A stretch of 64,000 nucleotides of DNA from a virus, in IMG/VR virus record IMGVR_UViG_3300032246_002821, positions 62,001-126,000 of that record; one strand, written 5' to 3'. This document shows, piece after piece, positions 1 to 64,000 of the stretch. A program made the translations under genes and the position numbers. The notes beneath the pieces were generated by a model. That model searched no databases. It saw only the letters and a program-made list of their open reading frames with translations, and had not been told where the DNA came from. Within the stretch, counting starts at the first letter, position 1; every line of letters starts with the position of its first letter.

Positions 1-387
1 GAAAGGGTATAAAAAGCTGATATTTTGTTCTGCACAGTTGTGTCTCATATACTTCTGTGGAAACTGCACAGTCTCTTCCAGACCAGTTATCATAGGAATA
101 TAATCGGTGTCCTGCTTCAAATGATACAACGGGTCATCCGCCAGCGCCACTGCATCCATATTGGCCAGTTCGAAATCGAAAATCCATACATTATGGTGGC
201 CAGAAAACACGCTGCCCAATTCCAGGTTTTCCACACTGCGCCAGATCTTTTTGGGTTGGGTGTGCAATATCACGCTGCTACGGATGCTGAGTGTTTGCAG
301 CAGGGTATTCCAATTACGCCGCTGAAGCTGATAAAATTGTTCATTGCCGCTGGTGGTTATATCGAATAAACAAAAACATCTTATCAT
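1..387 (-). CDS. Conserved phage protein, 3' end cut by window edge
   Basis: An open frame reads leftward from an ATG at 387 through the window edge without a stop (129 codons visible). The product begins MIRCFCLFDITTSGNEQF and runs through a 'WIFDFELANMDA' stretch. It resembles, from memory, a small conserved protein of T4-like marine phages with an N-terminal 'LFDxTxTG' motif; no function is known to me. Composition is that of a soluble globular protein, with no signal peptide or membrane segment. The terminator at 421-442 separates it from the gene upstream, so it either has its own promoter or is reached by readthrough. The start is uncertain because no clear ribosome binding site is visible. 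Confidence 0.65.
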   Translation of the reverse strand, partial: MIRCFCLFDITTSGNEQFYQLQRRNWNTLLQTLSIRSSVILHTQPKKIWRSVENLELGSVFSGHHNVWIFDFELANMDAVALADDPLYHLKQDTDYIPMITGLEETVQFPQKYMRHNCAEQNISFLYPF

Positions 388-420
388 AGGTTTACTTATA
401 ACAGTAAAAATCGCCAAAGA

Positions 421-442
421 AAAAGGGCCTTGCGGCCCTTTA
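421..442 (-). terminator. Rho-independent terminator
   Basis: An 8-bp stem (AAAGGGCC/GGCCCTTT) with a 4-base loop is followed on the minus strand by a T-rich run. It lies 22 bases past the stop of the 464-859 gene and ends that late transcript. Confidence 0.85.
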
Positions 443-463
443 GCTTGCGATATGCGATATCTA

Positions 464-859
464 TTATGATAGTGCTAGTTTGAAACCAGCGTCGAATACC
501 AGGGTACCACGAGCATCGATGTTGTTAGTGTTACCATACCAACCTGAACCGTTACCACCGCCACGAATCTGTGCCTGTAGTGTAGCTGCTGTAGTTGCAC
601 CGTATACACCTTCTACCATCAAACTGATGTTGCCGCTTGATGAGTTTTCAACCTGATAAACCAATACTGAAGCATTGCTTTCGATGTTGTTCAGGATGTC
701 TTTCACAGCACCGTTAACACCCATTTCAGCTGAAATGTCTTGTGCTGAACCACCGTTGTTGCAAATGTATAGACCAAAGAACTTTGGTGCTTTACCAACA
801 AAACTCTGAGCAACACCAACTGTGCCGGCATTACCATTTACGCGATAAAAATCTGCCAT
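464..859 (-). CDS. Probable virion protein, small, glycine/alanine-rich
   Basis: 131-residue protein starting MADFYRVNGNAGTVGVAQS. Small polar residues and repeated beta-prone segments ('VLVYQVENSSSGNISLMVEGVYG') dominate, as in small phage capsid-decoration or fibre-associated proteins. I do not recognise a family. The start is supported by a GGAG seven to eight bases upstream. A perfect T4-type late octamer (897-904) and a terminator (421-442) flank it, so it is a single-gene late unit, which argues for a structural role. A role as a virion protein is inference from expression class and composition only. Confidence 0.75.
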   Translation of the reverse strand: MADFYRVNGNAGTVGVAQSFVGKAPKFFGLYICNNGGSAQDISAEMGVNGAVKDILNNIESNASVLVYQVENSSSGNISLMVEGVYGATTAATLQAQIRGGGNGSGWYGNTNNIDARGTLVFDAGFKLALS

Positions 860-896
860 CTTATTTCTCCAAAAAATTGCGCTTGTACGCTACAAT

Positions 897-904
897 TATT
901 TATA
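897..904 (-). promoter_or_regulatory. T4-type late promoter
   Basis: The minus strand reads TATAAATA, the exact T4 late -10 consensus. Transcription would start near 890, about 30 bases before the ATG of the 464-859 gene, leaving room for its GGAG ribosome binding site. Confidence 0.8.
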
Positions 905-926
905 CCAGATGTAGAATATCGGCTGA

Positions 927-1175
927 TTACTTGCTTTCGTTTATGCGGCGCAGACCACGTGTGAATTTGGCTGGATCTTGCGTCCTGATGCTGTTGATCA
1001 AGCGTCTTTCCAGCTCGTCTGCCTCGGGACCGTCATATTGTTCACGTATGGTATTGATCAAATTAACTGCGCTGTTAATGATATGATTGGCTCTGCTTTC
1101 AATGATCAGCTCAGGATTGCGACCTGTGCCGATATGGCTTAACTCGTCCAATATGCTACGTGTTTGTTTACGCAA
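927..1175 (-). CDS. Small conserved phage protein, TTG start
   Basis: 82-residue, highly charged protein (starts MRKQTRSILDELSHIGTGRN) that should be mostly helical ('ADELERRLINSIRTQDP'). It resembles, from memory, a small hypothetical common in marine T4-like phages; its role is unknown. The start is a TTG at 1175; CGGAG sits eight bases upstream and no ATG is better placed. A late-type octamer (1193-1200) lies just upstream, so it is probably expressed late with the gene downstream. Confidence 0.7.
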   Translation of the reverse strand: MRKQTRSILDELSHIGTGRNPELIIESRANHIINSAVNLINTIREQYDGPEADELERRLINSIRTQDPAKFTRGLRRINESK

Positions 1176-1192
1176 ATGTAGTACTCCGATAA

Positions 1193-1200
1193 TATTTATT
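1193..1200 (-). promoter_or_regulatory. T4-type late promoter (AATAAATA)
   Basis: One mismatch from TATAAATA. The expected start near 1187 leaves a leader of about 12 bases containing the CGGAG of the 927-1175 gene. Confidence 0.6.
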
Positions 1201-1304
1201 GGTTCCTACAGTTATAACAAATTATATTCCAGATCAATTTCATCCAAAACGCCATTTCCAGCGGATAAATTATTACATAGGCATTATAGGCAAAAGAGGC
1301 AATT

Positions 1305-3008
1305 ATGGCAAACGAATTACCAAAGAACGCATTACAACAACTTGAACGATTATTGGCAGCATTTAAACGAACGGTACCAGATACACCAGATTACCAGGAC
1401 AGGCTCGCAGAAGAATTAGATATAATACTGCGCCTGCGATTCACAGATTACTTCCTACAGATATGCGAAGTACTGGCGCTCACCACAGACATACCACATA
1501 TGACCCGAGGTTCGGCCGGCAGCAGCGTTGTATGCTGGGCACTGGGCATCACAGATGTGGATCCTGTCCTACAGAACATACCAGTGGCTAGATTTTTAAA
1601 TCCACATCGTGATGATCTACCTGATGTGGACATAGACTTTCCGCACTGGGCACAGGGCATAGTGATGCAACGAATATTCGATCGCTGGCCGGGCCGCAGT
1701 GCCAGGATCAGCAACTATGTGATGTATCGTGAGAAGTCAGCCAGGCGTGAAGCAGCACGCCGTATGGGTGCCACTGGCAAGCTAAAACGCGATTTCAAAC
1801 TGTCAGATCTGGACATAGATCACTCCGAGGCTGCTCGCATAGAACGCAAGTTGCTGGGCAAGAAACGAGCCATCAGCAAGCACTGCGGTGGCATATTGAT
1901 ATTCCGCAACAGCGTACCCAAGAGCCTGATCAATGGCGAGAATCAGATCCTGCTGGACAAGAACGAAGTGGAAGATCTGGAACATCTGAAGATAGACATC
2001 CTGGCCAATCGTGGACTGAGCCAGCTGCACGAGATAGAGCCAAACATGAACCTGTGTGACTATCCCGAAACGGACGAGGCTACCAGCGCACTGCTGAGTC
2101 GTGGTGATGTGCTGGGTGTGACGCAGGGCGAAAGCCCAGCGATGCGTAGGTTGTTCCGCGCCATACAACCCAAGAGCCGTGCTGATTGCATCTTTGCCAC
2201 GGCACTGATCAGACCAGTGGCCACTACCGGCAGACAGAAGGCCACGTTCTTCCACGACTTCACACAGGGCAGGCTCACGGACAACATCGTGTATGAAGAC
2301 GATGCCATAGAAAAGATCAGCAGGCTCATAGGCTGTGATGCCAATGAGGCAGATATGTTTCGCCGTGCCTTCGCCAAGAAGAACGAGGAGCGTGTGCTGG
2401 AATTCATGACACGTATGGGCGAGCATCCGGACAAGAAAAGCATCATCGATGAACTGTATCAGCTGGGCAACTTCGGCCTGTGTCGCGCACACGCTGTAAA
2501 CCTGGGTAGGCTGATCTGGGCATTGGCTTATCAGAAGGCACATAACCCCAAAGCATTCTGGGCTGCCTGCCTCAAGCACTGTGAAGGCAGCTATCGCAAA
2601 TGGGTCTACAAGAACGAAGCCAAGCTGTCGGGCTGGGACCTGAGAGAGCTGGGATACCACAACAGCATAATGAACGACCCTGTCTGGGAATTCAACAAAT
2701 ATGGCTGGTGGGGAGCCAAGGAATTCCTGCCGGGCTTCTACTGTAGCGAACAATATATGGATCGTTACGAATTTGCCGGGCTCATAGCCAACGGTCGCGT
2801 GTTCAAAGCAGACAAGGGCAAGTACATCACGTTCCTCACTCTGGGCGTAGGCAACGGCAAATACATAGATATCACGGTGAATAAACCCATATCTTATGCA
2901 GATGCCGATGCTATAACCGGTGTGGGCAAGATGCGTATGCTCAACGGCACACAGTATCTGGAATGCCAGATAGTCAAAGCGGTCAAGCTGAAATCTATTG
3001 CTTCTTGA
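1305..3008 (+). CDS. C-family (DnaE/PolC-like) DNA polymerase core, PHP-less
   Basis: 567-residue homologue of the bacterial DNA polymerase III alpha catalytic core. Visible, in DnaE order: phosphate-binding RGSAGSS (68-74) followed by ITDVDP and RFLNP; palm motif PDVDIDF with D107/D109/D111; a KHCGG segment (about 192-196); the third palm aspartate in LKIDIL (D231); fingers GVTQGES and ALIRPV; ADMFRRAFAKK; and NFGLCRAHAVNLGRLIWA, matching the DnaE 'YGFNKSHSAAYAL' region. It begins where the E. coli enzyme is already past its PHP domain, and it ends without the full C-terminal OB/tau-binding parts; DnaE is about 1160 residues. The catalytic triad is intact, so activity is plausible. An AGAGG lies six bases before the ATG. 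It is an isolated plus-strand gene; its end overlaps the convergent helicase gene by 14 bases. Whether it replicates the phage or does repair or another task is unknown. Confidence 0.9.
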   Translation: MANELPKNALQQLERLLAAFKRTVPDTPDYQDRLAEELDIILRLRFTDYFLQICEVLALTTDIPHMTRGSAGSSVVCWALGITDVDPVLQNIPVARFLNPHRDDLPDVDIDFPHWAQGIVMQRIFDRWPGRSARISNYVMYREKSARREAARRMGATGKLKRDFKLSDLDIDHSEAARIERKLLGKKRAISKHCGGILIFRNSVPKSLINGENQILLDKNEVEDLEHLKIDILANRGLSQLHEIEPNMNLCDYPETDEATSALLSRGDVLGVTQGESPAMRRLFRAIQPKSRADCIFATALIRPVATTGRQKATFFHDFTQGRLTDNIVYEDDAIEKISRLIGCDANEADMFRRAFAKKNEERVLEFMTRMGEHPDKKSIIDELYQLGNFGLCRAHAVNLGRLIWALAYQKAHNPKAFWAACLKHCEGSYRKWVYKNEAKLSGWDLRELGYHNSIMNDPVWEFNKYGWWGAKEFLPGFYCSEQYMDRYEFAGLIANGRVFKADKGKYITFLTLGVGNGKYIDITVNKPISYADADAITGVGKMRMLNGTQYLECQIVKAVKLKSIAS

Positions 3009-4398
3009 TGTTGCTGAGCATCTGCTTGAGCCTGCTGCTGTCCACCGTTGCTGATATCTTACCCGGCTCATTGGCCACCACTGCATCTGTGTTGGGCTTG
3101 ACAACACTGCCTGTTTTTAGACTGTCATAGATGCTGCTGCTCTGCTTCTTGAACTGCTGATACTCACCGTCCTCGGCTAGATCTCTGATACGCAGGCTGT
3201 CTATGTCGAATTCCAGATCCACTTTCTGTCCCACGCCCGAACTGCTGCGTGTTTTCATTATCTGGATCTGGTACCTGCCGTGCTCGCGCATCGCACGACT
3301 GGTAAAGATGCCGAACAGGTTATCTGCTGTGTTGATCTTACTGATACCACCGGAAATGTGGCTGTGATCGAATTCCACTTCTTCCACACTGGCACGATTC
3401 AACTGGCTGGCTGTCACAAGCAACACATCCATCTCTTTGGCAAAGTTCCTGATCTCTTCGCTTACATATTTGTCCTTGATGAACAGATCGCTGGGACTGA
3501 CTTTGGCACTCACTGGCATCAGCAGATCCAGATAATCGATCATCACGAAGTCCACACGCTTGCCTGTGCGTATCTGTAGTTCTTTGATATATGCACGGAC
3601 ATCATTGATGGTGCTCTGCGCTGGCATATATTTGATCTGGAATTTACCAGCTTTCTTGCCCAGCATAATCACCTTCATTTCCACTGTTTCCAGGTCCTTG
3701 AATATCTCCCTGGCTGGCACACTGGTCAACATACTATCGATACGCATACTAGTGAGCTCTTCGCTCAGTTCCAGCGTGATGTAGACACCGTTCAGTCCAG
3801 CAAGCATCCAGTTACAAGCGATGTTCTGCATAAACAAGCTCTTGCCTGATCCGGATCCACCAGCAAAGATGTTGAGCTCGCCGCGATTGAATCCACCGAA
3901 CAGCTTCTTGTCCAGGCTGTTCCAGCCAGTGCTGATCTGACCGTTGCTGTCTTTCAGCTTCTGCAATCTAGCCACAGGATCCGCAAAATAATCCGTGCCC
4001 AGATCCTTTGTAAGGCTTATCTGCACCGCGTCCTTGATCAGTTTTTCCACTGGATCGAAATCGCCCTTTTCCAGCAGGTCCGCCGCTTTCAGGATTGCTC
4101 GTTCCAGTTCTTTCTGTTTGGTAAACTCTTCGAACTCTTCCATGAACCAGCTCTGATGATCTTCATTCAGTCCTGGTATCAGCTGGAAGTTGTTGCCTGT
4201 GACAGCATTGATCTGTTCTGGCACCGGCATAGTGGTATGTTCAGCACAATGCTTCTTGATGAACTCGGCCGCAGATTTGAGACTGCGATCGAAGTTGTCA
4301 GGATTATAGATGTTTTGTACACGTACATAAGTCTGGCTGTCAGTGAGCATCATCTCAATAAACAACTTCTGTACATCAGTGCTGAATGTTTTTGCCAT
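2995..4398 (-). CDS. 41: Replicative DnaB-type helicase, gp41-like
   Basis: 467-residue RecA-fold hexameric helicase that would unwind DNA 5'-3' at the phage fork. An N-terminal helical domain (1-140) precedes the motor domain with Walker A GGSGSGKS (180-187), 'VYITLELSEE', Walker B region 'FVMIDYLDLL', and H3-type 'VTASQLNRA'. The C-terminal 60 residues are polar and probably disordered, as in gp41, where the tail contacts partners. Length matches T4 gp41 (475). It is preceded by a strong sigma70-like promoter and followed by convergent overlap with the polymerase gene. Primase gp61 lies directly upstream on the same strand, the usual functional pair. Confidence 0.93.
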   Translation of the reverse strand: MAKTFSTDVQKLFIEMMLTDSQTYVRVQNIYNPDNFDRSLKSAAEFIKKHCAEHTTMPVPEQINAVTGNNFQLIPGLNEDHQSWFMEEFEEFTKQKELERAILKAADLLEKGDFDPVEKLIKDAVQISLTKDLGTDYFADPVARLQKLKDSNGQISTGWNSLDKKLFGGFNRGELNIFAGGSGSGKSLFMQNIACNWMLAGLNGVYITLELSEELTSMRIDSMLTSVPAREIFKDLETVEMKVIMLGKKAGKFQIKYMPAQSTINDVRAYIKELQIRTGKRVDFVMIDYLDLLMPVSAKVSPSDLFIKDKYVSEEIRNFAKEMDVLLVTASQLNRASVEEVEFDHSHISGGISKINTADNLFGIFTSRAMREHGRYQIQIMKTRSSSGVGQKVDLEFDIDSLRIRDLAEDGEYQQFKKQSSSIYDSLKTGSVVKPNTDAVVANEPGKISATVDSSRLKQMLSNIKKQ

Positions 4399-4405
4399 AA
4401 ATTAT

Positions 4406-4434
4406 AATATACGCTTTTTATTGTTGAAAGTCAA
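4406..4434 (-). promoter_or_regulatory. Sigma70-like promoter for helicase gene
   Basis: Minus strand TTGACT, 17-base spacer, TATATT. It overlaps the stop region of the primase gene and sits just before the gp41 ATG, giving a very short leader. The helicase can therefore be transcribed apart from the primase. Confidence 0.75.
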
Positions 4435-5435
4435 AACCATTTGCGGCTGTGCAAATTTATTTTCAATTGATTGTGTTGAGCACTGTTAATTATGCTTCGC
4501 ATAGTGAACAATCTGCCATACCTGGCACAGGCATCAGCAACATCCTTGATGCCTGGTTCCCAATCGGGAAATGCCACGCTCCAACCATATTTTATCGCAG
4601 CGTTAACCATAGCCCTGCCAGCAGCATCGCGATCAGGAACAACGATGATATCACGGTCCAGGCTCTCTATGACCTGTGCTTGTGCGGCGTTGATCTCATT
4701 GCTGCAGACGCCGATGGCATCGATACTGACCGCATCCAATAATCCTTCCACAACGATGACAAACTTGCGATCTCTGGTTTGACGATCATATCCCCAGACC
4801 ATATTGGCTGGATAGTTGCTGAGATATTTAACACGTTTGCTTTCCCCCGCAAACAGCCTGCCGCTATAACCCATGGGCTTACCCTGCCAGGTGAAAGGCA
4901 CCAGCACACGGTTACGCAGACCCGGATCATCTGTCCAGCAGATAAGATCCAGTTTGTCACCTAGCCCACGGCTGTCCAGATAATTCACAGCCTGTTCCAG
5001 GCTGTAATAGTTTTCTTCTGTGATGTGACCATCACAAAGCCAACTGTGGATGCTACGCCCAGGACAAGGCTCCCTGGCTTCATACACCGGCAATTCAGTC
5101 TTTTCTGGCGCAACATAAGCGTCATCGGTAAGTTGTGTGAGAGCGAATAGTGCCAGGCGGTTGACAGTGTCTTCCGCCATACCCATCCACTGCATCCAGC
5201 GGCGCATCTTGTAGCTGAGACGCCTGCCTGGTTGCCAGCCTGTGCTGAAATGGCAGTTGAAACAATGGTAAGTCAAACCACCTTCAGGGGTCATCATTAT
5301 GCCGCCACGACCACGATCATCAGGTCGCTGACCATTGTGCTGGCAACATACAGCATTGAAGCTGGTCCAGCCAGACGGCGTCGCCTTTTTCTTCCAGGGA
5401 AGATGCGACAAGATCTCTACGGTTATTTCCATCAT
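4431..5435 (-). CDS. 61: DNA primase, gp61/DnaG-type
   Basis: 334-residue primase. The N-terminal zinc-binding module shows CCQH (about 30-33) and HCFNC (about 58-62). The Toprim core shows KFVIVVEGLLDA with the metal-binding glutamate and DIIVVPDRDAAG with the DxD. It would lay down RNA primers for lagging-strand synthesis with gp41. Length matches T4 gp61 (342). Two adjacent ATGs open the frame; the first is used here. A sigma70-like promoter (5442-5470) lies directly upstream. Confidence 0.92.
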   Translation of the reverse strand: MMEITVEILSHLPWKKKATPSGWTSFNAVCCQHNGQRPDDRGRGGIMMTPEGGLTYHCFNCHFSTGWQPGRRLSYKMRRWMQWMGMAEDTVNRLALFALTQLTDDAYVAPEKTELPVYEAREPCPGRSIHSWLCDGHITEENYYSLEQAVNYLDSRGLGDKLDLICWTDDPGLRNRVLVPFTWQGKPMGYSGRLFAGESKRVKYLSNYPANMVWGYDRQTRDRKFVIVVEGLLDAVSIDAIGVCSNEINAAQAQVIESLDRDIIVVPDRDAAGRAMVNAAIKYGWSVAFPDWEPGIKDVADACARYGRLFTMRSIINSAQHNQLKINLHSRKWF

Positions 5436-5441
5436 AAACAG

Positions 5442-5470
5442 ATTATAACACTAAAATCACGGTCTGTAAA
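5442..5470 (-). promoter_or_regulatory. Sigma70-like promoter for primase gene
   Basis: Minus strand TTTACA, 17-base spacer, TATAAT (perfect -10). Its -35 lies inside the end of the 5457-6263 gene. Confidence 0.65.
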
Positions 5471-6263
5471 GTATTTTTGTGAGACTACCGCTAGTGGTGG
5501 TGACGTGGAACCTGACCTGGCTGTATTTGCCTGGATTCAAGTTGAAATAATTGGTTCCTGTCAGATTGTTAACACTGACACTGTTGATGGTGAACCAGGC
5601 GTTGGGCAGACTAGTGGGAATGGGATCCAGGCTGCCCTGTGTCTCGATGGTGCCCACGAAAGCATTGCCATAATACTGTACTGTCTCTGTAACTGCACGG
5701 CTCTTGGTGCGATTGTTGACAATGATGACAGGTGTCAGCACCTGATTGGCATCGCTGTATCCATAGATGGCATTGCTGGCATTGTTGTAGAAAGGACCTA
5801 GATTGGGATTGTAACTGGCTGTGAATTGTGGATAGGCTTTGTCGCTGATGTAGCAGGTGCCCTGTGCGTTGTAATTGTCATCCGCATAGGCTATCTGTTG
5901 TTGGCCTTCACCGTTGGTCACGATAACGCTGTAGTTGTATTGGCCTGCCAGGATATCATCCAGCAACCTGCTTTCTAAGACAGTTGTGACAGTGCCTTTG
6001 GCGTTATAAACTATCTGCAGATTACGGCTGAATACCAATTCTTGATTACTGGGATCTATTAGATTAAATACAATCGTACTGTCCAACAGGCTTACAGGTT
6101 TTTGATCTGCATTTTTGATCAGTAACTGAAACTGGTTATCTACGCCCTTGTAGATTTGCAGAGGTTTGGCATACACTAGCTGATTCTCCCTGAAAGGTGT
6201 GAAGTCGGCATTCTTTACTACCGTGATAGATTGCTTATATAAATAACCCAGAATTGGTTGCAC
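5457..6263 (-). CDS. Probable virion/fibre-associated beta-sandwich protein
   Basis: 268 residues, rich in beta-branched and aromatic residues, with Asn/Thr-rich turns. The N-terminal half ('YKGVDNQFQLLIKNADQKPV', 'SLLDSTIVFNLIDPSNQ') looks like a BppU-type N-terminal domain found on baseplate and fibre proteins, in which material parameters sit on a beta-sandwich. The C-terminal half ends in a second beta domain ('KYSQVRFHVTTTSGSLTKIL'). The start is GTG at 6263 with AGGAG nine bases upstream and a late-type octamer at 6282-6289. Late expression and beta content suggest a structural protein; the exact role is unknown. Confidence 0.75.
   Translation of the reverse strand: MQPILGYLYKQSITVVKNADFTPFRENQLVYAKPLQIYKGVDNQFQLLIKNADQKPVSLLDSTIVFNLIDPSNQELVFSRNLQIVYNAKGTVTTVLESRLLDDILAGQYNYSVIVTNGEGQQQIAYADDNYNAQGTCYISDKAYPQFTASYNPNLGPFYNNASNAIYGYSDANQVLTPVIIVNNRTKSRAVTETVQYYGNAFVGTIETQGSLDPIPTSLPNAWFTINSVSVNNLTGTNYFNLNPGKYSQVRFHVTTTSGSLTKILYRP
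6238..6245 (+). promoter_or_regulatory. T4-type late promoter (plus strand)
   Basis: Exact TATAAATA on the plus strand, inside the first codons of the opposing 5457-6263 gene. Transcription would start near 6251 and give a leader of about 39 bases for the 6290 gene. Confidence 0.75.
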
Positions 6264-6281
6264 TTATTAGGACTCCTGTAA

Positions 6282-6289
6282 TATTTATT
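6282..6289 (-). promoter_or_regulatory. T4-type late promoter (AATAAATA)
   Basis: Minus-strand AATAAATA ends immediately before the ATG of the opposite-strand 6290 gene. The expected start near 6276 places AGGAG in a 13-base leader for the GTG-started 5457-6263 gene. Confidence 0.7.
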
Positions 6290-6658
6290 ATGATTTCCAT
6301 AGAACAAATGCTTGAACAATACCCGTTTCTCAGTTATATCAAATATACTCATTCTGACTACATAGGTGTTATACAAAACCACGATACCGATCTCGTCAGT
6401 ATGTATGCCTTTAATAAATTACGTACGGAAGATCACAAGCGTAGATTCCTGGAACAGGCCGATGTCTGGTGGTGGGAGAGCAACCGTATGATACCCATCA
6501 ACATCTTTTTGAAAGAAGGTTGGAATGAATTCCGTTACAGCACAGTGACACTTACCTGCAAAGATATACAGGAACAACAGGGTCACATCGTAAGCATCGC
6601 AAAACTAGCCGATCGCAGGACCAAACGCAGGGTGGTACAGTTGGTCAGGAAGATGTGA
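6290..6658 (+). CDS. Conserved T4-like marine phage protein, unknown function
   Basis: 122 residues from the ATG at 6290 (MISIEQMLEQYPFLSYIKY). The central segment 'RRFLEQADVWWWESNRMIPI' with three consecutive tryptophans is strongly reminiscent of a conserved hypothetical of cyanophage-type T4-like genomes. The basic C-terminus (RRTKRRVVQLVRKM) could bind nucleic acid. Longer in-frame starts exist upstream, but the late promoter at 6238-6245 and homologue length favour 6290. The last 14 bases overlap the convergent 6645-7205 gene. Function unknown. Confidence 0.75.
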   Translation: MISIEQMLEQYPFLSYIKYTHSDYIGVIQNHDTDLVSMYAFNKLRTEDHKRRFLEQADVWWWESNRMIPINIFLKEGWNEFRYSTVTLTCKDIQEQQGHIVSIAKLADRRTKRRVVQLVRKM

Positions 6659-7205
6659 GCAGGTTCATATGGACCACCACTAGCTGAGCATATCCATATG
6701 CGTGTGCCTTCTTAAAATAGTACCCTTCAGGCGGTTTGATCCATATCTCATCATTGATCTGTCGCCAGGTCTTGCCTGCCAAGTACCGTTTGCTGGGCCT
6801 GATCAATGCCAGCACCATCGCCAGCTTGTCCATTGTATCTGTAAAATGCTGCTGTAACAGGTCATAATGACCATTCAGATGGATCAGTTTGCCAACAAAC
6901 TCTGGATCGCGTAGTCGTGACCAATCTGGATCGCTAGCAAGCAACCGATCAAGATGAGCATTATCGTGTATCTGATTATAAACGTGTACATTTAAAATAT
7001 CCAGTTTTATATATCCCAGCTGTTCTGCTGTATGATAATCCATATTACACAAACCAGTCAAAGGATCAGCTGGCACAGGATTCACATAAATGCCTGTGTT
7101 GTGTTTGCTTATGGTATCATCTCTATACATACTGGCTGGTGTGTGTTCTATCAAACGTAATAGTTTGTCACGGTCACCCACATCTATGTCAATGTCAAAA
7201 CTCAT
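6645..7205 (-). CDS. Miniature C-family DNA polymerase-like protein
   Basis: 186-residue protein carrying only the key blocks of DnaE-type polymerases: MSFDIDIDVGDRD (palm DxDxD, D4/D6/D8), KHNTGIYV (DnaE HAGGV-like block), GYIKLDIL (third palm aspartate, D69), VLALIRPSKR, and YYFKKAHAYGYAQLVVVHMN (fingers KSHSAAYAL-like). Thumb, RGS phosphate-binding loop and PHP are absent. From memory, proteins of this size, sometimes labelled 'DNA polymerase III alpha', occur in T4-like marine phages and are uncharacterised. It is the last gene of a minus-strand operon starting at gp62 and overlaps its upstream neighbour by 11 bases. It could be a nucleotidyl-transfer enzyme of reduced function, a polymerase accessory, or a regulator; activity is unproven. 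Confidence 0.8.
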   Translation of the reverse strand: MSFDIDIDVGDRDKLLRLIEHTPASMYRDDTISKHNTGIYVNPVPADPLTGLCNMDYHTAEQLGYIKLDILNVHVYNQIHDNAHLDRLLASDPDWSRLRDPEFVGKLIHLNGHYDLLQQHFTDTMDKLAMVLALIRPSKRYLAGKTWRQINDEIWIKPPEGYYFKKAHAYGYAQLVVVHMNLLTSS

Positions 7206-7392
7206 CTATGGCCTCTTGTTGATCCTTAAGGGTAGGCAAACGATACTCGGTCCAGCCACGTCGCATCATATCACAAAGCCAATGCCATTCACCCTTTACA
7301 AAGACCGGATACCAGAGGAACACCAGCCTCCAGCGCAGTTCTTCTGGTATGCTGTAGTCATATTTGCTGCTGCTGGGATGTGGTCCTCTCAT
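7195..7392 (-). CDS. Small hypothetical phage protein
   Basis: 65 residues, rich in aromatics and charges ('WRLVFLWYPVFVKGEWHWLC'). No recognised domain. It sits in an operon with overlapping stop/start on both sides (4 bases upstream, 11 downstream), which supports real translation. Function unknown. Confidence 0.65.
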   Translation of the reverse strand: MRGPHPSSSKYDYSIPEELRWRLVFLWYPVFVKGEWHWLCDMMRRGWTEYRLPTLKDQQEAIDEF

Positions 7393-8129
7393 AGTCCTGC
7401 CTGCTCCAATATGTGTTTGGTCATCGCCGTATCTGCCGGATAATCTTGTATCTTACGCTGCCAGAATTCCGGATCTATCCAGCGTATTATAAGACCTATC
7501 TGCTCGTCTGTCAATGTTTCCATCTTCTCGATACCGCTTTCGCTGCAATATATCACCCAGGGACTGATGCGACCATTCTGCACGTGCAACACAAACCTGC
7601 TGTTGCTGATAACACGGAAATAGTCGCTAAACTCCGGTGGTTGTTCTGGTTGTTGCGCTTCTTCCGACCATTCCTGCATGGTCAGTATGCTGCGTTCCAG
7701 TGCATCTGTGGCAGATTCGGTACGCATCAGCTGGAACAGATAGGCATCATACACCTTGTCCTGACACCAGCGATCGATCTTGATCTGTTGTTTCAGTACA
7801 TAATCCATGAACTGATTGGTATTGATGGCATTGATACTGACGCAATGTCTACCGAACTTGACGAAAGCGTTGTAGAACTGGTTCTTGCAGAAATCGTCAT
7901 ACGTTTTCAGCTTGGCTGATCCCTGTGTGATCTCATAGAATCTCAGCCAGGCAGCGAATCCGATCTGCACACCTTTCTCGCCTTTCTGTTGGGCGCGACG
8001 TTTGGGCTCACACTGATGTACAGCCAGCGTGGTTTCCTTGGCGAATCCCTGCCCACAATTACGGCATTTATGTTCGCCCGGCTTGACATCTGCCGCTGCT
8101 TCACGTATCAATTTGTGTAATTCACTCAC
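7389..8129 (-). CDS. Conserved zinc-finger-containing T4-like phage protein
   Basis: 246 residues. The N-terminus carries a C2H2-like finger: C22xxC25 in 'HKCRNCGQGF', then H38 and C40 in 'LAVHQCEPKRR'. The rest ('FAAWLRFYEITQGSAKLKTY', 'DDFCKNQFYNAFVKFGRHC', and C-terminal 'YPADTAMTKHILEQAGL') matches, from memory, a conserved hypothetical of cyanophage-type myoviruses. The finger suggests a nucleic-acid or protein-binding adaptor. It sits between gp62 and the mini polymerase in one operon, so a replication or transcription role is a reasonable guess only. Confidence 0.8.
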   Translation of the reverse strand: MSELHKLIREAAADVKPGEHKCRNCGQGFAKETTLAVHQCEPKRRAQQKGEKGVQIGFAAWLRFYEITQGSAKLKTYDDFCKNQFYNAFVKFGRHCVSINAINTNQFMDYVLKQQIKIDRWCQDKVYDAYLFQLMRTESATDALERSILTMQEWSEEAQQPEQPPEFSDYFRVISNSRFVLHVQNGRISPWVIYCSESGIEKMETLTDEQIGLIIRWIDPEFWQRKIQDYPADTAMTKHILEQAGL

Positions 8130-8355
8130 TATCGATTATTACCACTTCTGATTCGGTCTCGATCCAGACTTTAGCCCCACAGCTCAGCGGTTTGTCTGGA
8201 CTGTAGACGACAAAGCTGGGACCTAGTATTTCTACCCGGTGAGCGTATATATTACTGCGTCCACTCTTGACAGTCAATACAGGATTACGTTCCCCAGTCT
8301 TGCTGTTCTTCTTGATAACGTGTTGATTTACATGGATTTTTGTTTTCACATCCAC
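8122..8355 (-). CDS. Small conserved phage protein
   Basis: 77 residues, starting MDVKTKIHVNQHVIKKNSKTGE, with a compact beta-barrel-like pattern (alternating hydrophobics, 'SGRSNIYAHRVEILGPSFVV'). Overlaps the downstream gene by 8 bases and the upstream gene by 10. From memory similar short proteins occur in T4-like cyanophages. Function unknown. Confidence 0.7.
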   Translation of the reverse strand: MDVKTKIHVNQHVIKKNSKTGERNPVLTVKSGRSNIYAHRVEILGPSFVVYSPDKPLSCGAKVWIETESEVVIIDSE

Positions 8356-8558
8356 CTCAGTGCATACATGACAGCATCGTCCTCATGTTCGAAATATATA
8401 TGGCTGTGTGTCCTATAATATCTGCCCTGTGTTTCATTCCTAAGCCAACCGTAGAATTCCATATCGGGCCAGTGCCTGTGTGTGCTAAACGGCAGACAGT
8501 ACCATTCCGCGATGTCATCGGGAGGTAGCATACAATGTTTAGGATCTTGAGACGTCAT
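8346..8558 (-). CDS. Small hypothetical phage protein
   Basis: 70 residues (MTSQDPKHCMLPPDDIAEWY), acidic and aromatic, ending 'HEDDAVMYALRWM'. Kept as real because both ends overlap operon neighbours (10 and 20 bases) with the tight spacing seen across this operon. No domain recognised. Confidence 0.65.
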   Translation of the reverse strand: MTSQDPKHCMLPPDDIAEWYCLPFSTHRHWPDMEFYGWLRNETQGRYYRTHSHIYFEHEDDAVMYALRWM

Positions 8559-8766
8559 GTAAAACTTTAACCTGTTTCAGGGCATCCGTCACAGTGGGAT
8601 TAGTGTTTGTAAACACTGGTCCCCATTCCTTCCACCATTTTATCATCTCTGATAATTCATGGGCTAGCTGGATGTTGATATCCTGCCCACCGTGTGTATC
8701 CTGTGCATTACCCCAGCCCAGGCTGTTGCCATAGTTGTCCTTGACAAAGACATTCTTGACTGTCAT
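8539..8766 (-). CDS. Small hypothetical phage protein
   Basis: 75 residues (MTVKNVFVKDNYGNSLGWGN), with a helical C-terminal half containing 'LSEMIKWWKEWGP'. Its start overlaps the gp62 stop by 4 bases (ATGA), which implies translational coupling. No domain recognised. Confidence 0.65.
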   Translation of the reverse strand: MTVKNVFVKDNYGNSLGWGNAQDTHGGQDINIQLAHELSEMIKWWKEWGPVFTNTNPTVTDALKQVKVLHDVSRS

Positions 8767-9230
8767 TTCAGTGCCTCCTTGATCCGCTTATCTTCCCAAC
8801 CTAGATCGGTTAGATACTGTTTGAGTTCTTTTTCACTTATAGTTTCCGCTAATAAGTCAGCATCAGACATTTTTATATCTGGGAATATCTCACCTATCAG
8901 CTTGCCACGTTTGTTTTTGGCCTGCTTGCCTTTGAAAGCGATCCACTCGTGCTTGTGGACACCCATACCTGGACTGATGGTGGTCAACAACAACCATTGC
9001 AGCTTGGGATGGCGGCTCAGGTTCCAGAAGTTGCGATTCACCTGTTGGTTGCAGCTCTGCACATAATAGCTTTGCAATTCTCCAGCCGAACCAGCCAGGC
9101 TGGTGCCCCAGCGCAGTGCGAGATAAGTGCTGAACTTCTTCTTTTCTTCATCATTGAGCTCATCGTAGAAGCCACGATTCTTACGATCCAGCTGCGCCAT
9201 CTCATTGTTGATGTTTAATTTATCTGACAT
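8763..9230 (-). CDS. 62: Clamp-loader small subunit, gp62-like
   Basis: 155 residues. 'RGFYDELNDEEKKKFSTYLA', 'ALRWGTSLAGSAGELQSYYV' and 'LSRHPKLQWLL...SPGMGVHKHEW' match the gp62 pattern of T4-like phages, the delta'-like subunit that with gp44 ATPase loads the gp45 clamp. gp44 and gp45 are not in this window and must lie elsewhere. It heads the operon running down to the mini polymerase, from a sigma70-like promoter at 9236-9264. Shorter than T4 gp62 (187), as expected for marine relatives. Confidence 0.75.
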   Translation of the reverse strand: MSDKLNINNEMAQLDRKNRGFYDELNDEEKKKFSTYLALRWGTSLAGSAGELQSYYVQSCNQQVNRNFWNLSRHPKLQWLLLTTISPGMGVHKHEWIAFKGKQAKNKRGKLIGEIFPDIKMSDADLLAETISEKELKQYLTDLGWEDKRIKEALK

Positions 9231-9235
9231 ATGTT

Positions 9236-9264
9236 ACTCTACTGTATATTTGATGATTTGTCAA
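9236..9264 (-). promoter_or_regulatory. Sigma70-like promoter for the gp62 operon
   Basis: Minus strand TTGACA (consensus), 17-base spacer, TAGAGT. It begins in the stop codon of the upstream 9261-9944 gene and ends just before the gp62 start. Confidence 0.6.
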
Positions 9265-9944
9265 TAGTCCAGATAGCCATAATCTCGGGGATAATATTTT
9301 TTGCCATATAATTCTATTTGTTCAGGCAGGATTGTCCTTTCAACCAGTCTTTTGTATCCTTCTATTTCCACATCTGTGAATATATCATAGTCAGGCGTAC
9401 CCAGGTATAATTTTTCGTAATCCAATAAAACTTTACCTTGATTATCGTTCTTATTGAAAAAATTATAAAAATAATAATTGCTATGATTTTTTATATTCTG
9501 CAAAAAATCATCCACAGCCAATGACCGGTTCTCCTGAACATTTGGTAAATTATTCTGGGTTAGATATCTGCCTATAGCTGGGGTCAATTCTATGTTCTTG
9601 AAAAATGCTTCGATCAAGATGGTGACATAATATTTTTTGCCGAAGGTTATTTTACAGATCTGGAAATTCCTATCCTTTATCATCTGCCTACATCCTGCGC
9701 TTAGATAAAACAAACCGTGCGAGGGGGTGAACTGATCTTTGCAATTATACAGATGATTGTCCAAAACACTGATTTCCGGAGATTTTTTTGCATAATAAGA
9801 TTGCATACTTAAATATTTTAAACTACCTCCAATAGTACTACTGGTCCTTGTTTCACTATTTTTTAAAAACATTTGTCCTGTGTTTAAAAAATTGCATAGG
9901 AAATCTCCCCTAGTGCCCCCCAGATATTCGATGATGTATTTCAT
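9261..9944 (-). CDS. P-loop sulfotransferase-like protein (putative)
   Basis: 227 residues. The N-terminus MKYIIEYLGGTRGDFLCNFL looks like the 5'-phosphosulfate-binding loop of sulfotransferase-like P-loop proteins (first strand, then GGxxGxFL). The rest is aromatic and lysine-rich, and A/T-rich at DNA level compared with neighbours, which suggests separate acquisition. A similar protein is encoded two genes upstream (10449-11120). Both are inserted between gp62 and uvsW. Function is inferred from the loop only; no catalytic residue is confirmed. Confidence 0.55.
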   Translation of the reverse strand: MKYIIEYLGGTRGDFLCNFLNTGQMFLKNSETRTSSTIGGSLKYLSMQSYYAKKSPEISVLDNHLYNCKDQFTPSHGLFYLSAGCRQMIKDRNFQICKITFGKKYYVTILIEAFFKNIELTPAIGRYLTQNNLPNVQENRSLAVDDFLQNIKNHSNYYFYNFFNKNDNQGKVLLDYEKLYLGTPDYDIFTDVEIEGYKRLVERTILPEQIELYGKKYYPRDYGYLDY

Positions 9945-9946
9945 TA

Positions 9947-10447
9947 CTATACTATCCGTTGTATGTCTATCAACTCGCTAGCACGGCTTATCTCTTTAAC
10001 GAAGTAGGCACATATAGGCTTGGGCCCGTCGCTCAGCGGCACACACAGCAGTTGGCCGTTCTTGATCTTGGGAAAATACCATCTGACGTCCTGGTACACA
10101 TCCGTGATCTCTATGGGCATGAACGCTGCACGGAAACTGCTTATGGGATTGAATGTGAACGCTTCGAATCCTCGGTCGTTCAATTTGCTCAGCGGCAGTG
10201 CTTCCAGATCTCCGATCTCCGCTTCTCCTATCAAGATGCGCCAGTTGTAGGGCATCATTATCTTGTAATCACCGATATTCAACATCAGTGCCGGATCGTT
10301 GAAACTTTCCAGGAACACCAGCGGCAGGAAATAGTAGTCTGGGTCAGTGGGATTACTGTTGTCCAGCACACAGAAACGCATATCGTCCACCTGCTCTGGC
10401 AGATTATTCATTTCAAACACTGTGTTTTCGACTGTTAATATTCTCAA
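9947..10447 (-). CDS. Conserved phage protein of unknown function, TTG start
   Basis: 166 residues (MRILTVENTVFEMNNLPEQV), acidic, beta-rich ('CVLDNSNPTDPDYYFLPLVF', 'YKIMMPYNWRILIGEAEIGD'). The frame opens with TTG at 10447, eight bases after an AAAGGA and just past the stop of the upstream gene. It sits between the two sulfotransferase-like genes. No family recognised. Confidence 0.7.
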   Translation of the reverse strand: MRILTVENTVFEMNNLPEQVDDMRFCVLDNSNPTDPDYYFLPLVFLESFNDPALMLNIGDYKIMMPYNWRILIGEAEIGDLEALPLSKLNDRGFEAFTFNPISSFRAAFMPIEITDVYQDVRWYFPKIKNGQLLCVPLSDGPKPICAYFVKEISRASELIDIQRIV

Positions 10448-10448
10448 T

Positions 10449-11120
10449 TCATTTTCCTTTGTTTTTATATGTTTGTAAAAAGGGATATAATACCCAATTG
10501 GTTTCTCTGTATGATTTTATAAATTGCTTTGTCTGATCGCTCACTGGTAGATTCGTGATATCAGCAATGATATTTTCCAGATTACTGGTAGTGGAAAATA
10601 TATCCTTGAACGATATATTGTAGTCGGAAGGTATTTCAGTATGTAGATGATAATCTATCAACCGGGAATAACCGAATTGGAAAATCTCTTGGTTCAATAC
10701 TGGGTCTGAGAAATCATATTGGTTCACATCTAACTGTTTCTGATTTTTTATCAACCGGTACAGTTTGTGAGGCCAACTACGCATCAGTATGGGATTATTT
10801 TTGATGGTTTTCAACCAATACAGATCGCTGATGTTCTGCACATCGTCCTGGTCGAACGAGACATTGATTATTCGCCTGAGGAATCTTTCTTGTAAAAATT
10901 CCACATCCACACAGTTAGTGATCATTATATGATTTCTATCAATCAGATCTGCATTGTGTAGATTTATTTTCAGGTTGCTGACTGCTGGATTAGTAAAATC
11001 CATGCTGCCATCCATATTCATTTGCAACTTACAATCATCTATGGTAGCTATGATCAGGTTAGCTATGAAAGTACCAGCCGCACCACCTGGATATATCACC
11101 ATATAGTCACTTATTTTCAT
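10449..11120 (-). CDS. P-loop sulfotransferase-like protein (putative)
   Basis: 223 residues. 'YMVIYPGGAAGTFIANLI' at the N-terminus repeats the strand-GGxxGxF-helix layout of the 9261-9944 protein, suggesting the two are distant paralogues. The body is low in GC, rich in Ile/Asn/Asp. Its ATG overlaps the uvsW stop (ATGA), so it is translationally coupled to uvsW. A sulfo- or nucleotide-group transfer role on glycans would fit the phage's sugar genes, but this is inference. Confidence 0.55.
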   Translation of the reverse strand: MKISDYMVIYPGGAAGTFIANLIIATIDDCKLQMNMDGSMDFTNPAVSNLKINLHNADLIDRNHIMITNCVDVEFLQERFLRRIINVSFDQDDVQNISDLYWLKTIKNNPILMRSWPHKLYRLIKNQKQLDVNQYDFSDPVLNQEIFQFGYSRLIDYHLHTEIPSDYNISFKDIFSTTSNLENIIADITNLPVSDQTKQFIKSYRETNWVLYPFLQTYKNKGK

Positions 11121-12571
11121 TTATACGTGACCTTTTCCTGTGTGAAGGGATAATTGGCTTCGCGGTAGAACTGCTTGCGCTGTGTGAGATGTCGCTTGGC
11201 GAACTTGCAATCGGCAGTTATGTCCCAGATCTGGACGAAGTCCTTGTCCTCAGCTTTGCGGATGCCACGTCCAATAGACTGGATAACTCGGACAAAGCTC
11301 TTTCCCGGCTCCAGCAGTACAAGATTAAAAATACGAGGAATGTTAATACCCACAGCAGCAACTCCATAGGTAGCGACAATAATCTTTCCAGTACTGGTGG
11401 CAATTTCCGCATATTCTTCCTGCCTGTCTTTGTCCTTCATTTCGCCCGATACGAACACGCTGTCCGGCAGCCTAGACACCAGTTCCTCTCCTGCGCTGAT
11501 GCGATCCACCAGCACCAGTGTGTTACCTGTCTTGTTGATCTGTGCGATCAAACCTGACAGATAGTCCAGCCGGTCGCTGTTGGTAGTCAGGTACTTGAGT
11601 TCGTTCTGATAGTTGGTGAATGCGCTGTGCTCTGTGGTCTGCACTATGTTCACGTGGCAGTTGGCCAGCACACCTTTGTCTTGTAGTTCTTTGGCACTGA
11701 GCTGTCCTATGACATCGCCCAGGCTGACTTTCAGTGCCACTTTTTCAAAGTCCTGCTTGGGTATGGTCCCGGTGAGCCCCCAACGGATGGGTATATCTCC
11801 CATGACACCAGTGAGCAGTGTCTTGAGCGCATCAGCTTTGGCCATATGCACTTCGTCCACTATCACACATACCACACCAGCTAAAAATTCCTGTATTGTC
11901 ACATCGGCTTCGTGGTTCTGTGTGTTTTTCAACATTATGTTCAGGCTTTGCCAGGTGCATATGGTATGCGTCTTGCCCAGCTCTTTGCGATCACCGAAGT
12001 AAACACCTGCATCCAGTTCCAGATTTTTGTAGTCTTTCTCGGTCTGTGTCACAAGGCTTTTGTTGGGCACGATCACGATACTGCGCCCATAGGGCTCGAC
12101 CATATTGCTCAGTGCAGCAGTCATTATTGTCTTGCCAGCACCAGTTGCCACCTCTTGCACACACTGCGGATTTTCCAGGAAGCGATTGATGATATCGATC
12201 TGATAGTCGCGCAACACTATGGGTTTACCAGCTTCAGGATGGCCTACTGGCCACACCTTATGGCTGAATGTGTCTTCGTCCACCTGGTTAAATTCAAAGG
12301 GATCACGTGCAGGACGCTGATCCTCCAGTTCGAAGTCCCAGTTACGTTCGCTCAGATACTCTATGATCTCTGGCAAGTGATTTACAAAACCGCTGCCGCC
12401 CAGCTGGAAATAGGCCTGCTTGCCATCCCATCGGCCCAGTCTTACAGCTGGCAAGTGCCTGGCATTGGGCACTTCATACTTGAACTTTGTGACAAGGCGA
12501 CGCCTAGTGTCCAGATCCAGGCCTTCGATCTTGCAGTTGACTTCGTCTTTGATAATGATTTTACACAGCAT
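11117..12571 (-). CDS. uvsW: UvsW-type RNA-DNA/DNA helicase
   Basis: 484 residues from the ATG at 12571. SF2 helicase that in T4 unwinds R-loops and branched recombination intermediates and drives the switch from origin- to recombination-dependent replication. Visible: N-terminal DNA-binding part (1-95), Q-like 'LRDYQIDIINRFLENP', Walker A ATGAGKT (about 142-148), DEVH box, 'GLTGTIP' motif III, and motif VI 'VIQSIGRGIRK'. Length matches T4 UvsW (503). A 16-residue longer frame exists upstream but starts in unrelated hydrophobic residues, so 12571 is preferred. Confidence 0.93.
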   Translation of the reverse strand: MLCKIIIKDEVNCKIEGLDLDTRRRLVTKFKYEVPNARHLPAVRLGRWDGKQAYFQLGGSGFVNHLPEIIEYLSERNWDFELEDQRPARDPFEFNQVDEDTFSHKVWPVGHPEAGKPIVLRDYQIDIINRFLENPQCVQEVATGAGKTIMTAALSNMVEPYGRSIVIVPNKSLVTQTEKDYKNLELDAGVYFGDRKELGKTHTICTWQSLNIMLKNTQNHEADVTIQEFLAGVVCVIVDEVHMAKADALKTLLTGVMGDIPIRWGLTGTIPKQDFEKVALKVSLGDVIGQLSAKELQDKGVLANCHVNIVQTTEHSAFTNYQNELKYLTTNSDRLDYLSGLIAQINKTGNTLVLVDRISAGEELVSRLPDSVFVSGEMKDKDRQEEYAEIATSTGKIIVATYGVAAVGINIPRIFNLVLLEPGKSFVRVIQSIGRGIRKAEDKDFVQIWDITADCKFAKRHLTQRKQFYREANYPFTQEKVTYK

Positions 12572-12609
12572 TACTATCCAATATAATGGTTTTAGATTAC
12601 AAATACGAT

Positions 12610-12634
12610 AAAAAAACACCGCTGTTGCGGTGTT
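12610..12634 (-). terminator. Rho-independent terminator
   Basis: Stem AACACCGC/GCGGTGTT with a 4-base loop, then seven T on the minus strand. It overlaps the stop codon of the 12633-12896 gene and separates it from uvsW. Confidence 0.85.
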
Positions 12635-12896
12635 AGTTTGCTATCTCTTCTTTGATATTAGGTCGTCTCTGTTCCAGCTCTTGTAGCACTTTGCTGGTCA
12701 GTTCTTTCACAGATATATCCATTCCAGTGTCTTCATTTGTTCCTGCCAGATAACCTTTGGCCACCAACCAACTCACAGTCTCATAAACACCGTATTGATG
12801 GCCGCCACAGATACCTTCGTGGTAACCGCGACGATAATTGAGGTAGATTCCCACCATAAACACTGCAAACAACAGGGCTGCTGTAATAATGTCCAT
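12633..12896 (-). CDS. Small single-pass membrane protein
   Basis: 87 residues. One N-terminal membrane segment (about 4-20, 'ITAALLFAVFMVGIYLNY') is followed by RRGYHEGICGGHQYG and a charged cytoplasmic tail ('KELTSKVLQELEQRRPNIKE'). Gly-x-x-x-Gly-like spacing after the membrane span is typical of small phage inner-membrane proteins. Last gene of the AAA ATPase operon, closed by a terminator. Function unknown. Confidence 0.75.
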   Translation of the reverse strand: MDIITAALLFAVFMVGIYLNYRRGYHEGICGGHQYGVYETVSWLVAKGYLAGTNEDTGMDISVKELTSKVLQELEQRRPNIKEEIAN

Positions 12897-12905
12897 ATAA
12901 CACCT

Positions 12906-13082
12906 TTATTTTTTTGGTTTTACTTCCAGGATTTTCTGGATTGTCACCGAACCACCCACACCGTATTGCATCATGACCAGACGCTTGGCGCTCGTCTGGT
13001 CATTTGCGTTCACAGTAACAGTGAACTGTGTCTGTGGCTCGCCTTTCTTGTAGACGTAGCCTTTGATATCATATTGTTTCAT
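12906..13082 (-). CDS. Small conserved phage protein
   Basis: 58 residues from the ATG at 13082 (MKQYDIKGYVYKKGEPQTQF), a beta-strand-rich chain with 'TSAKRLVMMQYG', ending VKPKK. Its start overlaps the AAA ATPase stop (ATGA), giving translational coupling; the longer frame starting at 13121 would run 40 bases into that gene and lacks support. Function unknown. Confidence 0.7.
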   Translation of the reverse strand: MKQYDIKGYVYKKGEPQTQFTVTVNANDQTSAKRLVMMQYGVGGSVTIQKILEVKPKK

Positions 13083-13879
13083 TTGTTTCTCATCACTGTG
13101 ACTTCCGCTACACGCTGCCAACGAGCTGGTTGGCTCTTACGCAAGTCTGCCAATTTAAGGGCAGTACGCAAGCTCATTTCGCGGAAACGTTTGGCATTAT
13201 CCCGCATAAAATCCAGGATCTCGTTCTGTTGGTCTGGATCCAGGTCATAACCTGTGAACAACTTACCAGTCTGGGCTATCTGCACGATACGCAGATATTT
13301 ATCATGCTCTGTGTCCAGGGTCAGATCAATGTAGTGACAACGACTCTGCAGAGCATTCAGGTGGTCCTGCAATTTCTTGCTCTTGATGTTCTCGAACTTG
13401 AGGTTAGTGATGAAGATAACACCGCCCTTGAAGTCGAATTTGTTGGGGATACCTTCGCGGAACAACAGACGGCTGTCTGCGTTCCAGTGGATGGTACGTT
13501 TGCGGCCAGTGTCCAGTGCAGCTTTGAGGATGTTCAAGCTGAGGTCATCCATGAGCACACTGTCACAATCGTCGAAAACCAGCACACAGCCGCTTTCGCT
13601 GAACTCATACAGTTTGGCATACAAGCCCAGGGCAGTCATAGCACCTTTGACCACCTGGTATTTGGTCTGCCCTGCCACCGCATCCACAAGGCTGGCTTCT
13701 TCCAGCTTGCGCTGTACACCATAGCTCTTGCCCACACCAGGAGGACCCACCACTATCATGCTGCGAACGTCGCCTTCTTTGACAGCTTGGGCCATATCTT
13801 CCAGGATATCGAAACGTTCAGCGATCCGTTCCATGGACTGCACATCTGCGGGTTTCAATTGCATAGTTTGCTCCATCAT
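13079..13879 (-). CDS. AAA+ ATPase, conserved phage family
   Basis: 266 residues. Walker A GPPGVGKS (45-52), Walker B VFDDCD (101-106), sensor-1-type 'GGVIFITNLKFENIKSKK', then 'LQSRCHYIDL', which carries an SRC triplet like clamp loaders, and a helical lid ('FREMSLRTALKLADLRKS'). It is not a clear gp44: it lacks the usual N-terminal clamp-loader signature and resembles a separate AAA family found in several phage groups. It may remodel a replication or DNA-packaging complex. First gene of a three-gene operon under its own sigma70-like promoter. Confidence 0.8.
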   Translation of the reverse strand: MMEQTMQLKPADVQSMERIAERFDILEDMAQAVKEGDVRSMIVVGPPGVGKSYGVQRKLEEASLVDAVAGQTKYQVVKGAMTALGLYAKLYEFSESGCVLVFDDCDSVLMDDLSLNILKAALDTGRKRTIHWNADSRLLFREGIPNKFDFKGGVIFITNLKFENIKSKKLQDHLNALQSRCHYIDLTLDTEHDKYLRIVQIAQTGKLFTGYDLDPDQQNEILDFMRDNAKRFREMSLRTALKLADLRKSQPARWQRVAEVTVMRNK

Positions 13880-13895
13880 CTGTTGTTATAATACC

Positions 13896-13923
13896 AATAT
13901 ACAGCCTTTTTACAAAGTGTCAA
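13896..13923 (-). promoter_or_regulatory. Sigma70-like promoter for AAA ATPase operon
   Basis: Minus strand TTGACA, 16-base spacer, TATATT. It lies back to back with a plus-strand late octamer at 13925-13932. Confidence 0.7.
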
Positions 13924-13924
13924 G

Positions 13925-13932
13925 CATAAATA
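13925..13932 (+). promoter_or_regulatory. T4-type late promoter (CATAAATA)
   Basis: One mismatch from TATAAATA. The expected start near 13938 gives a 14-base leader containing AGGAG for the 13952 gene. Confidence 0.6.
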
Positions 13933-13951
13933 TTCCAAACAGGAGATAAAA

Positions 13952-14278
13952 ATGGCAATTATTGTTTTAAGATGGACGGTGACCAGAACAAATTTGGATC
14001 AGCCTTTCGATGATGCTACCAATCCGTTCGAAGGATACTGGTTAAATTTACACGCACAGCAATTACGTTCTGGAGAAATTTTGGAAAAAAGTTTCCAATT
14101 CTCTCCCGATAATTTAACCAGAACAACTGTTTATCGATTCCCTGATTGGCAAACATTTGCCAGATTGACAATGGATCGCGCTCTCGACCCTCAGATCAAG
14201 AGCAAGACCTTGTTAGATGTACCGTTTATTCTAAATAACTTTGGTGGTCTTAATATCGATATACGTTACGAAGCATAA
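13952..14278 (+). CDS. Small late protein, unknown function
   Basis: 108 residues (MAIIVLRWTVTRTNLDQPFD) with a consensus AGGAG six bases upstream and a late-type octamer. Contains 'FSPDNLTRTTVYRFPDWQTF' and ends in a beta-prone segment 'NNFGGLNIDIRYEA'. No family recognised. As an isolated plus-strand late gene it may encode a minor virion protein. Its end overlaps the convergent 14266-14976 gene by 13 bases. Confidence 0.7.
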   Translation: MAIIVLRWTVTRTNLDQPFDDATNPFEGYWLNLHAQQLRSGEILEKSFQFSPDNLTRTTVYRFPDWQTFARLTMDRALDPQIKSKTLLDVPFILNNFGGLNIDIRYEA

Positions 14279-14976
14279 TTGCTTCTAGGATATCTTTCAC
14301 GATAATGTCTCTCGCCCGGAATTAAACTCTGGGCGATTTCATATTGACGGGGATTTTTACTACCGATCCAGGCCTCGTTATCGAACCTCCAGTGTGGTTC
14401 GGTAGGATGAGGTTTGAATTGCGTGATCTGCCTGTTTACTTTGTCTTCTGGATGAACTAAAGTGTCCAGTTTTTTCACGTAGTCGCTGCGAGCCCACCAA
14501 AAATTCCCTGAAAAATGTGGCCAAGGATCAGTATTCCAATTGGTTCCGGAACAATCATGATCTGCTAATGCAGCAACATTATCCTGCCATTTCTCGATGG
14601 CTCCCCAATTCATGAATTCACGCCAGTCCCCCACATTGGGATCTCCCCAGCGCAACAGCCCTTTCAAGTGGATGTAACAGATATAAAAATTTTCTTCGCT
14701 GGCTTTGGCCTGCTGGTGCATGAAGTTTAACGTGGGATATTCATGAAATGCAGCATGATTGCACACGGATACCAGGCGTGTCTTGGGTTTAGGTTTGCTG
14801 GCATTCTTCGCGGTTAACCAAGGTTCGAAAGTCCAGGGCTGCCCATTGGCACACACATTGATTTCTGTTACAGCTTTTTCCAAACCTGATTTTTCTATCA
14901 GGGCCCATTGTTGGTCCGCGACATCGCGCCAACCACCCAGTTCGTTCACGTGCCAAAAAACTCGAATATCAGTCAT
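14266..14976 (-). CDS. Putative glycosyltransferase-like protein
   Basis: 236 residues. 'YICYIHLKGLLRWGD', 'WQDNVAALADHDCSGTNW' and 'HFSGNFWWARSDYVKKL', then 'WRFDNEAWIGSKNPRQYEIA', follow the layout of a family of putative polysaccharide glycosyltransferases with a conserved SGNFWWA motif. There is no signal peptide. It lies just downstream of the tRNA and near the glycan island, which fits a sugar-transfer role. Assignment is from motif memory. Confidence 0.55.
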   Translation of the reverse strand: MTDIRVFWHVNELGGWRDVADQQWALIEKSGLEKAVTEINVCANGQPWTFEPWLTAKNASKPKPKTRLVSVCNHAAFHEYPTLNFMHQQAKASEENFYICYIHLKGLLRWGDPNVGDWREFMNWGAIEKWQDNVAALADHDCSGTNWNTDPWPHFSGNFWWARSDYVKKLDTLVHPEDKVNRQITQFKPHPTEPHWRFDNEAWIGSKNPRQYEIAQSLIPGERHYRERYPRSNYAS

Positions 14977-14993
14977 ATTTTACCTTGTTGATT

Positions 14994-15067
14994 TGGTGGA
15001 GAATAAGAGAGTCGAACTCTTGATTGAAGCTTGCAAAGCTACCGTTATCCCGTTTAACTAATTCCCC
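14994..15067 (-). tRNA. tRNA-Ala (anticodon UGC)
   Basis: Cloverleaf on the minus strand: acceptor GGGGAAT/ATTCTCC, D arm GTTA/TAAC, anticodon loop TTTGCAA, T arm AAGAG-TTCGACT-CTCTT, and an encoded CCA end. The acceptor holds a G3-U70 pair, the alanine identity element, in agreement with the UGC anticodon. One U-U mismatch interrupts the anticodon stem. A consensus promoter stands directly upstream. Confidence 0.88.
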
Positions 15068-15076
15068 AGTATTAAA

Positions 15077-15105
15077 AGTATACTATTTACGGTTGATTCT
15101 GTCAA
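15077..15105 (-). promoter_or_regulatory. Sigma70-like promoter for tRNA-Ala
   Basis: Minus strand TTGACA, 17-base spacer, TATACT, placed so that transcription starts a few bases before the tRNA 5' end. The -10 to -35 stretch is embedded in the 3' end of the 15083-15361 gene. Confidence 0.75.
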
Positions 15106-15361
15106 GCAAATCTTTCAGCACATCGATAGTCATCTGTACGTCGCGATCTGAACCCATACTCAACATCTGCTGTTGTGTTTCCAGTTCCGATTGGATCAGT
15201 TTGGTAATACGGATCCGTTCTGGTGTATCAGCACGATGCTCAGACACATTGGCGATACGATTCAAACTCTTTAGCACAACCCTGCCGAAATAGATCACAC
15301 AGCCCAACAGACCAATGTTCATCAACAGCAGCCACATATCCATCACAGTTACGAATTTCAT
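15083..15361 (-). CDS. Small membrane-anchored coiled-coil protein
   Basis: 92 residues. An N-terminal membrane segment (about 8-28, 'MWLLLMNIGLLGCVIYFG') is followed by a charged helical region ('RIRITKLIQSELETQQQM', 'DVQMTIDVLKDLLDRI'). Probably anchored in the inner membrane with the helix inside. No family recognised. The tRNA promoter lies within its last codons. Confidence 0.7.
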   Translation of the reverse strand: MKFVTVMDMWLLLMNIGLLGCVIYFGRVVLKSLNRIANVSEHRADTPERIRITKLIQSELETQQQMLSMGSDRDVQMTIDVLKDLLDRINRK

Positions 15362-15370
15362 CTTGCCCTC

Positions 15371-15631
15371 TTATAAGTCATATATGTCGTTAGCCCCAAA
15401 GTTATCATAGTCTTTGAACTCTTTGGGTTGGGGTAACATCTTGGCTATGCGTTGGTCGATGTAATCGTCCAATGCCTGGCGGAATTGTTCTTTAGCAGGC
15501 TCATACCTGCTTTCCTTGATACTATCACGTTTGTTGATACTGCCACGTTGCTCGGCTTCCCAAGCATCATCAGCTGCATCCATCATCTCTTCCAGTGCTT
15601 GACAGATTTTATCCATAATATTATCGCCCAT
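15371..15631 (-). CDS. Small acidic helical phage protein
   Basis: 86 residues from the ATG at 15631 (MGDNIMDKICQALEEMMDAA), chosen because AAGGAAA sits eight bases upstream. Acidic, predicted all-helical, ending in the Asp/Tyr-rich 'FKDYDNFGANDIYDL'. A sigma70-like promoter lies upstream. An internal ATG at 15616 is an alternative start. Function unknown. Confidence 0.65.
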   Translation of the reverse strand: MGDNIMDKICQALEEMMDAADDAWEAEQRGSINKRDSIKESRYEPAKEQFRQALDDYIDQRIAKMLPQPKEFKDYDNFGANDIYDL

Positions 15632-15646
15632 TACAAATTTCCTTAC

Positions 15647-15674
15647 AGTATATAACATTTAAAAATATAGTCAA
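15647..15674 (-). promoter_or_regulatory. Sigma70-like promoter
   Basis: Minus strand TTGACT, 16-base spacer, TATACT, ending 16 bases before the start of the 15371-15631 gene. Confidence 0.65.
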
Positions 15675-15677
15675 TAA

Positions 15678-15701
15678 AAAAGGTGGCCTAAGCCACCTTT
15701 T
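15678..15701 (-). terminator. Rho-independent terminator
   Basis: Ten-bp stem AAAAGGTGGC/GCCACCTTTT with a 4-base loop and a T tract on the minus strand, 22 bases after the stop of the outer-membrane protein gene. Confidence 0.85.
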
Positions 15702-15722
15702 CCATACCAAGTGTGGCGATTA

Positions 15723-16280
15723 TCAGAACTTGTAGTTGAGGCCTAGAGTAACGATGTTGTTATCCTTGATCTTGGTGCCGTCGCTCCAAGTATTCACATA
15801 ACGGTAACGTGCATCTGCTTCCCAGTTCTTGGCGATAGCATACTTCACGCCACCACCCACATTATAGATTGCCTTGTTGTTGTCGCGAACGCCATCACGG
15901 AAATCGTGATTCTGGACGCCAACACCAGCTAGAGCATAAGGTGTGAAACCAAATACTGAACCAAATGGGCTTACCACACCATTGGCTGCGACGCGAGTCT
16001 CGGCCTTCTGTGCGCCCTTCTTGAACTGTTCATCGACTGTGATTTCAGTTGCGAACATTGGACTCCACTTGTATCCAACCACGCCGCCGACGGTGGCAGG
16101 GTTGTCAGTTACTGTACGATCCAACTTTACTGCACCACCAGCATTAACACCAACGTACCAGCTATCTGGTGCTTCCACTTTAGGTGGAGGGGTTGGAGTA
16201 GTCTTCTTGCTGGGCAGATCACCAGCATATGCTGAGGTGACTGACAATGCAAGGATTGCTGCTGCGATATACTTTTTCAT
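15723..16280 (-). CDS. Outer-membrane beta-barrel protein (OmpA/Lom-type)
   Basis: 185 residues from the ATG at 16280, which follows AAAAGGAAAAG. Classic signal peptide (MKKYIAAAILALSVTSAYAG, cleavage after about residue 20), a Pro/Thr/Lys linker ('TTPTPPPKVEAP'), then about eight amphipathic strands ending in a C-terminal Phe (LGLNYKF), the signal for the BAM insertion machinery. It would sit in the host outer membrane. Phage-encoded barrels of this kind (for example lambda Lom) can alter the host surface. Both a sigma70-like and a late-type promoter precede it. A frame extension to 16346 lacks a signal peptide at its start and is rejected. Confidence 0.85.
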   Translation of the reverse strand: MKKYIAAAILALSVTSAYAGDLPSKKTTPTPPPKVEAPDSWYVGVNAGGAVKLDRTVTDNPATVGGVVGYKWSPMFATEITVDEQFKKGAQKAETRVAANGVVSPFGSVFGFTPYALAGVGVQNHDFRDGVRDNNKAIYNVGGGVKYAIAKNWEADARYRYVNTWSDGTKIKDNNIVTLGLNYKF

Positions 16281-16314
16281 TTTCTTTTCCTTTTGGTTTT
16301 TATAACACCCTGTT

Positions 16315-16343
16315 AATATACTAAGTTTGTACAGGGTTGTCAA
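16315..16343 (-). promoter_or_regulatory. Sigma70-like promoter for the outer-membrane protein
   Basis: Minus strand TTGACA (consensus), 17-base spacer, TATATT. Leader of about 28 bases to the 16280 ATG. One of the best matches in the window. Confidence 0.8.
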
Positions 16344-16384
16344 CAATTACTTGAATTTAATTCATTGTTGATCTAGTAGCAATT

Positions 16385-16392
16385 TATTTATG
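16385..16392 (-). promoter_or_regulatory. Possible late promoter (CATAAATA)
   Basis: One mismatch from TATAAATA, about 105 bases upstream of the outer-membrane protein start, suggesting expression both early and late. Distance is longer than for the other late sites. Confidence 0.4.
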
Positions 16393-16428
16393 CTTTTCAA
16401 ATCCGTTGTGCGTGTTTGCGACGCAACA

Positions 16429-17163
16429 TCACACTGCTAAAATCTGCACACTTCTGTCCAACCACTGCAAAATCAAGTCGGTTTCTTCGAAAAAACCCTT
16501 GGATTCGATGATTTCGTCCAGACAGGCGGGCAATCTCATACTATTTTTCAGATCATACAAATTATTGGTGTAATTGGGCGCATTAGTAGTCTTGTATACC
16601 ACCAGATTGATCCAACCATTTTGCTTGTCCAATTGGAAATGTGCGTCCCTGCAATCGAATCCCGTAGCAGCCAGCTGTAATATGAGATTGCTGAGTGTAT
16701 GGACGAAATACACGCCTGGTTCCACCACCAGATTTACTTTGTTGGTGTCGTTGGCCTGATTGACGCCCAATCTATAGGGCACCTGTATACACAAGCATCC
16801 ATCTGGTTTCAGGATCCTGTGCCAATTTATCAGTGTGCCCAGAGGGTTCAGACTGTATTGGAAACTATTGTGGCACCAGATCAGGTCCTGTTCAGGCAGT
16901 TCAACTTGGCTGAAATCAGTGTAGATCCATTTGATATTGGGATGGCTACGCATGATATTCACGTCAGGATACATCTCCACTGCTGTCACTTTGATGCCAT
17001 AGCTGACATTATCCCTGTTACAGAGTTCAGCCCACCACACTGCGTCCAGTCCTGCACCTGCTCCCATCACAGCTACATTTTTAATACCATCCATCCAGTC
17101 TTGGTACTTTTCCAGGATGGACAGTGTTTTTAGGCTGTATTGGTGACTTGCTAATGTATCCAT
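16429..17163 (-). CDS. Class I SAM-dependent methyltransferase
   Basis: 244 residues from the ATG at 17163, chosen for the GAGGAAG seven bases upstream. Rossmann methyltransferase fold: motif I VAVMGAGAGLDAVWW, acidic 'VTAVEMYPDV', motif 'LIWCHNSFQYSLNPLGTL' and 'WHRILKPDGCLCIQVPYR', typical of family-11-type small-molecule or sugar methyltransferases. It opens the glycan island, so the target is probably a sugar or glycolipid. An 11-residue longer start is possible but lacks a ribosome binding site. Confidence 0.78.
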   Translation of the reverse strand: MDTLASHQYSLKTLSILEKYQDWMDGIKNVAVMGAGAGLDAVWWAELCNRDNVSYGIKVTAVEMYPDVNIMRSHPNIKWIYTDFSQVELPEQDLIWCHNSFQYSLNPLGTLINWHRILKPDGCLCIQVPYRLGVNQANDTNKVNLVVEPGVYFVHTLSNLILQLAATGFDCRDAHFQLDKQNGWINLVVYKTTNAPNYTNNLYDLKNSMRLPACLDEIIESKGFFEETDLILQWLDRSVQILAV

Positions 17164-17255
17164 TTTTTCTTCCTCTTTGTGTTTATGCTTGCACATTGTT
17201 ATTGCATTAAAGTCTGGAATTTGTTACCATAGTTTTAAAGGAAATAAGTATTCAT

Positions 17256-18059
17256 ATGAAAATCACCATTTATCAACCACATCACGAACAAAATCAAAAA
17301 CTTACCCCCGAGTTCCAGGCGGTGCTTAATCCCAATATCAGCGACAGCGACTGGCATATCCAGAACTATCTGGGTATCTGTAAGATAGCAGAAACCCAGG
17401 AAATGGATTACTGGGGCACATTCAACAGCGATTGGCAAAGCCTGATTCCGGGATACACTGCACAGGACATCATAGATCACGTCAACGACAATCCAGATAA
17501 TGATGTGTACGTGTTCACTGCGTTCAGTTTCCTGGATGCCACTATTTACAATGTGTGGGAACAGGGACAGTGGTGCCACCCCGAGATCATTAAGCTGGCC
17601 AGCAGCATCTTGAACAAGATGGGTTATGATCCCGATCTGGTCAAACAGCCCATGACCTTCGCAGAAATGAGTTATGGACAGTGCATCATAGGCAACAAAA
17701 AGTTCTGGTCCGGCTGGTGCGAATTTCTCAACAAGATGAGCGAAGCTATGTATGAGCTCAGCGATTACGAAAAAGAAATCCTCAACAGCAACGCAGACAA
17801 AGCCAATACCAAAGACACCTACGTGCCTTATCTGGTGGAGCGTATGCTGGCCACCTATCTGCTGATCAATCGGGACGAGCTGACAGTGATGCCGCATCTG
17901 GACAATTACGAAAAAACACTGGGTGCAGAAATGCTGGGGCGGGTGCAAGACAAATACAATGCAGTGGCCGATGATGACCAGCAAGCACTGGGCAAATGGG
18001 TAGCTACACGCAGATTGGAAGCTGGCTGCTTCGACTGGGCCACATACTGGCGCACATGA
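17256..18059 (+). CDS. Putative glycosyltransferase-like protein
   Basis: 267 residues (MKITIYQPHHEQNQKLTPEF). 'MSYGQCIIGNKKFWSGWCEF' and 'YVPYLVERMLATYLLINRDE' resemble the C-terminal part of bacterial capsule-type glycosyltransferases (DUF4422-like: a 'YxxxxI-xKxxFxxYCxW' block followed by 'ERLxxxYL'). An AAGGAAATAAG upstream supports the start. Translationally coupled to the SDR gene downstream (ATGA overlap). Function inferred from motif likeness and location in the glycan island. Confidence 0.5.
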   Translation: MKITIYQPHHEQNQKLTPEFQAVLNPNISDSDWHIQNYLGICKIAETQEMDYWGTFNSDWQSLIPGYTAQDIIDHVNDNPDNDVYVFTAFSFLDATIYNVWEQGQWCHPEIIKLASSILNKMGYDPDLVKQPMTFAEMSYGQCIIGNKKFWSGWCEFLNKMSEAMYELSDYEKEILNSNADKANTKDTYVPYLVERMLATYLLINRDELTVMPHLDNYEKTLGAEMLGRVQDKYNAVADDDQQALGKWVATRRLEAGCFDWATYWRT

Positions 18060-18853
18060 AAATATTGATCACTGGTGCCGGCGGGTTCGTCGGCACCCAT
18101 TTAACCAAACACTACTCGCAGACAGAATGGCTGATACACAGCCCGGGCAGATCCCAATTGGATCTCACAGATGCACCGGCAGTTGCACGTTTTTTCGACA
18201 CCACCAGATATGATTGTGTCATACACACAGCACTGCACGGCCGAGATCGCGTGTACAACACAGATGCAGATCTGTATGATGTAAACCTGCAGATATGGCA
18301 GAATCTATCAGCTAACAGGCATAAGTTCGCTAAACTGATAAACATCAGCACAGGTATGGAGTATGATCCCAGCCGCAATATAGATCACGCCAGCGAAGAC
18401 GATATCAATTATGTGGAACCAGTGCTGCCCTATGCTGCTGTGAAAAATCTCATAGCCAAGCAGGTGTTGGCTCATCCCGACAGTTACAATCTCAGACTGT
18501 TCGGAGCATTACATTATTCTGAGAAAAACAGGTTTTTCGATAACCTGTTGAAACAGCAGCAATTCCATATAAAAACAGATAGGCGTTATGATTATTTCAA
18601 TCTGGATGATTTACCCACTGTGATAGACGCTGTTATGTTCGATAACTGTGTGCATCGTGACATAAACTGCGTGTATGAAAACAAATACACACTGGGCCAA
18701 TTGGCAGAGATGTTCTGCCAGATTCAAAATCTAAATTATAATAAAGTCATCATTGACGATGTACACCCGCACAGCTACACAGGTGATAGTTCTAGGCTCA
18801 GCAGTCTGAATATTCCTTTGCTGGGCCTGGAATTGGGTATGTTACGGTATTAA
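18056..18853 (+). CDS. NAD(P)-dependent SDR sugar reductase/epimerase
   Basis: 265 residues. Extended SDR: nucleotide-binding GAGGFVG (7-13), 'SQLDLTDAPAVARFFDTTRY' and 'VIHTALHGRD' as in GDP-fucose synthase/RmlD-type reductases, 'NISTGMEYDP', and catalytic-type Y-x-x-x-K in 'LPYAAVKNLI'. With GDP-mannose 4,6-dehydratase encoded in the same island, it is a good candidate for reducing or epimerising the 4-keto-6-deoxy intermediate. Starts within the stop of the preceding gene (ATGA). Its end overlaps the convergent 18842 gene by 12 bases. Confidence 0.75.
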   Translation: MKILITGAGGFVGTHLTKHYSQTEWLIHSPGRSQLDLTDAPAVARFFDTTRYDCVIHTALHGRDRVYNTDADLYDVNLQIWQNLSANRHKFAKLINISTGMEYDPSRNIDHASEDDINYVEPVLPYAAVKNLIAKQVLAHPDSYNLRLFGALHYSEKNRFFDNLLKQQQFHIKTDRRYDYFNLDDLPTVIDAVMFDNCVHRDINCVYENKYTLGQLAEMFCQIQNLNYNKVIIDDVHPHSYTGDSSRLSSLNIPLLGLELGMLRY

Positions 18854-19810
18854 CCGTTCGAGCATGGCTGTGTAATCTGCCCACACACTCTGTTTGCTAT
18901 AGGCTTCATACAACGGCTCCAAGGGTTTGGTGCCATTAGTGATGATTTCTCGTAGACTGCTGTTTTCAATCAAAATGCCAGGTTCCAGATTCCACATATT
19001 ACGCATCTGATGGCTGCGTGTTATGGCGATGGGACGACGGGCGGCCAGAGCATAATCAGGGCTGCTGGCGATGCCACAACCATCCAGATAATCATAAAAG
19101 TAGCAGTTGATGGTGTTGTGTGCTAGCAGATCCACTATCTGTGCGGTATCCAATAATTCGTGTGTGGCTATGATTTCGATACCAGGCTTTGTGATGATAT
19201 CACGCACTTCCTGCACACGACGATGTGCATCCACGCCGTGTGGATCTCCGTAGAATCCATAGGGAATATGCAATCTGATGATAGCCTCATCGAATTCTTC
19301 TTGCACCTGATGTGCGATCCGTGGAATGCCTTTGTGTACTGGTCCGAAACCCTGGAAACCGATGATGGGTTTGGCACCGTCCTGATACACGTGGGTGGTG
19401 GGATCTGGTAATAGCCTGTTGGTGATAAAAACGTGGTCATTGCCCACTACGCTGGGATCATCTGCCAGCAGGTATTTCCAACCCCAGTGATCTTCTGGAC
19501 GGAAATTATCTGCCAGGGCCTGATGCATATCGTGATGTATTTTCACGTGCGGAATATTGGTAAAAGGCGCACGGAGAGCTGGATCATTCATCCAGGGCGT
19601 GGTGCCGACCGCATAGTTATAGATCACCACTTTGGGTTCGAAGCTTCGGATCTTGTCGTGTACTTCGGCAATGCTGTCGGTATACAACAGATCGAATTCA
19701 TATTCCGGATGCTGTAGCAGCGTTTCTCCGATAAGCTTACCGATAATGCCGATGCCGCAGGCTGCTTTTGCGCCCAGTGTCTGTGTTACGAATAATACTT
19801 TATGTTTCAT
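18842..19810 (-). CDS. GT-B-type glycosyltransferase paralogue 1
   Basis: 322 residues from the ATG at 19810, which overlaps the upstream stop (ATGA). N-terminal 'HKVLFVTQTLGAKAACGIG' is a GT-B start; the C-terminal half has 'IIGFQGFGPVHKGIPRIA' (GT4-like glycine-rich turn and lysine) and 'SPDYALAARRPIAITRSHQM', the donor-binding region. The second half aligns by eye with the 20776 protein ('KPGIEI/VK' and 'NTINxxFY' shared), so these are tandem paralogues. Acceptor and sugar unknown. Confidence 0.7.
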   Translation of the reverse strand: MKHKVLFVTQTLGAKAACGIGIIGKLIGETLLQHPEYEFDLLYTDSIAEVHDKIRSFEPKVVIYNYAVGTTPWMNDPALRAPFTNIPHVKIHHDMHQALADNFRPEDHWGWKYLLADDPSVVGNDHVFITNRLLPDPTTHVYQDGAKPIIGFQGFGPVHKGIPRIAHQVQEEFDEAIIRLHIPYGFYGDPHGVDAHRRVQEVRDIITKPGIEIIATHELLDTAQIVDLLAHNTINCYFYDYLDGCGIASSPDYALAARRPIAITRSHQMRNMWNLEPGILIENSSLREIITNGTKPLEPLYEAYSKQSVWADYTAMLERLIP

Positions 19811-20766
19811 TTGTTTACCTGTTGATTGATCCAATTATAAGTCTTAGTGAGGTCAGCCAACAAATCCTGTTTGGGTGCCCATTGTAATTTATCTTTGATC
19901 AGATCGTTGTTGCTGTTTCTGCCACGCACACCTTCCGGTCCAGGAATGTGCTTTTTGACCAGTGTTTTACCAGCTATGCCCGATACCATATCCACCAGTT
20001 GATTGATGCTGATCATCTGATCCGATCCGATGTTGACTGGTCCTGGGAAATCACTGGTTACCAGACGCATCACGCCTTCCACACAATCATCTATGTGCAG
20101 GAAGCTACGCAACTGTTCACCATCGCCCCAGATCTCGATCTCTGATCCATCGGCTGCCTCAGCTACTTTGCGGCAGATAGCAGCTGGTGCTTTTTCCTTG
20201 CCGCCCTGCCAGGTGCCATATTCACCGAAGATGTTGTGGAACCTGGCGATGCGATTTTTCATACCATATTGTTTGTTGTAGGCCAGATACATACGTTCGC
20301 TGAACAGTTTCTCCCAGCCGTATTCGCTGTCAGGATATGCAGGATATGCCGACTCTTCACGGCAATCTGGATTGGCATCCATCTGCAGATGCTCGTTGTA
20401 TACGCAGGCACTGCTGCTGAAGAACACCTGTTTACATCCCACACGATTGGCTGCTGCCAACACATTCAGGTTGATACCAGCACTGTTGTTCATGACATCT
20501 GCATCGTGTTCGCCTGTGTTGATATATCCGGCACCGCCCATATCTGCTGCCAATTGGAAGATGATGTCGGCGGGAAAATCCACTATGTTATCCACTTGTT
20601 CCTGATAATACAGATTGGCGATGTGAAAATCATCCGCTTCCGTTTCCGCGAATTCAGGAAACTTCAAGTCAGCACCACGTACCCAATAACCTTCTGCTTT
20701 CAATCTTTTAACGATATGGCTGCCGATGAATCCACCTGCGCCACAAACTATTGCTGTCTTTTGCAT
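19807..20766 (-). CDS. gme: GDP-mannose 3,5-epimerase-like SDR enzyme
   Basis: 319 residues. Very close in pattern to plant-type GDP-mannose 3,5-epimerase: GAGGFIGSH (9-17), 'QLAADMGGAGYI', 'SSSACVYNEHLQ', catalytic Y-x-x-x-K in 'EYGWEKLFSERMY', 'RFHNIFGEYGTWQGGKEKAP', 'GDGEQLRSFLHIDDCVEGVM', and 'HIPGPEGVRGRNSNNDLI'. The family converts GDP-D-mannose to GDP-L-galactose or GDP-L-gulose. Sits between two glycosyltransferase genes with overlapping or near-overlapping ends. It may act on GDP-mannose or on a product of the dehydratase (25286-26305). Confidence 0.85.
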   Translation of the reverse strand: MQKTAIVCGAGGFIGSHIVKRLKAEGYWVRGADLKFPEFAETEADDFHIANLYYQEQVDNIVDFPADIIFQLAADMGGAGYINTGEHDADVMNNSAGINLNVLAAANRVGCKQVFFSSSACVYNEHLQMDANPDCREESAYPAYPDSEYGWEKLFSERMYLAYNKQYGMKNRIARFHNIFGEYGTWQGGKEKAPAAICRKVAEAADGSEIEIWGDGEQLRSFLHIDDCVEGVMRLVTSDFPGPVNIGSDQMISINQLVDMVSGIAGKTLVKKHIPGPEGVRGRNSNNDLIKDKLQWAPKQDLLADLTKTYNWINQQVNK

Positions 20767-20775
20767 TTTACCACC

Positions 20776-21738
20776 TTATTCGAATAATATTTCTATGAGT
20801 CTTTTCTGACAGCCAGCTGGACTCCAGTTTGCGGCCATCTGCTTAACATATGTATCTCCTGCGTCTATCAGTTGTCGTAAATCGCATTGTGGATACACAG
20901 GTTGATACGCCATTATATGACGGAATGTGTCGTTGGCCAATATGGCCAGGGGACGTTGGCTAGCGATGGCCTGGTCCGTGGCTGCTGCCAATCCCGGCAT
21001 CTGCCTGGTATAGAAGAAGGCATTGATGGTATTCTGGCTACACCAGTGTATCAGGTCCTCATCGCTCATGAAATCGTGTGTTATTTTCACCTCTATTCCA
21101 GGCTTGGCTGCTGCTCTGCACTGCGCCTCTATCTGGTTTGCCAGGGCCTGGTTGCCATCTGCGTAACTGGCCTGTGGTATGTTGATGTGTACCACAGCCT
21201 GGTCGAATTCTTTGCTGGCTGCTTCCACTATCAGATGGAACCCTTTGTCTATGGTGGCATAACCGAAACTGCCTATCACAGGCACTGCCTTTTCCTGATA
21301 AGGTTGTAGTTGCACCTGTGGCAGGGGCCTGGGGAATGCCTGGAATTTCTTGTTATGATATTCCATAGTGGGGTCCATAACCAGATAGTAATCGAAATCA
21401 TCACCTGTCAGGTTCACCACTGGATTGTTGGGGCTCATTTCCAGGATGATGTTTACTTTGATACCTGGTAATTTTTTAAATCTGGTGCTGTCTACGCTTT
21501 CAAAAGCTCGCATAGTCGCGTGGTGATAATTAAAAATATAAACATCGTAATCCCCGCGAGGCAGGCCATCAACAACAATGGTACCATTATGAAGCTGGCC
21601 AATATCTAGTTGATTGATTTCCACATAGTCTATGTTCCAATTTTCATTATCTCTGATGGCATTGTAGATCATCTGTCCTGATTTATAGATGCTGCAACTC
21701 GCTGCACGGGTGTTTATATATAAAAATCTGTAGGTCAT
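20776..21738 (-). CDS. GT-B-type glycosyltransferase paralogue 2
   Basis: 320 residues (MTYRFLYINTRAASCSIYKS). 'VIGSFGYATIDKGFHLIVEA', 'KPGIEVKITHDFMSDEDLIH', 'NTINAFFYTRQ' and 'ATDQAIASQRPLAILANDTF' match the donor-binding half of the neighbouring 18842 protein. Start overlaps the 21735 gene stop by 4 bases. Likely a cytoplasmic transferase adding one sugar of a glycan. Confidence 0.7.
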   Translation of the reverse strand: MTYRFLYINTRAASCSIYKSGQMIYNAIRDNENWNIDYVEINQLDIGQLHNGTIVVDGLPRGDYDVYIFNYHHATMRAFESVDSTRFKKLPGIKVNIILEMSPNNPVVNLTGDDFDYYLVMDPTMEYHNKKFQAFPRPLPQVQLQPYQEKAVPVIGSFGYATIDKGFHLIVEAASKEFDQAVVHINIPQASYADGNQALANQIEAQCRAAAKPGIEVKITHDFMSDEDLIHWCSQNTINAFFYTRQMPGLAAATDQAIASQRPLAILANDTFRHIMAYQPVYPQCDLRQLIDAGDTYVKQMAANWSPAGCQKRLIEILFE

Positions 21739-22778
21739 CTTGTAATCATTTCCGCTAATACAGGTGCCAGGTTACGGTAGTCGTGTGCCTTCCTCCAATC
21801 AGCCAATCTTTGCAATTTGCTGATGGTGGCTGCATCTGGATTCTGTAATTTGTTCCAGGTGTCCACTATACCTGCTGCTATATCGAACATCTTGTCTCCC
21901 GGCAGATAAAATAGTATGTCTTCCAATTCTTCGAATATCATTTGCGGTGTAACTGCCACAGGCCTACCGCTGGCTATACCATAACGCACACTACCACTCA
22001 CTGGCTCCGTGGTGTGCTGGTAGCTGTTGACTATCAGATCACATTCGCTCAACAGGCGCAGGCTTTCCGTATCTGGCAAGAATTTGGTGTGTAATTCCAC
22101 ATATTCAGATATACCCAGGTTATCTATCAGTATACGTGCTTCTGCTATCATATCCCTGCTGATGCTGGCAGGATGTTCGGCATTGACCAGTCGCAGGCGG
22201 AAATCCATATCCTGACCACGTAACAGTGCCACCGCCGATATCAATTCCAACAGTCCTTTGTTGGGTAGGAAGAAACCGAAGTTGCCTATCAGTACGCTGC
22301 CCTGGGTCTGATCTTTGTCAGGCACTGGCAAGCATTGTATACCGTGGGGGAATACCTGTGCTGTGGTCACACCCTGTGCTTTGATTGTTTTGAGATCAGG
22401 CGTGCTTTGCACAGTGACAAATTTACACATATTCAGTTCGGTGCTTATATTAGCTACACCTGAACCCAGGCTGTGGATCATAACAATGACCTGGGTGTTT
22501 TTAGCTGTCATGCTGCGTATCAGATTGGCCAGATGACCGTTGTTGAACAGGCCATAATGATATTGCACCACTAGCACATCAAAGTCCATCTGGCTGATGA
22601 CATCAAAACCGCCAGCCACATTCCAACATCTGATGACATTGGCAGGATCAGGCGCAAGCAAATCTGAAGTGTGAGCAGCTAAAACTGTCACAGGCATACC
22701 CAGATGTTCCAACAAATGATCTGTATATGTGGCAATACCGCACCTGGTATTGTAGGTGCTTATCCAACCTATCCTCAT
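21735..22778 (-). CDS. GT4-family glycosyltransferase
   Basis: 347 residues. Clear GT-B fold: N-terminal 'MRIGWISTYNTRCGIATYTD', the linker 'TAQVFPHGIQ', glycine/lysine-containing 'GNFGFFLPNKGLLELISA', and C-terminal 'ECDLIVNSYQHTTEPVSGSV' followed by 'RYGIASGRPVAVT', the E-x(7)-like donor site. Third member of the tandem glycosyltransferase run. Start and stop overlap neighbours by 4 bases, indicating one operon. Confidence 0.82.
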   Translation of the reverse strand: MRIGWISTYNTRCGIATYTDHLLEHLGMPVTVLAAHTSDLLAPDPANVIRCWNVAGGFDVISQMDFDVLVVQYHYGLFNNGHLANLIRSMTAKNTQVIVMIHSLGSGVANISTELNMCKFVTVQSTPDLKTIKAQGVTTAQVFPHGIQCLPVPDKDQTQGSVLIGNFGFFLPNKGLLELISAVALLRGQDMDFRLRLVNAEHPASISRDMIAEARILIDNLGISEYVELHTKFLPDTESLRLLSECDLIVNSYQHTTEPVSGSVRYGIASGRPVAVTPQMIFEELEDILFYLPGDKMFDIAAGIVDTWNKLQNPDAATISKLQRLADWRKAHDYRNLAPVLAEMITR

Positions 22779-23683
22779 AGAATCCTGAATCCCGGCTTTG
22801 TATGTGTAGTGTCTGCACAGTCTGAGAAAATCACCACCGCTTTGTTATCGTCCGTGGTGTTACTGAAATTGAATTCACTAACAAAGTTGAGCCCATAGGG
22901 CAAAACATCTTCGGGCTTATGACTGAAACAAATGAATTTTTTATTACTGTTTAGATTTTTATGTGTGGTACTATAGGTAAAAGGTCCTGAGTTTTTACCC
23001 ACGATGATGTCGCAACTGTGGCTCAACACACCTATCTCACATATATCACAACCCATGTTGAAAATGTCATCTGTGAAGTATATGTTTGCAAAGTCCGTCA
23101 CAAAACGTTCGGTTACCACAAAGTTATCCTGTGGATATTTTTGTGCCAACGTGATGATGATGTCTGCCATATTACCCATACTACTCTGTGTGCTCTGTAC
23201 TTGACCGTTGCAGAACAAAAATGTCCTGCCTGTCTTGTCTGCAAAAAACTTGCTGACGCTCGTGCTATCTATTTTGCTGAGATCATAATCAGGCACATAA
23301 TGCCACACATCAGACAGACGCAGATCCAGATTATAGTGTGCTGACAAATGATTGTACAACTCACTGTAGATTTTACGATGGTCTATATAACTGGGATGAG
23401 TATTGGGCCACAGTCCCTGGTAAGCACCTACCCAGGTATTGATGAACAAAGTGTTGCCCGTGTGTGCTAACCTCTGGTGCATGGGTATCTGAGCCAGCAT
23501 ACGCTGGCAAGTTTCTGCATCAGGGGAAGGTGCCAGATCCTGTGTGGACCTGGCATTTTTGCTGTGTATATATTGATAATTTAACCCAGGCAACTGGCTC
23601 TGGATGTCAGTGACTAAACCTCTAGTGCTGAACAGATCACCGTAGTGCCAATGGTTAAAAAATACAATATCAGTGATTTGCAT
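22775..23683 (-). CDS. Putative GT9-like glycosyltransferase
   Basis: 302 residues (MQITDIVFFNHWHYGDLFST). 'FLFCNGQVQSTQSS' and the C-terminal 'HSCDIIVGKNSGPFTYS' resemble the donor-binding end of heptosyltransferase-type (GT9) enzymes, with a GxNSGP turn. No signal peptide or membrane span. Operon position between glycosyltransferase and C-methyltransferase genes supports a sugar-related role. Assignment is tentative. Confidence 0.5.
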   Translation of the reverse strand: MQITDIVFFNHWHYGDLFSTRGLVTDIQSQLPGLNYQYIHSKNARSTQDLAPSPDAETCQRMLAQIPMHQRLAHTGNTLFINTWVGAYQGLWPNTHPSYIDHRKIYSELYNHLSAHYNLDLRLSDVWHYVPDYDLSKIDSTSVSKFFADKTGRTFLFCNGQVQSTQSSMGNMADIIITLAQKYPQDNFVVTERFVTDFANIYFTDDIFNMGCDICEIGVLSHSCDIIVGKNSGPFTYSTTHKNLNSNKKFICFSHKPEDVLPYGLNFVSEFNFSNTTDDNKAVVIFSDCADTTHTKPGFRIL

Positions 23684-23684
23684 A

Positions 23685-24908
23685 TCAGCCGATTACTTGG
23701 AATTTAGGGCAAGGCACCACCAGTTTACCGCCGCCAGCAATGAAGTCCTGCTCGCGCTTGACAAACTCGTCGATGAAGTGCCAAGGCAATACCAGCAGAT
23801 AGTCTGGCTTTGCTGCTCGCATTTCTTCTTCACTGACGATAGGGATCTGCGTACCCACTGTTTGCAATCCGAACTTATATGGGCTGCGTTCTGCAATGGC
23901 AGTGAGCAGGTCTGGAGTGATTCCAAATAACTGCAACAGCGTGTTGCCTTTGGTACTAGCACCGTAGCCGTATACCTTCTTGCCTTCCAGTTTAGCCTGG
24001 TGCAGGAAGTCCATGACCTGATGCTTTAATTCATCGATGTTGGCACCGAACGCCTGCCACAATTCAGGATTAGCGATGTCCCAGTTGTCTTTTTCATATT
24101 CCAGTGTGCTGGCGATACGGAAGTTACACACATCGCGGATCTGTTGCGTACCGAACGTCTTTTCATCACTGTCAGCTTTCTGGAAGTACACACGGAAACT
24201 GCCGCCATTGGTGTCGTTGAGGCTGCAATCACGCAGCACAAAACCTTCCTGCTCGAATAACTTCTTGATGCTATTGAGGTCATAGTAGTACACGTGCTCG
24301 TGGCAGATGTTGTCGAATGCCAGCTGCTTGAGCATCAGTGGAGTATAGCTCATCTGCAACACGAACACACCATCGTCTGCCAGGATGCGATGTGCATCAC
24401 GGATGAATGGGCGAGGATCGTTCAGGTCATAGAACATAGCGATACAAGTGATGACCTTGGTTTTCTTATCGCCGTGGCCTGTGCGCTGATAAGCGTCCCA
24501 GCTGAAGAAGTCTTGCACGATGGTGCCGTGCTTGCTGCTCTCTGCTACATAACTGTCATCCGCAGGATCGATACCGATCTTGGTCATATAGTCAGGCGCC
24601 TGGCGCAACAGTGTGCCGTCGTTACAGGCGATATCCAGCCATACATCACCGCTGCTGGTTGTTACCCGAGTGCTGATTTCAGCGACGATATCGCCCAGTT
24701 GTTTGGTCATGCTGGTGTTGATACCGGAACGGTACCAGTATTGTCCGTACATGGTGTCCAGCGGAGCAACCCCATCCAGACGCACAGCGCCGATGGTTTC
24801 GTCCAGATACAAGTCCAGGCTCCAGGGTTTGGCTTCACGTCCTGTTAGATTGCCAGGTTTTACGAAGTCACTGACATAGTGTTCGCCCAGCTCTAGTAAT
24901 TTTTTCAT
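23685..24908 (-). CDS. NDP-sugar C-methyltransferase (TylC3-type)
   Basis: 407 residues. SAM-binding 'VWLDIACNDGTLLRQAP', a middle domain with 'FVLQMSYTPLMLKQLAFDNI' then 'CHEHVYYYDLNSIKKLF' (the conserved HEH motif), and the C-terminal domain 'VYGYGASTKGNTLLQLFGI' typical of Methyltransf_14. The family methylates C3 of dTDP/GDP-keto-deoxysugars. The N-terminal region lacks the cysteine cluster of the usual zinc-binding domain, so that part looks reduced. Fits an island making a branched deoxysugar from GDP-mannose. Confidence 0.85.
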   Translation of the reverse strand: MKKLLELGEHYVSDFVKPGNLTGREAKPWSLDLYLDETIGAVRLDGVAPLDTMYGQYWYRSGINTSMTKQLGDIVAEISTRVTTSSGDVWLDIACNDGTLLRQAPDYMTKIGIDPADDSYVAESSKHGTIVQDFFSWDAYQRTGHGDKKTKVITCIAMFYDLNDPRPFIRDAHRILADDGVFVLQMSYTPLMLKQLAFDNICHEHVYYYDLNSIKKLFEQEGFVLRDCSLNDTNGGSFRVYFQKADSDEKTFGTQQIRDVCNFRIASTLEYEKDNWDIANPELWQAFGANIDELKHQVMDFLHQAKLEGKKVYGYGASTKGNTLLQLFGITPDLLTAIAERSPYKFGLQTVGTQIPIVSEEEMRAAKPDYLLVLPWHFIDEFVKREQDFIAGGGKLVVPCPKFQVIG

Positions 24909-24911
24909 CGA

Positions 24912-25289
24912 TTAGTCTCCTGACATATATGATTTTGTTTCAACGATTTCACTGTTGCATTTCTGATTGATTGTCTTCTTGATCTCAGCCCTGCGAGTGT
25001 TGGCTTTGTAGGTGCTGTTGGCCAGGTCTATGAAACCCTGATCAAAGGTGCCAGTTTTCTGATATTGCCTGGCCAGATCTTCGTTATCCCAGATGATCTT
25101 GTTGACTATCAGCAGCTCTGAAATTTCAGCTGCCAAGTTTATTTCTATATCATAGAATAACTTTTCCAGTTCTGCTTTTTCCTTGGACACGTGTGCAAGT
25201 TTGACCTGATCCGTATATTCGGACTCTTTGATGTCCAGGATGGTTATCTTGTCCACCAGTTCGCCAACACTGATAGGTGCTAGGATCAT
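24912..25289 (-). CDS. DUF6165-like protein
   Basis: 125 residues, helical. 'ILAPISVGELVDKITILDIK' is the signature start of DUF6165, small proteins often encoded inside LPS or capsule gene clusters. The rest is charged helix ('IWDNEDLARQYQKTGTFDQG'). Its start overlaps the GDP-mannose dehydratase stop by 4 bases. Biochemical role unknown; context suggests glycan assembly. Confidence 0.65.
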   Translation of the reverse strand: MILAPISVGELVDKITILDIKESEYTDQVKLAHVSKEKAELEKLFYDIEINLAAEISELLIVNKIIWDNEDLARQYQKTGTFDQGFIDLANSTYKANTRRAEIKKTINQKCNSEIVETKSYMSGD

Positions 25290-26305
25290 CTGGCACTCGC
25301 AATGTCGTAATCTGACTTACACATATCGTTCACCAGGTCCTGAAGTGTGTGTTCCGGTGCCCAACCAAGCACAGTGCGAGCTTTTGTTGCATCGCCCTGG
25401 ATATTGACCACATCCACTGGACGATAAAACTCTGGATTGATACGGATGATCACCTTGCCAGTTTTAGTATCTGTGGCGATCTCATCCACGCCAGTTCCTG
25501 ACCATACCAGGTTCATACCAAAGTATTCACCAGCATACTGGCAAAATTCTCTGATGCTGGTCTGCACACCAGTAGCGATAACATAATCGTCTGCCACAGG
25601 CTGCTGTAACATCTGCCACATGGCTTTCACATAGTCTTTGGCGTGGCCCCAGTCTCTGAGACTGTCCAGGTTGCCCAGTTCCAGATGGCTCTGTTTGCCC
25701 AGTATGATATTGGCCATTGCTTTGGTGATCTTGCGTGTGACAAAAAGTTCGCCGCGGCGTGGGCTTTCGTGATTGAACAGGATGCCGTTGCAACCGAAGA
25801 TCTTGTAGCTTTCACGATAGTTGATGGTGATCCAGTAGGCATACAACTTGGCAGCACTGTAAGGGCTACCAGGATAGAAAGGAGTATCTTCTTTCTGTGG
25901 GTTGTATTTCTGGATACCGAACATTTCGCTGGTGCTGGCCTGATAGAACTTGGTATGGTCTTCCATATGCAATGCACGGATGGCATCTAGGATACGCAAT
26001 GGTCCCAGTGCATTGGTATTACCTGTGAGTTCAGGCATATCGAAGCTGACCTTGACGTGACTCTGTGCTGCCAGGTTATAGATTTCATCGGGCTTGACCT
26101 TGTCGATCAAGTTGCGGATGCTGTTGCTGTCGCCCAGGTCTCCATTATGAAACTCCACATCATTCTTGATGTCGGCGATGTTAACGTGGTCGAAGTTGGC
26201 GCTGCGACGGATCAGGCCGTGTACTTCATAACCTTTGCTCAGCAAAAGTTCTGCAAGGTAACTGCCATCTTGTCCAGCGATGCCTGTGATAAGAGCTTTT
26301 TTCAT
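25286..26305 (-). CDS. gmd: GDP-mannose 4,6-dehydratase
   Basis: 339 residues. NADP-binding GIAGQDGSY (8-16), catalytic set T125/E127 in 'QASTSEMFG' and Y149xxxK153 in 'PYSAAKLYAYW', substrate loop 'NHESPRRGELFVTRKITKA', and 'GNLDSLRDWGHAKDYVKAMW'. It converts GDP-D-mannose to GDP-4-keto-6-deoxy-D-mannose, the entry point to GDP-fucose, rhamnose and perosamine. Length matches the family. First gene of the glycan operon, so the pathway begins with host GDP-mannose. A TATAAT-like element lies upstream, but no clear -35 was found. Confidence 0.95.
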   Translation of the reverse strand: MKKALITGIAGQDGSYLAELLLSKGYEVHGLIRRSANFDHVNIADIKNDVEFHNGDLGDSNSIRNLIDKVKPDEIYNLAAQSHVKVSFDMPELTGNTNALGPLRILDAIRALHMEDHTKFYQASTSEMFGIQKYNPQKEDTPFYPGSPYSAAKLYAYWITINYRESYKIFGCNGILFNHESPRRGELFVTRKITKAMANIILGKQSHLELGNLDSLRDWGHAKDYVKAMWQMLQQPVADDYVIATGVQTSIREFCQYAGEYFGMNLVWSGTGVDEIATDTKTGKVIIRINPEFYRPVDVVNIQGDATKARTVLGWAPEHTLQDLVNDMCKSDYDIASAR

Positions 26306-26354
26306 GTGTGTCCTTTGTTATTTCTATATAGTTGAAATTATATTAGCATATAAA

Positions 26355-26816
26355 TTAATTGATTTGTATATCTTCCATACCAGCCACACGCAATTTCACT
26401 ATACTGCTCATTTGCCACTGTTTGCTGTCCAGACCCTTCATAATACCCAGCCAGCGATTACGCAGTAATGCCACTTCGTTTATGATGGTTTCGAAATCAA
26501 TAACTTCCGGTTCACCGTCCACATATTTCTCTGCATCACGGCTGGTCAATGCCCGGGCATAATGCTCCAGATACTTCTGGAAATGTTTACGGCGTATCTG
26601 TCTCAGTTGGATATTGAGATAATTCAATACTGCTTCGATCTCTTGTAGCTGATTGAATCTGTGTTCGGTTATACCAGGCAATGCGCTGATGCTTTTTTCC
26701 ACGTTTCCGCTCACTCTCACATCAGCTTTGGCACGATCCAGTTCAGCCTCATAGTGTGCTATGAAGTCCGGAATATTGGCCAAATTTTGTGTAACCCTGG
26801 TGTACCAATTGCTCAT
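26355..26816 (-). CDS. uvsY: UvsY-like recombination mediator (putative)
   Basis: 153 residues, helical and charged. 'YLNIQLRQIRRKHFQKYLEH' and 'IINEVALLRNRWLGIMKGLD' follow the pattern of UvsY-like proteins of T4-like phages, which load UvsX onto gp32-coated ssDNA. Location two genes downstream of uvsX in the same operon fits. Sequence identity to T4 UvsY is not obvious, so this rests on size, helical pattern and context. Start overlaps the upstream gene by 4 bases. Confidence 0.5.
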   Translation of the reverse strand: MSNWYTRVTQNLANIPDFIAHYEAELDRAKADVRVSGNVEKSISALPGITEHRFNQLQEIEAVLNYLNIQLRQIRRKHFQKYLEHYARALTSRDAEKYVDGEPEVIDFETIINEVALLRNRWLGIMKGLDSKQWQMSSIVKLRVAGMEDIQIN

Positions 26817-27034
26817 TCATCAAAATCTTCTTCAGATTCCTCTAGATCCATATGTTCGCTGATGGCATTTTCCATTATCTTGTCCACTGCCATCTCTTGT
26901 AGATCGCGATCATCGATTCCCAATTCCACTAGTTCATTTATAACATGATCTGCTGCAATTTGTCTATCTTTAGCAGGAATGTATTCTTTCACAGTCTGCC
27001 AAAATTGTGTTAGCAATTCGCCACTATCACTCAT
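26813..27034 (-). CDS. Small conserved protein downstream of uvsX
   Basis: 73 residues from the ATG at 27034 (MSDSGELLTQFWQTVKEYIP), very acidic C-terminus (ESEEDFDE). The N-terminal 'FWQTVKEYIPAKDRQIAADH' recalls a conserved small protein next to recombination genes in T4-like marine phages. Overlaps uvsX by 8 bases. A longer start at 27055 lies inside uvsX and is not preferred. Function unknown. Confidence 0.7.
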   Translation of the reverse strand: MSDSGELLTQFWQTVKEYIPAKDRQIAADHVINELVELGIDDRDLQEMAVDKIMENAISEHMDLEESEEDFDE

Positions 27035-28097
27035 CAATATTATCCTCTGGTTCAATTAAAACTCGCTGTTTGCCAAGTTCGGCATACTTAGCACCAAACT
27101 CTTGCATAACCACATCTAATTTGTCGTCTGTCCAGCCTTTGCGGAACTCCTTGATAATTTCACCAGTTACTGGGCTAGTATAGCTGAGCTTGTTGCCATC
27201 CTTTACCAACATGCCCTGTGACTCGAACATCTCCAACAGTCCCGAATATGGGCTCATTCCAGTGCTATAGGGAATCTTTACCTGCACACTCTCGAAAGGT
27301 TTGGCATATCGGGTTTTCATGACCTTGCAAGCAGCGCGAATGCCATTTACCTCTGATGTCTTGTTGCCATCCTCATCTTCTTTCAGCTTGAGCTTACGCA
27401 TAGCAACCACGATGCTACTGGCATAGATAAAGCCCTGACCACCTGAGATCTTGTCATCAGGATCGAACATATCCTGTGATGCATAGGTGTGATTGGTAGC
27501 CACGATACCGATGTTCAAGCTGCCGATCATATTCACCGTGTTACGCACCAGGCTTGTCAGTGCTTTAGGCTTACGACCCATATCACCCTTCATATCACCA
27601 GCTTCAAACTGGTTAACGTCAGTGGGTGTGAGCAACATACCCAGGCTGTCTATAACGAACAGCACCTTGGGACGATCTTCTATGGATAGTGCCTTGTAAC
27701 CTTTGATAAATTCACTAATGGTCTTGGCCACATCATCGATCATAGCCATGTTAAGTTTCAGCAGTTTATCTTCGCTGGTGTCCACGCCCAGTGCTTTGAG
27801 CCAATCTTCATCCAGAGCATTTTCGCTGTCGATCAGGATCACATAGATGCCCTGCTCTTGTGCGTTCTTGACGATGTTGCCTGAGCAAATGTAGCTCTTG
27901 CCTGCACCAGATTCACCAGCGAACACTGTGACCTTGCCCAGTGGGATGCCACGATTAAAGCTGCCTGAGATCAGGTAATTAAGTGTGTAATTGCCAGTGC
28001 TGACCCAATCTGTGGGATCATTGTATCCGATGCTGAGTCCATCGATACTCTTGGTTAAGTCTTTTCTGAATTTACTGATGTCGAAAGGTTTTGCCAT
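27027..28097 (-). CDS. uvsX: UvsX recombinase (RecA family)
   Basis: 356 residues. Walker A GESGAGKS (61-68), Walker B 'KVLFVIDSLGMLL', L1/L2-type loops around 'TSLVRNTVNMIGSLN' and 'DKISGGQGFIYASSIVVAMR', 'VATNHTYAS' motif. It forms filaments on ssDNA for strand exchange and recombination-dependent replication. Length as T4 UvsX (391) minus some tail; acidic C-terminus. A TATAAT element lies at 28117-28122 with a weak -35. First gene of a three-gene recombination operon. Confidence 0.94.
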   Translation of the reverse strand: MAKPFDISKFRKDLTKSIDGLSIGYNDPTDWVSTGNYTLNYLISGSFNRGIPLGKVTVFAGESGAGKSYICSGNIVKNAQEQGIYVILIDSENALDEDWLKALGVDTSEDKLLKLNMAMIDDVAKTISEFIKGYKALSIEDRPKVLFVIDSLGMLLTPTDVNQFEAGDMKGDMGRKPKALTSLVRNTVNMIGSLNIGIVATNHTYASQDMFDPDDKISGGQGFIYASSIVVAMRKLKLKEDEDGNKTSEVNGIRAACKVMKTRYAKPFESVQVKIPYSTGMSPYSGLLEMFESQGMLVKDGNKLSYTSPVTGEIIKEFRKGWTDDKLDVVMQEFGAKYAELGKQRVLIEPEDNIDE

Positions 28098-28138
28098 TGT
28101 TTTTTCCTATGTGTGTATTATACTGTATATTGTCGCGT

Positions 28139-28912
28139 TCATAAAGAAAGAAATAGATTATTTTCAATATTTTTTGCGAATAAAGATCTGACTTTGCTCA
28201 TATCATCTGAGAAATTACCCAGTGGTATTTCCGTACCTGTGGGTTTGACATTTTTTGCTGTACAAAAATCCAGATACTCTTGAGGCAGAGCAAGCGTGTA
28301 GGGCCGAGACAGATTGAATTCCAGTTTACCGCCCAGTTTTTCATAACAGTTGGTATCTATGTCGAGAACATTGTCATCATAGTTCTGCCATTTATTGAAT
28401 GTGCATCTGCCCAGGTTATCATAATTGATTATGATGTTGAATTTACCCAGAGCCATCAGCTCGCTGTCATAAGGGTTGTCTATCTGCCACAGTTCCTGAT
28501 CATAATTTTTGTAAACAAAATAAAACATTTTTTCGATATGATGGCACAAGTGATTGACCTGATCAAATTCATAAGCTACGCCAGCTCGTGCAGCCAGGAT
28601 ACCAATGTTGGGATATTTGATGTACAATTTCACCCATTTTTCGTGTAATCTGTTGATGCTGTTTATATCTGTACAATCACTGCCCAAATCAAAAGGTTCC
28701 AATTTGCATTTCTGTAAAAATGAATTGGCCTTGGCCAGCACCTGATGCATTAGTGCAAACTTGTCTGTTTGAAAAAGTGTTTCATCTGGATGCAGGGTAA
28801 ATGTATTGAAAGCCTGTAGGCTAGTGATATAATATTCCACTATACCATAATACGCAGGAGATATAGGAATGAAGTCAACATAATCACCTGAATTTTGCCA
28901 CACCACTTTCAT
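28139..28912 (-). CDS. Unknown protein between uvsX and gene 32
   Basis: 257 residues (MKVVWQNSGDYVDFIPISPA). Asp/Asn/Tyr-rich, predicted mixed fold, with 'HLCHHIEKMFYFVYKNYDQE' and 'GKLEFNLSRPYTLALPQEYL'. AGGAAATCTCT before the ATG supports the start. No domain recognised. GC is lower than in the flanking recombination genes, as in the sulfotransferase-like genes, so it may be an accessory insertion. A terminator lies between it and gene 32. Confidence 0.65.
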   Translation of the reverse strand: MKVVWQNSGDYVDFIPISPAYYGIVEYYITSLQAFNTFTLHPDETLFQTDKFALMHQVLAKANSFLQKCKLEPFDLGSDCTDINSINRLHEKWVKLYIKYPNIGILAARAGVAYEFDQVNHLCHHIEKMFYFVYKNYDQELWQIDNPYDSELMALGKFNIIINYDNLGRCTFNKWQNYDDNVLDIDTNCYEKLGGKLEFNLSRPYTLALPQEYLDFCTAKNVKPTGTEIPLGNFSDDMSKVRSLFAKNIENNLFLSL

Positions 28913-28932
28913 AGAGATTTCCTAATAAAGAT

Positions 28933-28954
28933 GCGGGGTAGTTTCCTACCCCGC
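28933..28954 (-). terminator. Hairpin terminator after gene 32
   Basis: Nine-bp GC-rich stem GCGGGGTAG/CTACCCCGC with a 4-base loop, 9 bases past the gp32 stop. The following T run is short, so termination may be partial. Confidence 0.65.
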
Positions 28955-28962
28955 TTTATAAT

Positions 28963-29985
28963 TTAGGCAGTTTTACGGTTCCGGATCATAGCCAGGATTT
29001 CTGCTGCCCTGTCATTACCACCGGCCTTAGGAACGGCTGTGGTAACGGGTGCGGTTGCAGCCGCAACTTCGTCATCGGTCTCGAATGGGACCGAGTCGTC
29101 TACATCAGCAACCGGTGCAGGTGCTGATGCTGGACGAGCAATGGTCGCTGGGCGGGCAGCTGGTACATCATCTGTATCAGCATTGGAGTTGCCCCCCAGT
29201 CCGGCTGGTTTAAAATATTGTCCCCAGCGGCTTTCATCATATGTGGCACCATCCACTGATGCCTCAAACATTTCCTTCATGATCTTGAGCTCTGCACCTC
29301 CGGGCTTCTTGGGAAGGAATTCGCTCAGGTTATGTAAACCATACGCTTCAATAGCAGCACGTTCTGCCTGTGTCAGAGCCGACTCTTTGCGAGCCCACTT
29401 GCTGGTGGCATAATCTGCATACTGACCTTTGCTGGTCTTTGTGATGCTGAAGTCCAGTCCACGATCGAAATCTGTGGGCAGTTCTTCGATATCAGGATCT
29501 TTCAGTGCAGCGATGATCAGCGGATAGATGCTGGGGCTCACAACGAAACGACGGATGGGATTTTCAGGAGTGGTATCGTCAGCCAGTGGGTTATCACGCA
29601 CAAAACCCTGGAACACATAACTGCGCTTCTTCCAATACTTTTTGCCCATATCTTCCAGGCTCTTGTCCTTGAACCAGGTACGTACCTCGGTCAAGATCGG
29701 ACAAGTTTCGTTCCACATCTCAACGCAAGGGATCTGGACTGTCACAGGCTTGCTGTTCATCTGTCCTTTGATGCCTGCAAATGGCAAGCGGATCATCGCA
29801 CGTTCCACCCAGAAGAAGTCGTTCTTAGTGTCACCATCAGGCAAGAACCTGATACGTGCTGTGCTACCTTCTGGGATATTCCAATGTGGGTAAATTGCGT
29901 TGTCGCGACCGCCGCCGTTGTTGTTTCCGCCTGCGCGGTTCTCTTGTTGTGCAAGTTTTGCACGGATTTCTGCCAATGAAGCCAT
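28963..29985 (-). CDS. 32: Single-stranded DNA-binding protein gp32
   Basis: 340 residues. N-terminal basic/Gln-rich cooperativity arm ('MASLAEIRAKLAQQENR'), OB-fold core with 'DFFWVERAMIRLPFAGIKGQ' and 'KKYWKKRSYVFQGFVRDNPL', and an acidic, Ala/Pro-rich C-terminal tail ('DVDDSVPFETDDEVAA') ending in a basic 'AAEILAMIRNRKTA'. It coats ssDNA and organises replication, recombination and repair. T4 gp32 represses its own translation through an RNA structure; a perfect inverted repeat lies 37-66 bases upstream here. Confidence 0.9.
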   Translation of the reverse strand: MASLAEIRAKLAQQENRAGGNNNGGGRDNAIYPHWNIPEGSTARIRFLPDGDTKNDFFWVERAMIRLPFAGIKGQMNSKPVTVQIPCVEMWNETCPILTEVRTWFKDKSLEDMGKKYWKKRSYVFQGFVRDNPLADDTTPENPIRRFVVSPSIYPLIIAALKDPDIEELPTDFDRGLDFSITKTSKGQYADYATSKWARKESALTQAERAAIEAYGLHNLSEFLPKKPGGAELKIMKEMFEASVDGATYDESRWGQYFKPAGLGGNSNADTDDVPAARPATIARPASAPAPVADVDDSVPFETDDEVAAATAPVTTAVPKAGGNDRAAEILAMIRNRKTA

Positions 29986-30021
29986 AATTTGTTTTCCTTT
30001 TTCTATGTGCCTATAATGTGC

Positions 30022-30051
30022 CTAGACAATACAATTCTTTGTATTGTCTAG
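30022..30051 (-). promoter_or_regulatory. Perfect 13-bp inverted repeat upstream of gene 32
   Basis: CTAGACAATACAA and its exact complement flank a 4-base loop. It lies between the radical SAM gene and gp32, is A/T-rich and has no T tract, so it is unlikely to be an intrinsic terminator. It could be an RNA hairpin for gp32 autogenous control or an operator for a dimeric repressor. Confidence 0.6.
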
Positions 30052-30081
30052 TATATAGCCTTCGATGTCAGTGATAATATA

Positions 30082-31143
30082 TTAATATAATCGGCTGGTG
30101 TCGATACCATATTCAGTCACTATACGCTGAATAAAGCCACATGTCAAATTATTATAATAGGCCAGAGGCACACCAGAATGTTTTTCCATATCGATAAGGA
30201 ATTTTACCAAGCTGATCTGTTGGAATTTTTTGTTAGAGTAATCCCGTACAGGTATGTTTAATTGGTCACAGGCCACCTGGTCTAGCACTGCTAGATTCAA
30301 GTATTTGGGGAATTCCAGATAATTGTCATCCACAGTCACCAATTTATCTGGTGGTTGACGGTAGACATAATCGTCAAACCCTGCCTTGTCGAAGATGGTG
30401 AGGCAATTTATCGTGTTGATAAATTCCACGTGTGTCACTTGTGGTATCTGATATAATTTTTGTTGATTTTTTTCAAACTTCTCTGCATCAAATCCCAGTC
30501 GTATTTTTTCAGCCACAGGCAGACTGCTATCCAGACTGACACTGATTTTTATTTCGCAGCCAGATGTCTTGCTGAAAAATTTATCCCAGATAGTCATTGT
30601 TTCTGGGCACAGATTACTGGTGATCTTATACAGTATGCCAGGTTTAAAAACATATTCATCTATGAATCTACTGAAATGTTTGCTCATAAACGGTTCGCCA
30701 CCCATTACCTGGATTTCAGTAAATTGGTCCTGTTCCAAAGCCGCTATTAGATCCGGTATATCCACCTGTTTGGTTAAGCTGTTTACTGGGGTATTCTTTA
30801 TGCTCTGCCAACGGCTGCTGAATTTGGGACCGCAATACAGACAAGTGAAATTACAGGTGTTATCAAAAGTTATCTCCACACTCTTGTGGTTTAAAGATCG
30901 ATTTTTATGATAACGTCTGCTGATCAGATTGTTTTTTTCAGCTTGCCAGCAATAGTCGCAACTGGGATCAGGTATACCGGCATCCAATGCAGCTTTCTGC
31001 TGTTGTATCGCTGGATGGTTTAACAGTGAACTCACGCTAGTGTCTGTGATATGTACCGGTGTGCTTTTACAGCAACTGGCTATCAACCCTGTGTGTAACC
31101 ATAGATTGATCTCTGAACCTTTGGCTCGGCAACTGTAATCCAT
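30082..31143 (-). CDS. Radical SAM enzyme, twitch-domain type
   Basis: 353 residues. The 4Fe-4S/SAM motif is C97-NFT-C101-LY-C104, followed by 'IQVMGGEPFMSKHF' (GGEP SAM-binding motif) and 'IKISVSLDSSLPVAEKIR'. Before it, 'DPSCDYCWQAEK' (C62, C65) and 'LIASCCKS' suggest additional cluster ligands. Enzymes of this shape use a 5'-deoxyadenosyl radical, often on peptides or RNA; the substrate here is unknown. Located just past gp32 and before the virion block, with a terminator upstream of it, so expression may need its own promoter; none is clear. Confidence 0.85.
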   Translation of the reverse strand: MDYSCRAKGSEINLWLHTGLIASCCKSTPVHITDTSVSSLLNHPAIQQQKAALDAGIPDPSCDYCWQAEKNNLISRRYHKNRSLNHKSVEITFDNTCNFTCLYCGPKFSSRWQSIKNTPVNSLTKQVDIPDLIAALEQDQFTEIQVMGGEPFMSKHFSRFIDEYVFKPGILYKITSNLCPETMTIWDKFFSKTSGCEIKISVSLDSSLPVAEKIRLGFDAEKFEKNQQKLYQIPQVTHVEFINTINCLTIFDKAGFDDYVYRQPPDKLVTVDDNYLEFPKYLNLAVLDQVACDQLNIPVRDYSNKKFQQISLVKFLIDMEKHSGVPLAYYNNLTCGFIQRIVTEYGIDTSRLY

Positions 31144-31159
31144 ACTTTATATATGAAAA

Positions 31160-31178
31160 AGCCCGGCATTGCCGGGCT
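31160..31178 (-). terminator. Rho-independent terminator
   Basis: Eight-bp stem AGCCCGGC/GCCGGGCT, 3-base loop, then TTTTTC on the minus strand, just past the stop of the 31188-33317 gene. Closes the late virion transcript. Confidence 0.88.
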
Positions 31179-31187
31179 AATCTGTTC

Positions 31188-33317
31188 TTAACGTAGGCCT
31201 GCCAACCAGGCTATCTTTTCTATGCTTGACTCTGCCACAGCATCGGCACTTTCAATAGTTGTCATACCAATACCAGGAGGCATTTTTTTGATCACATTGT
31301 CTCGTTCTTTCTTGTCTGCATTGTATGCAGGAGCATTGGGCACGTAGTGTTGATTGCCTTTTCTGTCTGTGTAGCTGTCTTTGACCGCTGGGCTAGTGTC
31401 AGCACCTAGATCTGCCGGACGGCGTGGTGGCAGTGGCACATTGCCAGTCTTGTCTGTGAAAGCTGTGTTGCTGAACATCTTGTTCAAACCTTCACGATCA
31501 GCTTGACTGGGTTGGCTAACAAAGGGATCTGCAATTCTTCTACTCTGATTATCAAAGCTAGCAGGACGATCAGCTTGACTGGGTTGGCTAACAAAGGGAT
31601 CTGCAATTCTTCTACTCTGATTATCAAAGCTAGCAGGACGATCAGATGGACTGGGTTGATCGCTTTCATTCTTCTGGAAGAACTGGCGAGCATCTGGCAT
31701 AGGAGCAGGACCGCTGTCTGGTGACATTTGTGGAATACCACTGTTTGGTGGCATTGGTGGAAGATAGTTTTCCTGATCCGGTGGGCCTTGGATACCGCTC
31801 AATGCTTTGAGTTTGTCTAGCACCTTTGAGTAGTAAGTATCATCAGTACTTTTTGCATATTTTGCGTGAACAGGTCTAATTGGATTATATGTGATGCCGT
31901 ACTGAGTACCCAAGTTAGCGATATCGCTACTTAAACCAGCATTATCTCTGTCCACTTTCGATCCAGGTGCGGCCATCGCCGCGCGATCATATGGAGTGGG
32001 TTCTGCTTCATCCTTGGTGCTGGTGCCACCACTGTCTGGTGCCATATCACCCGGACCTTCTTGAATACCGCTCAGTGTTTTGAGTCTGGCGATATCGTCA
32101 GATACCATTTCTTCACCTGGATGATCATTACTGTCCCACATGGTTTTAGTGCCTGTGCCTTGCAGTGTATAGGGATCAGGATTAATTCGGCCAGGGATAA
32201 CAGGCATATTCAATTCAGGTGCAGATTTTGGAGCAGCAGGTGGGGTAGACATTTTTGGTGCAGGGCCATCAGGTGTCTGCATGAATTTAGGAACATCTGC
32301 TTTGGGCGCATCTCTTCCACCACCCATAGAATATGGGTCCCGTCTGCCTGCCTGTGGTACGGTTGTAGGAGGCGGAGGAGGAGGGGCATCTAGACCACCA
32401 CCCATAGAATATGGGTCCTGTCTGCCTGCCTGTGGTACAGAAACTGGATTACTGGGCGGATTTTTCATCTTGGGAGCAGGTCCATCTGAACTTCCGCCAC
32501 CCCAGTCATAGGGATTAGGCTTGATAGGCGCAATAGGAGCAGTACCAGTTGGTGGTGGAACAGGTTTAGCGCCAGGACCGAAACCAGGAATTGGTTCATT
32601 TATTGTTAATAATGGTTTTTCACGAGGAGGAGTGCCTGGCTCTGGTGCGCCAGGTTGTTTCAATTGGGCAGGGTCTGGTCTGCTCATTTGGTTAGGAGGA
32701 ATATTTGCAGCAGGAGGAGTCATACCTGTTGTGCTGCCAGGACCGAATTGACCGCCAGGTGCGGTTGGACTGGGTGTAGCAGGTGCTGGTGCTGGTTTAG
32801 CAGGTGCGGGTGTTGCTGGTTGTGTTGGCGCAGCAGGACGATAGGCCTGTTGATCAGGATTCAGATTCTTCTGGATCACGTCAGGATCGTTTGCTCCGCC
32901 CTTACGTGCAGTCAAACCTTTTTGTTGGTTCATATACTGGCCCAGTGTGGCATTGGGATTGCCGACTTCTTTTCTAAACTGATCCAATTGATCTTTGGTA
33001 ACAACAGGTGCTTTAGCAGCTGGTGCCGGGGCAGCGGGTGCTGGTTTAGCAGTTTCAGGCCCAGGAGTGCTGAAGAATCTGGTGTTGTCACCAGGCATCT
33101 TGTCGAAACGGCCTTTTTCATCGCCATACAAGCCAGGACCGGCCTGTGATTTAGTGCCCAGTGGAACCACAGGACCGCCATCGCCGGGATCACGATAATA
33201 TTGTCTGCCATCGTCAGCAGGCGCAGCAGACTTTTTAGGTGCTTCTGCGATATTGAATTCGTTCAGCTGTAGACCAGCTAATTTTTTCATTTCGTTCAAA
33301 GGGTCTTTGTTGGCCAT
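31188..33317 (-). CDS. Large Pro/Ala-rich disordered virion-associated protein
   Basis: 709 residues, dominated by Pro, Ala, Gly, Asp and Gln, almost certainly disordered. It carries two perfect copies of a 24-residue repeat (around 31494-31645) and repeated 'DPYSMGGG' units. Short LxxLAG[LI]-type motifs occur at the N-terminus (MKKLAGLQL), twice inside ('TLSGIQ', 'ALSGIQ') and at the very end (IAWLAGLR). A gp21-type [IL]-x-E site, 'FNIAEAPKK', follows residue 20. A late-type octamer precedes it. Together with the next two genes it forms a block of giant low-complexity proteins; a head-internal role is inference. Confidence 0.75.
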   Translation of the reverse strand: MANKDPLNEMKKLAGLQLNEFNIAEAPKKSAAPADDGRQYYRDPGDGGPVVPLGTKSQAGPGLYGDEKGRFDKMPGDNTRFFSTPGPETAKPAPAAPAPAAKAPVVTKDQLDQFRKEVGNPNATLGQYMNQQKGLTARKGGANDPDVIQKNLNPDQQAYRPAAPTQPATPAPAKPAPAPATPSPTAPGGQFGPGSTTGMTPPAANIPPNQMSRPDPAQLKQPGAPEPGTPPREKPLLTINEPIPGFGPGAKPVPPPTGTAPIAPIKPNPYDWGGGSSDGPAPKMKNPPSNPVSVPQAGRQDPYSMGGGLDAPPPPPPTTVPQAGRRDPYSMGGGRDAPKADVPKFMQTPDGPAPKMSTPPAAPKSAPELNMPVIPGRINPDPYTLQGTGTKTMWDSNDHPGEEMVSDDIARLKTLSGIQEGPGDMAPDSGGTSTKDEAEPTPYDRAAMAAPGSKVDRDNAGLSSDIANLGTQYGITYNPIRPVHAKYAKSTDDTYYSKVLDKLKALSGIQGPPDQENYLPPMPPNSGIPQMSPDSGPAPMPDARQFFQKNESDQPSPSDRPASFDNQSRRIADPFVSQPSQADRPASFDNQSRRIADPFVSQPSQADREGLNKMFSNTAFTDKTGNVPLPPRRPADLGADTSPAVKDSYTDRKGNQHYVPNAPAYNADKKERDNVIKKMPPGIGMTTIESADAVAESSIEKIAWLAGLR
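31494..31645. repeat. 72-bp perfect tandem repeat, two copies plus fragment
   Basis: Two adjacent 72-bp units starting at 31494 and 31566, with a short third start. In protein they give 24-residue repeats containing 'DRPASFDNQSRRIADPF'. Near-identity at DNA level indicates recent duplication. Confidence 0.88.
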
Positions 33318-33341
33318 CTCTTTTCCAGTATGTTGTTGTAA

Positions 33342-36300
33342 TTATTTATTCAATCCGGCTAATCTACGCAGCGTATTGATGCTTTCTGTTGTCTCGCCTG
33401 AGTTTTCCACCGGCTCGCTATTATTGGCAGGTTTGGGCATATTGGTGCTGTTGTTGGCAGAACTGGTACCACTTGCTGGATTGGCTGAACTGGTATCCAC
33501 AGGTTTAGGCGCAGTTATACCAGCTGGTCCAGCAGGTTGGGTAGGAGGTACTGGTGTACCCGCCGCAGTAGTTTTACTGGCATTGGGATCAGTGCTCATA
33601 GGAGCAGGTGTAGCTGGTTTAGGTTGTCCTGCAGGTACGCTCACTGCCACTTGGGCTTTGTCTGATTGCGGAGGTGTAGCTTCCGCCACTCCAGTTTCCT
33701 TGTAGTAAGCACGTTCACGCAATGTTTTGGCCATCTTGCTCAGAGCCTGAAGATCTAAGTTGCGGCTGTCTTCTATGCGACTTTTGGCCCAATCCCTTGT
33801 GCCATAACCTTGTTCTGTATTTTGTGGTTCTGCTAAATCCAGATATTTGTAATCAGGATGGCCTTTGTGTAACCTGCTGCGATAAATGCCAGGTCCCATT
33901 CTCTCCCAGTCTTTGCCCAGTTCACGGACTTTATGGGGAATATCCGCTAATCTATCACCAGAATACATCTCCAGCCATCTGTGATCCACGTCACGACCGC
34001 TTTTGCCAGGACCCTTGCCGTCTCCTCTGCCTGTTCCTTCCCCGCCACCTTGTCCGCCACCAGTGCCTGTGCCCTGTCCTGGACCTCTGCCTGTGCCATC
34101 GCCTTTACCTGCGCCGCCACCACGGCCGCCGCCACCGGGGCTCATATTGTATTCACGTTCACGGGGATCGCCTTTGCCGCCACCAGCTCTGCTAGCACGT
34201 TGTTCAGCACTGCTGCCGAATTCCTTTTGTGCGAATTCCTCGCGGCTGATGCCACTAGTGGGTCCGCCTTTGGTGATATATGGATCAATGATTTTTCTGC
34301 CCTGGTTGTCATAGGTAACAGGTCTGTTATCGTTGGGATCATCGGTAGCCAGCTCGTGACCGTTTTCAGTGTATTTGGGACCGCTTGCTCCAGGCTTGCC
34401 TCTCTGAGGACTAGGCTGAACATCCACACCAGTGGGGGTATTACGCACTGTGCTGCCCTTGGGGCTGGTCATCACACCAGGTTGATCAGCAGGTGCTATG
34501 GCATTGGCATCACCTGTGCCGCCTGGCACTCCGGGTTTACCAAAAGTACCACTGGGAGCAGGTCTGCCGTAACTGGGTGTAGGTGGTGTCTGAGTAGGTT
34601 CTGCTTTAGGCTCAGGTGGTTTTTCCGTAGGTTTATCGAATGTGGTAGTGGGACTTGGCCTTGCATAGCTGGGTGCTTGAGGCTGTGGTTCAGTCTTTGC
34701 TGGTTCTGGTGGTTTCTCAGGTGGCTTTTCCACAGGTTTATTGAAAGTGGTTGTAGGCGCAGGTCTGGCGTAACTGGGTGCCTGGGGCTGTGGTTCAGTC
34801 TTTGCTGGTTCTGGTGGTTTCTCAGGTGGCTTTTCCACAGGTTTATTGAAAGTGGTTGTAGGCGCAGGTCTGGCGTAACTGGGCGCCTGCGGCTTGGGTT
34901 CTGTTTTTTCTGGTTCGGTTTTCTCAGGTTCTGTAGGCGTGACCCGCTGTTGTTCAGGTTCTTTGGCCAAGAGTTCTTTGTACAACTCATCCTGAGTTTT
35001 GGGCTGTGTCTGAGGTTTAGGCGCAGGCTGTGGTTCCAGTTCCTGATCTTGTGCCAATTTATCCATCATATCTTTGAAAGCAGCCAACGCATCAGGCGTG
35101 GGTTTATCGACTGGCTGCTCTGGCTTTACAGTGACTTTTTGCTTTGGTGTGATGATGATAGGATTGTTTTCAGCGCCAGGTCCGCCTTGTCCAGGCAGCT
35201 TGCTGAAATCTTGTTGCGGTTCTTTGTCATCGGCACTGGTAGCATCAGCACTTGTAGCAGGTACTGTACCCGTTGTGCTTGATTGTGTACTGGTGTTACC
35301 AGATCCGCCTTGATCTCTGGGTGCGTGGATTTCTGGATTGTACCTTACTCTGGGATCGTGCTGCTGGGTGTCGGTGCCAGGGGGCAATTCAGGAATAGTT
35401 GTTACTCTCATCGGGGAATCAGGAGGAGGGGGTTCGTATGGTTCTAATTCAGCATCTGGATCAGGATAAATGTGAGGACCTGGCAGGTTAACATCAGGTA
35501 AATTGGGGTCTTTTGCAATACCATAAGGAAGTGGTGGAGTTTTATTTGGGTCGTTCAAACCAGCATTTTTCTTTAAGGCATCCAGTGGATCTGTTTTAAC
35601 TGGTTGTTGACCAGCAGGCTGAGGAACATCTCGTTGATCCATATCTTGTGCTTGCTGTGCTTGCTTTTCGCTAGGATCTATCTTTACTTGCACTCCTGCA
35701 TTTTTCTTGAGTGTGTCCAAGGGATCCTCAGGATCCCATAAAAAAATTTCAAACGGCTCTGTTCTTTTATATTTTACGCTATCAGGCACATTATCTATAT
35801 CTTTTGCTTTGAATGTGTCAACTTTTTTATCAGGATTTGCCTGATTCCACTTTTGCAATTCATTATGGGTATAAGATTCTGGACTAGTGGCAGGGCTCAT
35901 TGGCTGATATTCACCAGGAGGCGGCGCAGGTGACTGAGCCGGAGTACCGCCTACTTCAGATCCTGGCGTTGTGGCTTGTGAAGGACTGGGTGTCTTTTCA
36001 GCTGAACTGGGTCCACCTGTACTGGCGGCACTGTCTGGCGATCCACCGCCACCACCGCCACCGCCTTTTTTAAACACAACCACACCAGTTGGTGCGTTCA
36101 TTGCATAACTGCCACTGGGACTGGTCATCACACCAGGCTGGGATTTCAGTGGTATGGTATCCTGGCTGAATTCATCATCTGGAGTATTTTTTTTTAAATC
36201 GGGAGTAGTAGTACTAGCTGGAGGTTCAGGGTTAGTAATTACTTTGTCCTGATTACTTGCAGGAGGTGTATTAGATGGCGCCTCGGGATCTGGACTGTCA

Positions 36301-37124
36301 TCATTCAAGATACCAGCCAGTCTCTGTAATTCTGTCAGCTTACTGTTGTTTTTTACTGTTGCGCTTTCCTCAGGATTAAACCCACTGCTCTTGTTGAAAA
36401 CATCCAGGGTCTTTTGATCAGGTTTATCAGTCTTACTTTGTGGAGGCAAATCGTTGACATCTCGTTTATCCATAGCTTGAGCTTGAGCTTGAGCTTGATT
36501 ATCTGCAGGCTGCGGTTGCTGTTTTTGAGCAGCAGCTTGTTTTTCATTATAACCATAAACGGTTTTATCGTAGGGTATGGTGGTGATACCAGTATCTGGA
36601 TCAGGTAGAGGATCTTGACCAGGAAATTGAGATAGTGCATCTTTAGCAAGTTGTCCTGCTATAGGTGCAGCTAAAGCACCGTGAAGTGCTGCACTTACTT
36701 TTGCGCCTGGACTCATCAATGGTTTGGCAGGTGTTGCAGGCGCTGGTGGTGGCGGTGCGCTTATAGTATTACCAGGAGGATTGGGTTGGCCTGGAGACCA
36801 AGTGGGTACTTCCTGATAAGGTACAATGTTTTTTGGTGCAGAAACAGCAGATGGTTCTGCACTAGTAGTGCTGCGTGTGGTACGCATACTGGGATCCACC
36901 CGCACTTCAGGCCCGCCAGGACTGGGTCTGCTGGGCATATAACGGCTGGCTGGCACGATAGGTGGTACTTCTGGTCCCACCTTATTTCTACTACCATAAG
37001 GATCAGTTGGGTCGCCAGGACCCGCCTCTGCTATGCTCTGTACTTCGCGCATTTTGGCACGGTTACGCAAGTTGTGTGTGAATTCTTTAAGTGCGTTAAA
37101 GTAGTTTCTTGGATCTTGTGCCAT
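33342..37124 (-). CDS. Giant Pro/Gly/Thr-rich disordered virion-associated protein
   Basis: 1260 residues. The N-terminal 30 residues are helical ('YFNALKEFTHNLRNRAKM') and end in 'QSIAEAGPG', an I-x-E site of the prohead-protease type. Then long Pro/Thr/Lys/Gln-rich stretches, a 35-residue tandem repeat (34681-34890), an eight-Gly run, a Gly-rich basic segment ('GGGGRGGGAGKGDGTG'), and LxxLAG-type motifs ('LQRLAGIL', 'LKKNAGVQ', 'LKKNAGLN') with the protein ending 'TLRRLAGLNK'. An RG/GK-rich part could bind nucleic acid. A GGAAA precedes the ATG; a TATAAA-containing element lies upstream. Function unknown; its place in the virion block and size suggest a head-packaged protein. Confidence 0.75.
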   Translation of the reverse strand: MAQDPRNYFNALKEFTHNLRNRAKMREVQSIAEAGPGDPTDPYGSRNKVGPEVPPIVPASRYMPSRPSPGGPEVRVDPSMRTTRSTTSAEPSAVSAPKNIVPYQEVPTWSPGQPNPPGNTISAPPPPAPATPAKPLMSPGAKVSAALHGALAAPIAGQLAKDALSQFPGQDPLPDPDTGITTIPYDKTVYGYNEKQAAAQKQQPQPADNQAQAQAQAMDKRDVNDLPPQSKTDKPDQKTLDVFNKSSGFNPEESATVKNNSKLTELQRLAGILNDDSPDPEAPSNTPPASNQDKVITNPEPPASTTTPDLKKNTPDDEFSQDTIPLKSQPGVMTSPSGSYAMNAPTGVVVFKKGGGGGGGGSPDSAASTGGPSSAEKTPSPSQATTPGSEVGGTPAQSPAPPPGEYQPMSPATSPESYTHNELQKWNQANPDKKVDTFKAKDIDNVPDSVKYKRTEPFEIFLWDPEDPLDTLKKNAGVQVKIDPSEKQAQQAQDMDQRDVPQPAGQQPVKTDPLDALKKNAGLNDPNKTPPLPYGIAKDPNLPDVNLPGPHIYPDPDAELEPYEPPPPDSPMRVTTIPELPPGTDTQQHDPRVRYNPEIHAPRDQGGSGNTSTQSSTTGTVPATSADATSADDKEPQQDFSKLPGQGGPGAENNPIIITPKQKVTVKPEQPVDKPTPDALAAFKDMMDKLAQDQELEPQPAPKPQTQPKTQDELYKELLAKEPEQQRVTPTEPEKTEPEKTEPKPQAPSYARPAPTTTFNKPVEKPPEKPPEPAKTEPQPQAPSYARPAPTTTFNKPVEKPPEKPPEPAKTEPQPQAPSYARPSPTTTFDKPTEKPPEPKAEPTQTPPTPSYGRPAPSGTFGKPGVPGGTGDANAIAPADQPGVMTSPKGSTVRNTPTGVDVQPSPQRGKPGASGPKYTENGHELATDDPNDNRPVTYDNQGRKIIDPYITKGGPTSGISREEFAQKEFGSSAEQRASRAGGGKGDPREREYNMSPGGGGRGGGAGKGDGTGRGPGQGTGTGGGQGGGEGTGRGDGKGPGKSGRDVDHRWLEMYSGDRLADIPHKVRELGKDWERMGPGIYRSRLHKGHPDYKYLDLAEPQNTEQGYGTRDWAKSRIEDSRNLDLQALSKMAKTLRERAYYKETGVAEATPPQSDKAQVAVSVPAGQPKPATPAPMSTDPNASKTTAAGTPVPPTQPAGPAGITAPKPVDTSSANPASGTSSANNSTNMPKPANNSEPVENSGETTESINTLRRLAGLNK
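33343..33350 (-). promoter_or_regulatory. T4-type late promoter (AATAAATA)
   Basis: Overlaps the stop codon of the 33342-37124 gene and lies 26 bases before the ATG of the 31188-33317 gene. One mismatch from consensus. Confidence 0.6.
34681..34890. repeat. 105-bp tandem repeat inside the giant gene
   Basis: Two adjacent near-identical 105-bp units (34681 and 34786), with degenerate flanking copies. Each encodes 35 residues containing 'SYARPAPTTTFNKPVEKPP'. Confidence 0.8.
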
Positions 37125-37141
37125 TATGATTTCCGTTTATA

Positions 37142-39556
37142 TTACTTAGGTGCGTAAGGTGTTAGCTGGCCTGCCAGTTTCATAAGTTCCAAGATACTTT
37201 CATCCATCTTGTTACCTTCCACTTTGTATGTCTTTCCACCCACTTCGAACTCATCTTTGTGTGCGGCTCTGGCTTTGGCTAGCTCTCCAGAGAATTCATT
37301 GCCTTCGTCTGTGACTTCTTCTTCCACATCTGTTTTCTTGTCGGCAGCGGCTTTCTTCATGCTTTCTTTTCTGTCGCCGTCTTTATCCAGATCGATATAA
37401 TCGGGTTTAGCAGCTTCTTTGATTCCAGCCAGGTTTTTTAAAGTATCCATTGCTTCGTCTGTCTTCTTGTCGCCACGCATCATTGCGAAATCGTCAGCAT
37501 CTATCTTGTCGTTATGGTTTTTATCCAGTTGTTTCTGTTTACCTTTCAGCATATCTTCTTCCATATCGTCCTCTGTGGCCATATGATGTACTTGGCCTTG
37601 TTCGTGACGGCTGGCCATAGTGTCAGTGGCCATAGCCAGATAGTCAGCTGCTTTGGTAATTTTAGCCTGGATCCATTCTGGCAGATTCTCATCGCTAGCC
37701 ATCAGTGCATCCAGTTCTTCAGCAGCACGAGCGATAGTGTGCAACTGTGTCTTGGCCATACCAGCTTCGCCATCATATTCATCGTGGCTGTGTGGCGCGG
37801 CCTGATCATCGTCTGTGCTCATTTCCATACCATCATCAGTGGTCTCATCTTCATCAGCATAGATGTAGTTTTCCTGGATGATGTTACGTATGCTGTATAT
37901 CATACCGTCCAGGTGTTCGCTGATCTGTTCATGTGTCCAAGGAGCAAAACTTTCTTCCATATGTTCTGCATCATATGCTTCTGTTGTTTCTGTGTGATCC
38001 TGTTCGGTTTCTGTCATTCCTGAACCGCTCCAGCACTCATCCATACCGTGTACTGGGCACATCTCACCAGCTTCTGTCATATTGCAACTGGCTTCGTTCA
38101 CAGGTTCTTCACCCATACCCATGATCTGTTCTTCGAATTCGTCTGCAGGACTACGGCTCTTTTTTGCCATTAGTTTACGAGCTTCGGGATTCTGTCTCAC
38201 CTGTTCTGCGTATGCAGGATTGCGTTTGATCTCAGCTAAATCACGCATATACTTCTGCGCCAACATGATAGCCAGCTTCTTATCTCTATTGTATTCATCA
38301 TTGGGACGTTGGCCGAAGGCTTCGCCTTCGCTGCTGACCAGGTCGCCCATCAGTGCAGCAAAGTTGGCTACATCGTCGCCGTCTGATGCGATTGTGCGGT
38401 TTGCCACATCGCCCAGCACAGCACTCAACAGTGCTTTGTTGTCTGTGTAACGACGGCTGATCATCAGGCTGTCCATTGCTGGATCAGCTTTGAGTACCAA
38501 CTGCCAATCGGGGTCCATAATTTTTTGTTCTACAGCGCCTGATGCTTCTGATAGATTTAACATTGCACTTTCCTTTAATCTTTTGTAAGCACCGGCTGCA
38601 CTGCCAATGTAATTGTCCAAATTCTCGTTGTAAGCCTGGGTGGTGAACCAGCCTTTCACTTCTGTGATGTCATCGTCAGATTCAGGCAATAGCTGCACCA
38701 ATGATTCCAGACAGTCTGTGAAATTACGGCTGTTGTTGCTCATACGTAGCAGATTGCCACGGATGCTTTCTTTCATCTGTTGAGCAGCACGGATAACGTG
38801 ACCTGCCTGTTCAGATTCGAATGTCTTGGTGCGTGTTGCGCTGGTAAATCTGCTGAGATTACGCATCTCGTTTACCGCGCGGCTGATGATCTTTCCATTT
38901 GTATCGTAGGGATTGCCACCGCGACCGATGTAATTCGCCATGGCCTTTGCCCCGCTCACACTCTTGAATGGCAGCAGGAATTTCTCACCTGACTCGTTGA
39001 CACAATAGATACGATCCACTTTGAGCAGACGATTGTTGGTGTTCTCCAGCATCTTTTCACTGTGTACAACGTGGATTGTGACATTGTTCACATTACCTTC
39101 GCTGATCTTACCACGGCGTCTCCAGTCCACACGCCCTTCCATGATGCTTTCATTCTTAATCTTTTTCTTTTCTGGATTTAGCTTAATCATATACTGCAAG
39201 TCCTGTCTGCTGAGTGTGTCTTTGGTGATGTCACGTACATCGAAGTTTAACATATGACTCTTGGCCATCCTGCGTAATTCACGCAGGAATCGGTACCAGT
39301 AGGGCTTGTCTTCTGGCAACATACGTTCGGTGATATCAGTGTCGAAAAACACTTTTAAACTGTTGTTATCCACGACACTGCACATGATATGCCCGTAGGG
39401 TCTCAGGCTTTCTTTATCTGTGTATACGAAATTAAAAAATCTGGCTTTATCTGGATCTACAGTGGTGTTGCCATCCTCGTCTCCCATATTGATCTTGGGA
39501 AAGCGATTACGCAGTTTAAAAAATAGATCTTGTGCAGCGTTGCTAATATCAGTCAT
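37142..39556 (-). CDS. Large acidic virion-associated protein with EF-hand-like motifs
   Basis: 804 residues. A folded N-terminal region (1-130, 'KVFFDTDITERMLPEDKPYW') is followed by [IL]-x-E sites ('SIMEGRV', 'KISEGNV', 'NLSEASG'), a helical middle, and a highly acidic C-terminal half. Two calcium-loop-like motifs are visible, 'DKNHNDKIDADD' and 'DLDKDGDRKES', plus a CPVHG...C putative metal site ('GEMCPVHGMDECW'). LxxLAG-type motifs occur late ('TLKNLAGIKE', 'ELMKLAGQL'). A late octamer lies only 5 bases before the ATG. From memory, similar large acidic proteins are found next to gp17 in T4-like marine phages. Exact role unknown. Confidence 0.8.
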   Translation of the reverse strand: MTDISNAAQDLFFKLRNRFPKINMGDEDGNTTVDPDKARFFNFVYTDKESLRPYGHIMCSVVDNNSLKVFFDTDITERMLPEDKPYWYRFLRELRRMAKSHMLNFDVRDITKDTLSRQDLQYMIKLNPEKKKIKNESIMEGRVDWRRRGKISEGNVNNVTIHVVHSEKMLENTNNRLLKVDRIYCVNESGEKFLLPFKSVSGAKAMANYIGRGGNPYDTNGKIISRAVNEMRNLSRFTSATRTKTFESEQAGHVIRAAQQMKESIRGNLLRMSNNSRNFTDCLESLVQLLPESDDDITEVKGWFTTQAYNENLDNYIGSAAGAYKRLKESAMLNLSEASGAVEQKIMDPDWQLVLKADPAMDSLMISRRYTDNKALLSAVLGDVANRTIASDGDDVANFAALMGDLVSSEGEAFGQRPNDEYNRDKKLAIMLAQKYMRDLAEIKRNPAYAEQVRQNPEARKLMAKKSRSPADEFEEQIMGMGEEPVNEASCNMTEAGEMCPVHGMDECWSGSGMTETEQDHTETTEAYDAEHMEESFAPWTHEQISEHLDGMIYSIRNIIQENYIYADEDETTDDGMEMSTDDDQAAPHSHDEYDGEAGMAKTQLHTIARAAEELDALMASDENLPEWIQAKITKAADYLAMATDTMASRHEQGQVHHMATEDDMEEDMLKGKQKQLDKNHNDKIDADDFAMMRGDKKTDEAMDTLKNLAGIKEAAKPDYIDLDKDGDRKESMKKAAADKKTDVEEEVTDEGNEFSGELAKARAAHKDEFEVGGKTYKVEGNKMDESILELMKLAGQLTPYAPK

Positions 39557-39560
39557 ACGG

Positions 39561-39568
39561 TATTTATT
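39561..39568 (-). promoter_or_regulatory. T4-type late promoter (AATAAATA), abutting the start
   Basis: Located 5 bases before the ATG of the 37142-39556 gene and overlapping the terminase stop. The predicted start point falls on the ATG itself, so the transcript would have no leader. Confidence 0.5.
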
Positions 39569-41136
39569 TAGAAGATGACAATCGGCATAGGTGGTATGAT
39601 CTCACTTTTATCCACCTGTAGGCTCTGGCTCAAGCTGGCATCGTATTGTCTCAGATGCAGAATGATACGCACAGCCAACAGTGTAGCACTGACAAGATCG
39701 TCGGTTTCTCCTATTTTTGCCATATAACTGTTGCCGCTAGCAACAAAACTCTTGAGCTCGCTTATGAGGTTCTTGCTGTATATCTTAAGTTTATTTGTTT
39801 CCATCCACAGTTTGAACTTGCTGCAAGCTGCCAATTTGGTGCTGTTCGTAGTTGTGAAACCCTTGCGATATCTTCGTCCTGCTCCCATGGCTTTGGGCTC
39901 GCTGAGGAAGTCACCGGGTATATTTTCTTCTCCTAGATCTGCGATAGCCATCAGTGCCGCCTCGCCTATGGTGTTGTTTTCCACACTGTAATACAAGTTA
40001 GTTGGGTCATTGGTGATTCCCGCGATATATTTGCATATCTCTGACAATATACCTATCTGTTTTTGTATGGGTGTGAGGTTATGTTGCCATTCGGCCACCT
40101 GTTTCATAGTTGTGGCATTGAAAACTTCGATAGCACTGGGATCACCCCCTGTACCCAAGCTGGGATCCAGAGCTACCACGTATACGTTGCCCTTGACTGG
40201 CTTTTCATACCATCTGACCTGGCCCTGTTTCTCGATGGGATCTATTCCCACCATATCTACCAACACACTAGGTGCAATCAGTGTTTCGTCATAGATGATA
40301 AATTTGCAGTTATTCTCACGTTCGAATCTGTCGTCGCCCACGCTGGCTCTTTCTCTGGCTGCCCATTTCTCATCCCGTTCAGGATGTCTGTCCCAGGTCG
40401 CCAGGAAAGCACTAAATCCATTACGTCCTATCTGGGTTGTATTGCCGAATTCGTCGAAACACTTGTTGGCTTCTTTCCATATAGTAGCGAACATATCCTC
40501 ATCACTGTTGGGTGTGCTGGTGATGATGGCCTTACCACCTGTAGATAGTGTAGGGCTGATGGATGTCCAGAATTCTCGAGCGATAGTAGGTCTGACGAAC
40601 GCCAACTCGTCACAGTACAGCAGTGAGATACTCATACCACGTCCGGTTGTTTCGGTAGTGGTAGCTGACACTATACGACTGCTATTGTCGAAACCAATGT
40701 TGCCCTTGTTGTAGTCCACAACACCCGCCCGGATGTGGTCAGGCACGTTTTCATAGGCAAATCTGATACGCTGCATAATTTCCTGTGCGCCGGTGAACTT
40801 GTTGCTGGCCACAAGTATTGTGCTGTCTGGAATAAACATAGCATACCATAACAGATATCCTGATGCAACAGTGGTCTTGCCCATCTGACGACCCAGCATA
40901 TTGATGCTGAAGCGATTGTTATGATAGTTGTTTAACAGTTCTTCCTGATAGTCGTAAGGTTGAAATTGTTGTCTGCCTCTGGTAGGATGCTGGATATAAA
41001 AGAAATTTCTCAGGAAATAATCGCAACCGGTTTCGGGATCAGCACAGAGACTGAATTCCAATAATTCCTGTTCGCTCATCTTAGTGCGCTTATAGGCTTT
41101 TTTTACTAGTACGCCATCTAAACTTTTTTGGGCCAT
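39568..41136 (-). CDS. 17: Terminase large subunit gp17
   Basis: 522 residues from the ATG at 41136 (MAQKSLDGVLVKKAYKRTKM). DNA-packaging motor: Walker A-like GRQMGKT, Walker B 'LLYCDELAFV', coupling motif 'ITSTPNSDED', and a C-terminal RNase H-like nuclease with acidic residues in 'VVALDPSLGTGGDPSA', 'YYSVENNTIGE' and 'KIGETDDLVSATLL'. It translocates DNA into proheads and cuts concatemers. Length is shorter than T4 gp17 (610), in line with marine relatives. A six-residue longer start at 41154 exists; the late octamer at 41142-41149 places the transcript start at 41136. Confidence 0.95.
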   Translation of the reverse strand: MAQKSLDGVLVKKAYKRTKMSEQELLEFSLCADPETGCDYFLRNFFYIQHPTRGRQQFQPYDYQEELLNNYHNNRFSINMLGRQMGKTTVASGYLLWYAMFIPDSTILVASNKFTGAQEIMQRIRFAYENVPDHIRAGVVDYNKGNIGFDNSSRIVSATTTETTGRGMSISLLYCDELAFVRPTIAREFWTSISPTLSTGGKAIITSTPNSDEDMFATIWKEANKCFDEFGNTTQIGRNGFSAFLATWDRHPERDEKWAARERASVGDDRFERENNCKFIIYDETLIAPSVLVDMVGIDPIEKQGQVRWYEKPVKGNVYVVALDPSLGTGGDPSAIEVFNATTMKQVAEWQHNLTPIQKQIGILSEICKYIAGITNDPTNLYYSVENNTIGEAALMAIADLGEENIPGDFLSEPKAMGAGRRYRKGFTTTNSTKLAACSKFKLWMETNKLKIYSKNLISELKSFVASGNSYMAKIGETDDLVSATLLAVRIILHLRQYDASLSQSLQVDKSEIIPPMPIVIF

Positions 41137-41141
41137 AAAGA

Positions 41142-41149
41142 TATTTATT
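41142..41149 (-). promoter_or_regulatory. T4-type late promoter (AATAAATA) abutting gp17 start
   Basis: Ends 5 bases before the 41136 ATG. The predicted transcript start coincides with that ATG. Confidence 0.45.
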
Positions 41150-41209
41150 GACATATATTCAGAGTAAAGTAAAATGATTAAAGTTCAATAACCGTAGTAA
41201 ATAAATGAT

Positions 41210-41719
41210 ATGTCAGACACACTGATTTTGAACGCAAACTATCAACCACTCAGCTGGCTCCCGCTCAGCGTGATCCCGTGGCAACAGGCTATCAAGTTGC
41301 AATTCATGGATAAGATCAAGGTACTGGAATATTACAATGACTGGCAGGTGCACAGTCCCAGCACCACTCTGAATGTGCCAGCGTTGGCTATTACCAAAGA
41401 CTATCATGCTTTCCAGAAAGGTGTTAGGTTCAGTCGTAGCAACCTGTATCTGCGGGATTTATTCCAGTGCCAATATTGTGCCGACACTTACGACTATCAT
41501 GAGTTGAACATCGATCACGTGCAACCATTGAGCAAGGGCGGTAAGACCAATTGGGAAAACTGTGTAACCAGTTGTATTCCTTGCAATAGCAAAAAGAAAA
41601 ACAAGTTTCAAAAACCCATCAGGGAACCATTTAAACCTGATTACTGGACACTGACAGCTAGGCGTAAGAAATTCCAGTATGATCTAAAACATCCCAGCTG
41701 GCGAGATTATATCAATTAA
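41210..41719 (+). CDS. HNH endonuclease
   Basis: 169 residues. HNH nuclease fold with zinc knuckles: 'CQYCADTYDYHELNIDHVQP' gives C-x2-C and the catalytic DH, then 'WENCVTSCIPCNSKKKNKF' gives the Asn and the second C-x2-C. The N-terminal part (1-85) matches a bacterial/phage family of stand-alone HNH proteins starting 'LILNANYQPLSW'. It lies on the opposite strand to its neighbours, beside the terminase genes, where HNH proteins often assist packaging cleavage; a homing role is an alternative. Ends convergently, with a 4-base overlap, on the 41716 gene. Confidence 0.88.
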   Translation: MSDTLILNANYQPLSWLPLSVIPWQQAIKLQFMDKIKVLEYYNDWQVHSPSTTLNVPALAITKDYHAFQKGVRFSRSNLYLRDLFQCQYCADTYDYHELNIDHVQPLSKGGKTNWENCVTSCIPCNSKKKNKFQKPIREPFKPDYWTLTARRKKFQYDLKHPSWRDYIN

Positions 41720-42453
41720 TCTGGATTATTGGGGTCGAAAACTTTGGCTTTATTAAAGGCATTAACCCCTTGCTGTCTACGAGATTCTTCTTCGTCTCTG
41801 GCTCGCTGTCTCAAAAATTCTTCTTCGCCTGTATTGAGATCGGTAGGTTCAAAAACGCTGCCAATAATACCTGGTACACTAGCTAGTCTAGTGCCTTTGA
41901 GTGCTGCGCCTGCTAGACCCTTGGCAATATCACCGCCCAGGTTTTTGAGTTCGTCTTTCATTTCCGGCCAACTCAATGTGCCTGATCTGGGCTGAGTCTT
42001 GGGATTGGGACCTGCGGAAAAATCAGGCGGCAGACTGGGATTATTGAACGTAGGTGTAGAACCGCCTGTGGGTTTGGGTGGCATTTCCAAGTTAGGCGGT
42101 TGTATACGGCCCTGTGGTTTGCTCTGACCCAGATTGGGTGTGTCGCCCAGAGGCGGCAATTTGCTACCAGCTGGTGTTTCAGGAGGTGCGACTGGACCAG
42201 TTGCTGCACGTACACTCATACGGGGTTTTACACCTGCTTCAGGATTGCCAGGCACTGCATTGGCAGTGTCAGCAAAACTACCAGGTATGTCTGGTAATTG
42301 AGGCATGACTTTAACTTGACCAGATACAGGTTGGCTGCCTGCGCCCGCAGGGCTGTATGGTTTTAAATTTGTGTAGTTTTCAGGACTAGGAGCAGACCAG
42401 TCTATGCCAGCTGGACCTTCTGTCAAAAGGGTCATAAATTCTTTAGCTCTCAT
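41716..42453 (-). CDS. Putative internal head protein, Pro-rich, CTS-like N-terminus
   Basis: 245 residues. Starts MRAKEFMTLLTEG, a short amphipathic helix ending in L10-T-E12 before Gly, which matches the T4 capsid-targeting sequence plus prohead-protease cleavage pattern. Residues 20-150 are Pro/Gly/Asn-rich and disordered. A hydrophobic helix ('GGDIAKGLAGAALKGTRLAS') and a charged helix ('EEEFLRQRARDEEESRRQQG') follow. Start overlaps the upstream paralogue by 11 bases. Packaging into the head is inferred from the N-terminus. Confidence 0.68.
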   Translation of the reverse strand: MRAKEFMTLLTEGPAGIDWSAPSPENYTNLKPYSPAGAGSQPVSGQVKVMPQLPDIPGSFADTANAVPGNPEAGVKPRMSVRAATGPVAPPETPAGSKLPPLGDTPNLGQSKPQGRIQPPNLEMPPKPTGGSTPTFNNPSLPPDFSAGPNPKTQPRSGTLSWPEMKDELKNLGGDIAKGLAGAALKGTRLASVPGIIGSVFEPTDLNTGEEEFLRQRARDEEESRRQQGVNAFNKAKVFDPNNPD

Positions 42454-42886
42454 CAGTATCTAGTCCTTTTGTTTTATTAATTGCAGGCACTTCTGTATTA
42501 CTTTGGCTGGGACGCTTAGTAGGTACAAATTTAGCCACTGGGCTCACTTTGTTTGTGTTGCCATCTTCGTCTCTCAAATGTTTAGTATGTGCTTTGACCG
42601 CAGCCTGGCCTGTGACTTTGCTCGCACCCTGCATTATATCTATATCGGCCTGTTCATAGGGTATGATGATCAGCTTGTCGGCCAGTTGGCTCTGTTGATC
42701 GAAACCTTCGGGTTGTGGATCAGGGCTACGTGCCATCATTATGCCATAACGATACATTGTATAAAAGTTTTGGCTGGCATCAGGAACGATATAAGCATTG
42801 GGCACAGTACGAGATTCGTGTTCAGGATGATCGCTCATCAATTCCTGTTGGCTGTATTGTTCACTGATAAATTCTTTTGCTCTCAT
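42443..42886 (-). CDS. Putative internal head protein, paralogue family member
   Basis: 147 residues. N-terminus MRAKEFISEQ with I7-S-E9. The middle 'NFYTMYRYGIMMARSPDPQP' and 'EQADIDIMQGASKVTGQAAV' align by eye with the next two upstream proteins, and the C-terminal part holds 'NTNKVSPVAKFVPTKR', the shared basic SPV block. Overlaps the upstream gene by 4 bases. A family of such small proteins is known, from memory, in marine T4-like phages without assigned function. Confidence 0.72.
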   Translation of the reverse strand: MRAKEFISEQYSQQELMSDHPEHESRTVPNAYIVPDASQNFYTMYRYGIMMARSPDPQPEGFDQQSQLADKLIIIPYEQADIDIMQGASKVTGQAAVKAHTKHLRDEDGNTNKVSPVAKFVPTKRPSQSNTEVPAINKTKGLDTDES

Positions 42887-43272
42887 CTGCCACGATTCCT
42901 TTTGGCACCGCTGTTGAATGGCACAGGGCTGGTCTTATTAGTATTACTCAATTCTTCGCTGCGGTTGCTGCTAAGTTTTTTCACAGGTCCAGCACCCACC
43001 ATCTTGGCAGCAGCATTGATGATATCTATCTCGGCGTCTGTGTAGGTGCTCAATAGTGGATCACCACTAAATGCACCAGCTGCTTTTGTGGGATAATCAG
43101 GAGCACCAGCCATAGCCAATCCGAAACGATATTGCAGATAGCTGCTGCCATTGCTCTTGTTCATGCTGATAGCAGGCATACTCACTGCGCCTTTGATGGC
43201 AGCACTTACATCATCAGGAGCATCTGATAGGTCTGCACCAGGCACATCTTCAAACAGTTCAAAAAGTTTCAT
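42883..43272 (-). CDS. Putative internal head protein, paralogue family member
   Basis: 129 residues. N-terminus MKLFELFED with L6-F-E8. The middle 'SSYLQYRFGLAMAGAPDYPT' and 'YTDAEIDIINAAAKMVGAG' and the C-terminal 'NTNKTSPVPFNSGAKRNRGR' match the 42443 and 43269 proteins. The basic end could bind DNA in the head. ATGA coupling with its neighbour. Confidence 0.72.
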   Translation of the reverse strand: MKLFELFEDVPGADLSDAPDDVSAAIKGAVSMPAISMNKSNGSSYLQYRFGLAMAGAPDYPTKAAGAFSGDPLLSTYTDAEIDIINAAAKMVGAGPVKKLSSNRSEELSNTNKTSPVPFNSGAKRNRGR

Positions 43273-43625
43273 TTTTTCTTCCTTTTGCCACTGTTGTGCG
43301 GCACAGGACTGACTTTATGTACACTGTCCGGCTCTTTGCCTTTTTCTTTGGTGAGCCATTTGGTTTTATGTCCCAATCCCTTGAGGCTGTCCTTCAACAT
43401 TTTATGTTCTTCATCAGTGTAAACACTGGCAAAGGGATGATCTCTGAAGTGATCGTGATCGTGAGGTGCTTTATGATGGGGATGAGCTGCTACTACATTC
43501 ATGAAACGATAGTAGTTGTAGCCAGGATCCATATCAGGAAAAACCATACTGCGAGGCATAGTGCTCACGTGCTCTGGATGAGCCTTGGATTTTTTTGCTT
43601 CTGATATGAATTCGCTGGCTCTCAT
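43269..43625 (-). CDS. Putative internal head protein, His-rich paralogue
   Basis: 118 residues. N-terminus MRASEFISEA with I7-S-E9 before Ala. 'MDPGYNYYRFMNVVAAHPHH' and 'YTDEEHKMLKDSLKGLGHKT' match the two paralogues downstream; a His/Asp cluster ('HHKAPHDHDHFRDHP') may bind metal. The C-terminus is the SPV block plus 'HNSGKRKKK'. Confidence 0.72.
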   Translation of the reverse strand: MRASEFISEAKKSKAHPEHVSTMPRSMVFPDMDPGYNYYRFMNVVAAHPHHKAPHDHDHFRDHPFASVYTDEEHKMLKDSLKGLGHKTKWLTKEKGKEPDSVHKVSPVPHNSGKRKKK

Positions 43626-43627
43626 TT

Positions 43628-44224
43628 TTAGCCCCAGGTTTTTACTGGTAGACTCCAGTGATTAGCAAGTGCCTGTTTGACACTGCAATCATAAGATTCT
43701 AAGAACATCCTGGGACGTTCTGGAGTGGTCTTGGTGAAGTGACATTCGAATGTCACACGAGCCTGTTCATTTGCTGGATTACGTGCAAAAACTGTCACTT
43801 CTGATTCAGGTAGCTGGTCTGTCTCTACCAATCTGGCTTCTGCTTTTTTCAGCTTATAACCTTCAGCTGCCATCTGTTCGTGTACACTGTTGCTCTTGGC
43901 GATATTGCGTACGAAGTCGGCAGTGATACCAGCTGCTTCCATAGGAGGCTGATGCATGAATTTCTTGTGTACTTTTTCTGACCCGCGATGGAATTCCAAC
44001 ACGAATTCTGCCATTTTTTGAGTGTTGCCTTCGCTCAAAAACTGCATCTGATCCATATATTTCCAAGCGTTTTCATCCAACAATACAGTCACGCTGTCTT
44101 GTGTATGTTCTACCACAGTGCTGGCGATAAGATGTATCTTGTTGATCTCAAAGTTTACAACATCACCAGTCACTGGTGCTACGCTAGCTCTGTAAGTTTG
44201 GTTAAAGTAATCTTTGAAACTCAT
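43628..44224 (-). CDS. Conserved virion-block protein, unknown function
   Basis: 198 residues from the ATG at 44224, chosen because GAGGA lies six bases upstream. Starts MSFKDYFNQTYRASVAPVTG, similar in shape to the neighbouring targeting-like N-termini but without an [IL]-x-E site. A beta-rich N-terminal half is followed by 'MEAAGITADFVRNIAKSNSV' and a C-terminal beta domain. Function unknown. Confidence 0.7.
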   Translation of the reverse strand: MSFKDYFNQTYRASVAPVTGDVVNFEINKIHLIASTVVEHTQDSVTVLLDENAWKYMDQMQFLSEGNTQKMAEFVLEFHRGSEKVHKKFMHQPPMEAAGITADFVRNIAKSNSVHEQMAAEGYKLKKAEARLVETDQLPESEVTVFARNPANEQARVTFECHFTKTTPERPRMFLESYDCSVKQALANHWSLPVKTWG

Positions 44225-44233
44225 CGTCATTCC

Positions 44234-44803
44234 TCAATCAAATGTCACTGCTACGTGTACTGGGTTATCACCACCGGCCACTTTAGGAGCAGTGAGTTTG
44301 CTTTTAGCCAAGTCATTGCCATTGGGCACAGCAGCACTGATGCCTTTCTCATATTCGTGTGGACTATTGCTGTATGGTCTATCATCGCTTGCCTCGGCAG
44401 CTACAACAGTTTCTTCATCTGGCATTCCACCTGGACTGGGCATCGCACCAGGAATGTCACCAGGAGGTGTCATTGGCAATCCAGCACCAGGTGCAGCTAT
44501 AGTTGGTTTACTGACAGGATGTGGGATGCCCATATGGTGACCAACATCCATTGGCACACCAGGCGCTGCTGCAAGGGCCATATTGTCTTGTGGACCGGCA
44601 TTGAAGTCTATGACTTCTTCTGCATTTATCATACCAGCCAATTTAAGGATCTGAGCAAGCACAGCATCGCTACCAGTTGTTGTAACCTGCACGCCTTCTG
44701 ACACTGGACCATTCATACGCTGTAAGCTGTCTATAGCACGGCCTGCTTCTGGGTTATTATCTGCTATCTCTCGCAGTTTTTTCATTACATCAATCATTTG
44801 CAT
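44234..44803 (-). CDS. Virion-block protein, Pro/Gly-rich, unknown function
   Basis: 189 residues. Helical N-terminus ('MKKLREIADNNPEAGRAIDS'), then 'QILKLAGMINAEEV', another copy of the LxLAG-type motif seen in the giant proteins, followed by a Pro/Gly/Met-rich disordered half. Its start overlaps the stop of the upstream gene by one base. Function unknown. Confidence 0.68.
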   Translation of the reverse strand: MQMIDVMKKLREIADNNPEAGRAIDSLQRMNGPVSEGVQVTTTGSDAVLAQILKLAGMINAEEVIDFNAGPQDNMALAAAPGVPMDVGHHMGIPHPVSKPTIAAPGAGLPMTPPGDIPGAMPSPGGMPDEETVVAAEASDDRPYSNSPHEYEKGISAAVPNGNDLAKSKLTAPKVAGGDNPVHVAVTFD

Positions 44804-45369
44804 TATTTGGATCTCCGTGCCATCAGCGGCGGCAATTTGTTCTTCTTTGTTCCCACTGGGCTGGTGTTGCCTTGTGGTAGATCATTGCTTGTTTTGGCTG
44901 CTTTGGTTTTAGGCGCAGCAAAGGGATGATCTATGGTTTTTTCTTTAAGGGCATTGGCCAGATCTGCAAGTAATTGTGGTGCTTTGCTAGCTGGGTACTC
45001 GCTGGTAAGCACAGGCTGCTCGTTAGGTACTATGGGAGCAGCTAAAACTTCCTGTTGTGGTGTCAGCACAAGTATGTGGCTGAGTGGTATCTCAGTTGCT
45101 TCGTGTACTGCTGCCTGTACTTCTGCAGGAGTGCAGGGATAATTCACCACGATGTCCACGATACTGATGGGAGTATTTCTCAAATGTGCAAAGCCAGGTT
45201 GTACTTCTGCGATAGGAAGTGTCTTGGGTTCACTGATAGCTTCCATATTCCATTTGGCAAGGGTGCGTTTTAGAGCTTCCATATGGTCGCTGTCTACATC
45301 GGTAGCGAATTTTACACGGAATCCGTATTTCTTTTCGCTTTCAAATAGATAATCTTTATAGGTCTTCAT
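44803..45369 (-). CDS. Putative internal head protein with T4 IPIII-like N-terminus
   Basis: 188 residues. N-terminus MKTYKDYLFES is nearly the same, position by position, as the T4 IPIII targeting peptide recalled as MKTYQEFIAEA, with an [IL]-x-E at residues 8-10. A folded ferredoxin-like region follows ('YGFRVKFATDVDSDHMEALK', 'VDIVVNYPCTPAEVQAAVHE'), then a Pro/Ala/Lys tail with 'QGNTSPVGTKKNK', the SPV block shared with the small paralogues. A late octamer and AGAGG stand upstream. Confidence 0.72.
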   Translation of the reverse strand: MKTYKDYLFESEKKYGFRVKFATDVDSDHMEALKRTLAKWNMEAISEPKTLPIAEVQPGFAHLRNTPISIVDIVVNYPCTPAEVQAAVHEATEIPLSHILVLTPQQEVLAAPIVPNEQPVLTSEYPASKAPQLLADLANALKEKTIDHPFAAPKTKAAKTSNDLPQGNTSPVGTKKNKLPPLMARRSK

Positions 45370-45387
45370 TGCAATGCCTCTATCCGA

Positions 45388-45395
45388 TATTTATT
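45388..45395 (-). promoter_or_regulatory. T4-type late promoter (AATAAATA)
   Basis: Overlaps the stop codon of the gp16-like gene. The predicted start near 45382 gives a 13-base leader with AGAGG for the 44803-45369 gene and the small-protein cassette after it. Confidence 0.6.
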
Positions 45396-45822
45396 GTTTC
45401 TTGCCAAAAGTTTTAAGAAGCTCGTTGCGATCGAATACTTGAGCAGATATTTCCATGGGTTCATCGTTACCAGGTGCTGATGCTTTTTTCATAGCCAGGC
45501 TTTCTGCTCTTAGTGCCAGTTCTTGTTGTTTGAGTTTCTTTTGCACTTTGCCCAGCTTGGCTGTGACAGCGTGGCCCAACATCTTGCTGGCAGCATCGAA
45601 TATGGGCGCCGAAAATCTGGCTTCCACATTCATACCCAGGCTTTGCAAGTTCTCGAAACTCTCCATTGCCTGATCTGCCAGGCTGTCCAGTTCTTTATCC
45701 ATTGTATCATCTGGCTGCTCAGGCATACTATGGTCTATGGCTATGGCTGTCTGCAATGCCTCGCTTACTTCTCTGGAAGGTGCTGGCGGCAGATCGAATA
45801 AGGCTTCTAACTTTTGTGTCAT
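45391..45822 (-). CDS. 16: Terminase small subunit, gp16-like
   Basis: 143 residues from the ATG at 45822 (MTQKLEALFDLPPAPS); a TTG-started extension to 45858 overlaps the upstream gene and is not preferred. Central coiled-coil 'KMLGHAVTAKLGKVQKKLKQ' is typical of gp16, which forms rings that regulate gp17 and recognise packaging sites. Size and coiled-coil fit T4 gp16 (164). Context in the packaging/head block supports this; no signature residue is decisive. Confidence 0.65.
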   Translation of the reverse strand: MTQKLEALFDLPPAPSREVSEALQTAIAIDHSMPEQPDDTMDKELDSLADQAMESFENLQSLGMNVEARFSAPIFDAASKMLGHAVTAKLGKVQKKLKQQELALRAESLAMKKASAPGNDEPMEISAQVFDRNELLKTFGKKQ

Positions 45823-45829
45823 ATCGTAG

Positions 45830-46270
45830 TTATCGTTTCTTTTTCTTGGTGTTGGCAAACATATCGTGCTCTGTTATCACACGAAAATTGATCTGATTTT
45901 GTTTACACCAGGCATTAGCTGCTGCCCATTTGGCCTGATTGGTCACAGCCATGAGTTGGTTGTGGGCACTCCTACCTGCTGCTTCCATAGTGGTTTCTTT
46001 ACTGGGTTTTATTTCCACAAGTTCTGCACGACGATTGCCTTTGGCATCCTGATACACCACGAAAAAATCAGGTATATAATTGGTGTTCCTGCCTTTTATA
46101 GGGTTATAATATGGTATGCTTATACTTTCACTGGCCCAGTGTATGATACTGGGATGGTTATCGCAAAAGCTCATAAATGCCAATTCCCAACTGCTGCGAT
46201 ATTTTATGGCGCCTTTTCCAGCATATTTGTTGAGATTTTTAGGAGTGAAGATTCCCTGGCTGTATCTCAT
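45830..46270 (-). CDS. 4: Head completion protein gp4 (gp50/65)
   Basis: 146 residues. 'GAIKYRSSWELAFMSFCDNH', 'IIHWASESISIPYYNPIKGR', 'YIPDFFVVYQ' with D at the catalytic position, and 'RRAELVEIKPSKET' (ExK) form the PD-(D/E)xK-like core of gp4. T4 gp4 is needed to finish filled heads before tail joining. The lysine-rich C-terminus ends TKKKKR. Length equals the T4 protein (150). Confidence 0.88.
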   Translation of the reverse strand: MRYSQGIFTPKNLNKYAGKGAIKYRSSWELAFMSFCDNHPSIIHWASESISIPYYNPIKGRNTNYIPDFFVVYQDAKGNRRAELVEIKPSKETTMEAAGRSAHNQLMAVTNQAKWAAANAWCKQNQINFRVITEHDMFANTKKKKR

Positions 46271-46626
46271 GCTACTATGTTTCTTTTAGCGAACGCACTG
46301 GTGCTTTGGTTCAATTGATAACCCAGCTTGCTAGTGCTGCCTTTGGTTGCATTGAAAAACGCTATCAGCAGTTGTTTAAGGTCGCTGCTATCAGCTGCTT
46401 TGCCAAAATCCGCTATAACGTCTAGTGGATTGAGATTATTGTTATATGTGAGCGTCAGTACTGCTTGGCTGAGGCTACTGGCTGCCCCGGGATCGCGCAT
46501 TTTAGTCAGGAAAAAATTATATACCTGCTGATATACCATTTCGCTGATCTGTATGGGCTGTGTGAAGTAACCATTGAAAAAAGTTTGTGTATTGGTACTT
46601 TCCACATTATTAGCTACATTAGACAA
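46267..46626 (-). CDS. Conserved virion-block protein, TTG start
   Basis: 119 residues from a TTG at 46626 that has GGAG nine bases upstream and overlaps the preceding stop by 8 bases. 'TNTQTFFNGYFTQPIQISEM' and 'STSKLGYQLNQSTSAFAKRN' recall a short conserved protein next to gp4 in T4-like marine phages; the family is predicted mostly helical. Possibly a head-tail or baseplate component. A longer frame to 46704 starts within the upstream gene and is rejected. Confidence 0.65.
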   Translation of the reverse strand: MSNVANNVESTNTQTFFNGYFTQPIQISEMVYQQVYNFFLTKMRDPGAASSLSQAVLTLTYNNNLNPLDVIADFGKAADSSDLKQLLIAFFNATKGSTSKLGYQLNQSTSAFAKRNIVA

Positions 46627-48142
46627 TTTGAGTATCTCCACTTGTTTTATTGTAGTTAATATAATCTTGGGCCAATGGTAATAAATCGGTATCAGGAGCC
46701 ACATTCAATTGGCTCAGATGGCTGGCAGCTATGTTGATGTCATTATCGCTGTAACCCTGTTGGGCTAGCCTGGATTGCCAAGTGTTGCTTTCATAAGTGG
46801 CATTTACCTGATTGCCAGGTTCGCTGAAGTTGATGTTGGCTGGTATGTTTTCCGGTTGGCCATAATTAACTTTACCCAAGTTAAGCTGAGCCATGTTATC
46901 TGGATTATCGATATAACTCTGAGCTATGGCTAATTTATTGGTTTGCAGGTTGTCACTGTTTACCAAACCGCTGTTAGATATGGTATCGTTAGATAAAGTG
47001 TTTATATATTGATCTGCGCTGTTGATCTGGTTTTGTGTATATCCACGATCCAGCAGGCTCTGCTGATAGCTGCCATCTTGGTATACTGTGTTGTTTTGCA
47101 GAGGAGTAGCCACAGTTTCACCATTGCTCGTGGCAGGAACGGCTTGCACATTGTCAGGATTAGCAGCATTCAGGCTGTTGATGGGTATGCTGGCATCTGC
47201 CACAGGAAAATTATACAAGTTATTTGTGTTGTTGTTTCGTGTGTTTTGCACGATGCTCTGGATCTCAGGTATACTGAAATTGTTCGTGCTAGTGGGATTA
47301 TATCTGTAGGCCTGATTCTGTTGGTTGTAGAAATAATTGCTGCTTTGTCGGTTTATGTAGCGATTCCTGAATTGGTCTGTGGCAGGCACATACTGTCCTA
47401 TGGTATTATCGAACACGCTGCCCACCAGAGATCCGGTGAGATCACTGAGAGTGGGATCATAGAATTGGGGATTACCAAATCCTGGTGTACCCACAGCGTA
47501 ACCATCTTCATAGGTCACACCGTTATAATGTATAGTTACAGTTGCTTCCATTATGCCTTGACCAGCTTCGTAATCATGAGTATCGTGAGCGAAACTGGTT
47601 ATCACAGGATTCATCAGACTGATCTTGCTACTGGTACCATTGACTAGACTGTAAATTTCTATACAACTGAAGAAGGGATCGGTGCTACCATTGTCCAGAC
47701 CCCAATTTGGTGTGATCTTAGCCTGATATCTATCATCAAAATTATATTCGTTAAGCGTGTATGTGCCGTCTGCCACGTAATAGTTGTAGTAATCTTCCCA
47801 CAAACCACGCACATTGTTGGCACCATCGTCGTGGAATCTTATGGAGATGGGATCATATTTTATCTTGGTTTGTACATAACCTTTGCGATTATACTGATTG
47901 ATATCTCGAACTTCGAATGTGAATTTAGGAAGTTCTATGTTCTTAACCAGGTATGCCACGGTTCTTGTGTCAGCGTAGCTGGGCGCATTGGAACTCAGTA
48001 CAAAATTTACTTGGAAAAGATACTTGCTTTTGGGGCTTAATTCAAAATTGTTTGTGCGAAAGACATCGGCGGCGTGCGAATAATCATGCAGCCTGCCGCC
48101 GTTGCCTAACCCCTGCCATAAAAACTTGCCTAACGCACTCAT
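46619..48142 (-). CDS. Tail-tube-fold baseplate/tail protein (gp54/gp48-like)
   Basis: 507 residues. Residues 30-240 show the tail-tube fold pattern: 'KYLFQVNFVLSS', 'VKNIELPKFTFEVRDINQYN', 'YDPISIRFHDDGANNVRGLW' and 'THDYEAGQGIMEATVTIHYN', similar to gp19 but extended. The C-terminal half is Asn/Gln/Tyr-rich with repeated 'LxxRGYTQNQIN'/'LAQQGYSDNDIN' units. Such proteins cap or initiate the tail tube at the baseplate (gp54, gp48) in T4. Directly downstream of gp19 in the same transcript. Confidence 0.7.
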   Translation of the reverse strand: MSALGKFLWQGLGNGGRLHDYSHAADVFRTNNFELSPKSKYLFQVNFVLSSNAPSYADTRTVAYLVKNIELPKFTFEVRDINQYNRKGYVQTKIKYDPISIRFHDDGANNVRGLWEDYYNYYVADGTYTLNEYNFDDRYQAKITPNWGLDNGSTDPFFSCIEIYSLVNGTSSKISLMNPVITSFAHDTHDYEAGQGIMEATVTIHYNGVTYEDGYAVGTPGFGNPQFYDPTLSDLTGSLVGSVFDNTIGQYVPATDQFRNRYINRQSSNYFYNQQNQAYRYNPTSTNNFSIPEIQSIVQNTRNNNTNNLYNFPVADASIPINSLNAANPDNVQAVPATSNGETVATPLQNNTVYQDGSYQQSLLDRGYTQNQINSADQYINTLSNDTISNSGLVNSDNLQTNKLAIAQSYIDNPDNMAQLNLGKVNYGQPENIPANINFSEPGNQVNATYESNTWQSRLAQQGYSDNDINIAASHLSQLNVAPDTDLLPLAQDYINYNKTSGDTQIV

Positions 48143-48153
48143 AATATTAACCT

Positions 48154-48777
48154 TTAACCGGTAATACTTGCGCCAGAAGTCCTTGTAACTGCCTTACCAA
48201 CACCAGTTCCGCCTGGCACTTGTAGAGCATTGTCATATCTGATAGTCAAACTAATTGTAGCGGGATCGTTACTGGTATAATCGAAGTTGTTGTAATTCAC
48301 TTCGCTTAAGAAACAACCATACATTTCCCAAGTTTCCAGGACGTTCGGTGAATTTGCACCATTGCCGCCATCCAGAGCTTCGAATCGGGTAAGGAATTTG
48401 TAATCGATACCTGAAACAGCACTGGCTTGTTCTGCAAAATCAAATTGTTTCTGTAACTGTTCACCTACAAGCAATCTTACGTTACCGTTGATATCGTCAC
48501 GTAGTTCTACTGTAACTGTCTGCCATTCTGGTTTGCCTGCCAGATACATTCTGCTGTTGTACAGCTGGATTTCTATCGGGCTAAACTGTAAATTTGGTCT
48601 GGTGAAAGTCATAACCTGTTTGGTAAGTTCAGTACGTGGACTTGTGACACCGAAGTTCTCAAAATTCACTCTGAAACGATACTTTAACAGGGGCATCAAC
48701 AGAGCCTGGCTGTTGGCGCTCTGATCGCTGCTTGACGCCACCGGCACTGTCATATTAAGTAATGATGCAACTGCCAT
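48154..48777 (-). CDS. 19: Tail tube protein gp19
   Basis: 207 residues. 'YRFRVNFENFGVTSPRTELT', 'KQVMTFTRPNLQFSPIEIQL', 'MYLAGKPEWQTVTVELRDDI', 'LSEVNYNNFDYTSNDP' and 'ATISLTIRYDNA' match T4-like gp19, which stacks in rings to form the inner tube. T4 gp19 is 163 residues; N-terminal and C-terminal extensions are seen here. Exact TATAAATA late promoter and GGAG ribosome binding site upstream. Confidence 0.9.
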   Translation of the reverse strand: MAVASLLNMTVPVASSSDQSANSQALLMPLLKYRFRVNFENFGVTSPRTELTKQVMTFTRPNLQFSPIEIQLYNSRMYLAGKPEWQTVTVELRDDINGNVRLLVGEQLQKQFDFAEQASAVSGIDYKFLTRFEALDGGNGANSPNVLETWEMYGCFLSEVNYNNFDYTSNDPATISLTIRYDNALQVPGGTGVGKAVTRTSGASITG

Positions 48778-48795
48778 TCTAATCTCCTATACAAT

Positions 48796-48803
48796 TATTT
48801 ATA
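48796..48803 (-). promoter_or_regulatory. T4-type late promoter for tail tube
   Basis: Exact TATAAATA on the minus strand, 19 bases before the gp19 ATG, with GGAG in the predicted leader. Confidence 0.82.
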
Positions 48804-48839
48804 TAAGATCAAGGAGTTTTTTTCAGCCCCAGTCAGAGA

Positions 48840-48863
48840 AAAGCCGCTGTTTCCAGCGGCTTT
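48840..48863 (-). terminator. Hairpin terminator after tail sheath gene
   Basis: Ten-bp stem AAAGCCGCTG/CAGCGGCTTT with a 4-base loop, 12 bases past the sheath stop. The T tract is short on the minus strand and long on the plus strand, so it may act in both directions. Confidence 0.75.
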
Positions 48864-48874
48864 ATTTTTTTATT

Positions 48875-51800
48875 TTAAGCGCCTAAACCTACACTTGGCG
48901 TTGTATTGCTCAATCCACCTTGGTTGGGATTGGTACCAGCAATAGCCCCTGTGTTCAGGATACGCACCGGTACGTAGATAAATTCCACAGCCTTGGTTGG
49001 TTCGATAGCGATATCGATGTGCAATTCATTACGGTCGATGGTTGATGGTGTGTTGTTTGTGGTATCGCACACAACCAAGTAATCATAGATACCGCGTTGT
49101 GCCACCACATCATTCAACAATCCTTCGATAGCCTGCTTGGCTTCGTTACGAGTGATGGTATCATTGGGTTCGAACACCAGAGGCTTAACCAGACGTTCCA
49201 GATTGTAACGCAGGTAGTTGATCAAACGTGCCACATTGATACGATCCAACGCTGTGGCAGTCGCCTGGCGTGTATGGTTACCATAGTTCAGGATACCTTC
49301 TGTCGGGAACACTGCCACTGGATTCACGTTGTTTTCGTAAAGCAGATCACGTAGTCCCTGGTTGGTACCGATGCTGACAAACTTGCCTGAGGCACGATCC
49401 ACATATCCGATCTTGCTGACGTTGTCGATCTTACCACGAATCGTTCCAGCTGGTGCGAACCAAGGATGGCTGTTCTGGTCTGATTTAACGATCATACGCA
49501 GGATAGCGTGTGTGATTGGCACAACAACTTGTCCTACTCCATCCAATGCATTGGTATAAGCAGCACCTGGGTAGAATGTACCCACGAAACTGTCATTTAT
49601 GCTCAGTCCTTCTTCATTTGTGTTGGCCACTGAAGCAGTGTTCATCACATAATTGCTGACACTTGTTAAATCGTTGCTCAGGCCCATCGGGCTGTCTGCA
49701 AGGATGAATGCTGTATTGCGTCTGTCATTGTTCAATGTCACTAGGTTATGTGTCAACTCAGGATAACCTGGGCAAACCATAAGATTGAAATGACGTTGAT
49801 CTTCTCTGGCCATATCATTCAAATCGACCGCTTCAGCCAATTTGCTTACAACAACATTACGCACAGCCTTACGACCAAAGTATGGAACACTATTCTGGTC
49901 TTTGCCGCTCAAACTCTGCCAAGTGCTTGTGTAATCCGGCAGGGTGTTGAGTGGGTAGCTGGTGCTGTTGAATTTATCTGCAACATAAGTTTTAACGTTG
50001 AAGCTGCTGCGGCGTGTGTTGAACAACAGTGTACCACGAGGATAGATCTGAGGATTAGGTGCATCCAGATCCACGTGATCGCTTGTCAACAGACTAACGA
50101 TAGTGGGTTTGGTTCCCAGCGCAGGATCTACCATACCTCCAGCGATTGTGCTGGCGATGTCCCAACGAGCATCTGCAAACACTATACCATTTTCACTAGT
50201 GTGATCAGTGTTGTCTATTGCTACCCACTGATCTGTGCCGCTCACACGCTGCCAACGATAGATCATTGGATAGTTTTCCAAATCGCTAGTGTCCACCCAA
50301 ATGTCGCCGTAAACCAATGCAGTGCCATCGCTTTGTTTTGTTGGCGCACTCGCTTGGATGAATGGTCCCAGAGGATCGGTATTGGACAAGTTATAACCGC
50401 GGCTGTCGCTGGTCACATTGTGATAACCTTTCCAGATCGTACCATTGCTGACCATGATGTCCACTTCCAGCGGACTATTGTAATACCAGATGGTGCCATC
50501 TGGAGGTGCAATCACTGGTGCTGTGCTTTGCTGATATAGATCACTTGCATCTGCCCATAAACTCGCTGCTATCTTATTGGATCCAGCATCTATCATATAA
50601 GGTGTTGTGCTACTCGCACCATTCACACCAGCAACAGTGAATCCTGCTGTGGCTAGCGGAGTGTTAGTACCATCAGTGAATCTTATCTGACCACCAGTTG
50701 TATGTGTGAACACTATGTGACCTGTGCTGTCCAAACTGCAAGTCAAATATGGGATATTTTTAGCCAACACATCTGTGACAAAACTGCTTGCTGTTGTGCT
50801 GCTTAGTGTAACAGTCACGCCAGCGGTATAAGAGTTTGAACCAGGATTGGTCATTTCTATGGTAAATGTGCTGCTGGCTGTGAATGTGGGATTGGCTGTG
50901 GAACCAGTGACACTAGTGATGCCAGTACCAATCCTTTGGAACACTTTGAATGTGGCAGTAGATGCCACGTTTACATCATACATTATGTATAGTGTATCTT
51001 GGGCAATACCCAGACCACCTAGACTTGGATCCAACTGGTAGAGTGCTTCGCGAGGACCTGAGTAGATCGGAGTCGGAATCAATACCCACTGGCTAGTGGC
51101 ACTGTTCCAACGATATACTGGAATGCTCGCGCCATTATTGACAGCAGTCGTTTTGATCCAAACGCTGCCGCTGGGAGCAACCGTACCACCATCTGTGCTT
51201 TTCCATAATGGCACATTATAGTGATTGGCAAAAGTGAACTGTGCTGCATAATATGTGCCCGGACCGGTCCAACCACCAGCTGGATTGGTGCCAGCTGTGT
51301 AACTACCAAAGATAGCAGTCAGTGGTGTGTTGCTGCTGTTAGCGATAGCAACCTTTCCATCCACAGTGCTACCATTACTCCTAGCAAGGCTTGTGGCAAA
51401 AATGTAAAAATAACCGTTGACATAAGCAGCGGTAACACCAGGAATCGCGGCATTGTTGATCTGAGTCGCAACATTGCTTGCACTACCAGTGCTTGCAACA
51501 GTAATAGTAGTACCATTGATGGTAAATGCGTCGTTAGCTGTGACGTTTGTGCTTTGAACGTTACTGCGGAATGCAGGTGTTTTGGCCTGCCAGGCAGTGC
51601 TGCCTACCAGGTTCCAGCTGTTGTCATATGCTTTCTGATAGATGGGATTCTTAACGTCAGTGCTTACCACAGCGAATTGGCCCACAGTACCTACAGTGGT
51701 CTTGGGCACAGTTTGTCCGCTGACAAGGTCACTTGTGCTAGTGATAGTGATAGGTGCCTGTAAATTGAATGTAGGATTCGGTGTTGAACTGAAATCCTGG

Positions 51801-52249
51801 CTGAAAGTGAAGATACCCCAATTGGCAAGAGCAGTGTCCAACCATTGAGTACCACCATCAGGACTGCCATATGGGCGGCTGCTGCTGCCAGTAAGCTGAG
51901 CCATATCGATATCAGCACGTAGGATGTATGCTTGGTTGGTGATACCCAACACGCTGTGTGCTGCCATCAGGCCATATTCAGCAGTTTCACTACCAAATAG
52001 TCTGTTACCACTCGCATCCGTTGGGAAAATAGGTAATCCATAATTGCTCAATAGTTCTTTTTGGCTCGCTACCAGCTGCAATGTGTTGGCTGTAGCTGAT
52101 GTAGTATAGCTAGCTATACCACCTGCGGTGCTTGTTTTGTTCTGTGCTGTAGCTAGCAAGATAAAGGGTACTGTACCGGGACCGGTCGGAGCATAATTGC
52201 TCTGGTCAATCACTGTAACTGATACGCCTGGTGATACTAAAGTTGCCAT
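48875..52249 (-). CDS. 18: Tail sheath protein gp18, enlarged
   Basis: 1124 residues; T4 gp18 has 659. The N-terminal 'LVSPGVSVTVIDQSNYAPTG' and the C-terminal contractile core (about 820-1110: 'NTAFILADSP', 'ILNYGNHTRQATATALDRIN', 'VARLINYLRYNLERLVKPLV', 'AVEFIYVPVRILNTGAIAG') are typical sheath. Between them lie roughly 500 extra residues, rich in Thr/Ser/Gly/Ala/Asn, with Ig- or lectin-like beta-strand repeats ('GTNTPLATAGF', 'STFTIEMTNPGSNSYTAGVT'), probably domains displayed on the tail exterior. Preceded by an ACTAAATA late-like element and AGAGGA. Confidence 0.92.
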   Translation of the reverse strand: MATLVSPGVSVTVIDQSNYAPTGPGTVPFILLATAQNKTSTAGGIASYTTSATANTLQLVASQKELLSNYGLPIFPTDASGNRLFGSETAEYGLMAAHSVLGITNQAYILRADIDMAQLTGSSSRPYGSPDGGTQWLDTALANWGIFTFSQDFSSTPNPTFNLQAPITITSTSDLVSGQTVPKTTVGTVGQFAVVSTDVKNPIYQKAYDNSWNLVGSTAWQAKTPAFRSNVQSTNVTANDAFTINGTTITVASTGSASNVATQINNAAIPGVTAAYVNGYFYIFATSLARSNGSTVDGKVAIANSSNTPLTAIFGSYTAGTNPAGGWTGPGTYYAAQFTFANHYNVPLWKSTDGGTVAPSGSVWIKTTAVNNGASIPVYRWNSATSQWVLIPTPIYSGPREALYQLDPSLGGLGIAQDTLYIMYDVNVASTATFKVFQRIGTGITSVTGSTANPTFTASSTFTIEMTNPGSNSYTAGVTVTLSSTTASSFVTDVLAKNIPYLTCSLDSTGHIVFTHTTGGQIRFTDGTNTPLATAGFTVAGVNGASSTTPYMIDAGSNKIAASLWADASDLYQQSTAPVIAPPDGTIWYYNSPLEVDIMVSNGTIWKGYHNVTSDSRGYNLSNTDPLGPFIQASAPTKQSDGTALVYGDIWVDTSDLENYPMIYRWQRVSGTDQWVAIDNTDHTSENGIVFADARWDIASTIAGGMVDPALGTKPTIVSLLTSDHVDLDAPNPQIYPRGTLLFNTRRSSFNVKTYVADKFNSTSYPLNTLPDYTSTWQSLSGKDQNSVPYFGRKAVRNVVVSKLAEAVDLNDMAREDQRHFNLMVCPGYPELTHNLVTLNNDRRNTAFILADSPMGLSNDLTSVSNYVMNTASVANTNEEGLSINDSFVGTFYPGAAYTNALDGVGQVVVPITHAILRMIVKSDQNSHPWFAPAGTIRGKIDNVSKIGYVDRASGKFVSIGTNQGLRDLLYENNVNPVAVFPTEGILNYGNHTRQATATALDRINVARLINYLRYNLERLVKPLVFEPNDTITRNEAKQAIEGLLNDVVAQRGIYDYLVVCDTTNNTPSTIDRNELHIDIAIEPTKAVEFIYVPVRILNTGAIAGTNPNQGGLSNTTPSVGLGA

Positions 52250-52277
52250 CTGGTAATTCCTCTGTAGGTGTTACCAG

Positions 52278-52285
52278 TATTTAGT
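52278..52285 (-). promoter_or_regulatory. Possible late promoter (ACTAAATA) for sheath
   Basis: Two mismatches from TATAAATA, at the same spacing to the start as other late sites (29 bases to the ATG), with AGAGGA in the predicted leader. Confidence 0.4.
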
Positions 52286-52330
52286 GATCTGCCATAAAAC
52301 CAGCGTGTTATCGCAAGTTATAATAGTATA

Positions 52331-52915
52331 TTATAGTTTATCAGCGACCGATTTTTGTAGGTCTTGCAGTGTGCCATTGTTGAAGATTGTATGATCGAAA
52401 TCAGATTTGGCCCAGGCATATTCGCTGGAATGTATGTGTTCTGGTATTATGCTGTGTGATTTGTATTTTAAAAACCATTCCGAATCTTCACCGCGTTTGA
52501 CACACCAGACTTCACCATCCATCCGCTTGATCATATCCACTTCATTCACGAATCTGCAATCAGGTATCACGTAGTTTTTACCAGTGTCACTGAGTTTTCT
52601 CTCCATACTGGCTATCCAGATGTCTTTATGGAAACCATCGCGACATACTTCTGTGCCCCATAATTGCAATATCAACCTGGGAGTTAGATCATTAATATTC
52701 AATCGGTTGGCCCACCAGGGATCCACCTGTTCACGAAATTCTCGGCTGAGATCTGTATCGCCTTCCAGCAGGTATCTGGGCCAGCCGAACACGGATGATA
52801 CCGCATCTTTCAAACTGTCTGCAAAACTTAATTTAATAAAACCGTGTTTGTGTTGCAATATATCTGCAACTGTTCCTTTACCGGAACCAATGAATCCACA
52901 TACGCCTATAATCAT
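52331..52915 (-). CDS. 1: Deoxynucleoside monophosphate kinase, gp1-like
   Basis: 194 residues. P-loop GFIGSGKGT (7-15), 'FADSLKDAVSSVFGW' and 'LILQLWGTEVCRDGFHKDIW' (substrate region), 'YVIPDCRFVNEVDMIKRMDG'. T4 gp1 phosphorylates dGMP, dTMP and hydroxymethyl-dCMP to supply dNTPs. Length is near T4 gp1 (241) minus insertions. Preceded by its own strong sigma70-like promoter, so it is expressed earlier than the virion genes around it. Confidence 0.85.
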   Translation of the reverse strand: MIIGVCGFIGSGKGTVADILQHKHGFIKLSFADSLKDAVSSVFGWPRYLLEGDTDLSREFREQVDPWWANRLNINDLTPRLILQLWGTEVCRDGFHKDIWIASMERKLSDTGKNYVIPDCRFVNEVDMIKRMDGEVWCVKRGEDSEWFLKYKSHSIIPEHIHSSEYAWAKSDFDHTIFNNGTLQDLQKSVADKL

Positions 52916-52921
52916 AAGCGT

Positions 52922-52949
52922 AATTATACAGATTTAAATTTACAAGTCA
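52922..52949 (-). promoter_or_regulatory. Sigma70-like promoter for dNMP kinase
   Basis: Minus strand TTGACT, 16-base spacer, TATAAT, located between the kinase and the neck-protein gene. Confidence 0.75.
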
Positions 52950-52951
52950 AA

Positions 52952-53704
52952 TTATCCTATTACGAACCACATGGGTGTTTCACCAGCCATATAATTGGTG
53001 ATCTCGCCTTCCAGTTTCTCAATCTTTTCCTTGGCTCTGGCTATTAGATCAGCGCCGTTGAGGCTGGTTCCGCCCTGTGGACCTGGTAGTGTACTGAACT
53101 TGCTGCGGGCTTCACCTATCATCATCATGCACAGGGCCAGCGTATATTCACGAATCCAGGGATTGCTATAGATGTCTGTCAATAAGGTCACATCAGGACG
53201 ATAATTTTCCGTCCACAACAAGATGGTTTCCTTATCTGCCCTGGGTCTACGCATTATGGTCAGTTCTTTAGTGACATTATTGAATTTATAATTGATGTAT
53301 CCACCGAACATCTTGGCAGCTTCTTTGAGGAAACTGCTGTACAGGAAGTATGTGCTGAGACCGCCCACACGTCCTGACTGGATCATATAGAAGTTGACGA
53401 AGCCTGCTTCGAATGGCTCGTATTGGCTGCTGGTGCCTGAGTTTGCACCAATATTGCGTTTAAAACAGTTGCGTACACTGATGACTTCATTGGGTAGCTG
53501 ATATGTGTTGGTGTCCATTTGCAGTTCCAGGAAACTGTAACTTTCTTCCACACTGTTGCTGCTGCGTTGACGGAAACGAATCAGGGATTGTTTCAGTGCA
53601 GTTTCATAATGAACTGGATCCAGTTCGATATCGATCATCCCGTCACCAAGGGTATAACGGACATAATCAAATACTTCTGTTTTTAATTGCTGTATATTTG
53701 CCAT
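52952..53704 (-). CDS. Neck/head-tail connector-type virion protein
   Basis: 250 residues. 'LGDGMIDIELDPVHYETALK', 'FRQRSSNSVEESYSFLELQM', 'YQLPNEVISVRNCFKRNIGA' and 'YTLALCMMMIGEARSKFSTL' recall a conserved structural protein of T4-like marine phages that is often annotated as a neck protein (gp13-like). A role at the head-tail junction fits the late octamer and location, but I cannot confirm gp13 identity. No clear ribosome binding site; see the late promoter at 53712. Confidence 0.65.
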   Translation of the reverse strand: MANIQQLKTEVFDYVRYTLGDGMIDIELDPVHYETALKQSLIRFRQRSSNSVEESYSFLELQMDTNTYQLPNEVISVRNCFKRNIGANSGTSSQYEPFEAGFVNFYMIQSGRVGGLSTYFLYSSFLKEAAKMFGGYINYKFNNVTKELTIMRRPRADKETILLWTENYRPDVTLLTDIYSNPWIREYTLALCMMMIGEARSKFSTLPGPQGGTSLNGADLIARAKEKIEKLEGEITNYMAGETPMWFVIG

Positions 53705-53711
53705 TGTCCAG

Positions 53712-53719
53712 TATTTATG
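53712..53719 (-). promoter_or_regulatory. Late promoter (CATAAATA) abutting the start
   Basis: Eight bases before the ATG of the 52952-53704 gene. The predicted transcript start is within two bases of the ATG. Confidence 0.5.
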
Positions 53720-53736
53720 TTATTTTAGTCTGTTGT

Positions 53737-55665
53737 ATGATGCCGGTAAATATTGAAATGAACATCAGTGACAAAGAAATAGAAGCTGCTATCGTCAATA
53801 ACAAAGACTGGGCGATGACCAGGACCATGGCAGATTATGTCAGAGATAAGCCGCAGAAAAACCTCACACCTGTGGTTTTCAACCCCAGTACCAAGAAAAC
53901 CAAACTGACACTGATGATGATACCCGAATGGGGAGTGTGGTTTCCGCCTTACAATCTCAGCAGACTTAGTGCAGTAGCTCGTGCAGCAGGATATCCTGTC
54001 ACAGTGTATGATGTAAATGTCAAAGCCTGGCATATAATGAAAAAACAGATGCCCTATGATGCCTGGGACCACAGCAGGGAATGGTTATGGACCAACGAAA
54101 ACTATCACAAAGAGATACATCCCTATCTGGAACCCATCCTCAACGACTATCTGGAAAAACTCATAGCAGATAAACCAGATGTGGTGGGTTTTTGCTTGTA
54201 CTATACAAATGAACGACCAGTGACCTGGCTGGCAGCCAAGATCAGGAAAGCACTGCCAGGCACCAAGATCATTGTGGGAGGGCCGCAGGCAGAAGCAATG
54301 AACCGTTATATGAAGGGAGATATGAACAGGTTCATGAAAGGTGTTTTCCATCACGTGGTTGAGGGAGAAGGTGAACAAGTGTTGCTGGATATCCTGGAAG
54401 CCATTGAAGCAGGCGCACCATTAAAACAAAAAACATTCGAAAAAAACATCAAGATACGCATAGATCTGGACAGTTTGCCTTTTCCTGACTACAGCGATTA
54501 TGATATGCAGGATTATCTCACGCCCCAGGGAATGAGCAGCGAGATCAGTCGTGGTTGTATCGCCAAATGTGTTTTTTGTACAGAAGTCCATTTCTGGAAA
54601 TATCGTGATCGCACAGCCCAGCGATTACTAAACGAACTGGAATATCAGATCAAGCACTTTGGTCTGAAATTTGTATGGTTCATAGACAGTTTAGTCAATG
54701 GCAATCTCAGGCAACTGAGAGGTTTTTGCCTGGGAGTGAAAGAACGCGGCATAGACATCAGATGGCAGGGTTATGCCCGTTGCGATGGCAGGATGGATCT
54801 GGAATATTTCCAGGACCTGGCGGCCAGCGGTTGTATGCACCTGAGCTACGGTATAGAGTCAGGAAGCCAAAAAGTATTGGATTCCATGAAAAAAGAGATA
54901 CGGTTGGGTGAGATAGAAGCCAATATGGCTCACGGCAGGCAGGTGGGCATACTGGCTCAGACAAATTGGATAGTGGGGTTCCCGAATGAAGATCCCGAAG
55001 CCTTCGCCGACACGCTGATACTGATTTGGCGCATCCGTAATGACAACCTGTTCGCCATAAGCGCGGGCATCAGTATGATGTTGAGTCCTGGCAGCGAGAT
55101 AAGCGATAACAGGAACAAATGGAACATTGCAGAAAAGGATTTCCTGAATCTGTGGACCACGACAGATCTAAAAAACACCAAAGTGCATCGTCTTATCAGA
55201 CAGAAAAGTTTCGCAATATTCATAGAACATCTGAATAGCAATAGGCACATCTATGGTTGCGAACGCCCCAATATGAAAAAAACATATGAGATAAAATACA
55301 ACGACCTTTATGTAAACACAACTATAGATCGGGAAACTTACGATTATGAAATAATAAAGACAGATCTAGGTGATTTTGCCAACACAGTGATGAATGAGAT
55401 ATGGCCCTTGTTACGGACCTTTTACCGGGCACTGAACGATTATGAGATCACAGTAAGATTCGATCCAGAGGCAGACAAGGCGGAATTTGGTGACAGGCTT
55501 GGATGCAACTATACAGCACTACACAAATTCAGCATCGATAAAACAGGCGCTTGGCAAGCTGATTTCCATTATGATTTCAAACACCTGGATCACAATGACA
55601 AACCCGATCCCTTCTGGCCAGACAGCAGCTTCACATACCACTGGACTGGCACAGGGCAGTGGTGA
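53737..55665 (+). CDS. B12-binding-domain-type radical SAM enzyme
   Basis: 642 residues from the ATG at 53737 (a second ATG follows directly). N-terminal Rossmann-like B12-type domain ('TLMMIPEWGVWFPPYNLSRL', 'DVVGFCLYYTNERPVTWLAA', 'KIIVGGPQAEAMNRYMKGDM', 'HHVVEGEGEQVLLDILE'), lacking a clear DxHxxG cobalamin motif. Radical SAM core with C274-x3-C278-x2-C281 in 'SRGCIAKCVFCTEVHF' and 'SYGIESGSQKVLDSMKKEIR'. A further 200-residue C-terminal domain of unknown type. Family members methylate or rearrange unreactive carbons; substrate unknown. Plus-strand gene, convergent with the 55666 gene with no gap. Confidence 0.85.
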   Translation: MMPVNIEMNISDKEIEAAIVNNKDWAMTRTMADYVRDKPQKNLTPVVFNPSTKKTKLTLMMIPEWGVWFPPYNLSRLSAVARAAGYPVTVYDVNVKAWHIMKKQMPYDAWDHSREWLWTNENYHKEIHPYLEPILNDYLEKLIADKPDVVGFCLYYTNERPVTWLAAKIRKALPGTKIIVGGPQAEAMNRYMKGDMNRFMKGVFHHVVEGEGEQVLLDILEAIEAGAPLKQKTFEKNIKIRIDLDSLPFPDYSDYDMQDYLTPQGMSSEISRGCIAKCVFCTEVHFWKYRDRTAQRLLNELEYQIKHFGLKFVWFIDSLVNGNLRQLRGFCLGVKERGIDIRWQGYARCDGRMDLEYFQDLAASGCMHLSYGIESGSQKVLDSMKKEIRLGEIEANMAHGRQVGILAQTNWIVGFPNEDPEAFADTLILIWRIRNDNLFAISAGISMMLSPGSEISDNRNKWNIAEKDFLNLWTTTDLKNTKVHRLIRQKSFAIFIEHLNSNRHIYGCERPNMKKTYEIKYNDLYVNTTIDRETYDYEIIKTDLGDFANTVMNEIWPLLRTFYRALNDYEITVRFDPEADKAEFGDRLGCNYTALHKFSIDKTGAWQADFHYDFKHLDHNDKPDPFWPDSSFTYHWTGTGQW

Positions 55666-55896
55666 TCAACTACCATATTTTAATACGAATTCCACCTGGT
55701 GTTCCTTAGACAATTCCGCACTTATTACGATATCCCAGCCCAGCTGATGATTGGGTGTGCAGATGTAAGTGGCTTGTACGATAGCTCTTTCTTTCAACCA
55801 CAGAGCTTTCTCCGTTTTTTCCCAATCGTATAATGGAAAACTGGCCATGAGATAGGGATCTTCTGAATCTCCCATTTTTAAAACTTCGACTATCAT
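55666..55896 (-). CDS. Small conserved phage protein
   Basis: 76 residues from the ATG at 55896, which shares a base with the upstream stop (TGATG). 'EDPYLMASFPLYDWEKTEKA' and 'HQLGWDIVISAELSKEHQVE' recall a short conserved phage hypothetical. No domain recognised. Last gene of the operon that begins with the sigma70-like promoters further right. Confidence 0.68.
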   Translation of the reverse strand: MIVEVLKMGDSEDPYLMASFPLYDWEKTEKALWLKERAIVQATYICTPNHQLGWDIVISAELSKEHQVEFVLKYGS

Positions 55897-56741
55897 CAGC
55901 AGAATCCCTGTAAATTTTCGCTGCGGACGATCTTTGTCAGCCTCCTGATATCTGTGCAATCCATCCAGGGCCAGATGTTGTTTTGCTGTGCCTGTTCAGT
56001 GATGTGTTTACGCAGATTGTCCTGGCTGTCAGAGACTGATGTGATCGTATCTGGACGCCAGTCGTGATCATAAGTTTTTTGCAGATAAGACAAATGCTCT
56101 TGAGGTAGTGGGTGTCCGTCGTTGAATCTCGGATGTATCGTCTGTTGATCTATATGGAATTTGCTTTGCAAATCATTATTCCACAGCACATCATAATAAC
56201 TAGCTGGTATCTTTTGTAGCACATCGCTGTACATCTTTATCAGCCTGTGCATCTGTTCAGGTGTACCAAACATACTGGCATCTGGATTCCACTGGTCCTT
56301 GCGCCTGATTATGTCCATCATGGCCATATGATGATACTGGCATCCACGTTGTTGCAGGAAAGCGTCCGTGGCTGCGATGGTAGCCAGGTCTCGGATCAGA
56401 TAGCCCAGTGGGTCGGCGCACTTGTCCACAAAATGCTGATCGTAAAAATCTTGTGTATAGATGTTGCCGCACAGCTGCCAATGATCCTGGATATACCGGT
56501 CTTCTCTACACACATTTGTCCAACAGATTATTATCAGATCCGTGCTGCGGAATTTAAAATTGGCATCAGCTTGCATCAGCATATTGAATATGTACTGATT
56601 ACCTGCTGCTATACGCCCGTAATTGTACAGTGGGACCTGCAGGTCATAGGCCACTATCTCAGGCCATCCGGTCCAGTTGTAATCTGTAAAGCTGCATCCA
56701 AATGTGAACAATCTTTGCGGTTTTTGTGCTATCAATTTCAA
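55896..56741 (-). CDS. SGNH-type hydrolase-like protein
   Basis: 281 residues. 'RLFTFGCSFTDYNWTGWPEI' places the nucleophile S17 in a GCS block, 'LYNYGRIAAGNQYIFNML' resembles block II, 'LIIICWTNVCREDR' block III, and 'HPRFNDGHPLPQEHLSYL' supplies the Asp/His pair of block V. SGNH enzymes deacylate sugars or lipids; phage members may trim host O-acetyl groups or modify glycans. No signal peptide, so it acts inside the cell or in the virion. Overlaps both neighbours by 1-4 bases. Confidence 0.72.
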   Translation of the reverse strand: MKLIAQKPQRLFTFGCSFTDYNWTGWPEIVAYDLQVPLYNYGRIAAGNQYIFNMLMQADANFKFRSTDLIIICWTNVCREDRYIQDHWQLCGNIYTQDFYDQHFVDKCADPLGYLIRDLATIAATDAFLQQRGCQYHHMAMMDIIRRKDQWNPDASMFGTPEQMHRLIKMYSDVLQKIPASYYDVLWNNDLQSKFHIDQQTIHPRFNDGHPLPQEHLSYLQKTYDHDWRPDTITSVSDSQDNLRKHITEQAQQNNIWPWMDCTDIRRLTKIVRSENLQGFC

Positions 56742-56977
56742 TAATTATTCTCCCATTTAAGCAGGCAAAGAGTCAGTTGATCTCTTTGTTCAGGACCTCC
56801 GGTCACAGACCAATAGGGATTGCCATTGTTGAAATTGTAACTGATTTCTGCAGGAGATTCGATATTGTCTTCCAACCAGGCGTGTAATTCCCTGCTCTGT
56901 TCCCAGTGCCTGGCCCACTTGTATATTTTCACTTGCCATCTGCCATCAGGATGATCTGACAATTCGATAGGTTTCAA
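56738..56977 (-). CDS. Small phage protein, TTG start
   Basis: 79 residues from a TTG at 56977 that overlaps the upstream TGA (TTGA). Contains 'WQVKIYKWARHWEQSRELHA' and ends 'TLCLLKWENNY'. The TTG gives a neat operon junction; a longer frame to 57100 lies inside the membrane-protein gene. Function unknown. Confidence 0.6.
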   Translation of the reverse strand: MKPIELSDHPDGRWQVKIYKWARHWEQSRELHAWLEDNIESPAEISYNFNNGNPYWSVTGGPEQRDQLTLCLLKWENNY

Positions 56978-57264
56978 TGTAACAGTACCTTGATCCAGCC
57001 CACGGAATCCATGCTTGCAATCATCAGGCCTGTGGCCAACATACCGAAACTGCCTCTGCTCCAGGCACACCAGGCATAGATTAATGTGCCGCTGATCCAC
57101 AAAGGATACAGCAACAGGAATGGCAGATCAGGTACAGTGGCATTGACTATGATAGCACACAACAGGCTGTTTAGCCAACACAACACTTCCAGCACGAATC
57201 TGATCTTGTTTTCTGCCCAATCGTCCTTGATCCATTCCCAGATGTTTTTTATGAATCCGTTCAT
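56974..57264 (-). CDS. Small polytopic membrane protein
   Basis: 96 residues. After a charged amphipathic N-terminus ('IWEWIKDDWAENKIRFVLEV') there are about two to three membrane segments ('LCWLNSLLCAIIVNATV', 'LPFLLLYPLWISGTLIYAW', 'GSFGMLATGLMIASMDS'). Resembles small membrane proteins common in T4-like genomes. ATGA overlap with the DNA glycosylase gene. Function unknown. Confidence 0.72.
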   Translation of the reverse strand: MNGFIKNIWEWIKDDWAENKIRFVLEVLCWLNSLLCAIIVNATVPDLPFLLLYPLWISGTLIYAWCAWSRGSFGMLATGLMIASMDSVGWIKVLLH

Positions 57265-57674
57265 TTTTTTTCCAGTTGCGGGTATCCCAGATAACGGCGC
57301 AGTTCCTTGTCCTGCGGTTCGAATCGTTCTCCCAGGAAGAAGATACGATAGCTCTCACTACCATACTGTCCTATGCCATATAACACATTAGCATCTGCGC
57401 CGTCCCAGGTCAAGAAGTCTATGCTCATACGGTAGATCCTTTTGGCCCGGACCTTGTACATACCCAATGGTTGTATCACAGCCTCGATGTCTATGATGCG
57501 GCTACGAAGCAATGCTTCAGGTGTGGGCCAGCGACTGAGAAATTCTGGCAGCACTGTCTTGACAGGTTTACAACCAGTCTGGTTAAGCATTATAACGCCC
57601 ACCATATGTTGCCAGGCGCCAGAGATCTGTTGCTGCACCATCAGGTCATCAGAAAGGGGCGTTGTGTTCGCCAT
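57261..57674 (-). CDS. HhH-GPD DNA glycosylase, MBD4-like
   Basis: 137 residues from the ATG at 57674. 'AWQHMVGVIMLNQTGCKPVK' and 'AVIQPLGMYKVRAKRIYRMS' match the helical core of MBD4-type thymine/uracil glycosylases, and 'VLYGIGQYGSESYRIFFLGE' is the helix-hairpin-helix loop. At the position of the MBD4 catalytic Asp (GNDSYRIF) this protein has Glu107. It would act on mismatched or modified bases; with Glu, activity is uncertain. Overlaps the upstream gene by 26 bases. Confidence 0.78.
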   Translation of the reverse strand: MANTTPLSDDLMVQQQISGAWQHMVGVIMLNQTGCKPVKTVLPEFLSRWPTPEALLRSRIIDIEAVIQPLGMYKVRAKRIYRMSIDFLTWDGADANVLYGIGQYGSESYRIFFLGERFEPQDKELRRYLGYPQLEKK

Positions 57675-58053
57675 CAGGTAATACCCCACTGTAACCAGGA
57701 TCACGGCCTTGCACGATAGCCTGCTTTAACCGCTCGCCCTTGTAATGGTCGGCGGTCTTACGTTCAGCATTGGTGATCTTCTGTTTGAAGCCCAGTGCAT
57801 TCAGGTATTCCTGATGCTTCTGCCAGCCACGGAGGAAACACTCACACTCAGCGAGATCGCCGGCAAACAGTTCGATACCACGGGTGTATACAGGCAGTAT
57901 GGTGCCGTCATCTTCCGGCACACGGATGAAGAAAATATCTTCATTTCCAGGAAATCCGTAACCGTGGCGACCGTGGCCCTCCAGCATGAAGCCCAGTTTG
58001 TTACAGTTGTGTTCCAGATCCATCATACGCTTATAAGTCTTGTAACCGCTCAT
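57649..58053 (-). CDS. Conserved phage protein, unknown function
   Basis: 134 residues (MSGYKTYKRMMDLEHNCNKL). Segments 'GYGFPGNEDIFFIRVPEDDG' and 'YLNALGFKQKITNAERKTAD' resemble a conserved hypothetical of T4-like phages, with a mixed alpha/beta pattern. Operon gene overlapping both neighbours. Function unknown. Confidence 0.7.
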   Translation of the reverse strand: MSGYKTYKRMMDLEHNCNKLGFMLEGHGRHGYGFPGNEDIFFIRVPEDDGTILPVYTRGIELFAGDLAECECFLRGWQKHQEYLNALGFKQKITNAERKTADHYKGERLKQAIVQGRDPGYSGVLPDGEHNAPF

Positions 58054-58469
58054 CTTGTTTTCTCCACTATGTCTTTGTAGCCGGTATGGCTGGGATGAAT
58101 CTGATCTGGTTGTACATTACGGATGGGAACCAAACCGTCTCCGTGCTGAGCTGCCACTTCCCGTACCCACTGCTGTATCTGTTCGATGGGCAGGTTCTGT
58201 GGAGCATGTAGGTTGCCATGTGGCAATACCCAGAACACTCGTTCAGCTGTCACACGCTGGCGTATGCGAAGCAGTTCTTCCTTTGTCCTGACACCCTTGT
58301 GATCGTTGGAACCCATGCTGATCACTACAGTGCGAGCAGTCAGTGGCATAGTATACATCTTATTGAACTGCCAGCTGTTGATACCGCCCTTGGCTACCAT
58401 CTCACAATGTGGAGCAAACTGATGGATGCCCACTGCAATGCTGTCACCTGCTATCAGACATTCAAACAT
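58050..58469 (-). CDS. Small SGNH/GDSL hydrolase
   Basis: 139 residues from the ATG at 58469. 'ECLIAGDSIAVGIHQFAPHC' gives the nucleophile S10 in GDS, 'TVVISMGSNDHKGVRTKEEL' the block III Asn, and 'NVQPDQIHPSHTGYKDIV' the Asp/His dyad. This is a minimal-size SGNH hydrolase of the kind seen in several phages; the substrate (lipid, acetylated sugar or peptidoglycan) cannot be told. Its start overlaps the upstream stop. Confidence 0.8.
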   Translation of the reverse strand: MFECLIAGDSIAVGIHQFAPHCEMVAKGGINSWQFNKMYTMPLTARTVVISMGSNDHKGVRTKEELLRIRQRVTAERVFWVLPHGNLHAPQNLPIEQIQQWVREVAAQHGDGLVPIRNVQPDQIHPSHTGYKDIVEKTR

Positions 58470-58629
58470 TTCTCTGCCTTTCCCATTCGTTATATCCTGC
58501 ATCTACCACAGTCATGGTCACGCCCATCTCGCTCAGCTGTTGTATCTGCTGGTATGCAGCATCGTATAGACGATTGCAGACACACATCTTCACACGATGC
58601 GCCAGCTTCATGAACTCGTAGTCTTTCAT
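58462..58629 (-). CDS. Small phage protein (55 aa)
   Basis: Frame from the ATG at 58629 to a TGA at 58462: starts MKDYEFMKLAHRVKMCVCNR and ends 'DAGYNEWERQRNV'. Overlaps the SGNH gene start by 8 bases and the upstream stop by 4, which is the coupling pattern of this operon and supports that it is real despite its length. Function unknown. Confidence 0.65.
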   Translation of the reverse strand: MKDYEFMKLAHRVKMCVCNRLYDAAYQQIQQLSEMGVTMTVVDAGYNEWERQRNV

Positions 58630-58799
58630 TCCATCTCTTCCAACATCGCGACGAAATCTCTGCCCACTTGGGCGAAGTATTCATCTAGATCCTTAGCCAT
58701 CTGATCCTCTGCTAGTTGCAGGTCCAGAGCAATCGTGAGGATCATCTGGGGTTTGAAAGTCTCTGGATCTACTTTTATCTCACGATTGATAAGTTTCAT
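58626..58799 (-). CDS. Small acidic phage protein (57 aa)
   Basis: Frame from the ATG at 58799 to a TGA at 58626: starts MKLINREIKVDPETFKPQMI; an amphipathic helix 'LAEDQMAKDLDEYFAQVG' follows. AGAAGGA lies upstream of the ATG and a sigma70-like promoter (58824-58851) before that, so this is a first gene. Function unknown. Confidence 0.68.
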   Translation of the reverse strand: MKLINREIKVDPETFKPQMILTIALDLQLAEDQMAKDLDEYFAQVGRDFVAMLEEME

Positions 58800-58823
58800 C
58801 ACCAATCCTTCTGCTTATAATAA

Positions 58824-58851
58824 AATGTAACACATCTTTCACAGTTGTCAA
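58824..58851 (-). promoter_or_regulatory. Sigma70-like promoter
   Basis: Minus strand TTGACA (consensus), 16-base spacer, TACATT. The -35 overlaps the stop of the 58848-59069 gene; the promoter feeds the operon running left to 55666. Confidence 0.68.
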
Positions 58852-59069
58852 GGGCGATATTTGCCATACCAGAATTTGCTGCTGTGCCGTAGTCTAAGAT
58901 TGCTTTCACGAATATGCTCCAGCAATGCTTTTGCCAGAGTAGCCTGATCTCTACGCCAGCTGACATCTTCTTCGTCGGTGATCTTATCCAGCAGATCCTG
59001 TACCATATCGATGTATGGGCAGGTGTCATCAGGTACCACAGGCTTCTTTATAACTGGACGGTGTGCCAT
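58848..59069 (-). CDS. Small phage protein
   Basis: 73 residues (MAHRPVIKKPVVPDDTCPYI). Helical centre 'YIDMVQDLLDKITDEEDVSW' and a basic C-terminus 'RHSSKFWYGKYRP'. From memory a similar small protein is conserved in many phages. Overlaps the upstream gene by 22 bases. Function unknown. Confidence 0.68.
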   Translation of the reverse strand: MAHRPVIKKPVVPDDTCPYIDMVQDLLDKITDEEDVSWRRDQATLAKALLEHIRESNLRLRHSSKFWYGKYRP

Positions 59070-59290
59070 GCTGCCAGTTTTTCCTCGTCCAACATCTTCT
59101 TGGCTGTCTTGACTTCTTGGGCAAAGTCGATGCCATTCTGCTCACAGTATGCTTGCAGGTCGGTCAGCAGATCTGCCACACGGTCATAGGTGTAATGCTC
59201 CACCTTGTAGCTTGCTACCATCAGCTCACCACGGCGCACACTCTTTTGATAATCGGTCATGATCTCAGTCATATACAAATCTCGCTTCAT
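59048..59290 (-). CDS. Small phage protein
   Basis: 80 residues (MKRDLYMTEIMTDYQKSVRR), helical and charged ('DRVADLLTDLQAYCEQNGID'). Internal Met codons leave the start open by up to 10 residues. Overlaps neighbours by 22 and 26 bases, in line with the tight operon. Function unknown. Confidence 0.62.
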   Translation of the reverse strand: MKRDLYMTEIMTDYQKSVRRGELMVASYKVEHYTYDRVADLLTDLQAYCEQNGIDFAQEVKTAKKMLDEEKLAAWHTVQL

Positions 59291-59531
59291 AATTGCCAGT
59301 GGGCATATCTTTAGATGTGGGATAATGATTATTTACCACTACCCAAGCTAAGTTGTGAGCATTATCGTTTTTGCCCATCCACACTGTTTCTTCGATGGTG
59401 TGTTTGGTTACCTTCTCATAGAAAGTGATACGCAACTTGCGCTGTTCTTTTTTCTTGCTATTCTTATTGTGGCGTTGCAGCCAGCCGATCTCTGTGCTAT
59501 TCCAGATCTTATCCAACTGTTGCTTGTTCAT
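59265..59531 (-). CDS. Small basic phage protein
   Basis: 88 residues from the ATG at 59531 (MNKQQLDKIWNSTEIGWLQR), lysine-rich ('HNKNSKKKEQRKLRITFYEK'), then 'WMGKNDNAHNLAWVVVNNHY'. Starts two bases before the next stop codon upstream; a longer frame to 59738 lies within the 59533 gene and is a shadow. Function unknown. Confidence 0.65.
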   Translation of the reverse strand: MNKQQLDKIWNSTEIGWLQRHNKNSKKKEQRKLRITFYEKVTKHTIEETVWMGKNDNAHNLAWVVVNNHYPTSKDMPTGNYEARFVYD

Positions 59532-59532
59532 A

Positions 59533-60195
59533 TCATGCCTCACCCAGGGGTTCATAATTCCGCCAGGTGGTCTCATAACTGGCTTCGAAGATGTCGGGCT
59601 TGCAGGGATAAAACTCACCCCGGATGCCTTTGATGATATAGTCGCCCAGTGTAGCGATATGTTCCACCTGTGCATCACTACCATCTTCCAGTGTGCGGAT
59701 GTGTGCTTCAGTATCAGTGACCTCTCCCAAAGCATCACCGCAGAAGTCGCGCAAAACTTCTACTGTCTCGGCAGTGAAAGGCACTGCTTGTACCACTACT
59801 GGTTTCTTAACATAGTTCTGGATCACATATTCCACTTTCAGCGGGCCAGTGACAAAGTATTCTGTGTCTGTGCTATCCCAATCTTCGTTCTCCAGACCTT
59901 CCGCACCATCTTCGTTATAGATATCTTCCAGTCGTTCGATCTCATCAGGATCCATATCATCTGGCCAGGTCCATTCCTGCCAGCAACCATCATCCTGTTC
60001 CTGATCACTGATATCACCGAAGCTGAACACTTCGGTCTGACCTTCAGGATCATGACCACTGATATCCGGTTTGATTTCATAATCCCAATGCCCCCAGCGC
60101 CAACCGATCTCCAGCTGAGCTGTGAGTTCGCCATTGGTCCAGGTTTCGATCTGGGTGATGCTTTTCTTTTCTTGTGTACTGAGACGCCAGGTCAT
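59533..60195 (-). CDS. Conserved phage protein fused to a PGDYG-type domain
   Basis: 220 residues. N-terminal half: Trp-rich 'ETWTNGELTAQLEIGWRWGH' and 'WQEWTWPDDMDPDEIERLED', acidic. C-terminal 85 residues: 'KKPVVVQAVPFTAETVEVLR', 'IATLGDYIIKGIRGEFYPCK' and 'PDIFEASYETTW', the small phage domain with a GDYIIKG core (PGDYG-like). The two halves usually occur as separate small proteins, so this looks like a fusion. Function of both parts is unknown. Confidence 0.75.
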   Translation of the reverse strand: MTWRLSTQEKKSITQIETWTNGELTAQLEIGWRWGHWDYEIKPDISGHDPEGQTEVFSFGDISDQEQDDGCWQEWTWPDDMDPDEIERLEDIYNEDGAEGLENEDWDSTDTEYFVTGPLKVEYVIQNYVKKPVVVQAVPFTAETVEVLRDFCGDALGEVTDTEAHIRTLEDGSDAQVEHIATLGDYIIKGIRGEFYPCKPDIFEASYETTWRNYEPLGEA

Positions 60196-60428
60196 TGTTG
60201 TTCCTCTTCTAGGGTTTGTGCTTCGGTATAGGGCAAATAGTATTCCATCATGATCTTGATAGCTTCAAAATATCGGATAGCAGTTTCCAGATCTTCCTGC
60301 TCAAAGTCTGGCAATTCACCACGGGCTCGCAGATCATATATCTGCCTACGCAGTCCACGATAGTCTGTGACTAAGATGTCACGGAACAGGGCATCAGCAG
60401 TTTCGTCACTGATATCAATCTGAGGCAT
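60192..60428 (-). CDS. Small phage protein
   Basis: 78 residues (MPQIDISDETADALFRDILV), acidic and helical ('GLRRQIYDLRARGELPDFEQ', ending 'TLEEEQQ'). Resembles a small conserved phage protein. ATGA overlap downstream, 14-base overlap upstream. Function unknown. Confidence 0.7.
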   Translation of the reverse strand: MPQIDISDETADALFRDILVTDYRGLRRQIYDLRARGELPDFEQEDLETAIRYFEAIKIMMEYYLPYTEAQTLEEEQQ

Positions 60429-60606
60429 GGTCAGTCTCCTGAGGTTGTGCTTTCATTTGTTCTACTAGTACAGTCATCTCTTTGAGCCGTATGTCCAAGC
60501 TGTGTAGCAGAGCAGCGTTCATAGTGATCAGTTTCTTGTTCTGTTGTTGGAGATCAGCAATCTGCTGATCTCTGTTGTAGTTGTGGATCGCATCGTTGTC
60601 GGTCAT
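60415..60606 (-). CDS. Small coiled-coil phage protein
   Basis: 63 residues (MTDNDAIHNYNRDQQIADLQ). Heptad-like 'LQQQNKKLITMNAALLHSLD' predicts a coiled coil. Coupled to the upstream gene by a 4-base overlap. Function unknown. Confidence 0.65.
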   Translation of the reverse strand: MTDNDAIHNYNRDQQIADLQQQNKKLITMNAALLHSLDIRLKEMTVLVEQMKAQPQETDHASD

Positions 60607-61763
60607 TTCTGTACCTTTAATAGCATAGTGTCTGCGTTGAGTCGACCATTCATTTGCACTCCAGTGGTGCTCATTTCCTCCAGCCAGCTACGCAGGGCAA
60701 CCTTGCCAGCTGCCATGAACTTCTTCATCACCACCTCGGGCTTGCGTACAGTCTTGGCCACACTGGCACTGGCATCATAACCCAGGATAGCAGTACCACG
60801 GATGCCCAGTGTACCTGAATCTGCTGCTGCCACATACTTGCCCAGCTTGCGGGTCTTTTTGTTGTAGACCCACAACTCTTTGGCGCCAATCACATCCACA
60901 GGATTGATGCTGACCAGGTTCAGTGTGGTGTCCTCAGTGCAATACTTGACCTTCTTGACCAGCTTTTCTTTGCTCACAGGCTTCTTGACGCGAGCCTTAC
61001 GCACCGCTGCCTTGACTGCACCATATGTATTCAGTGCATCTGTCAGCTTGGTATAGAACTGTTGCATACGTTTGAGGTCAGTCTTTGTGACCCACTTGTA
61101 TGCTTCTGCCAACTGGCTGTCAGCACCCTTGCCCTGGCTGGCGGTTAGCTCTGCTTCGATCTCTGCATAATAGGCAGTGATGCGGCTGACAAACTGCTGG
61201 GGCATCTTGATTTCACGAAAGTATGTGACAAAGTCCGGCAATTCAGCACCAGCAAGATAGGCGTCATACTGGGCTTCCAGTTCGCCGATGACATCATACT
61301 GCTTTTCACGCATATGATCCTGGATAGTGCGTTTGGCCTGTGGAGCTTTGACGGCTTGTTTCTCCGTCAACTTGGCTGTGCCATAGGCCAGCAATTCAGT
61401 GAGCTTGTTTGTCACATAATCCGGCACTGCATCGGGCAAGCCGTTGATCTTCATCTTGCTGAAGCTGCAAACCGTCATACCCACACGGCTGTCTTCGCAC
61501 TCTGTGAAAGCGGCTATCTCGGCCTTGCCCCACTTGAGATCGCGTTGGCCATACTGCACCACATACTTCCGCATTTCTGCGGGAGTGTGATAATAATTAT
61601 AGAAATTGTAGCTACGCAACAGGGCGAAGCGTTGCTGTTCTTCCGTGAGTTTGTCCCACTTTTCAAAGGTCAGCTCACCACCAGTGAACTTCTCGTCAGT
61701 GTATTTGGGCTGACGAATAGCGGGTTTCTTCTTGGACTTGACGCTGAGCAAACTTTTGGCCAT
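60603..61763 (-). CDS. Conserved T4-like phage protein, unknown function
   Basis: 386 residues. Basic N-terminus ('SLLSVKSKKKPAIRQPKYTD'), central helical region, C-terminal 'KELWVYNKKTRKLGKYVAAA' then 'SGTLGIRGTAILGYDASASV', a pattern I recall from a conserved hypothetical of marine T4-like genomes. High Lys/Ala content and size suggest an abundant soluble protein. AGGAG eight bases before the ATG and a sigma70-like promoter at 61789-61816. First gene of the operon running left. Confidence 0.78.
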   Translation of the reverse strand: MAKSLLSVKSKKKPAIRQPKYTDEKFTGGELTFEKWDKLTEEQQRFALLRSYNFYNYYHTPAEMRKYVVQYGQRDLKWGKAEIAAFTECEDSRVGMTVCSFSKMKINGLPDAVPDYVTNKLTELLAYGTAKLTEKQAVKAPQAKRTIQDHMREKQYDVIGELEAQYDAYLAGAELPDFVTYFREIKMPQQFVSRITAYYAEIEAELTASQGKGADSQLAEAYKWVTKTDLKRMQQFYTKLTDALNTYGAVKAAVRKARVKKPVSKEKLVKKVKYCTEDTTLNLVSINPVDVIGAKELWVYNKKTRKLGKYVAAADSGTLGIRGTAILGYDASASVAKTVRKPEVVMKKFMAAGKVALRSWLEEMSTTGVQMNGRLNADTMLLKVQK

Positions 61764-61786
61764 ATGGCTATCTCCTGTTTATATCG

Positions 61787-62209
61787 TCAGAATACACTGT
61801 TTAGAGCTTCTGTCAACTGATTTGTCGGCACACCGTGTGCTATGTATCCTTCAGTACACATCTGCAGATATCCCGGACTGGGTTCCTGCAGATAGTCCTG
61901 ATCTGCCATAGTATAGACCCAGGCTATTATATGGTTTCCGTGTTTGTTCATAACCCATACACGCTGGCGCAGGTAATAATCAGGAAAACCTTCAAGGATA
62001 TCAAGTGCATCCAGATCATCGTCCGACACCTGCCACAGCACGCCGTGGACAGAGTTATAATCAGCCAGTTCCACATCTGCGTGGTTACGGAATACGAAGC
62101 GATATCCGGGCAGCAACGCTTCACCCAGGCACACAGATTCAGGGCATCTGCTAGCCATCTGTTCGGGGTGAGTGTTCATTCCATACGCGAAATAAAGATG
62201 TGTGTTCAT
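61787..62209 (-). CDS. Gamma-glutamylcyclotransferase-like (AIG2/GGCT fold)
   Basis: 140 residues. 'LYFAYGMNTHPEQMASRCPE' is the substrate-binding YGxNxxP loop, 'GEALLPGYRFVFRNHADVEL' the second conserved strand, and 'ALDILEGFPDYYLRQRVWV' the segment with the acid/base Glu. The fold breaks or forms gamma-glutamyl amides by cyclisation. Phage copies are found next to amide-linked base or cofactor modification genes in some genomes, but nothing here shows the substrate. Confidence 0.8.
   Translation of the reverse strand: MNTHLYFAYGMNTHPEQMASRCPESVCLGEALLPGYRFVFRNHADVELADYNSVHGVLWQVSDDDLDALDILEGFPDYYLRQRVWVMNKHGNHIIAWVYTMADQDYLQEPSPGYLQMCTEGYIAHGVPTNQLTEALNSVF
61789..61816 (-). promoter_or_regulatory. 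Sigma70-like promoter
   Basis: Minus strand TTGACA (consensus), 16-base spacer, TATTCT, overlapping the 3' end of the gamma-glutamylcyclotransferase gene. Confidence 0.65.
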
Positions 62210-63312
62210 CGTGGTACCTCAGTGCAAGTGTAAAATTTCTCCTGTTGCTCACGTGCATACTGAAAAAATCTACTACGGTTATGCTGCAACTCGGGTTGCA
62301 TCTGTTCATATAAGGCCACTATAGCTGACTTTTCCAGACCTGTCAACCACTTTATTATTTCACATATTTTGTCTGTGGTTTGTGATGCCATACGTTGTGC
62401 CGTGACATCGGTCACGTCCACAGGCCAATAATTCCTGAATGTGTGAAAACCCTGTGATTCCAAGTAGTTATAAATCACAGGATTAGTGTTGAGCAGGAAA
62501 GGTCTGTGTCCTATCAATGGCTTAAACAGCTTCTCGCTGATGAACATCCTGCGGGTGTTGTTGCTGTCCACGCTGTGGTGGCTGGGTTCCAGATCGTAAA
62601 ATTGGCTTTCATTTATGATATGCAGGAAGTGACGCTGCCAAAGATCCAAGTCGCCCAGGCTCCACAGATCGTGAGGTATGTTGTTGAAATTACTGGCATC
62701 TAACACATCCAGACCGCCTGTGTCTCTGTATTGTTCGGGCGTTTCAGCTATGTTCCTGCTGTATCTGCCCCACTGTGGATCTGCAGGATCCACGCCCAAT
62801 GTCACCACTCCATAGCCAGCCAGATCCTGTTCTATCAGCTTTTTTGTCAGCATCATACGATGCATCCTGGGCTTGCGGCTGTAGCTGATAAAGAGTTTTT
62901 CCGGTGTCATCTGTGACACCTGCTCATCGCTGTACTGCTGGAATTTATCCTTGGCTATGATGGCGAAACTATCGAAAAAAGCCTTATTTTCCAATGCGGT
63001 ATAACCCATTTCGGTATATGTGTAATCCGTTTCTGTGAGGTCCAAGGCTTTGAAAAGCTGCTCTATCTCACAGGGATCCACAATCGTGATGAAAAATACT
63101 TGCCAATCTGGGCTATTCAAAGCTGTCCGTATCAGTTCAGCCTGCTGTTGTATCCAGAAAAAATGATTATTTGCCTGTATTATCAATAGGTTAGCTCCTG
63201 GATACCTATACCTGGCATAGTTTTCCACCCTGCTAAACACTTGATCTTCATAGACTTTTAAACTTGTACCCACAGGATGGGTGTGGGTGTTGCCCAATTT
63301 AATGATTTCCAT
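62206..63312 (-). CDS. Putative glycosyltransferase-like protein
   Basis: 368 residues from the ATG at 63312. 'EKLFISYSRKPRMHRMMLTK' (GT-B-like hinge) and 'RMFISEKLFKPLIGHRPFLL', then 'YNYLESQGFHTFRNYWPVD', follow the fucosyltransferase-like pattern 'EKxxKPIxxxxPFI...LxxLGFxTF'. No clear ribosome binding site. A longer start to 63393 would lie in the divergent promoter and is rejected. Sugar and acceptor unknown. Confidence 0.6.
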   Translation of the reverse strand: MEIIKLGNTHTHPVGTSLKVYEDQVFSRVENYARYRYPGANLLIIQANNHFFWIQQQAELIRTALNSPDWQVFFITIVDPCEIEQLFKALDLTETDYTYTEMGYTALENKAFFDSFAIIAKDKFQQYSDEQVSQMTPEKLFISYSRKPRMHRMMLTKKLIEQDLAGYGVVTLGVDPADPQWGRYSRNIAETPEQYRDTGGLDVLDASNFNNIPHDLWSLGDLDLWQRHFLHIINESQFYDLEPSHHSVDSNNTRRMFISEKLFKPLIGHRPFLLNTNPVIYNYLESQGFHTFRNYWPVDVTDVTAQRMASQTTDKICEIIKWLTGLEKSAIVALYEQMQPELQHNRSRFFQYAREQQEKFYTCTEVPR

Positions 63313-63325
63313 AGGAATAATTATG

Positions 63326-63353
63326 TTGACAATGGTGGCTTGTATGCTAGTAT
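63326..63353 (+). promoter_or_regulatory. Sigma70-like promoter (plus strand)
   Basis: TTGACA (consensus), 16-base spacer, TAGTAT. It lies between two divergent genes and drives the 63384 and 63569 genes rightward. Confidence 0.7.
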
Positions 63354-63383
63354 GAGTCATAAACACAACAAGGAGCGTGTGAA

Positions 63384-63557
63384 ATGAATGCATTGGGTTG
63401 GGTGGTATTTGTGTTAGTGCTTGCGCTTTTGGGCCCAGTTATCACTATCTGGAGTCTCAACACACTGTTTCCAGTGTTGAATATTCCTTATACCCTGGAA
63501 ACCTGGGCGGCAGCTGGTGTGCTTTTCGGCAGCGCCATCTGGAAAACCAAAGATTGA
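63384..63557 (+). CDS. Small two-pass membrane protein (57 aa)
   Basis: Frame from ATG 63384 to TGA 63557 with AAGGAG eight bases upstream. Starts MNALGWVVFVLVLALLGPVI, has 'TIWSLNTLFPVLNI' as loop and 'LETWAAAGVLFGSAIW' as second span. Very similar in pattern ('WSLNTLF') to a tiny membrane protein found in many T4-like phages. Function unknown. Confidence 0.8.
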   Translation: MNALGWVVFVLVLALLGPVITIWSLNTLFPVLNIPYTLETWAAAGVLFGSAIWKTKD

Positions 63558-63568
63558 GGAAGATGCCA

Positions 63569-64000
63569 ATGACTAATTTCAAAGGTCCTGTGGTAGTTGA
63601 TGTGGACGGCACCCTTGCCAACGTGCTGCATCGTCGTCACTGGGTGGCCAGCAAGCCCAAGAACTGGGCTGCTTGGAACGCCAGTATGCATCTGGACACC
63701 TGCCACGAAGACATCAGGCAGCTGGTCGTGGAACTGAGCCTGCGTCGTGAGGTTATCGTATGCACTGGGCGTGAGGACAGTTATCGTGAAGTCACAGAAA
63801 AATGGCTCACGGATAATCAGATCCCGTTCGACCGTGTGTTCATGCGCCGAGCCAAAGATTATCGTCCAGACAGCGTGGTGAAAGCAGAGCTGCTGGATCA
63901 GATCAGGCAGTGGCACGGCGAGCCTTGGATTTGGCTGGACGATCGCAATCAGGTGGTGGATGCCATCCGTGCTGCCGGAGTACGTGTCCTGCAGGTGGCA
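63569..64000 (+). CDS. HAD/polynucleotide-kinase-type phosphatase, cut by window edge
   Basis: Open from the ATG at 63569 (GAGGA eight bases upstream) through the window end; 144 codons visible, starting MTNFKGPVVVDVDGTLANVL. HAD motif I DVDGTLA (D11, D13), motif II 'VIVCTGRED', and motif IV 'WIWLDDRNQVVDAIRAAG' are present; this is the 3'-phosphatase fold found in T4 Pnkp and many phages, used in RNA or DNA end repair. A separate kinase domain is not visible in the part shown. The true C-terminus is outside the window. An in-frame ATG at 63563 is an alternative start. Confidence 0.85.
   Translation, partial: MTNFKGPVVVDVDGTLANVLHRRHWVASKPKNWAAWNASMHLDTCHEDIRQLVVELSLRREVIVCTGREDSYREVTEKWLTDNQIPFDRVFMRRAKDYRPDSVVKAELLDQIRQWHGEPWIWLDDRNQVVDAIRAAGVRVLQVA

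Follow-up and report, generated by a model that had tools for sequence, protein, structure and literature searches.

The window, meaning the whole stretch of 64,000 nucleotides of phage DNA analyzed here, contains a cassette of five minus-strand ORFs (W1, W2, W3, W4 and W7), flanked by tail-tube genes and the terminase gene, whose products start with a short amphipathic leader peptide. We regard the leader system as a variation on the internal-protein system of T4. The cassette products are probably internal head proteins, cargo of a capsid-targeting leader that would be packaged and trimmed, and probably also ejected.

According to the proposed mechanism, the leader would act as a capsid-targeting sequence that takes each protein to the prohead core, where it would be cut after the leader Glu by a prohead protease of the S77 (gp21) type. 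The mature protein would remain with the DNA inside the head and reach the cell at infection. The tag itself is swappable. We consider it very likely that the leader directs head targeting and, judging from the motif, likely that it is cut off by the protease, while ejection of the cargo into the host appears somewhat probable. That W1 to W4 act against host defences is a possibility which we regard as rather unlikely.

Phage-injected proteins are normally identified only by virion proteomics. If the proposed reading is true, a strict portable leader would allow injected proteins to be listed by sequence search, even for phages that have not been cultured and for proteins whose function is unknown. 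This would yield many candidate effectors delivered by the virion, indicate where to seek novel anti-defence or host-takeover proteins and supply a further packaging tag, which may serve cargo loading outside T4.

Composition and arrangement of the cassette

The original prediction of five proteins with amphipathic [IL]xE leaders was confirmed by an ORF check of the window, all five being encoded on the minus strand (Table 1). The cassette was also said to lie next to the terminase gene. It does lie in the same region; however, an HNH endonuclease gene on the plus strand stands between them, and was found at the same place in most of the relatives listed. Tail tube and sheath genes and a gene for a TnsA-like protein are also among the neighbours of the cassette. 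Late expression of the cassette genes is suggested by their position only.

Table 1. Features of the leader cassette and its surroundings (positions within the window)
Feature	Position	Strand	Description
Terminase large subunit	39568-41154	-	Locus anchor; 54% identical to PA5oct/Paride terminase
HNH endonuclease gene	41210-41719	+	PF14279, 3e-14; separates cassette from terminase
W1	41716-42453	-	245 aa, proline-rich, pI 5.7; starts with leader
W1 leader	42418-42453	-	MRAKEFMTLLTE; IPI-like, later LTE
W2	42443-42886	-	147 aa, paralogue family, pI 5.3
W2 leader	42860-42886	-	MRAKEFISE (ORF check)
W3	42883-43272	-	129 aa, paralogue family, pI 6.2
W3 leader	43249-43272	-	MKLFELFE (ORF check)
W4	43269-43625	-	118 aa, paralogue family, basic, pI 9.6
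W4 leader	43599-43625	-	MRASEFISE (ORF check)
W5	43628-44230	-	200 aa; start MTMSFKDYFNQ, leader-like, Glu lost
W6	44234-44803	-	189 aa, acidic; starts MQMIDVMKKLREIA, without [IL]xE leader
W7	44803-45369	-	188 aa, homologue of PA5oct gp282, pI 8.6
W7 C-terminal tail	44806-44895	-	Contains TSPV and basic residues
W7 leader	45340-45369	-	MKTYKDYLFE; aligns with T4 IPIII start

Two further ORFs are located within the cassette. W5 belongs to a separate family whose members in other clades start with MKSLKEYIAE or MMKTLRDYFAE, the Glu being lost in the clade of the window. W6 is conserved in relatives, where it occupies the same position. No homologue of W1 was found among the seven relatives tested. 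The gene content of the cassette differs between phages with 95% identical terminases, and the stretch between the gp282-like gene and the terminase is a site of cargo gene gain and loss.

The leader peptide and its similarity to T4

The T4 IPIII start MKTYQEFIAE, as given originally, is correct according to NC_000866, where IPII starts identically and IPI starts with MKTFKEFTSTTTPVSTITE. The W7 leader aligns with it position by position, and the leader core EFIxE is identical to that of T4 IPII and IPIII. W1 (MRAKEF plus a later LTE) resembles the IPI type. An [IL]xE leader with the hydrophobic or aromatic targeting positions fits directly for W2, W4 and W7, with W1 and W3 as variants. The consensus of the leader is M[RK]A-x-E-F-[IVL]-x-E or, in a 10-residue T4-like form, MKTFxxYLxE. 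No match to MRAxEFI-type leader strings was found in the literature searched. In the T4 capsid-targeting sequence, residues 4 and 7 chiefly set targeting and residues 8 and 10 set processing; Asp at residue 10 blocks cutting and keeps targeting (PMC9026906).

To compare the leader frequency with chance, terminase-anchored loci of relatives were collected regardless of the leader. The strict leader was present on 65 of the 73 members of the paralogue family (W2 to W4, see below). Among the other ORFs of these loci 16 of 573 matched, and all 16 were members of the same families located further upstream, so that none of about 560 unrelated ORFs carried it. The leader is thus confined to few gene families in the loci examined. 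Shuffled N-termini gave 7 matches in 16,860.

The tag occurs in hundreds of uncultured freshwater phages. A DNA search for MRAxEFhxE matched at least 120 stretches in the sequence collection, compared with 8 matches in the whole collection for an E/F-swapped control pattern. The reversed pattern gave 0 matches against 25. Since the leader sits at the very start of the genes, the shared start could act in translation or as an RNA signal, or could be a scar of recombination or similar by mere chance, instead of being a protein-sorting signal. We hold this to be very improbable: the leader residues are constant while their codons are varied synonyms, and therefore the constraint acts on the peptide. 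A chance or DNA-level origin was rejected on the basis of this codon comparison together with the swapped and reversed controls.

The paralogue family W2 to W4

W2, W3 and W4 had been described as clear paralogues, and their bodies indeed cluster together without the leaders. In addition, both W2 (E=1.4e-7) and W4 (E=8e-12) matched the W3-like protein of a relative, L230. From residue 24 onwards, W3 shares 74% identity with its L230 orthologue, whereas the leaders of the two differ (MKLFELFE and MRANEFIAE). An orthologue of W4 was not found in this close relative. When the bodies of all paralogues were aligned, no stretch was sufficiently conserved to scan the collection with, and a closer subset was used; when the paralogue body of this subset was searched without the leader, the leader was present in 79 of 80 loci.

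At tblastn sensitivity, none of 50,697 phage records contains the family, and it is missing from PHROGs as well, which bears out the original view of an undescribed locus. W1 to W4 gave no convincing PHROG or Pfam match. For the W3 model (pLDDT 77) no PDB match was found, and the paralogues are small proteins with no enzyme signature. An SPV tail motif is common to W7 and W2 to W4 and practically confined to these two families. By eye, this tail resembles the end of gp332, a core-type protein of PA5oct.

Most relatives possess both families, at a constant location, and the wide occurrence and conservation of the paralogue family would be expected of a general function in the head no less than of one against host defences. 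T4 gp67 and gp68 are prohead core or assembly components that are cut and largely lost or used for assembly. The cassette proteins could likewise be prohead core or assembly components which bear the same leader and are cut by the protease, but are largely lost or used in assembly and not injected as effectors. This alternative is less probable than internal cargo. It would account for the fixed place of the two families, for the small paralogues lacking an enzyme signature or PDB fold match and for the gp332-like tail; furthermore, T4 IPIII itself influences head assembly (PMC9026906). However, the leader is also carried by probable enzymes, which make poor sense as a scaffold, the cassette content varies even between closely related phages as mentioned above, and the PA5oct homologue of W7 is annotated as found in the virion.

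W7 and PA5oct gp282

W7 is homologous to PA5oct gp282 (E=5e-7), which is annotated as 'structural protein, ESI-MS/MS'. The latter starts with MKSFRDYYDA and lacks the cleavage motif. A body profile gave 40 members of the W7 family; the last leader residue is E in 28 of these and D in 7. The W7 model (pLDDT 76) consists of a leader helix, a ferredoxin-like domain (about residues 15-102) and a disordered tail. Its nearest named viral Foldseek match was T-even Ip7 (E=1.4e-4), a weak match with TM-scores of 0.25 and 0.38 that derives partly from the leader. The profile score of W7 against T-even internal proteins was weak as well, and its sole PHROG match was 'internal head protein' (E=0.02, from residue 1).

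Alternatively, the N-terminal helix might stay uncut and dock the proteins to the neck or portal vertex; they would then be minor structural components of the head-tail junction, with their genes lying among those for tail and neck. The nearby tail tube, sheath and TnsA-like genes, the last with a PA5oct homologue (gp284) annotated 'head closure', would agree with this, as would the missing cleavage motif of gp282. Nevertheless, we regard it as improbable: no tail or neck gene of the terminase-anchored loci bears the leader, which is also carried by numerous unrelated bodies and occurs far from tail genes, and 35 of 40 W7 homologues retain an acidic residue at the putative cleavage site.

Portability of the leader and putative cargo

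A total of 114 clean leader ORFs fell into 29 unrelated body clusters. The leader-bearing bodies include a GNAT acetyltransferase, encoded in the cassette of a relative, and a T7 0.7-like kinase and a ParB-like nuclease, both encoded elsewhere; this putative cargo resembles known takeover proteins. DUF6267 proteins occur without a leader in the cyanophages Syn1, S-PM2 and P-TIM40, with the T4-type leader MLDFKNFITE in C48C1 and with the MRA leader MRAQEFLFE in L027. The tag is therefore swappable.

Further leader-bearing proteins are probable metalloproteases and ADP-ribosyltransferase-like proteins. These labels rest on motifs seen by eye, because PDB sequence searches with the leader-bearing probable enzymes gave nothing useful. 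PADLOC, which covers defence systems and not their inhibitors, gave no match among the leader-bearing proteins, and no supporting match of the cassette proteins to known anti-defence inhibitors was obtained in Pfam or PHROGs.

A wider interpretation, which we put forward tentatively, is that MRAxEF[IVL]xE may be the signal by which a large T4-related lineage, most of it uncultured, sorts its cargo in general. The head would then be loaded with dozens of mutually unrelated proteins for injection, including a kinase, an acetyltransferase, nucleases, probable metalloproteases and ADP-ribosyltransferase-like proteins. The best conserved cargo would carry the C-terminal SPV as a second sorting tail, and other virion proteins a scaffold-like motif, LAGL.

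Head genes and prohead protease

The 182,953-bp record to which the window belongs contains no S77 protease, gp23 or gp20 (PF03420, PF07068, PF07230), and PA5oct head genes gave no local tblastn match in nearly the whole record. We judged the record to be a fragment because the capsid and portal genes are missing too; consequently, the missing S77 says nothing about the phage of the window.

A 338-kb relative with a 76% identical terminase encodes a T4-type S77 protease, gp23 and gp20. When only leader-bearing contigs are counted, S77 was found in 10 of 18, and in 7 of the 8 that exceed 140 kb. It is also encoded by PA5oct and Atu_ph07. Thus, the leader co-occurs with T4-type head genes in relatives. 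The gp23 N-termini of leader-bearing phages carry LxE before SA, NA or similar residues near the expected boundary (8/8 loci).

Altogether, the T4-type capsid-targeting reading proposed originally is strongly supported by the portable leader, the T4-identical EFIxE, gp21, gp23 and gp20 in relatives and the MS-detected annotation of the W7 homologue. Against an internal head protein speak that this same MS-detected gp282 lacks the cleavage motif, that W5 has lost the Glu and that the record of the window, though a fragment, lacks S77, gp23 and gp20. The weak match of W7 to Ip7 and the fact that W1 to W3 are not basic, unlike typical T4 internal proteins, count against it as well. A basic mature protein is typical of the T4 internal proteins, but not defining. 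Nor do proteins of this kind need homologous mature parts, since the bodies differ even within the T-even group.

Comparison with known systems

As in the cassette, T4 IPI, IPII, IPIII and Alt (and T-even Ip7 and Ip9) carry a short amphipathic N-terminal leader ending in [LI]xE. In the T-even phage MX01, IpII, IpIII, Ip7 and Ip9 all start with MKTY[QK]EFI[ATN]E, so that one leader precedes unrelated bodies, as found here. The T4-type head genes with S77 in relatives and the weak match of W7 to the Ip7 fold extend the likeness. In contrast to T4, the consensus MRAxEF[IVL]xE is one residue shorter with a conserved Arg-Ala, the bodies of W1 to W4 appear unrelated to those of T4, the range of probable enzymes is wide and a C-terminal SPV tail is shared. 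Additionally, the cassette adjoins the terminase and not the ipII/ipIII or ipI sites.

PA5oct-type phages (Arenbergviridae, Wroclawvirus) show the same gene order (sheath-tube-tube-gp285-gp284-gp283-gp282-...-terminase), including the W7 homologue gp282 without the cleavage motif. However, one 498-aa protein (gp281) takes the place of the leader cassette, and a search of PA5oct for the leader pattern gave no match. Propeptides, maturation by a prohead protease and many packaged and ejected proteins are also known from phiKZ-like phages such as SPN3US (PMC7411985). There, the cited propeptides comprise about 110-130 residues and the motif is AxE, whereas the leaders described here comprise 8-12 residues and end in [ILV]xE.

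Gene order and surroundings of the cassette

The parent record (G000) is 182,953 bp in size and includes the window as G000:C1:62001-126000. On the minus strand from 52 kb downward a tail-sheath gene (PF17482) comes first, followed by a weak match to the T4 gp19 tail tube protein, another tube-like protein and a TnsA-like homologue of PA5oct gp284, annotated as 'head closure'. Next are the cassette ORFs W1-W7 and the terminase, and past these large virion-type proteins, an SSB-like protein and RecA/UvsX. According to the terminase the closest cultured phages were PA5oct, Paride and relatives (54% identity), and the genes follow the same order. The plus-strand HNH endonuclease gene is possibly a homing element.

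About 26 bases ahead of a tube gene, TATAAATA (window about 48796-48803, minus strand) represents the T4 late-promoter consensus; this gene belongs to an operon running into the cassette. Three such octamers were present within the window, about the chance number. A gene block at 17256-26305 appeared by eye to encode nucleotide-sugar epimerases/dehydratases and glycosyltransferases.

Features inside and outside the cassette region
Feature	Position	Strand	Remarks
HNH endonuclease gene	window 41210-41719	+	between cassette and terminase; same place in most relatives listed
PA5oct gp279 homologue	G000 record 2010-2852 (L131)		starts MKILELWTNFYRLDE; gp279 annotated ESI-MS/MS
MRVEEIISE leader gene	G000 record about 4361-4681 (L131)		outside cassette
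MRAKEFISE leader gene	G000 record 4678-5295 (L131)		proline-rich; related to L016
MRVLELFES leader gene	G000 record 126486-127865 (L002:486-1865)		459 aa

Distribution of the leader

The five leader-bearing starts of the original prediction were all present in ORFs (W1-W4 and W7), and the leader, a short N-terminal peptide ending in [IL]xE, is real and portable. IMG/VR contained at least 120 stretches matching a DNA pattern that encodes MRAxEFhxE at a start codon, compared with 8 matches in the whole collection for a control with E and F exchanged. Among the matches listed, 123 of 126 leaders opened a frame of at least 55 codons (control 2/8) and 110 of 126 were located at most 30 codons from an upstream stop (control 1/8). 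After probable internal starts had been dropped, 114 leader proteins among the matches listed formed 29 clusters when bodies alone were compared. A looser pattern applied to 15 genomes resulted in 25 matches in 11 records (reversed control: 0), 24 of them with MRA though Ala was not required; PA5oct, Atu_ph07 and T4, the three cultured phages included, had no match.

Searches blind to the leader gave the same start. Relatives of the paralogues W2-W4 collected by body only began with MRxxEF..E in 66 of 80 loci and with VRAxEF..E (GTG start) in 13, the remaining one being cut by a contig end. A profile of the body, run on 80 loci selected only by their terminase, identified 73 distinct family members. 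A strict leader was found in 65, and most of the other eight had a related one, e.g. MKIKDVIVE or MRFKEIIES. Within these terminase-anchored loci the leader was confined to cassette families. The wide conservation of W2-W4 agrees with a general head role at least as well as with an anti-defence role, which is only a possibility.

Leader exchange and cargo

The leader is swapped between proteins. W3 starts with MKLFELFE and its orthologue in locus L230 with MRANEFIAE, while both are 74% identical from residue 24 on. The DUF6267 body was leaderless in three cyanophages and started with MLDFKNFITE in phage C48C1 and MRAQEFLFE in L027. The L230 terminase is 95% identical, yet W1 and W4 are missing from that locus, so cargo content changes fast. 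W1 is proline-rich and had no relative in seven loci tested.

A search of other genes of the same genome, as proposed earlier, yielded three leader genes outside the cassette (see table). The MRVLELFES protein had weak relatives in Atu_ph07 and C48C1 (tblastn); its ISVKSL stretch is PD-(D/E)xK-like by eye. A GTRWCT motif occurs in the gp279 homologue of G000 and in the leader-bearing loci L098 and L106.

In the 338-kb relative G002 the leader was found on a cassette GNAT acetyltransferase (L247:8935-9432; PF00583 barely above cut-off). Carriers elsewhere were a T7 0.7-like kinase (L019, phrog_15752, 1.6e-4), a ParB-like nuclease (L088, phrog_620, 2.6e-7) and the DUF6267 body. Motifs recognised by eye alone add HExxH metalloprotease-like (L026, L318) and ADP-ribosyltransferase-like proteins (L017, L125, L089), as well as apparent relatives of PA5oct gp279, which is annotated as MS-detected.

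Comparison with T4 and head machinery

T4 IPII and IPIII start with MKTYQEFIAE, exactly as given in the original prediction for IPIII, and IPI with MKTFKEFTSTTTPVSTITE. Packaging needs no more than the first ten residues of IPIII, with targeting governed by residues 4 and 7 and processing by 8 and 10; gp21 cleaves after [LI]xE, and Asp at 10 stops cutting, not targeting (PMC9026906). MRAxEFIxE retains the EFIxE core of IPII/IPIII, and W7 retains aromatic residues 4 and 7, Leu 8 and Glu 10. In the W7 family the last leader residue was E in 28/40 and D in 7/40; by the T4 rule the D variants would be targeted, not cut. In the T-even phage MX01, IpII, IpIII, Ip7 and Ip9 likewise carry one leader on different bodies.

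Of 18 leader-bearing contigs, 10 encoded the gp21-type protease S77, which was also present in PA5oct and Atu_ph07; among the 8 contigs longer than 140 kb, 7 had it. The head cluster of G002 (terminase 76% identical) contained S77 (1e-25), gp23 (7e-98) and gp20 (1e-106). In each of the 8 readable loci the gp23 N-terminus ended in LxE close to where the boundary is expected. The same profiles found no S77, gp23 or gp20 in G000; this record is therefore a fragment.

In its anatomy the locus agrees with a capsid-targeting system of T4 type that has a consensus of its own and broad cargo. That leader proteins are packaged we infer with good support; the leader is likely cut, and ejection of the cargo is plausible.

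Structural models and shared C-termini

The W3 family model was a small helical protein (pLDDT 77) with no PDB match. The W7 model has three parts: a helix formed by the leader (4-10), a ferredoxin-like domain and a tail without order. Of the viral models with function-like names, MX01 Ip7 matched it best (E=1.4e-4, TM 0.25/0.38), ranking below uncharacterised phage proteins. A W7 profile preferred Ip7 to other MX01 internal proteins, but with a weak score partly derived from the leader, and the sole PHROG match of W7 was an 'internal head protein' family (E=0.02, residues 1-42).

An SPV tail is common to the C-termini of W2-W4 and W7, two families otherwise unrelated; it consists of [NDHT], one or two residues and SPV, with basic residues after it. 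It occurred in 85 of 996 distinct ORFs of terminase-anchored loci, 84 of them in these families. The PA5oct core-type protein gp332 has a similar end by eye.

A LAG[LI] motif had 5 occurrences in the genome's ORFs compared with 0.65 expected from shuffles, and may be a second prohead-sorting motif. It is present, mostly near the ends, on three large virion-type window proteins (31188-33317, 33342-37124, 37142-39556). Every complete gp22-like scaffold sequence read, from leader-bearing phages (L141-L149) and PA5oct (gp330), has LAG[LI] at its end, mostly as RRLAGL[K].
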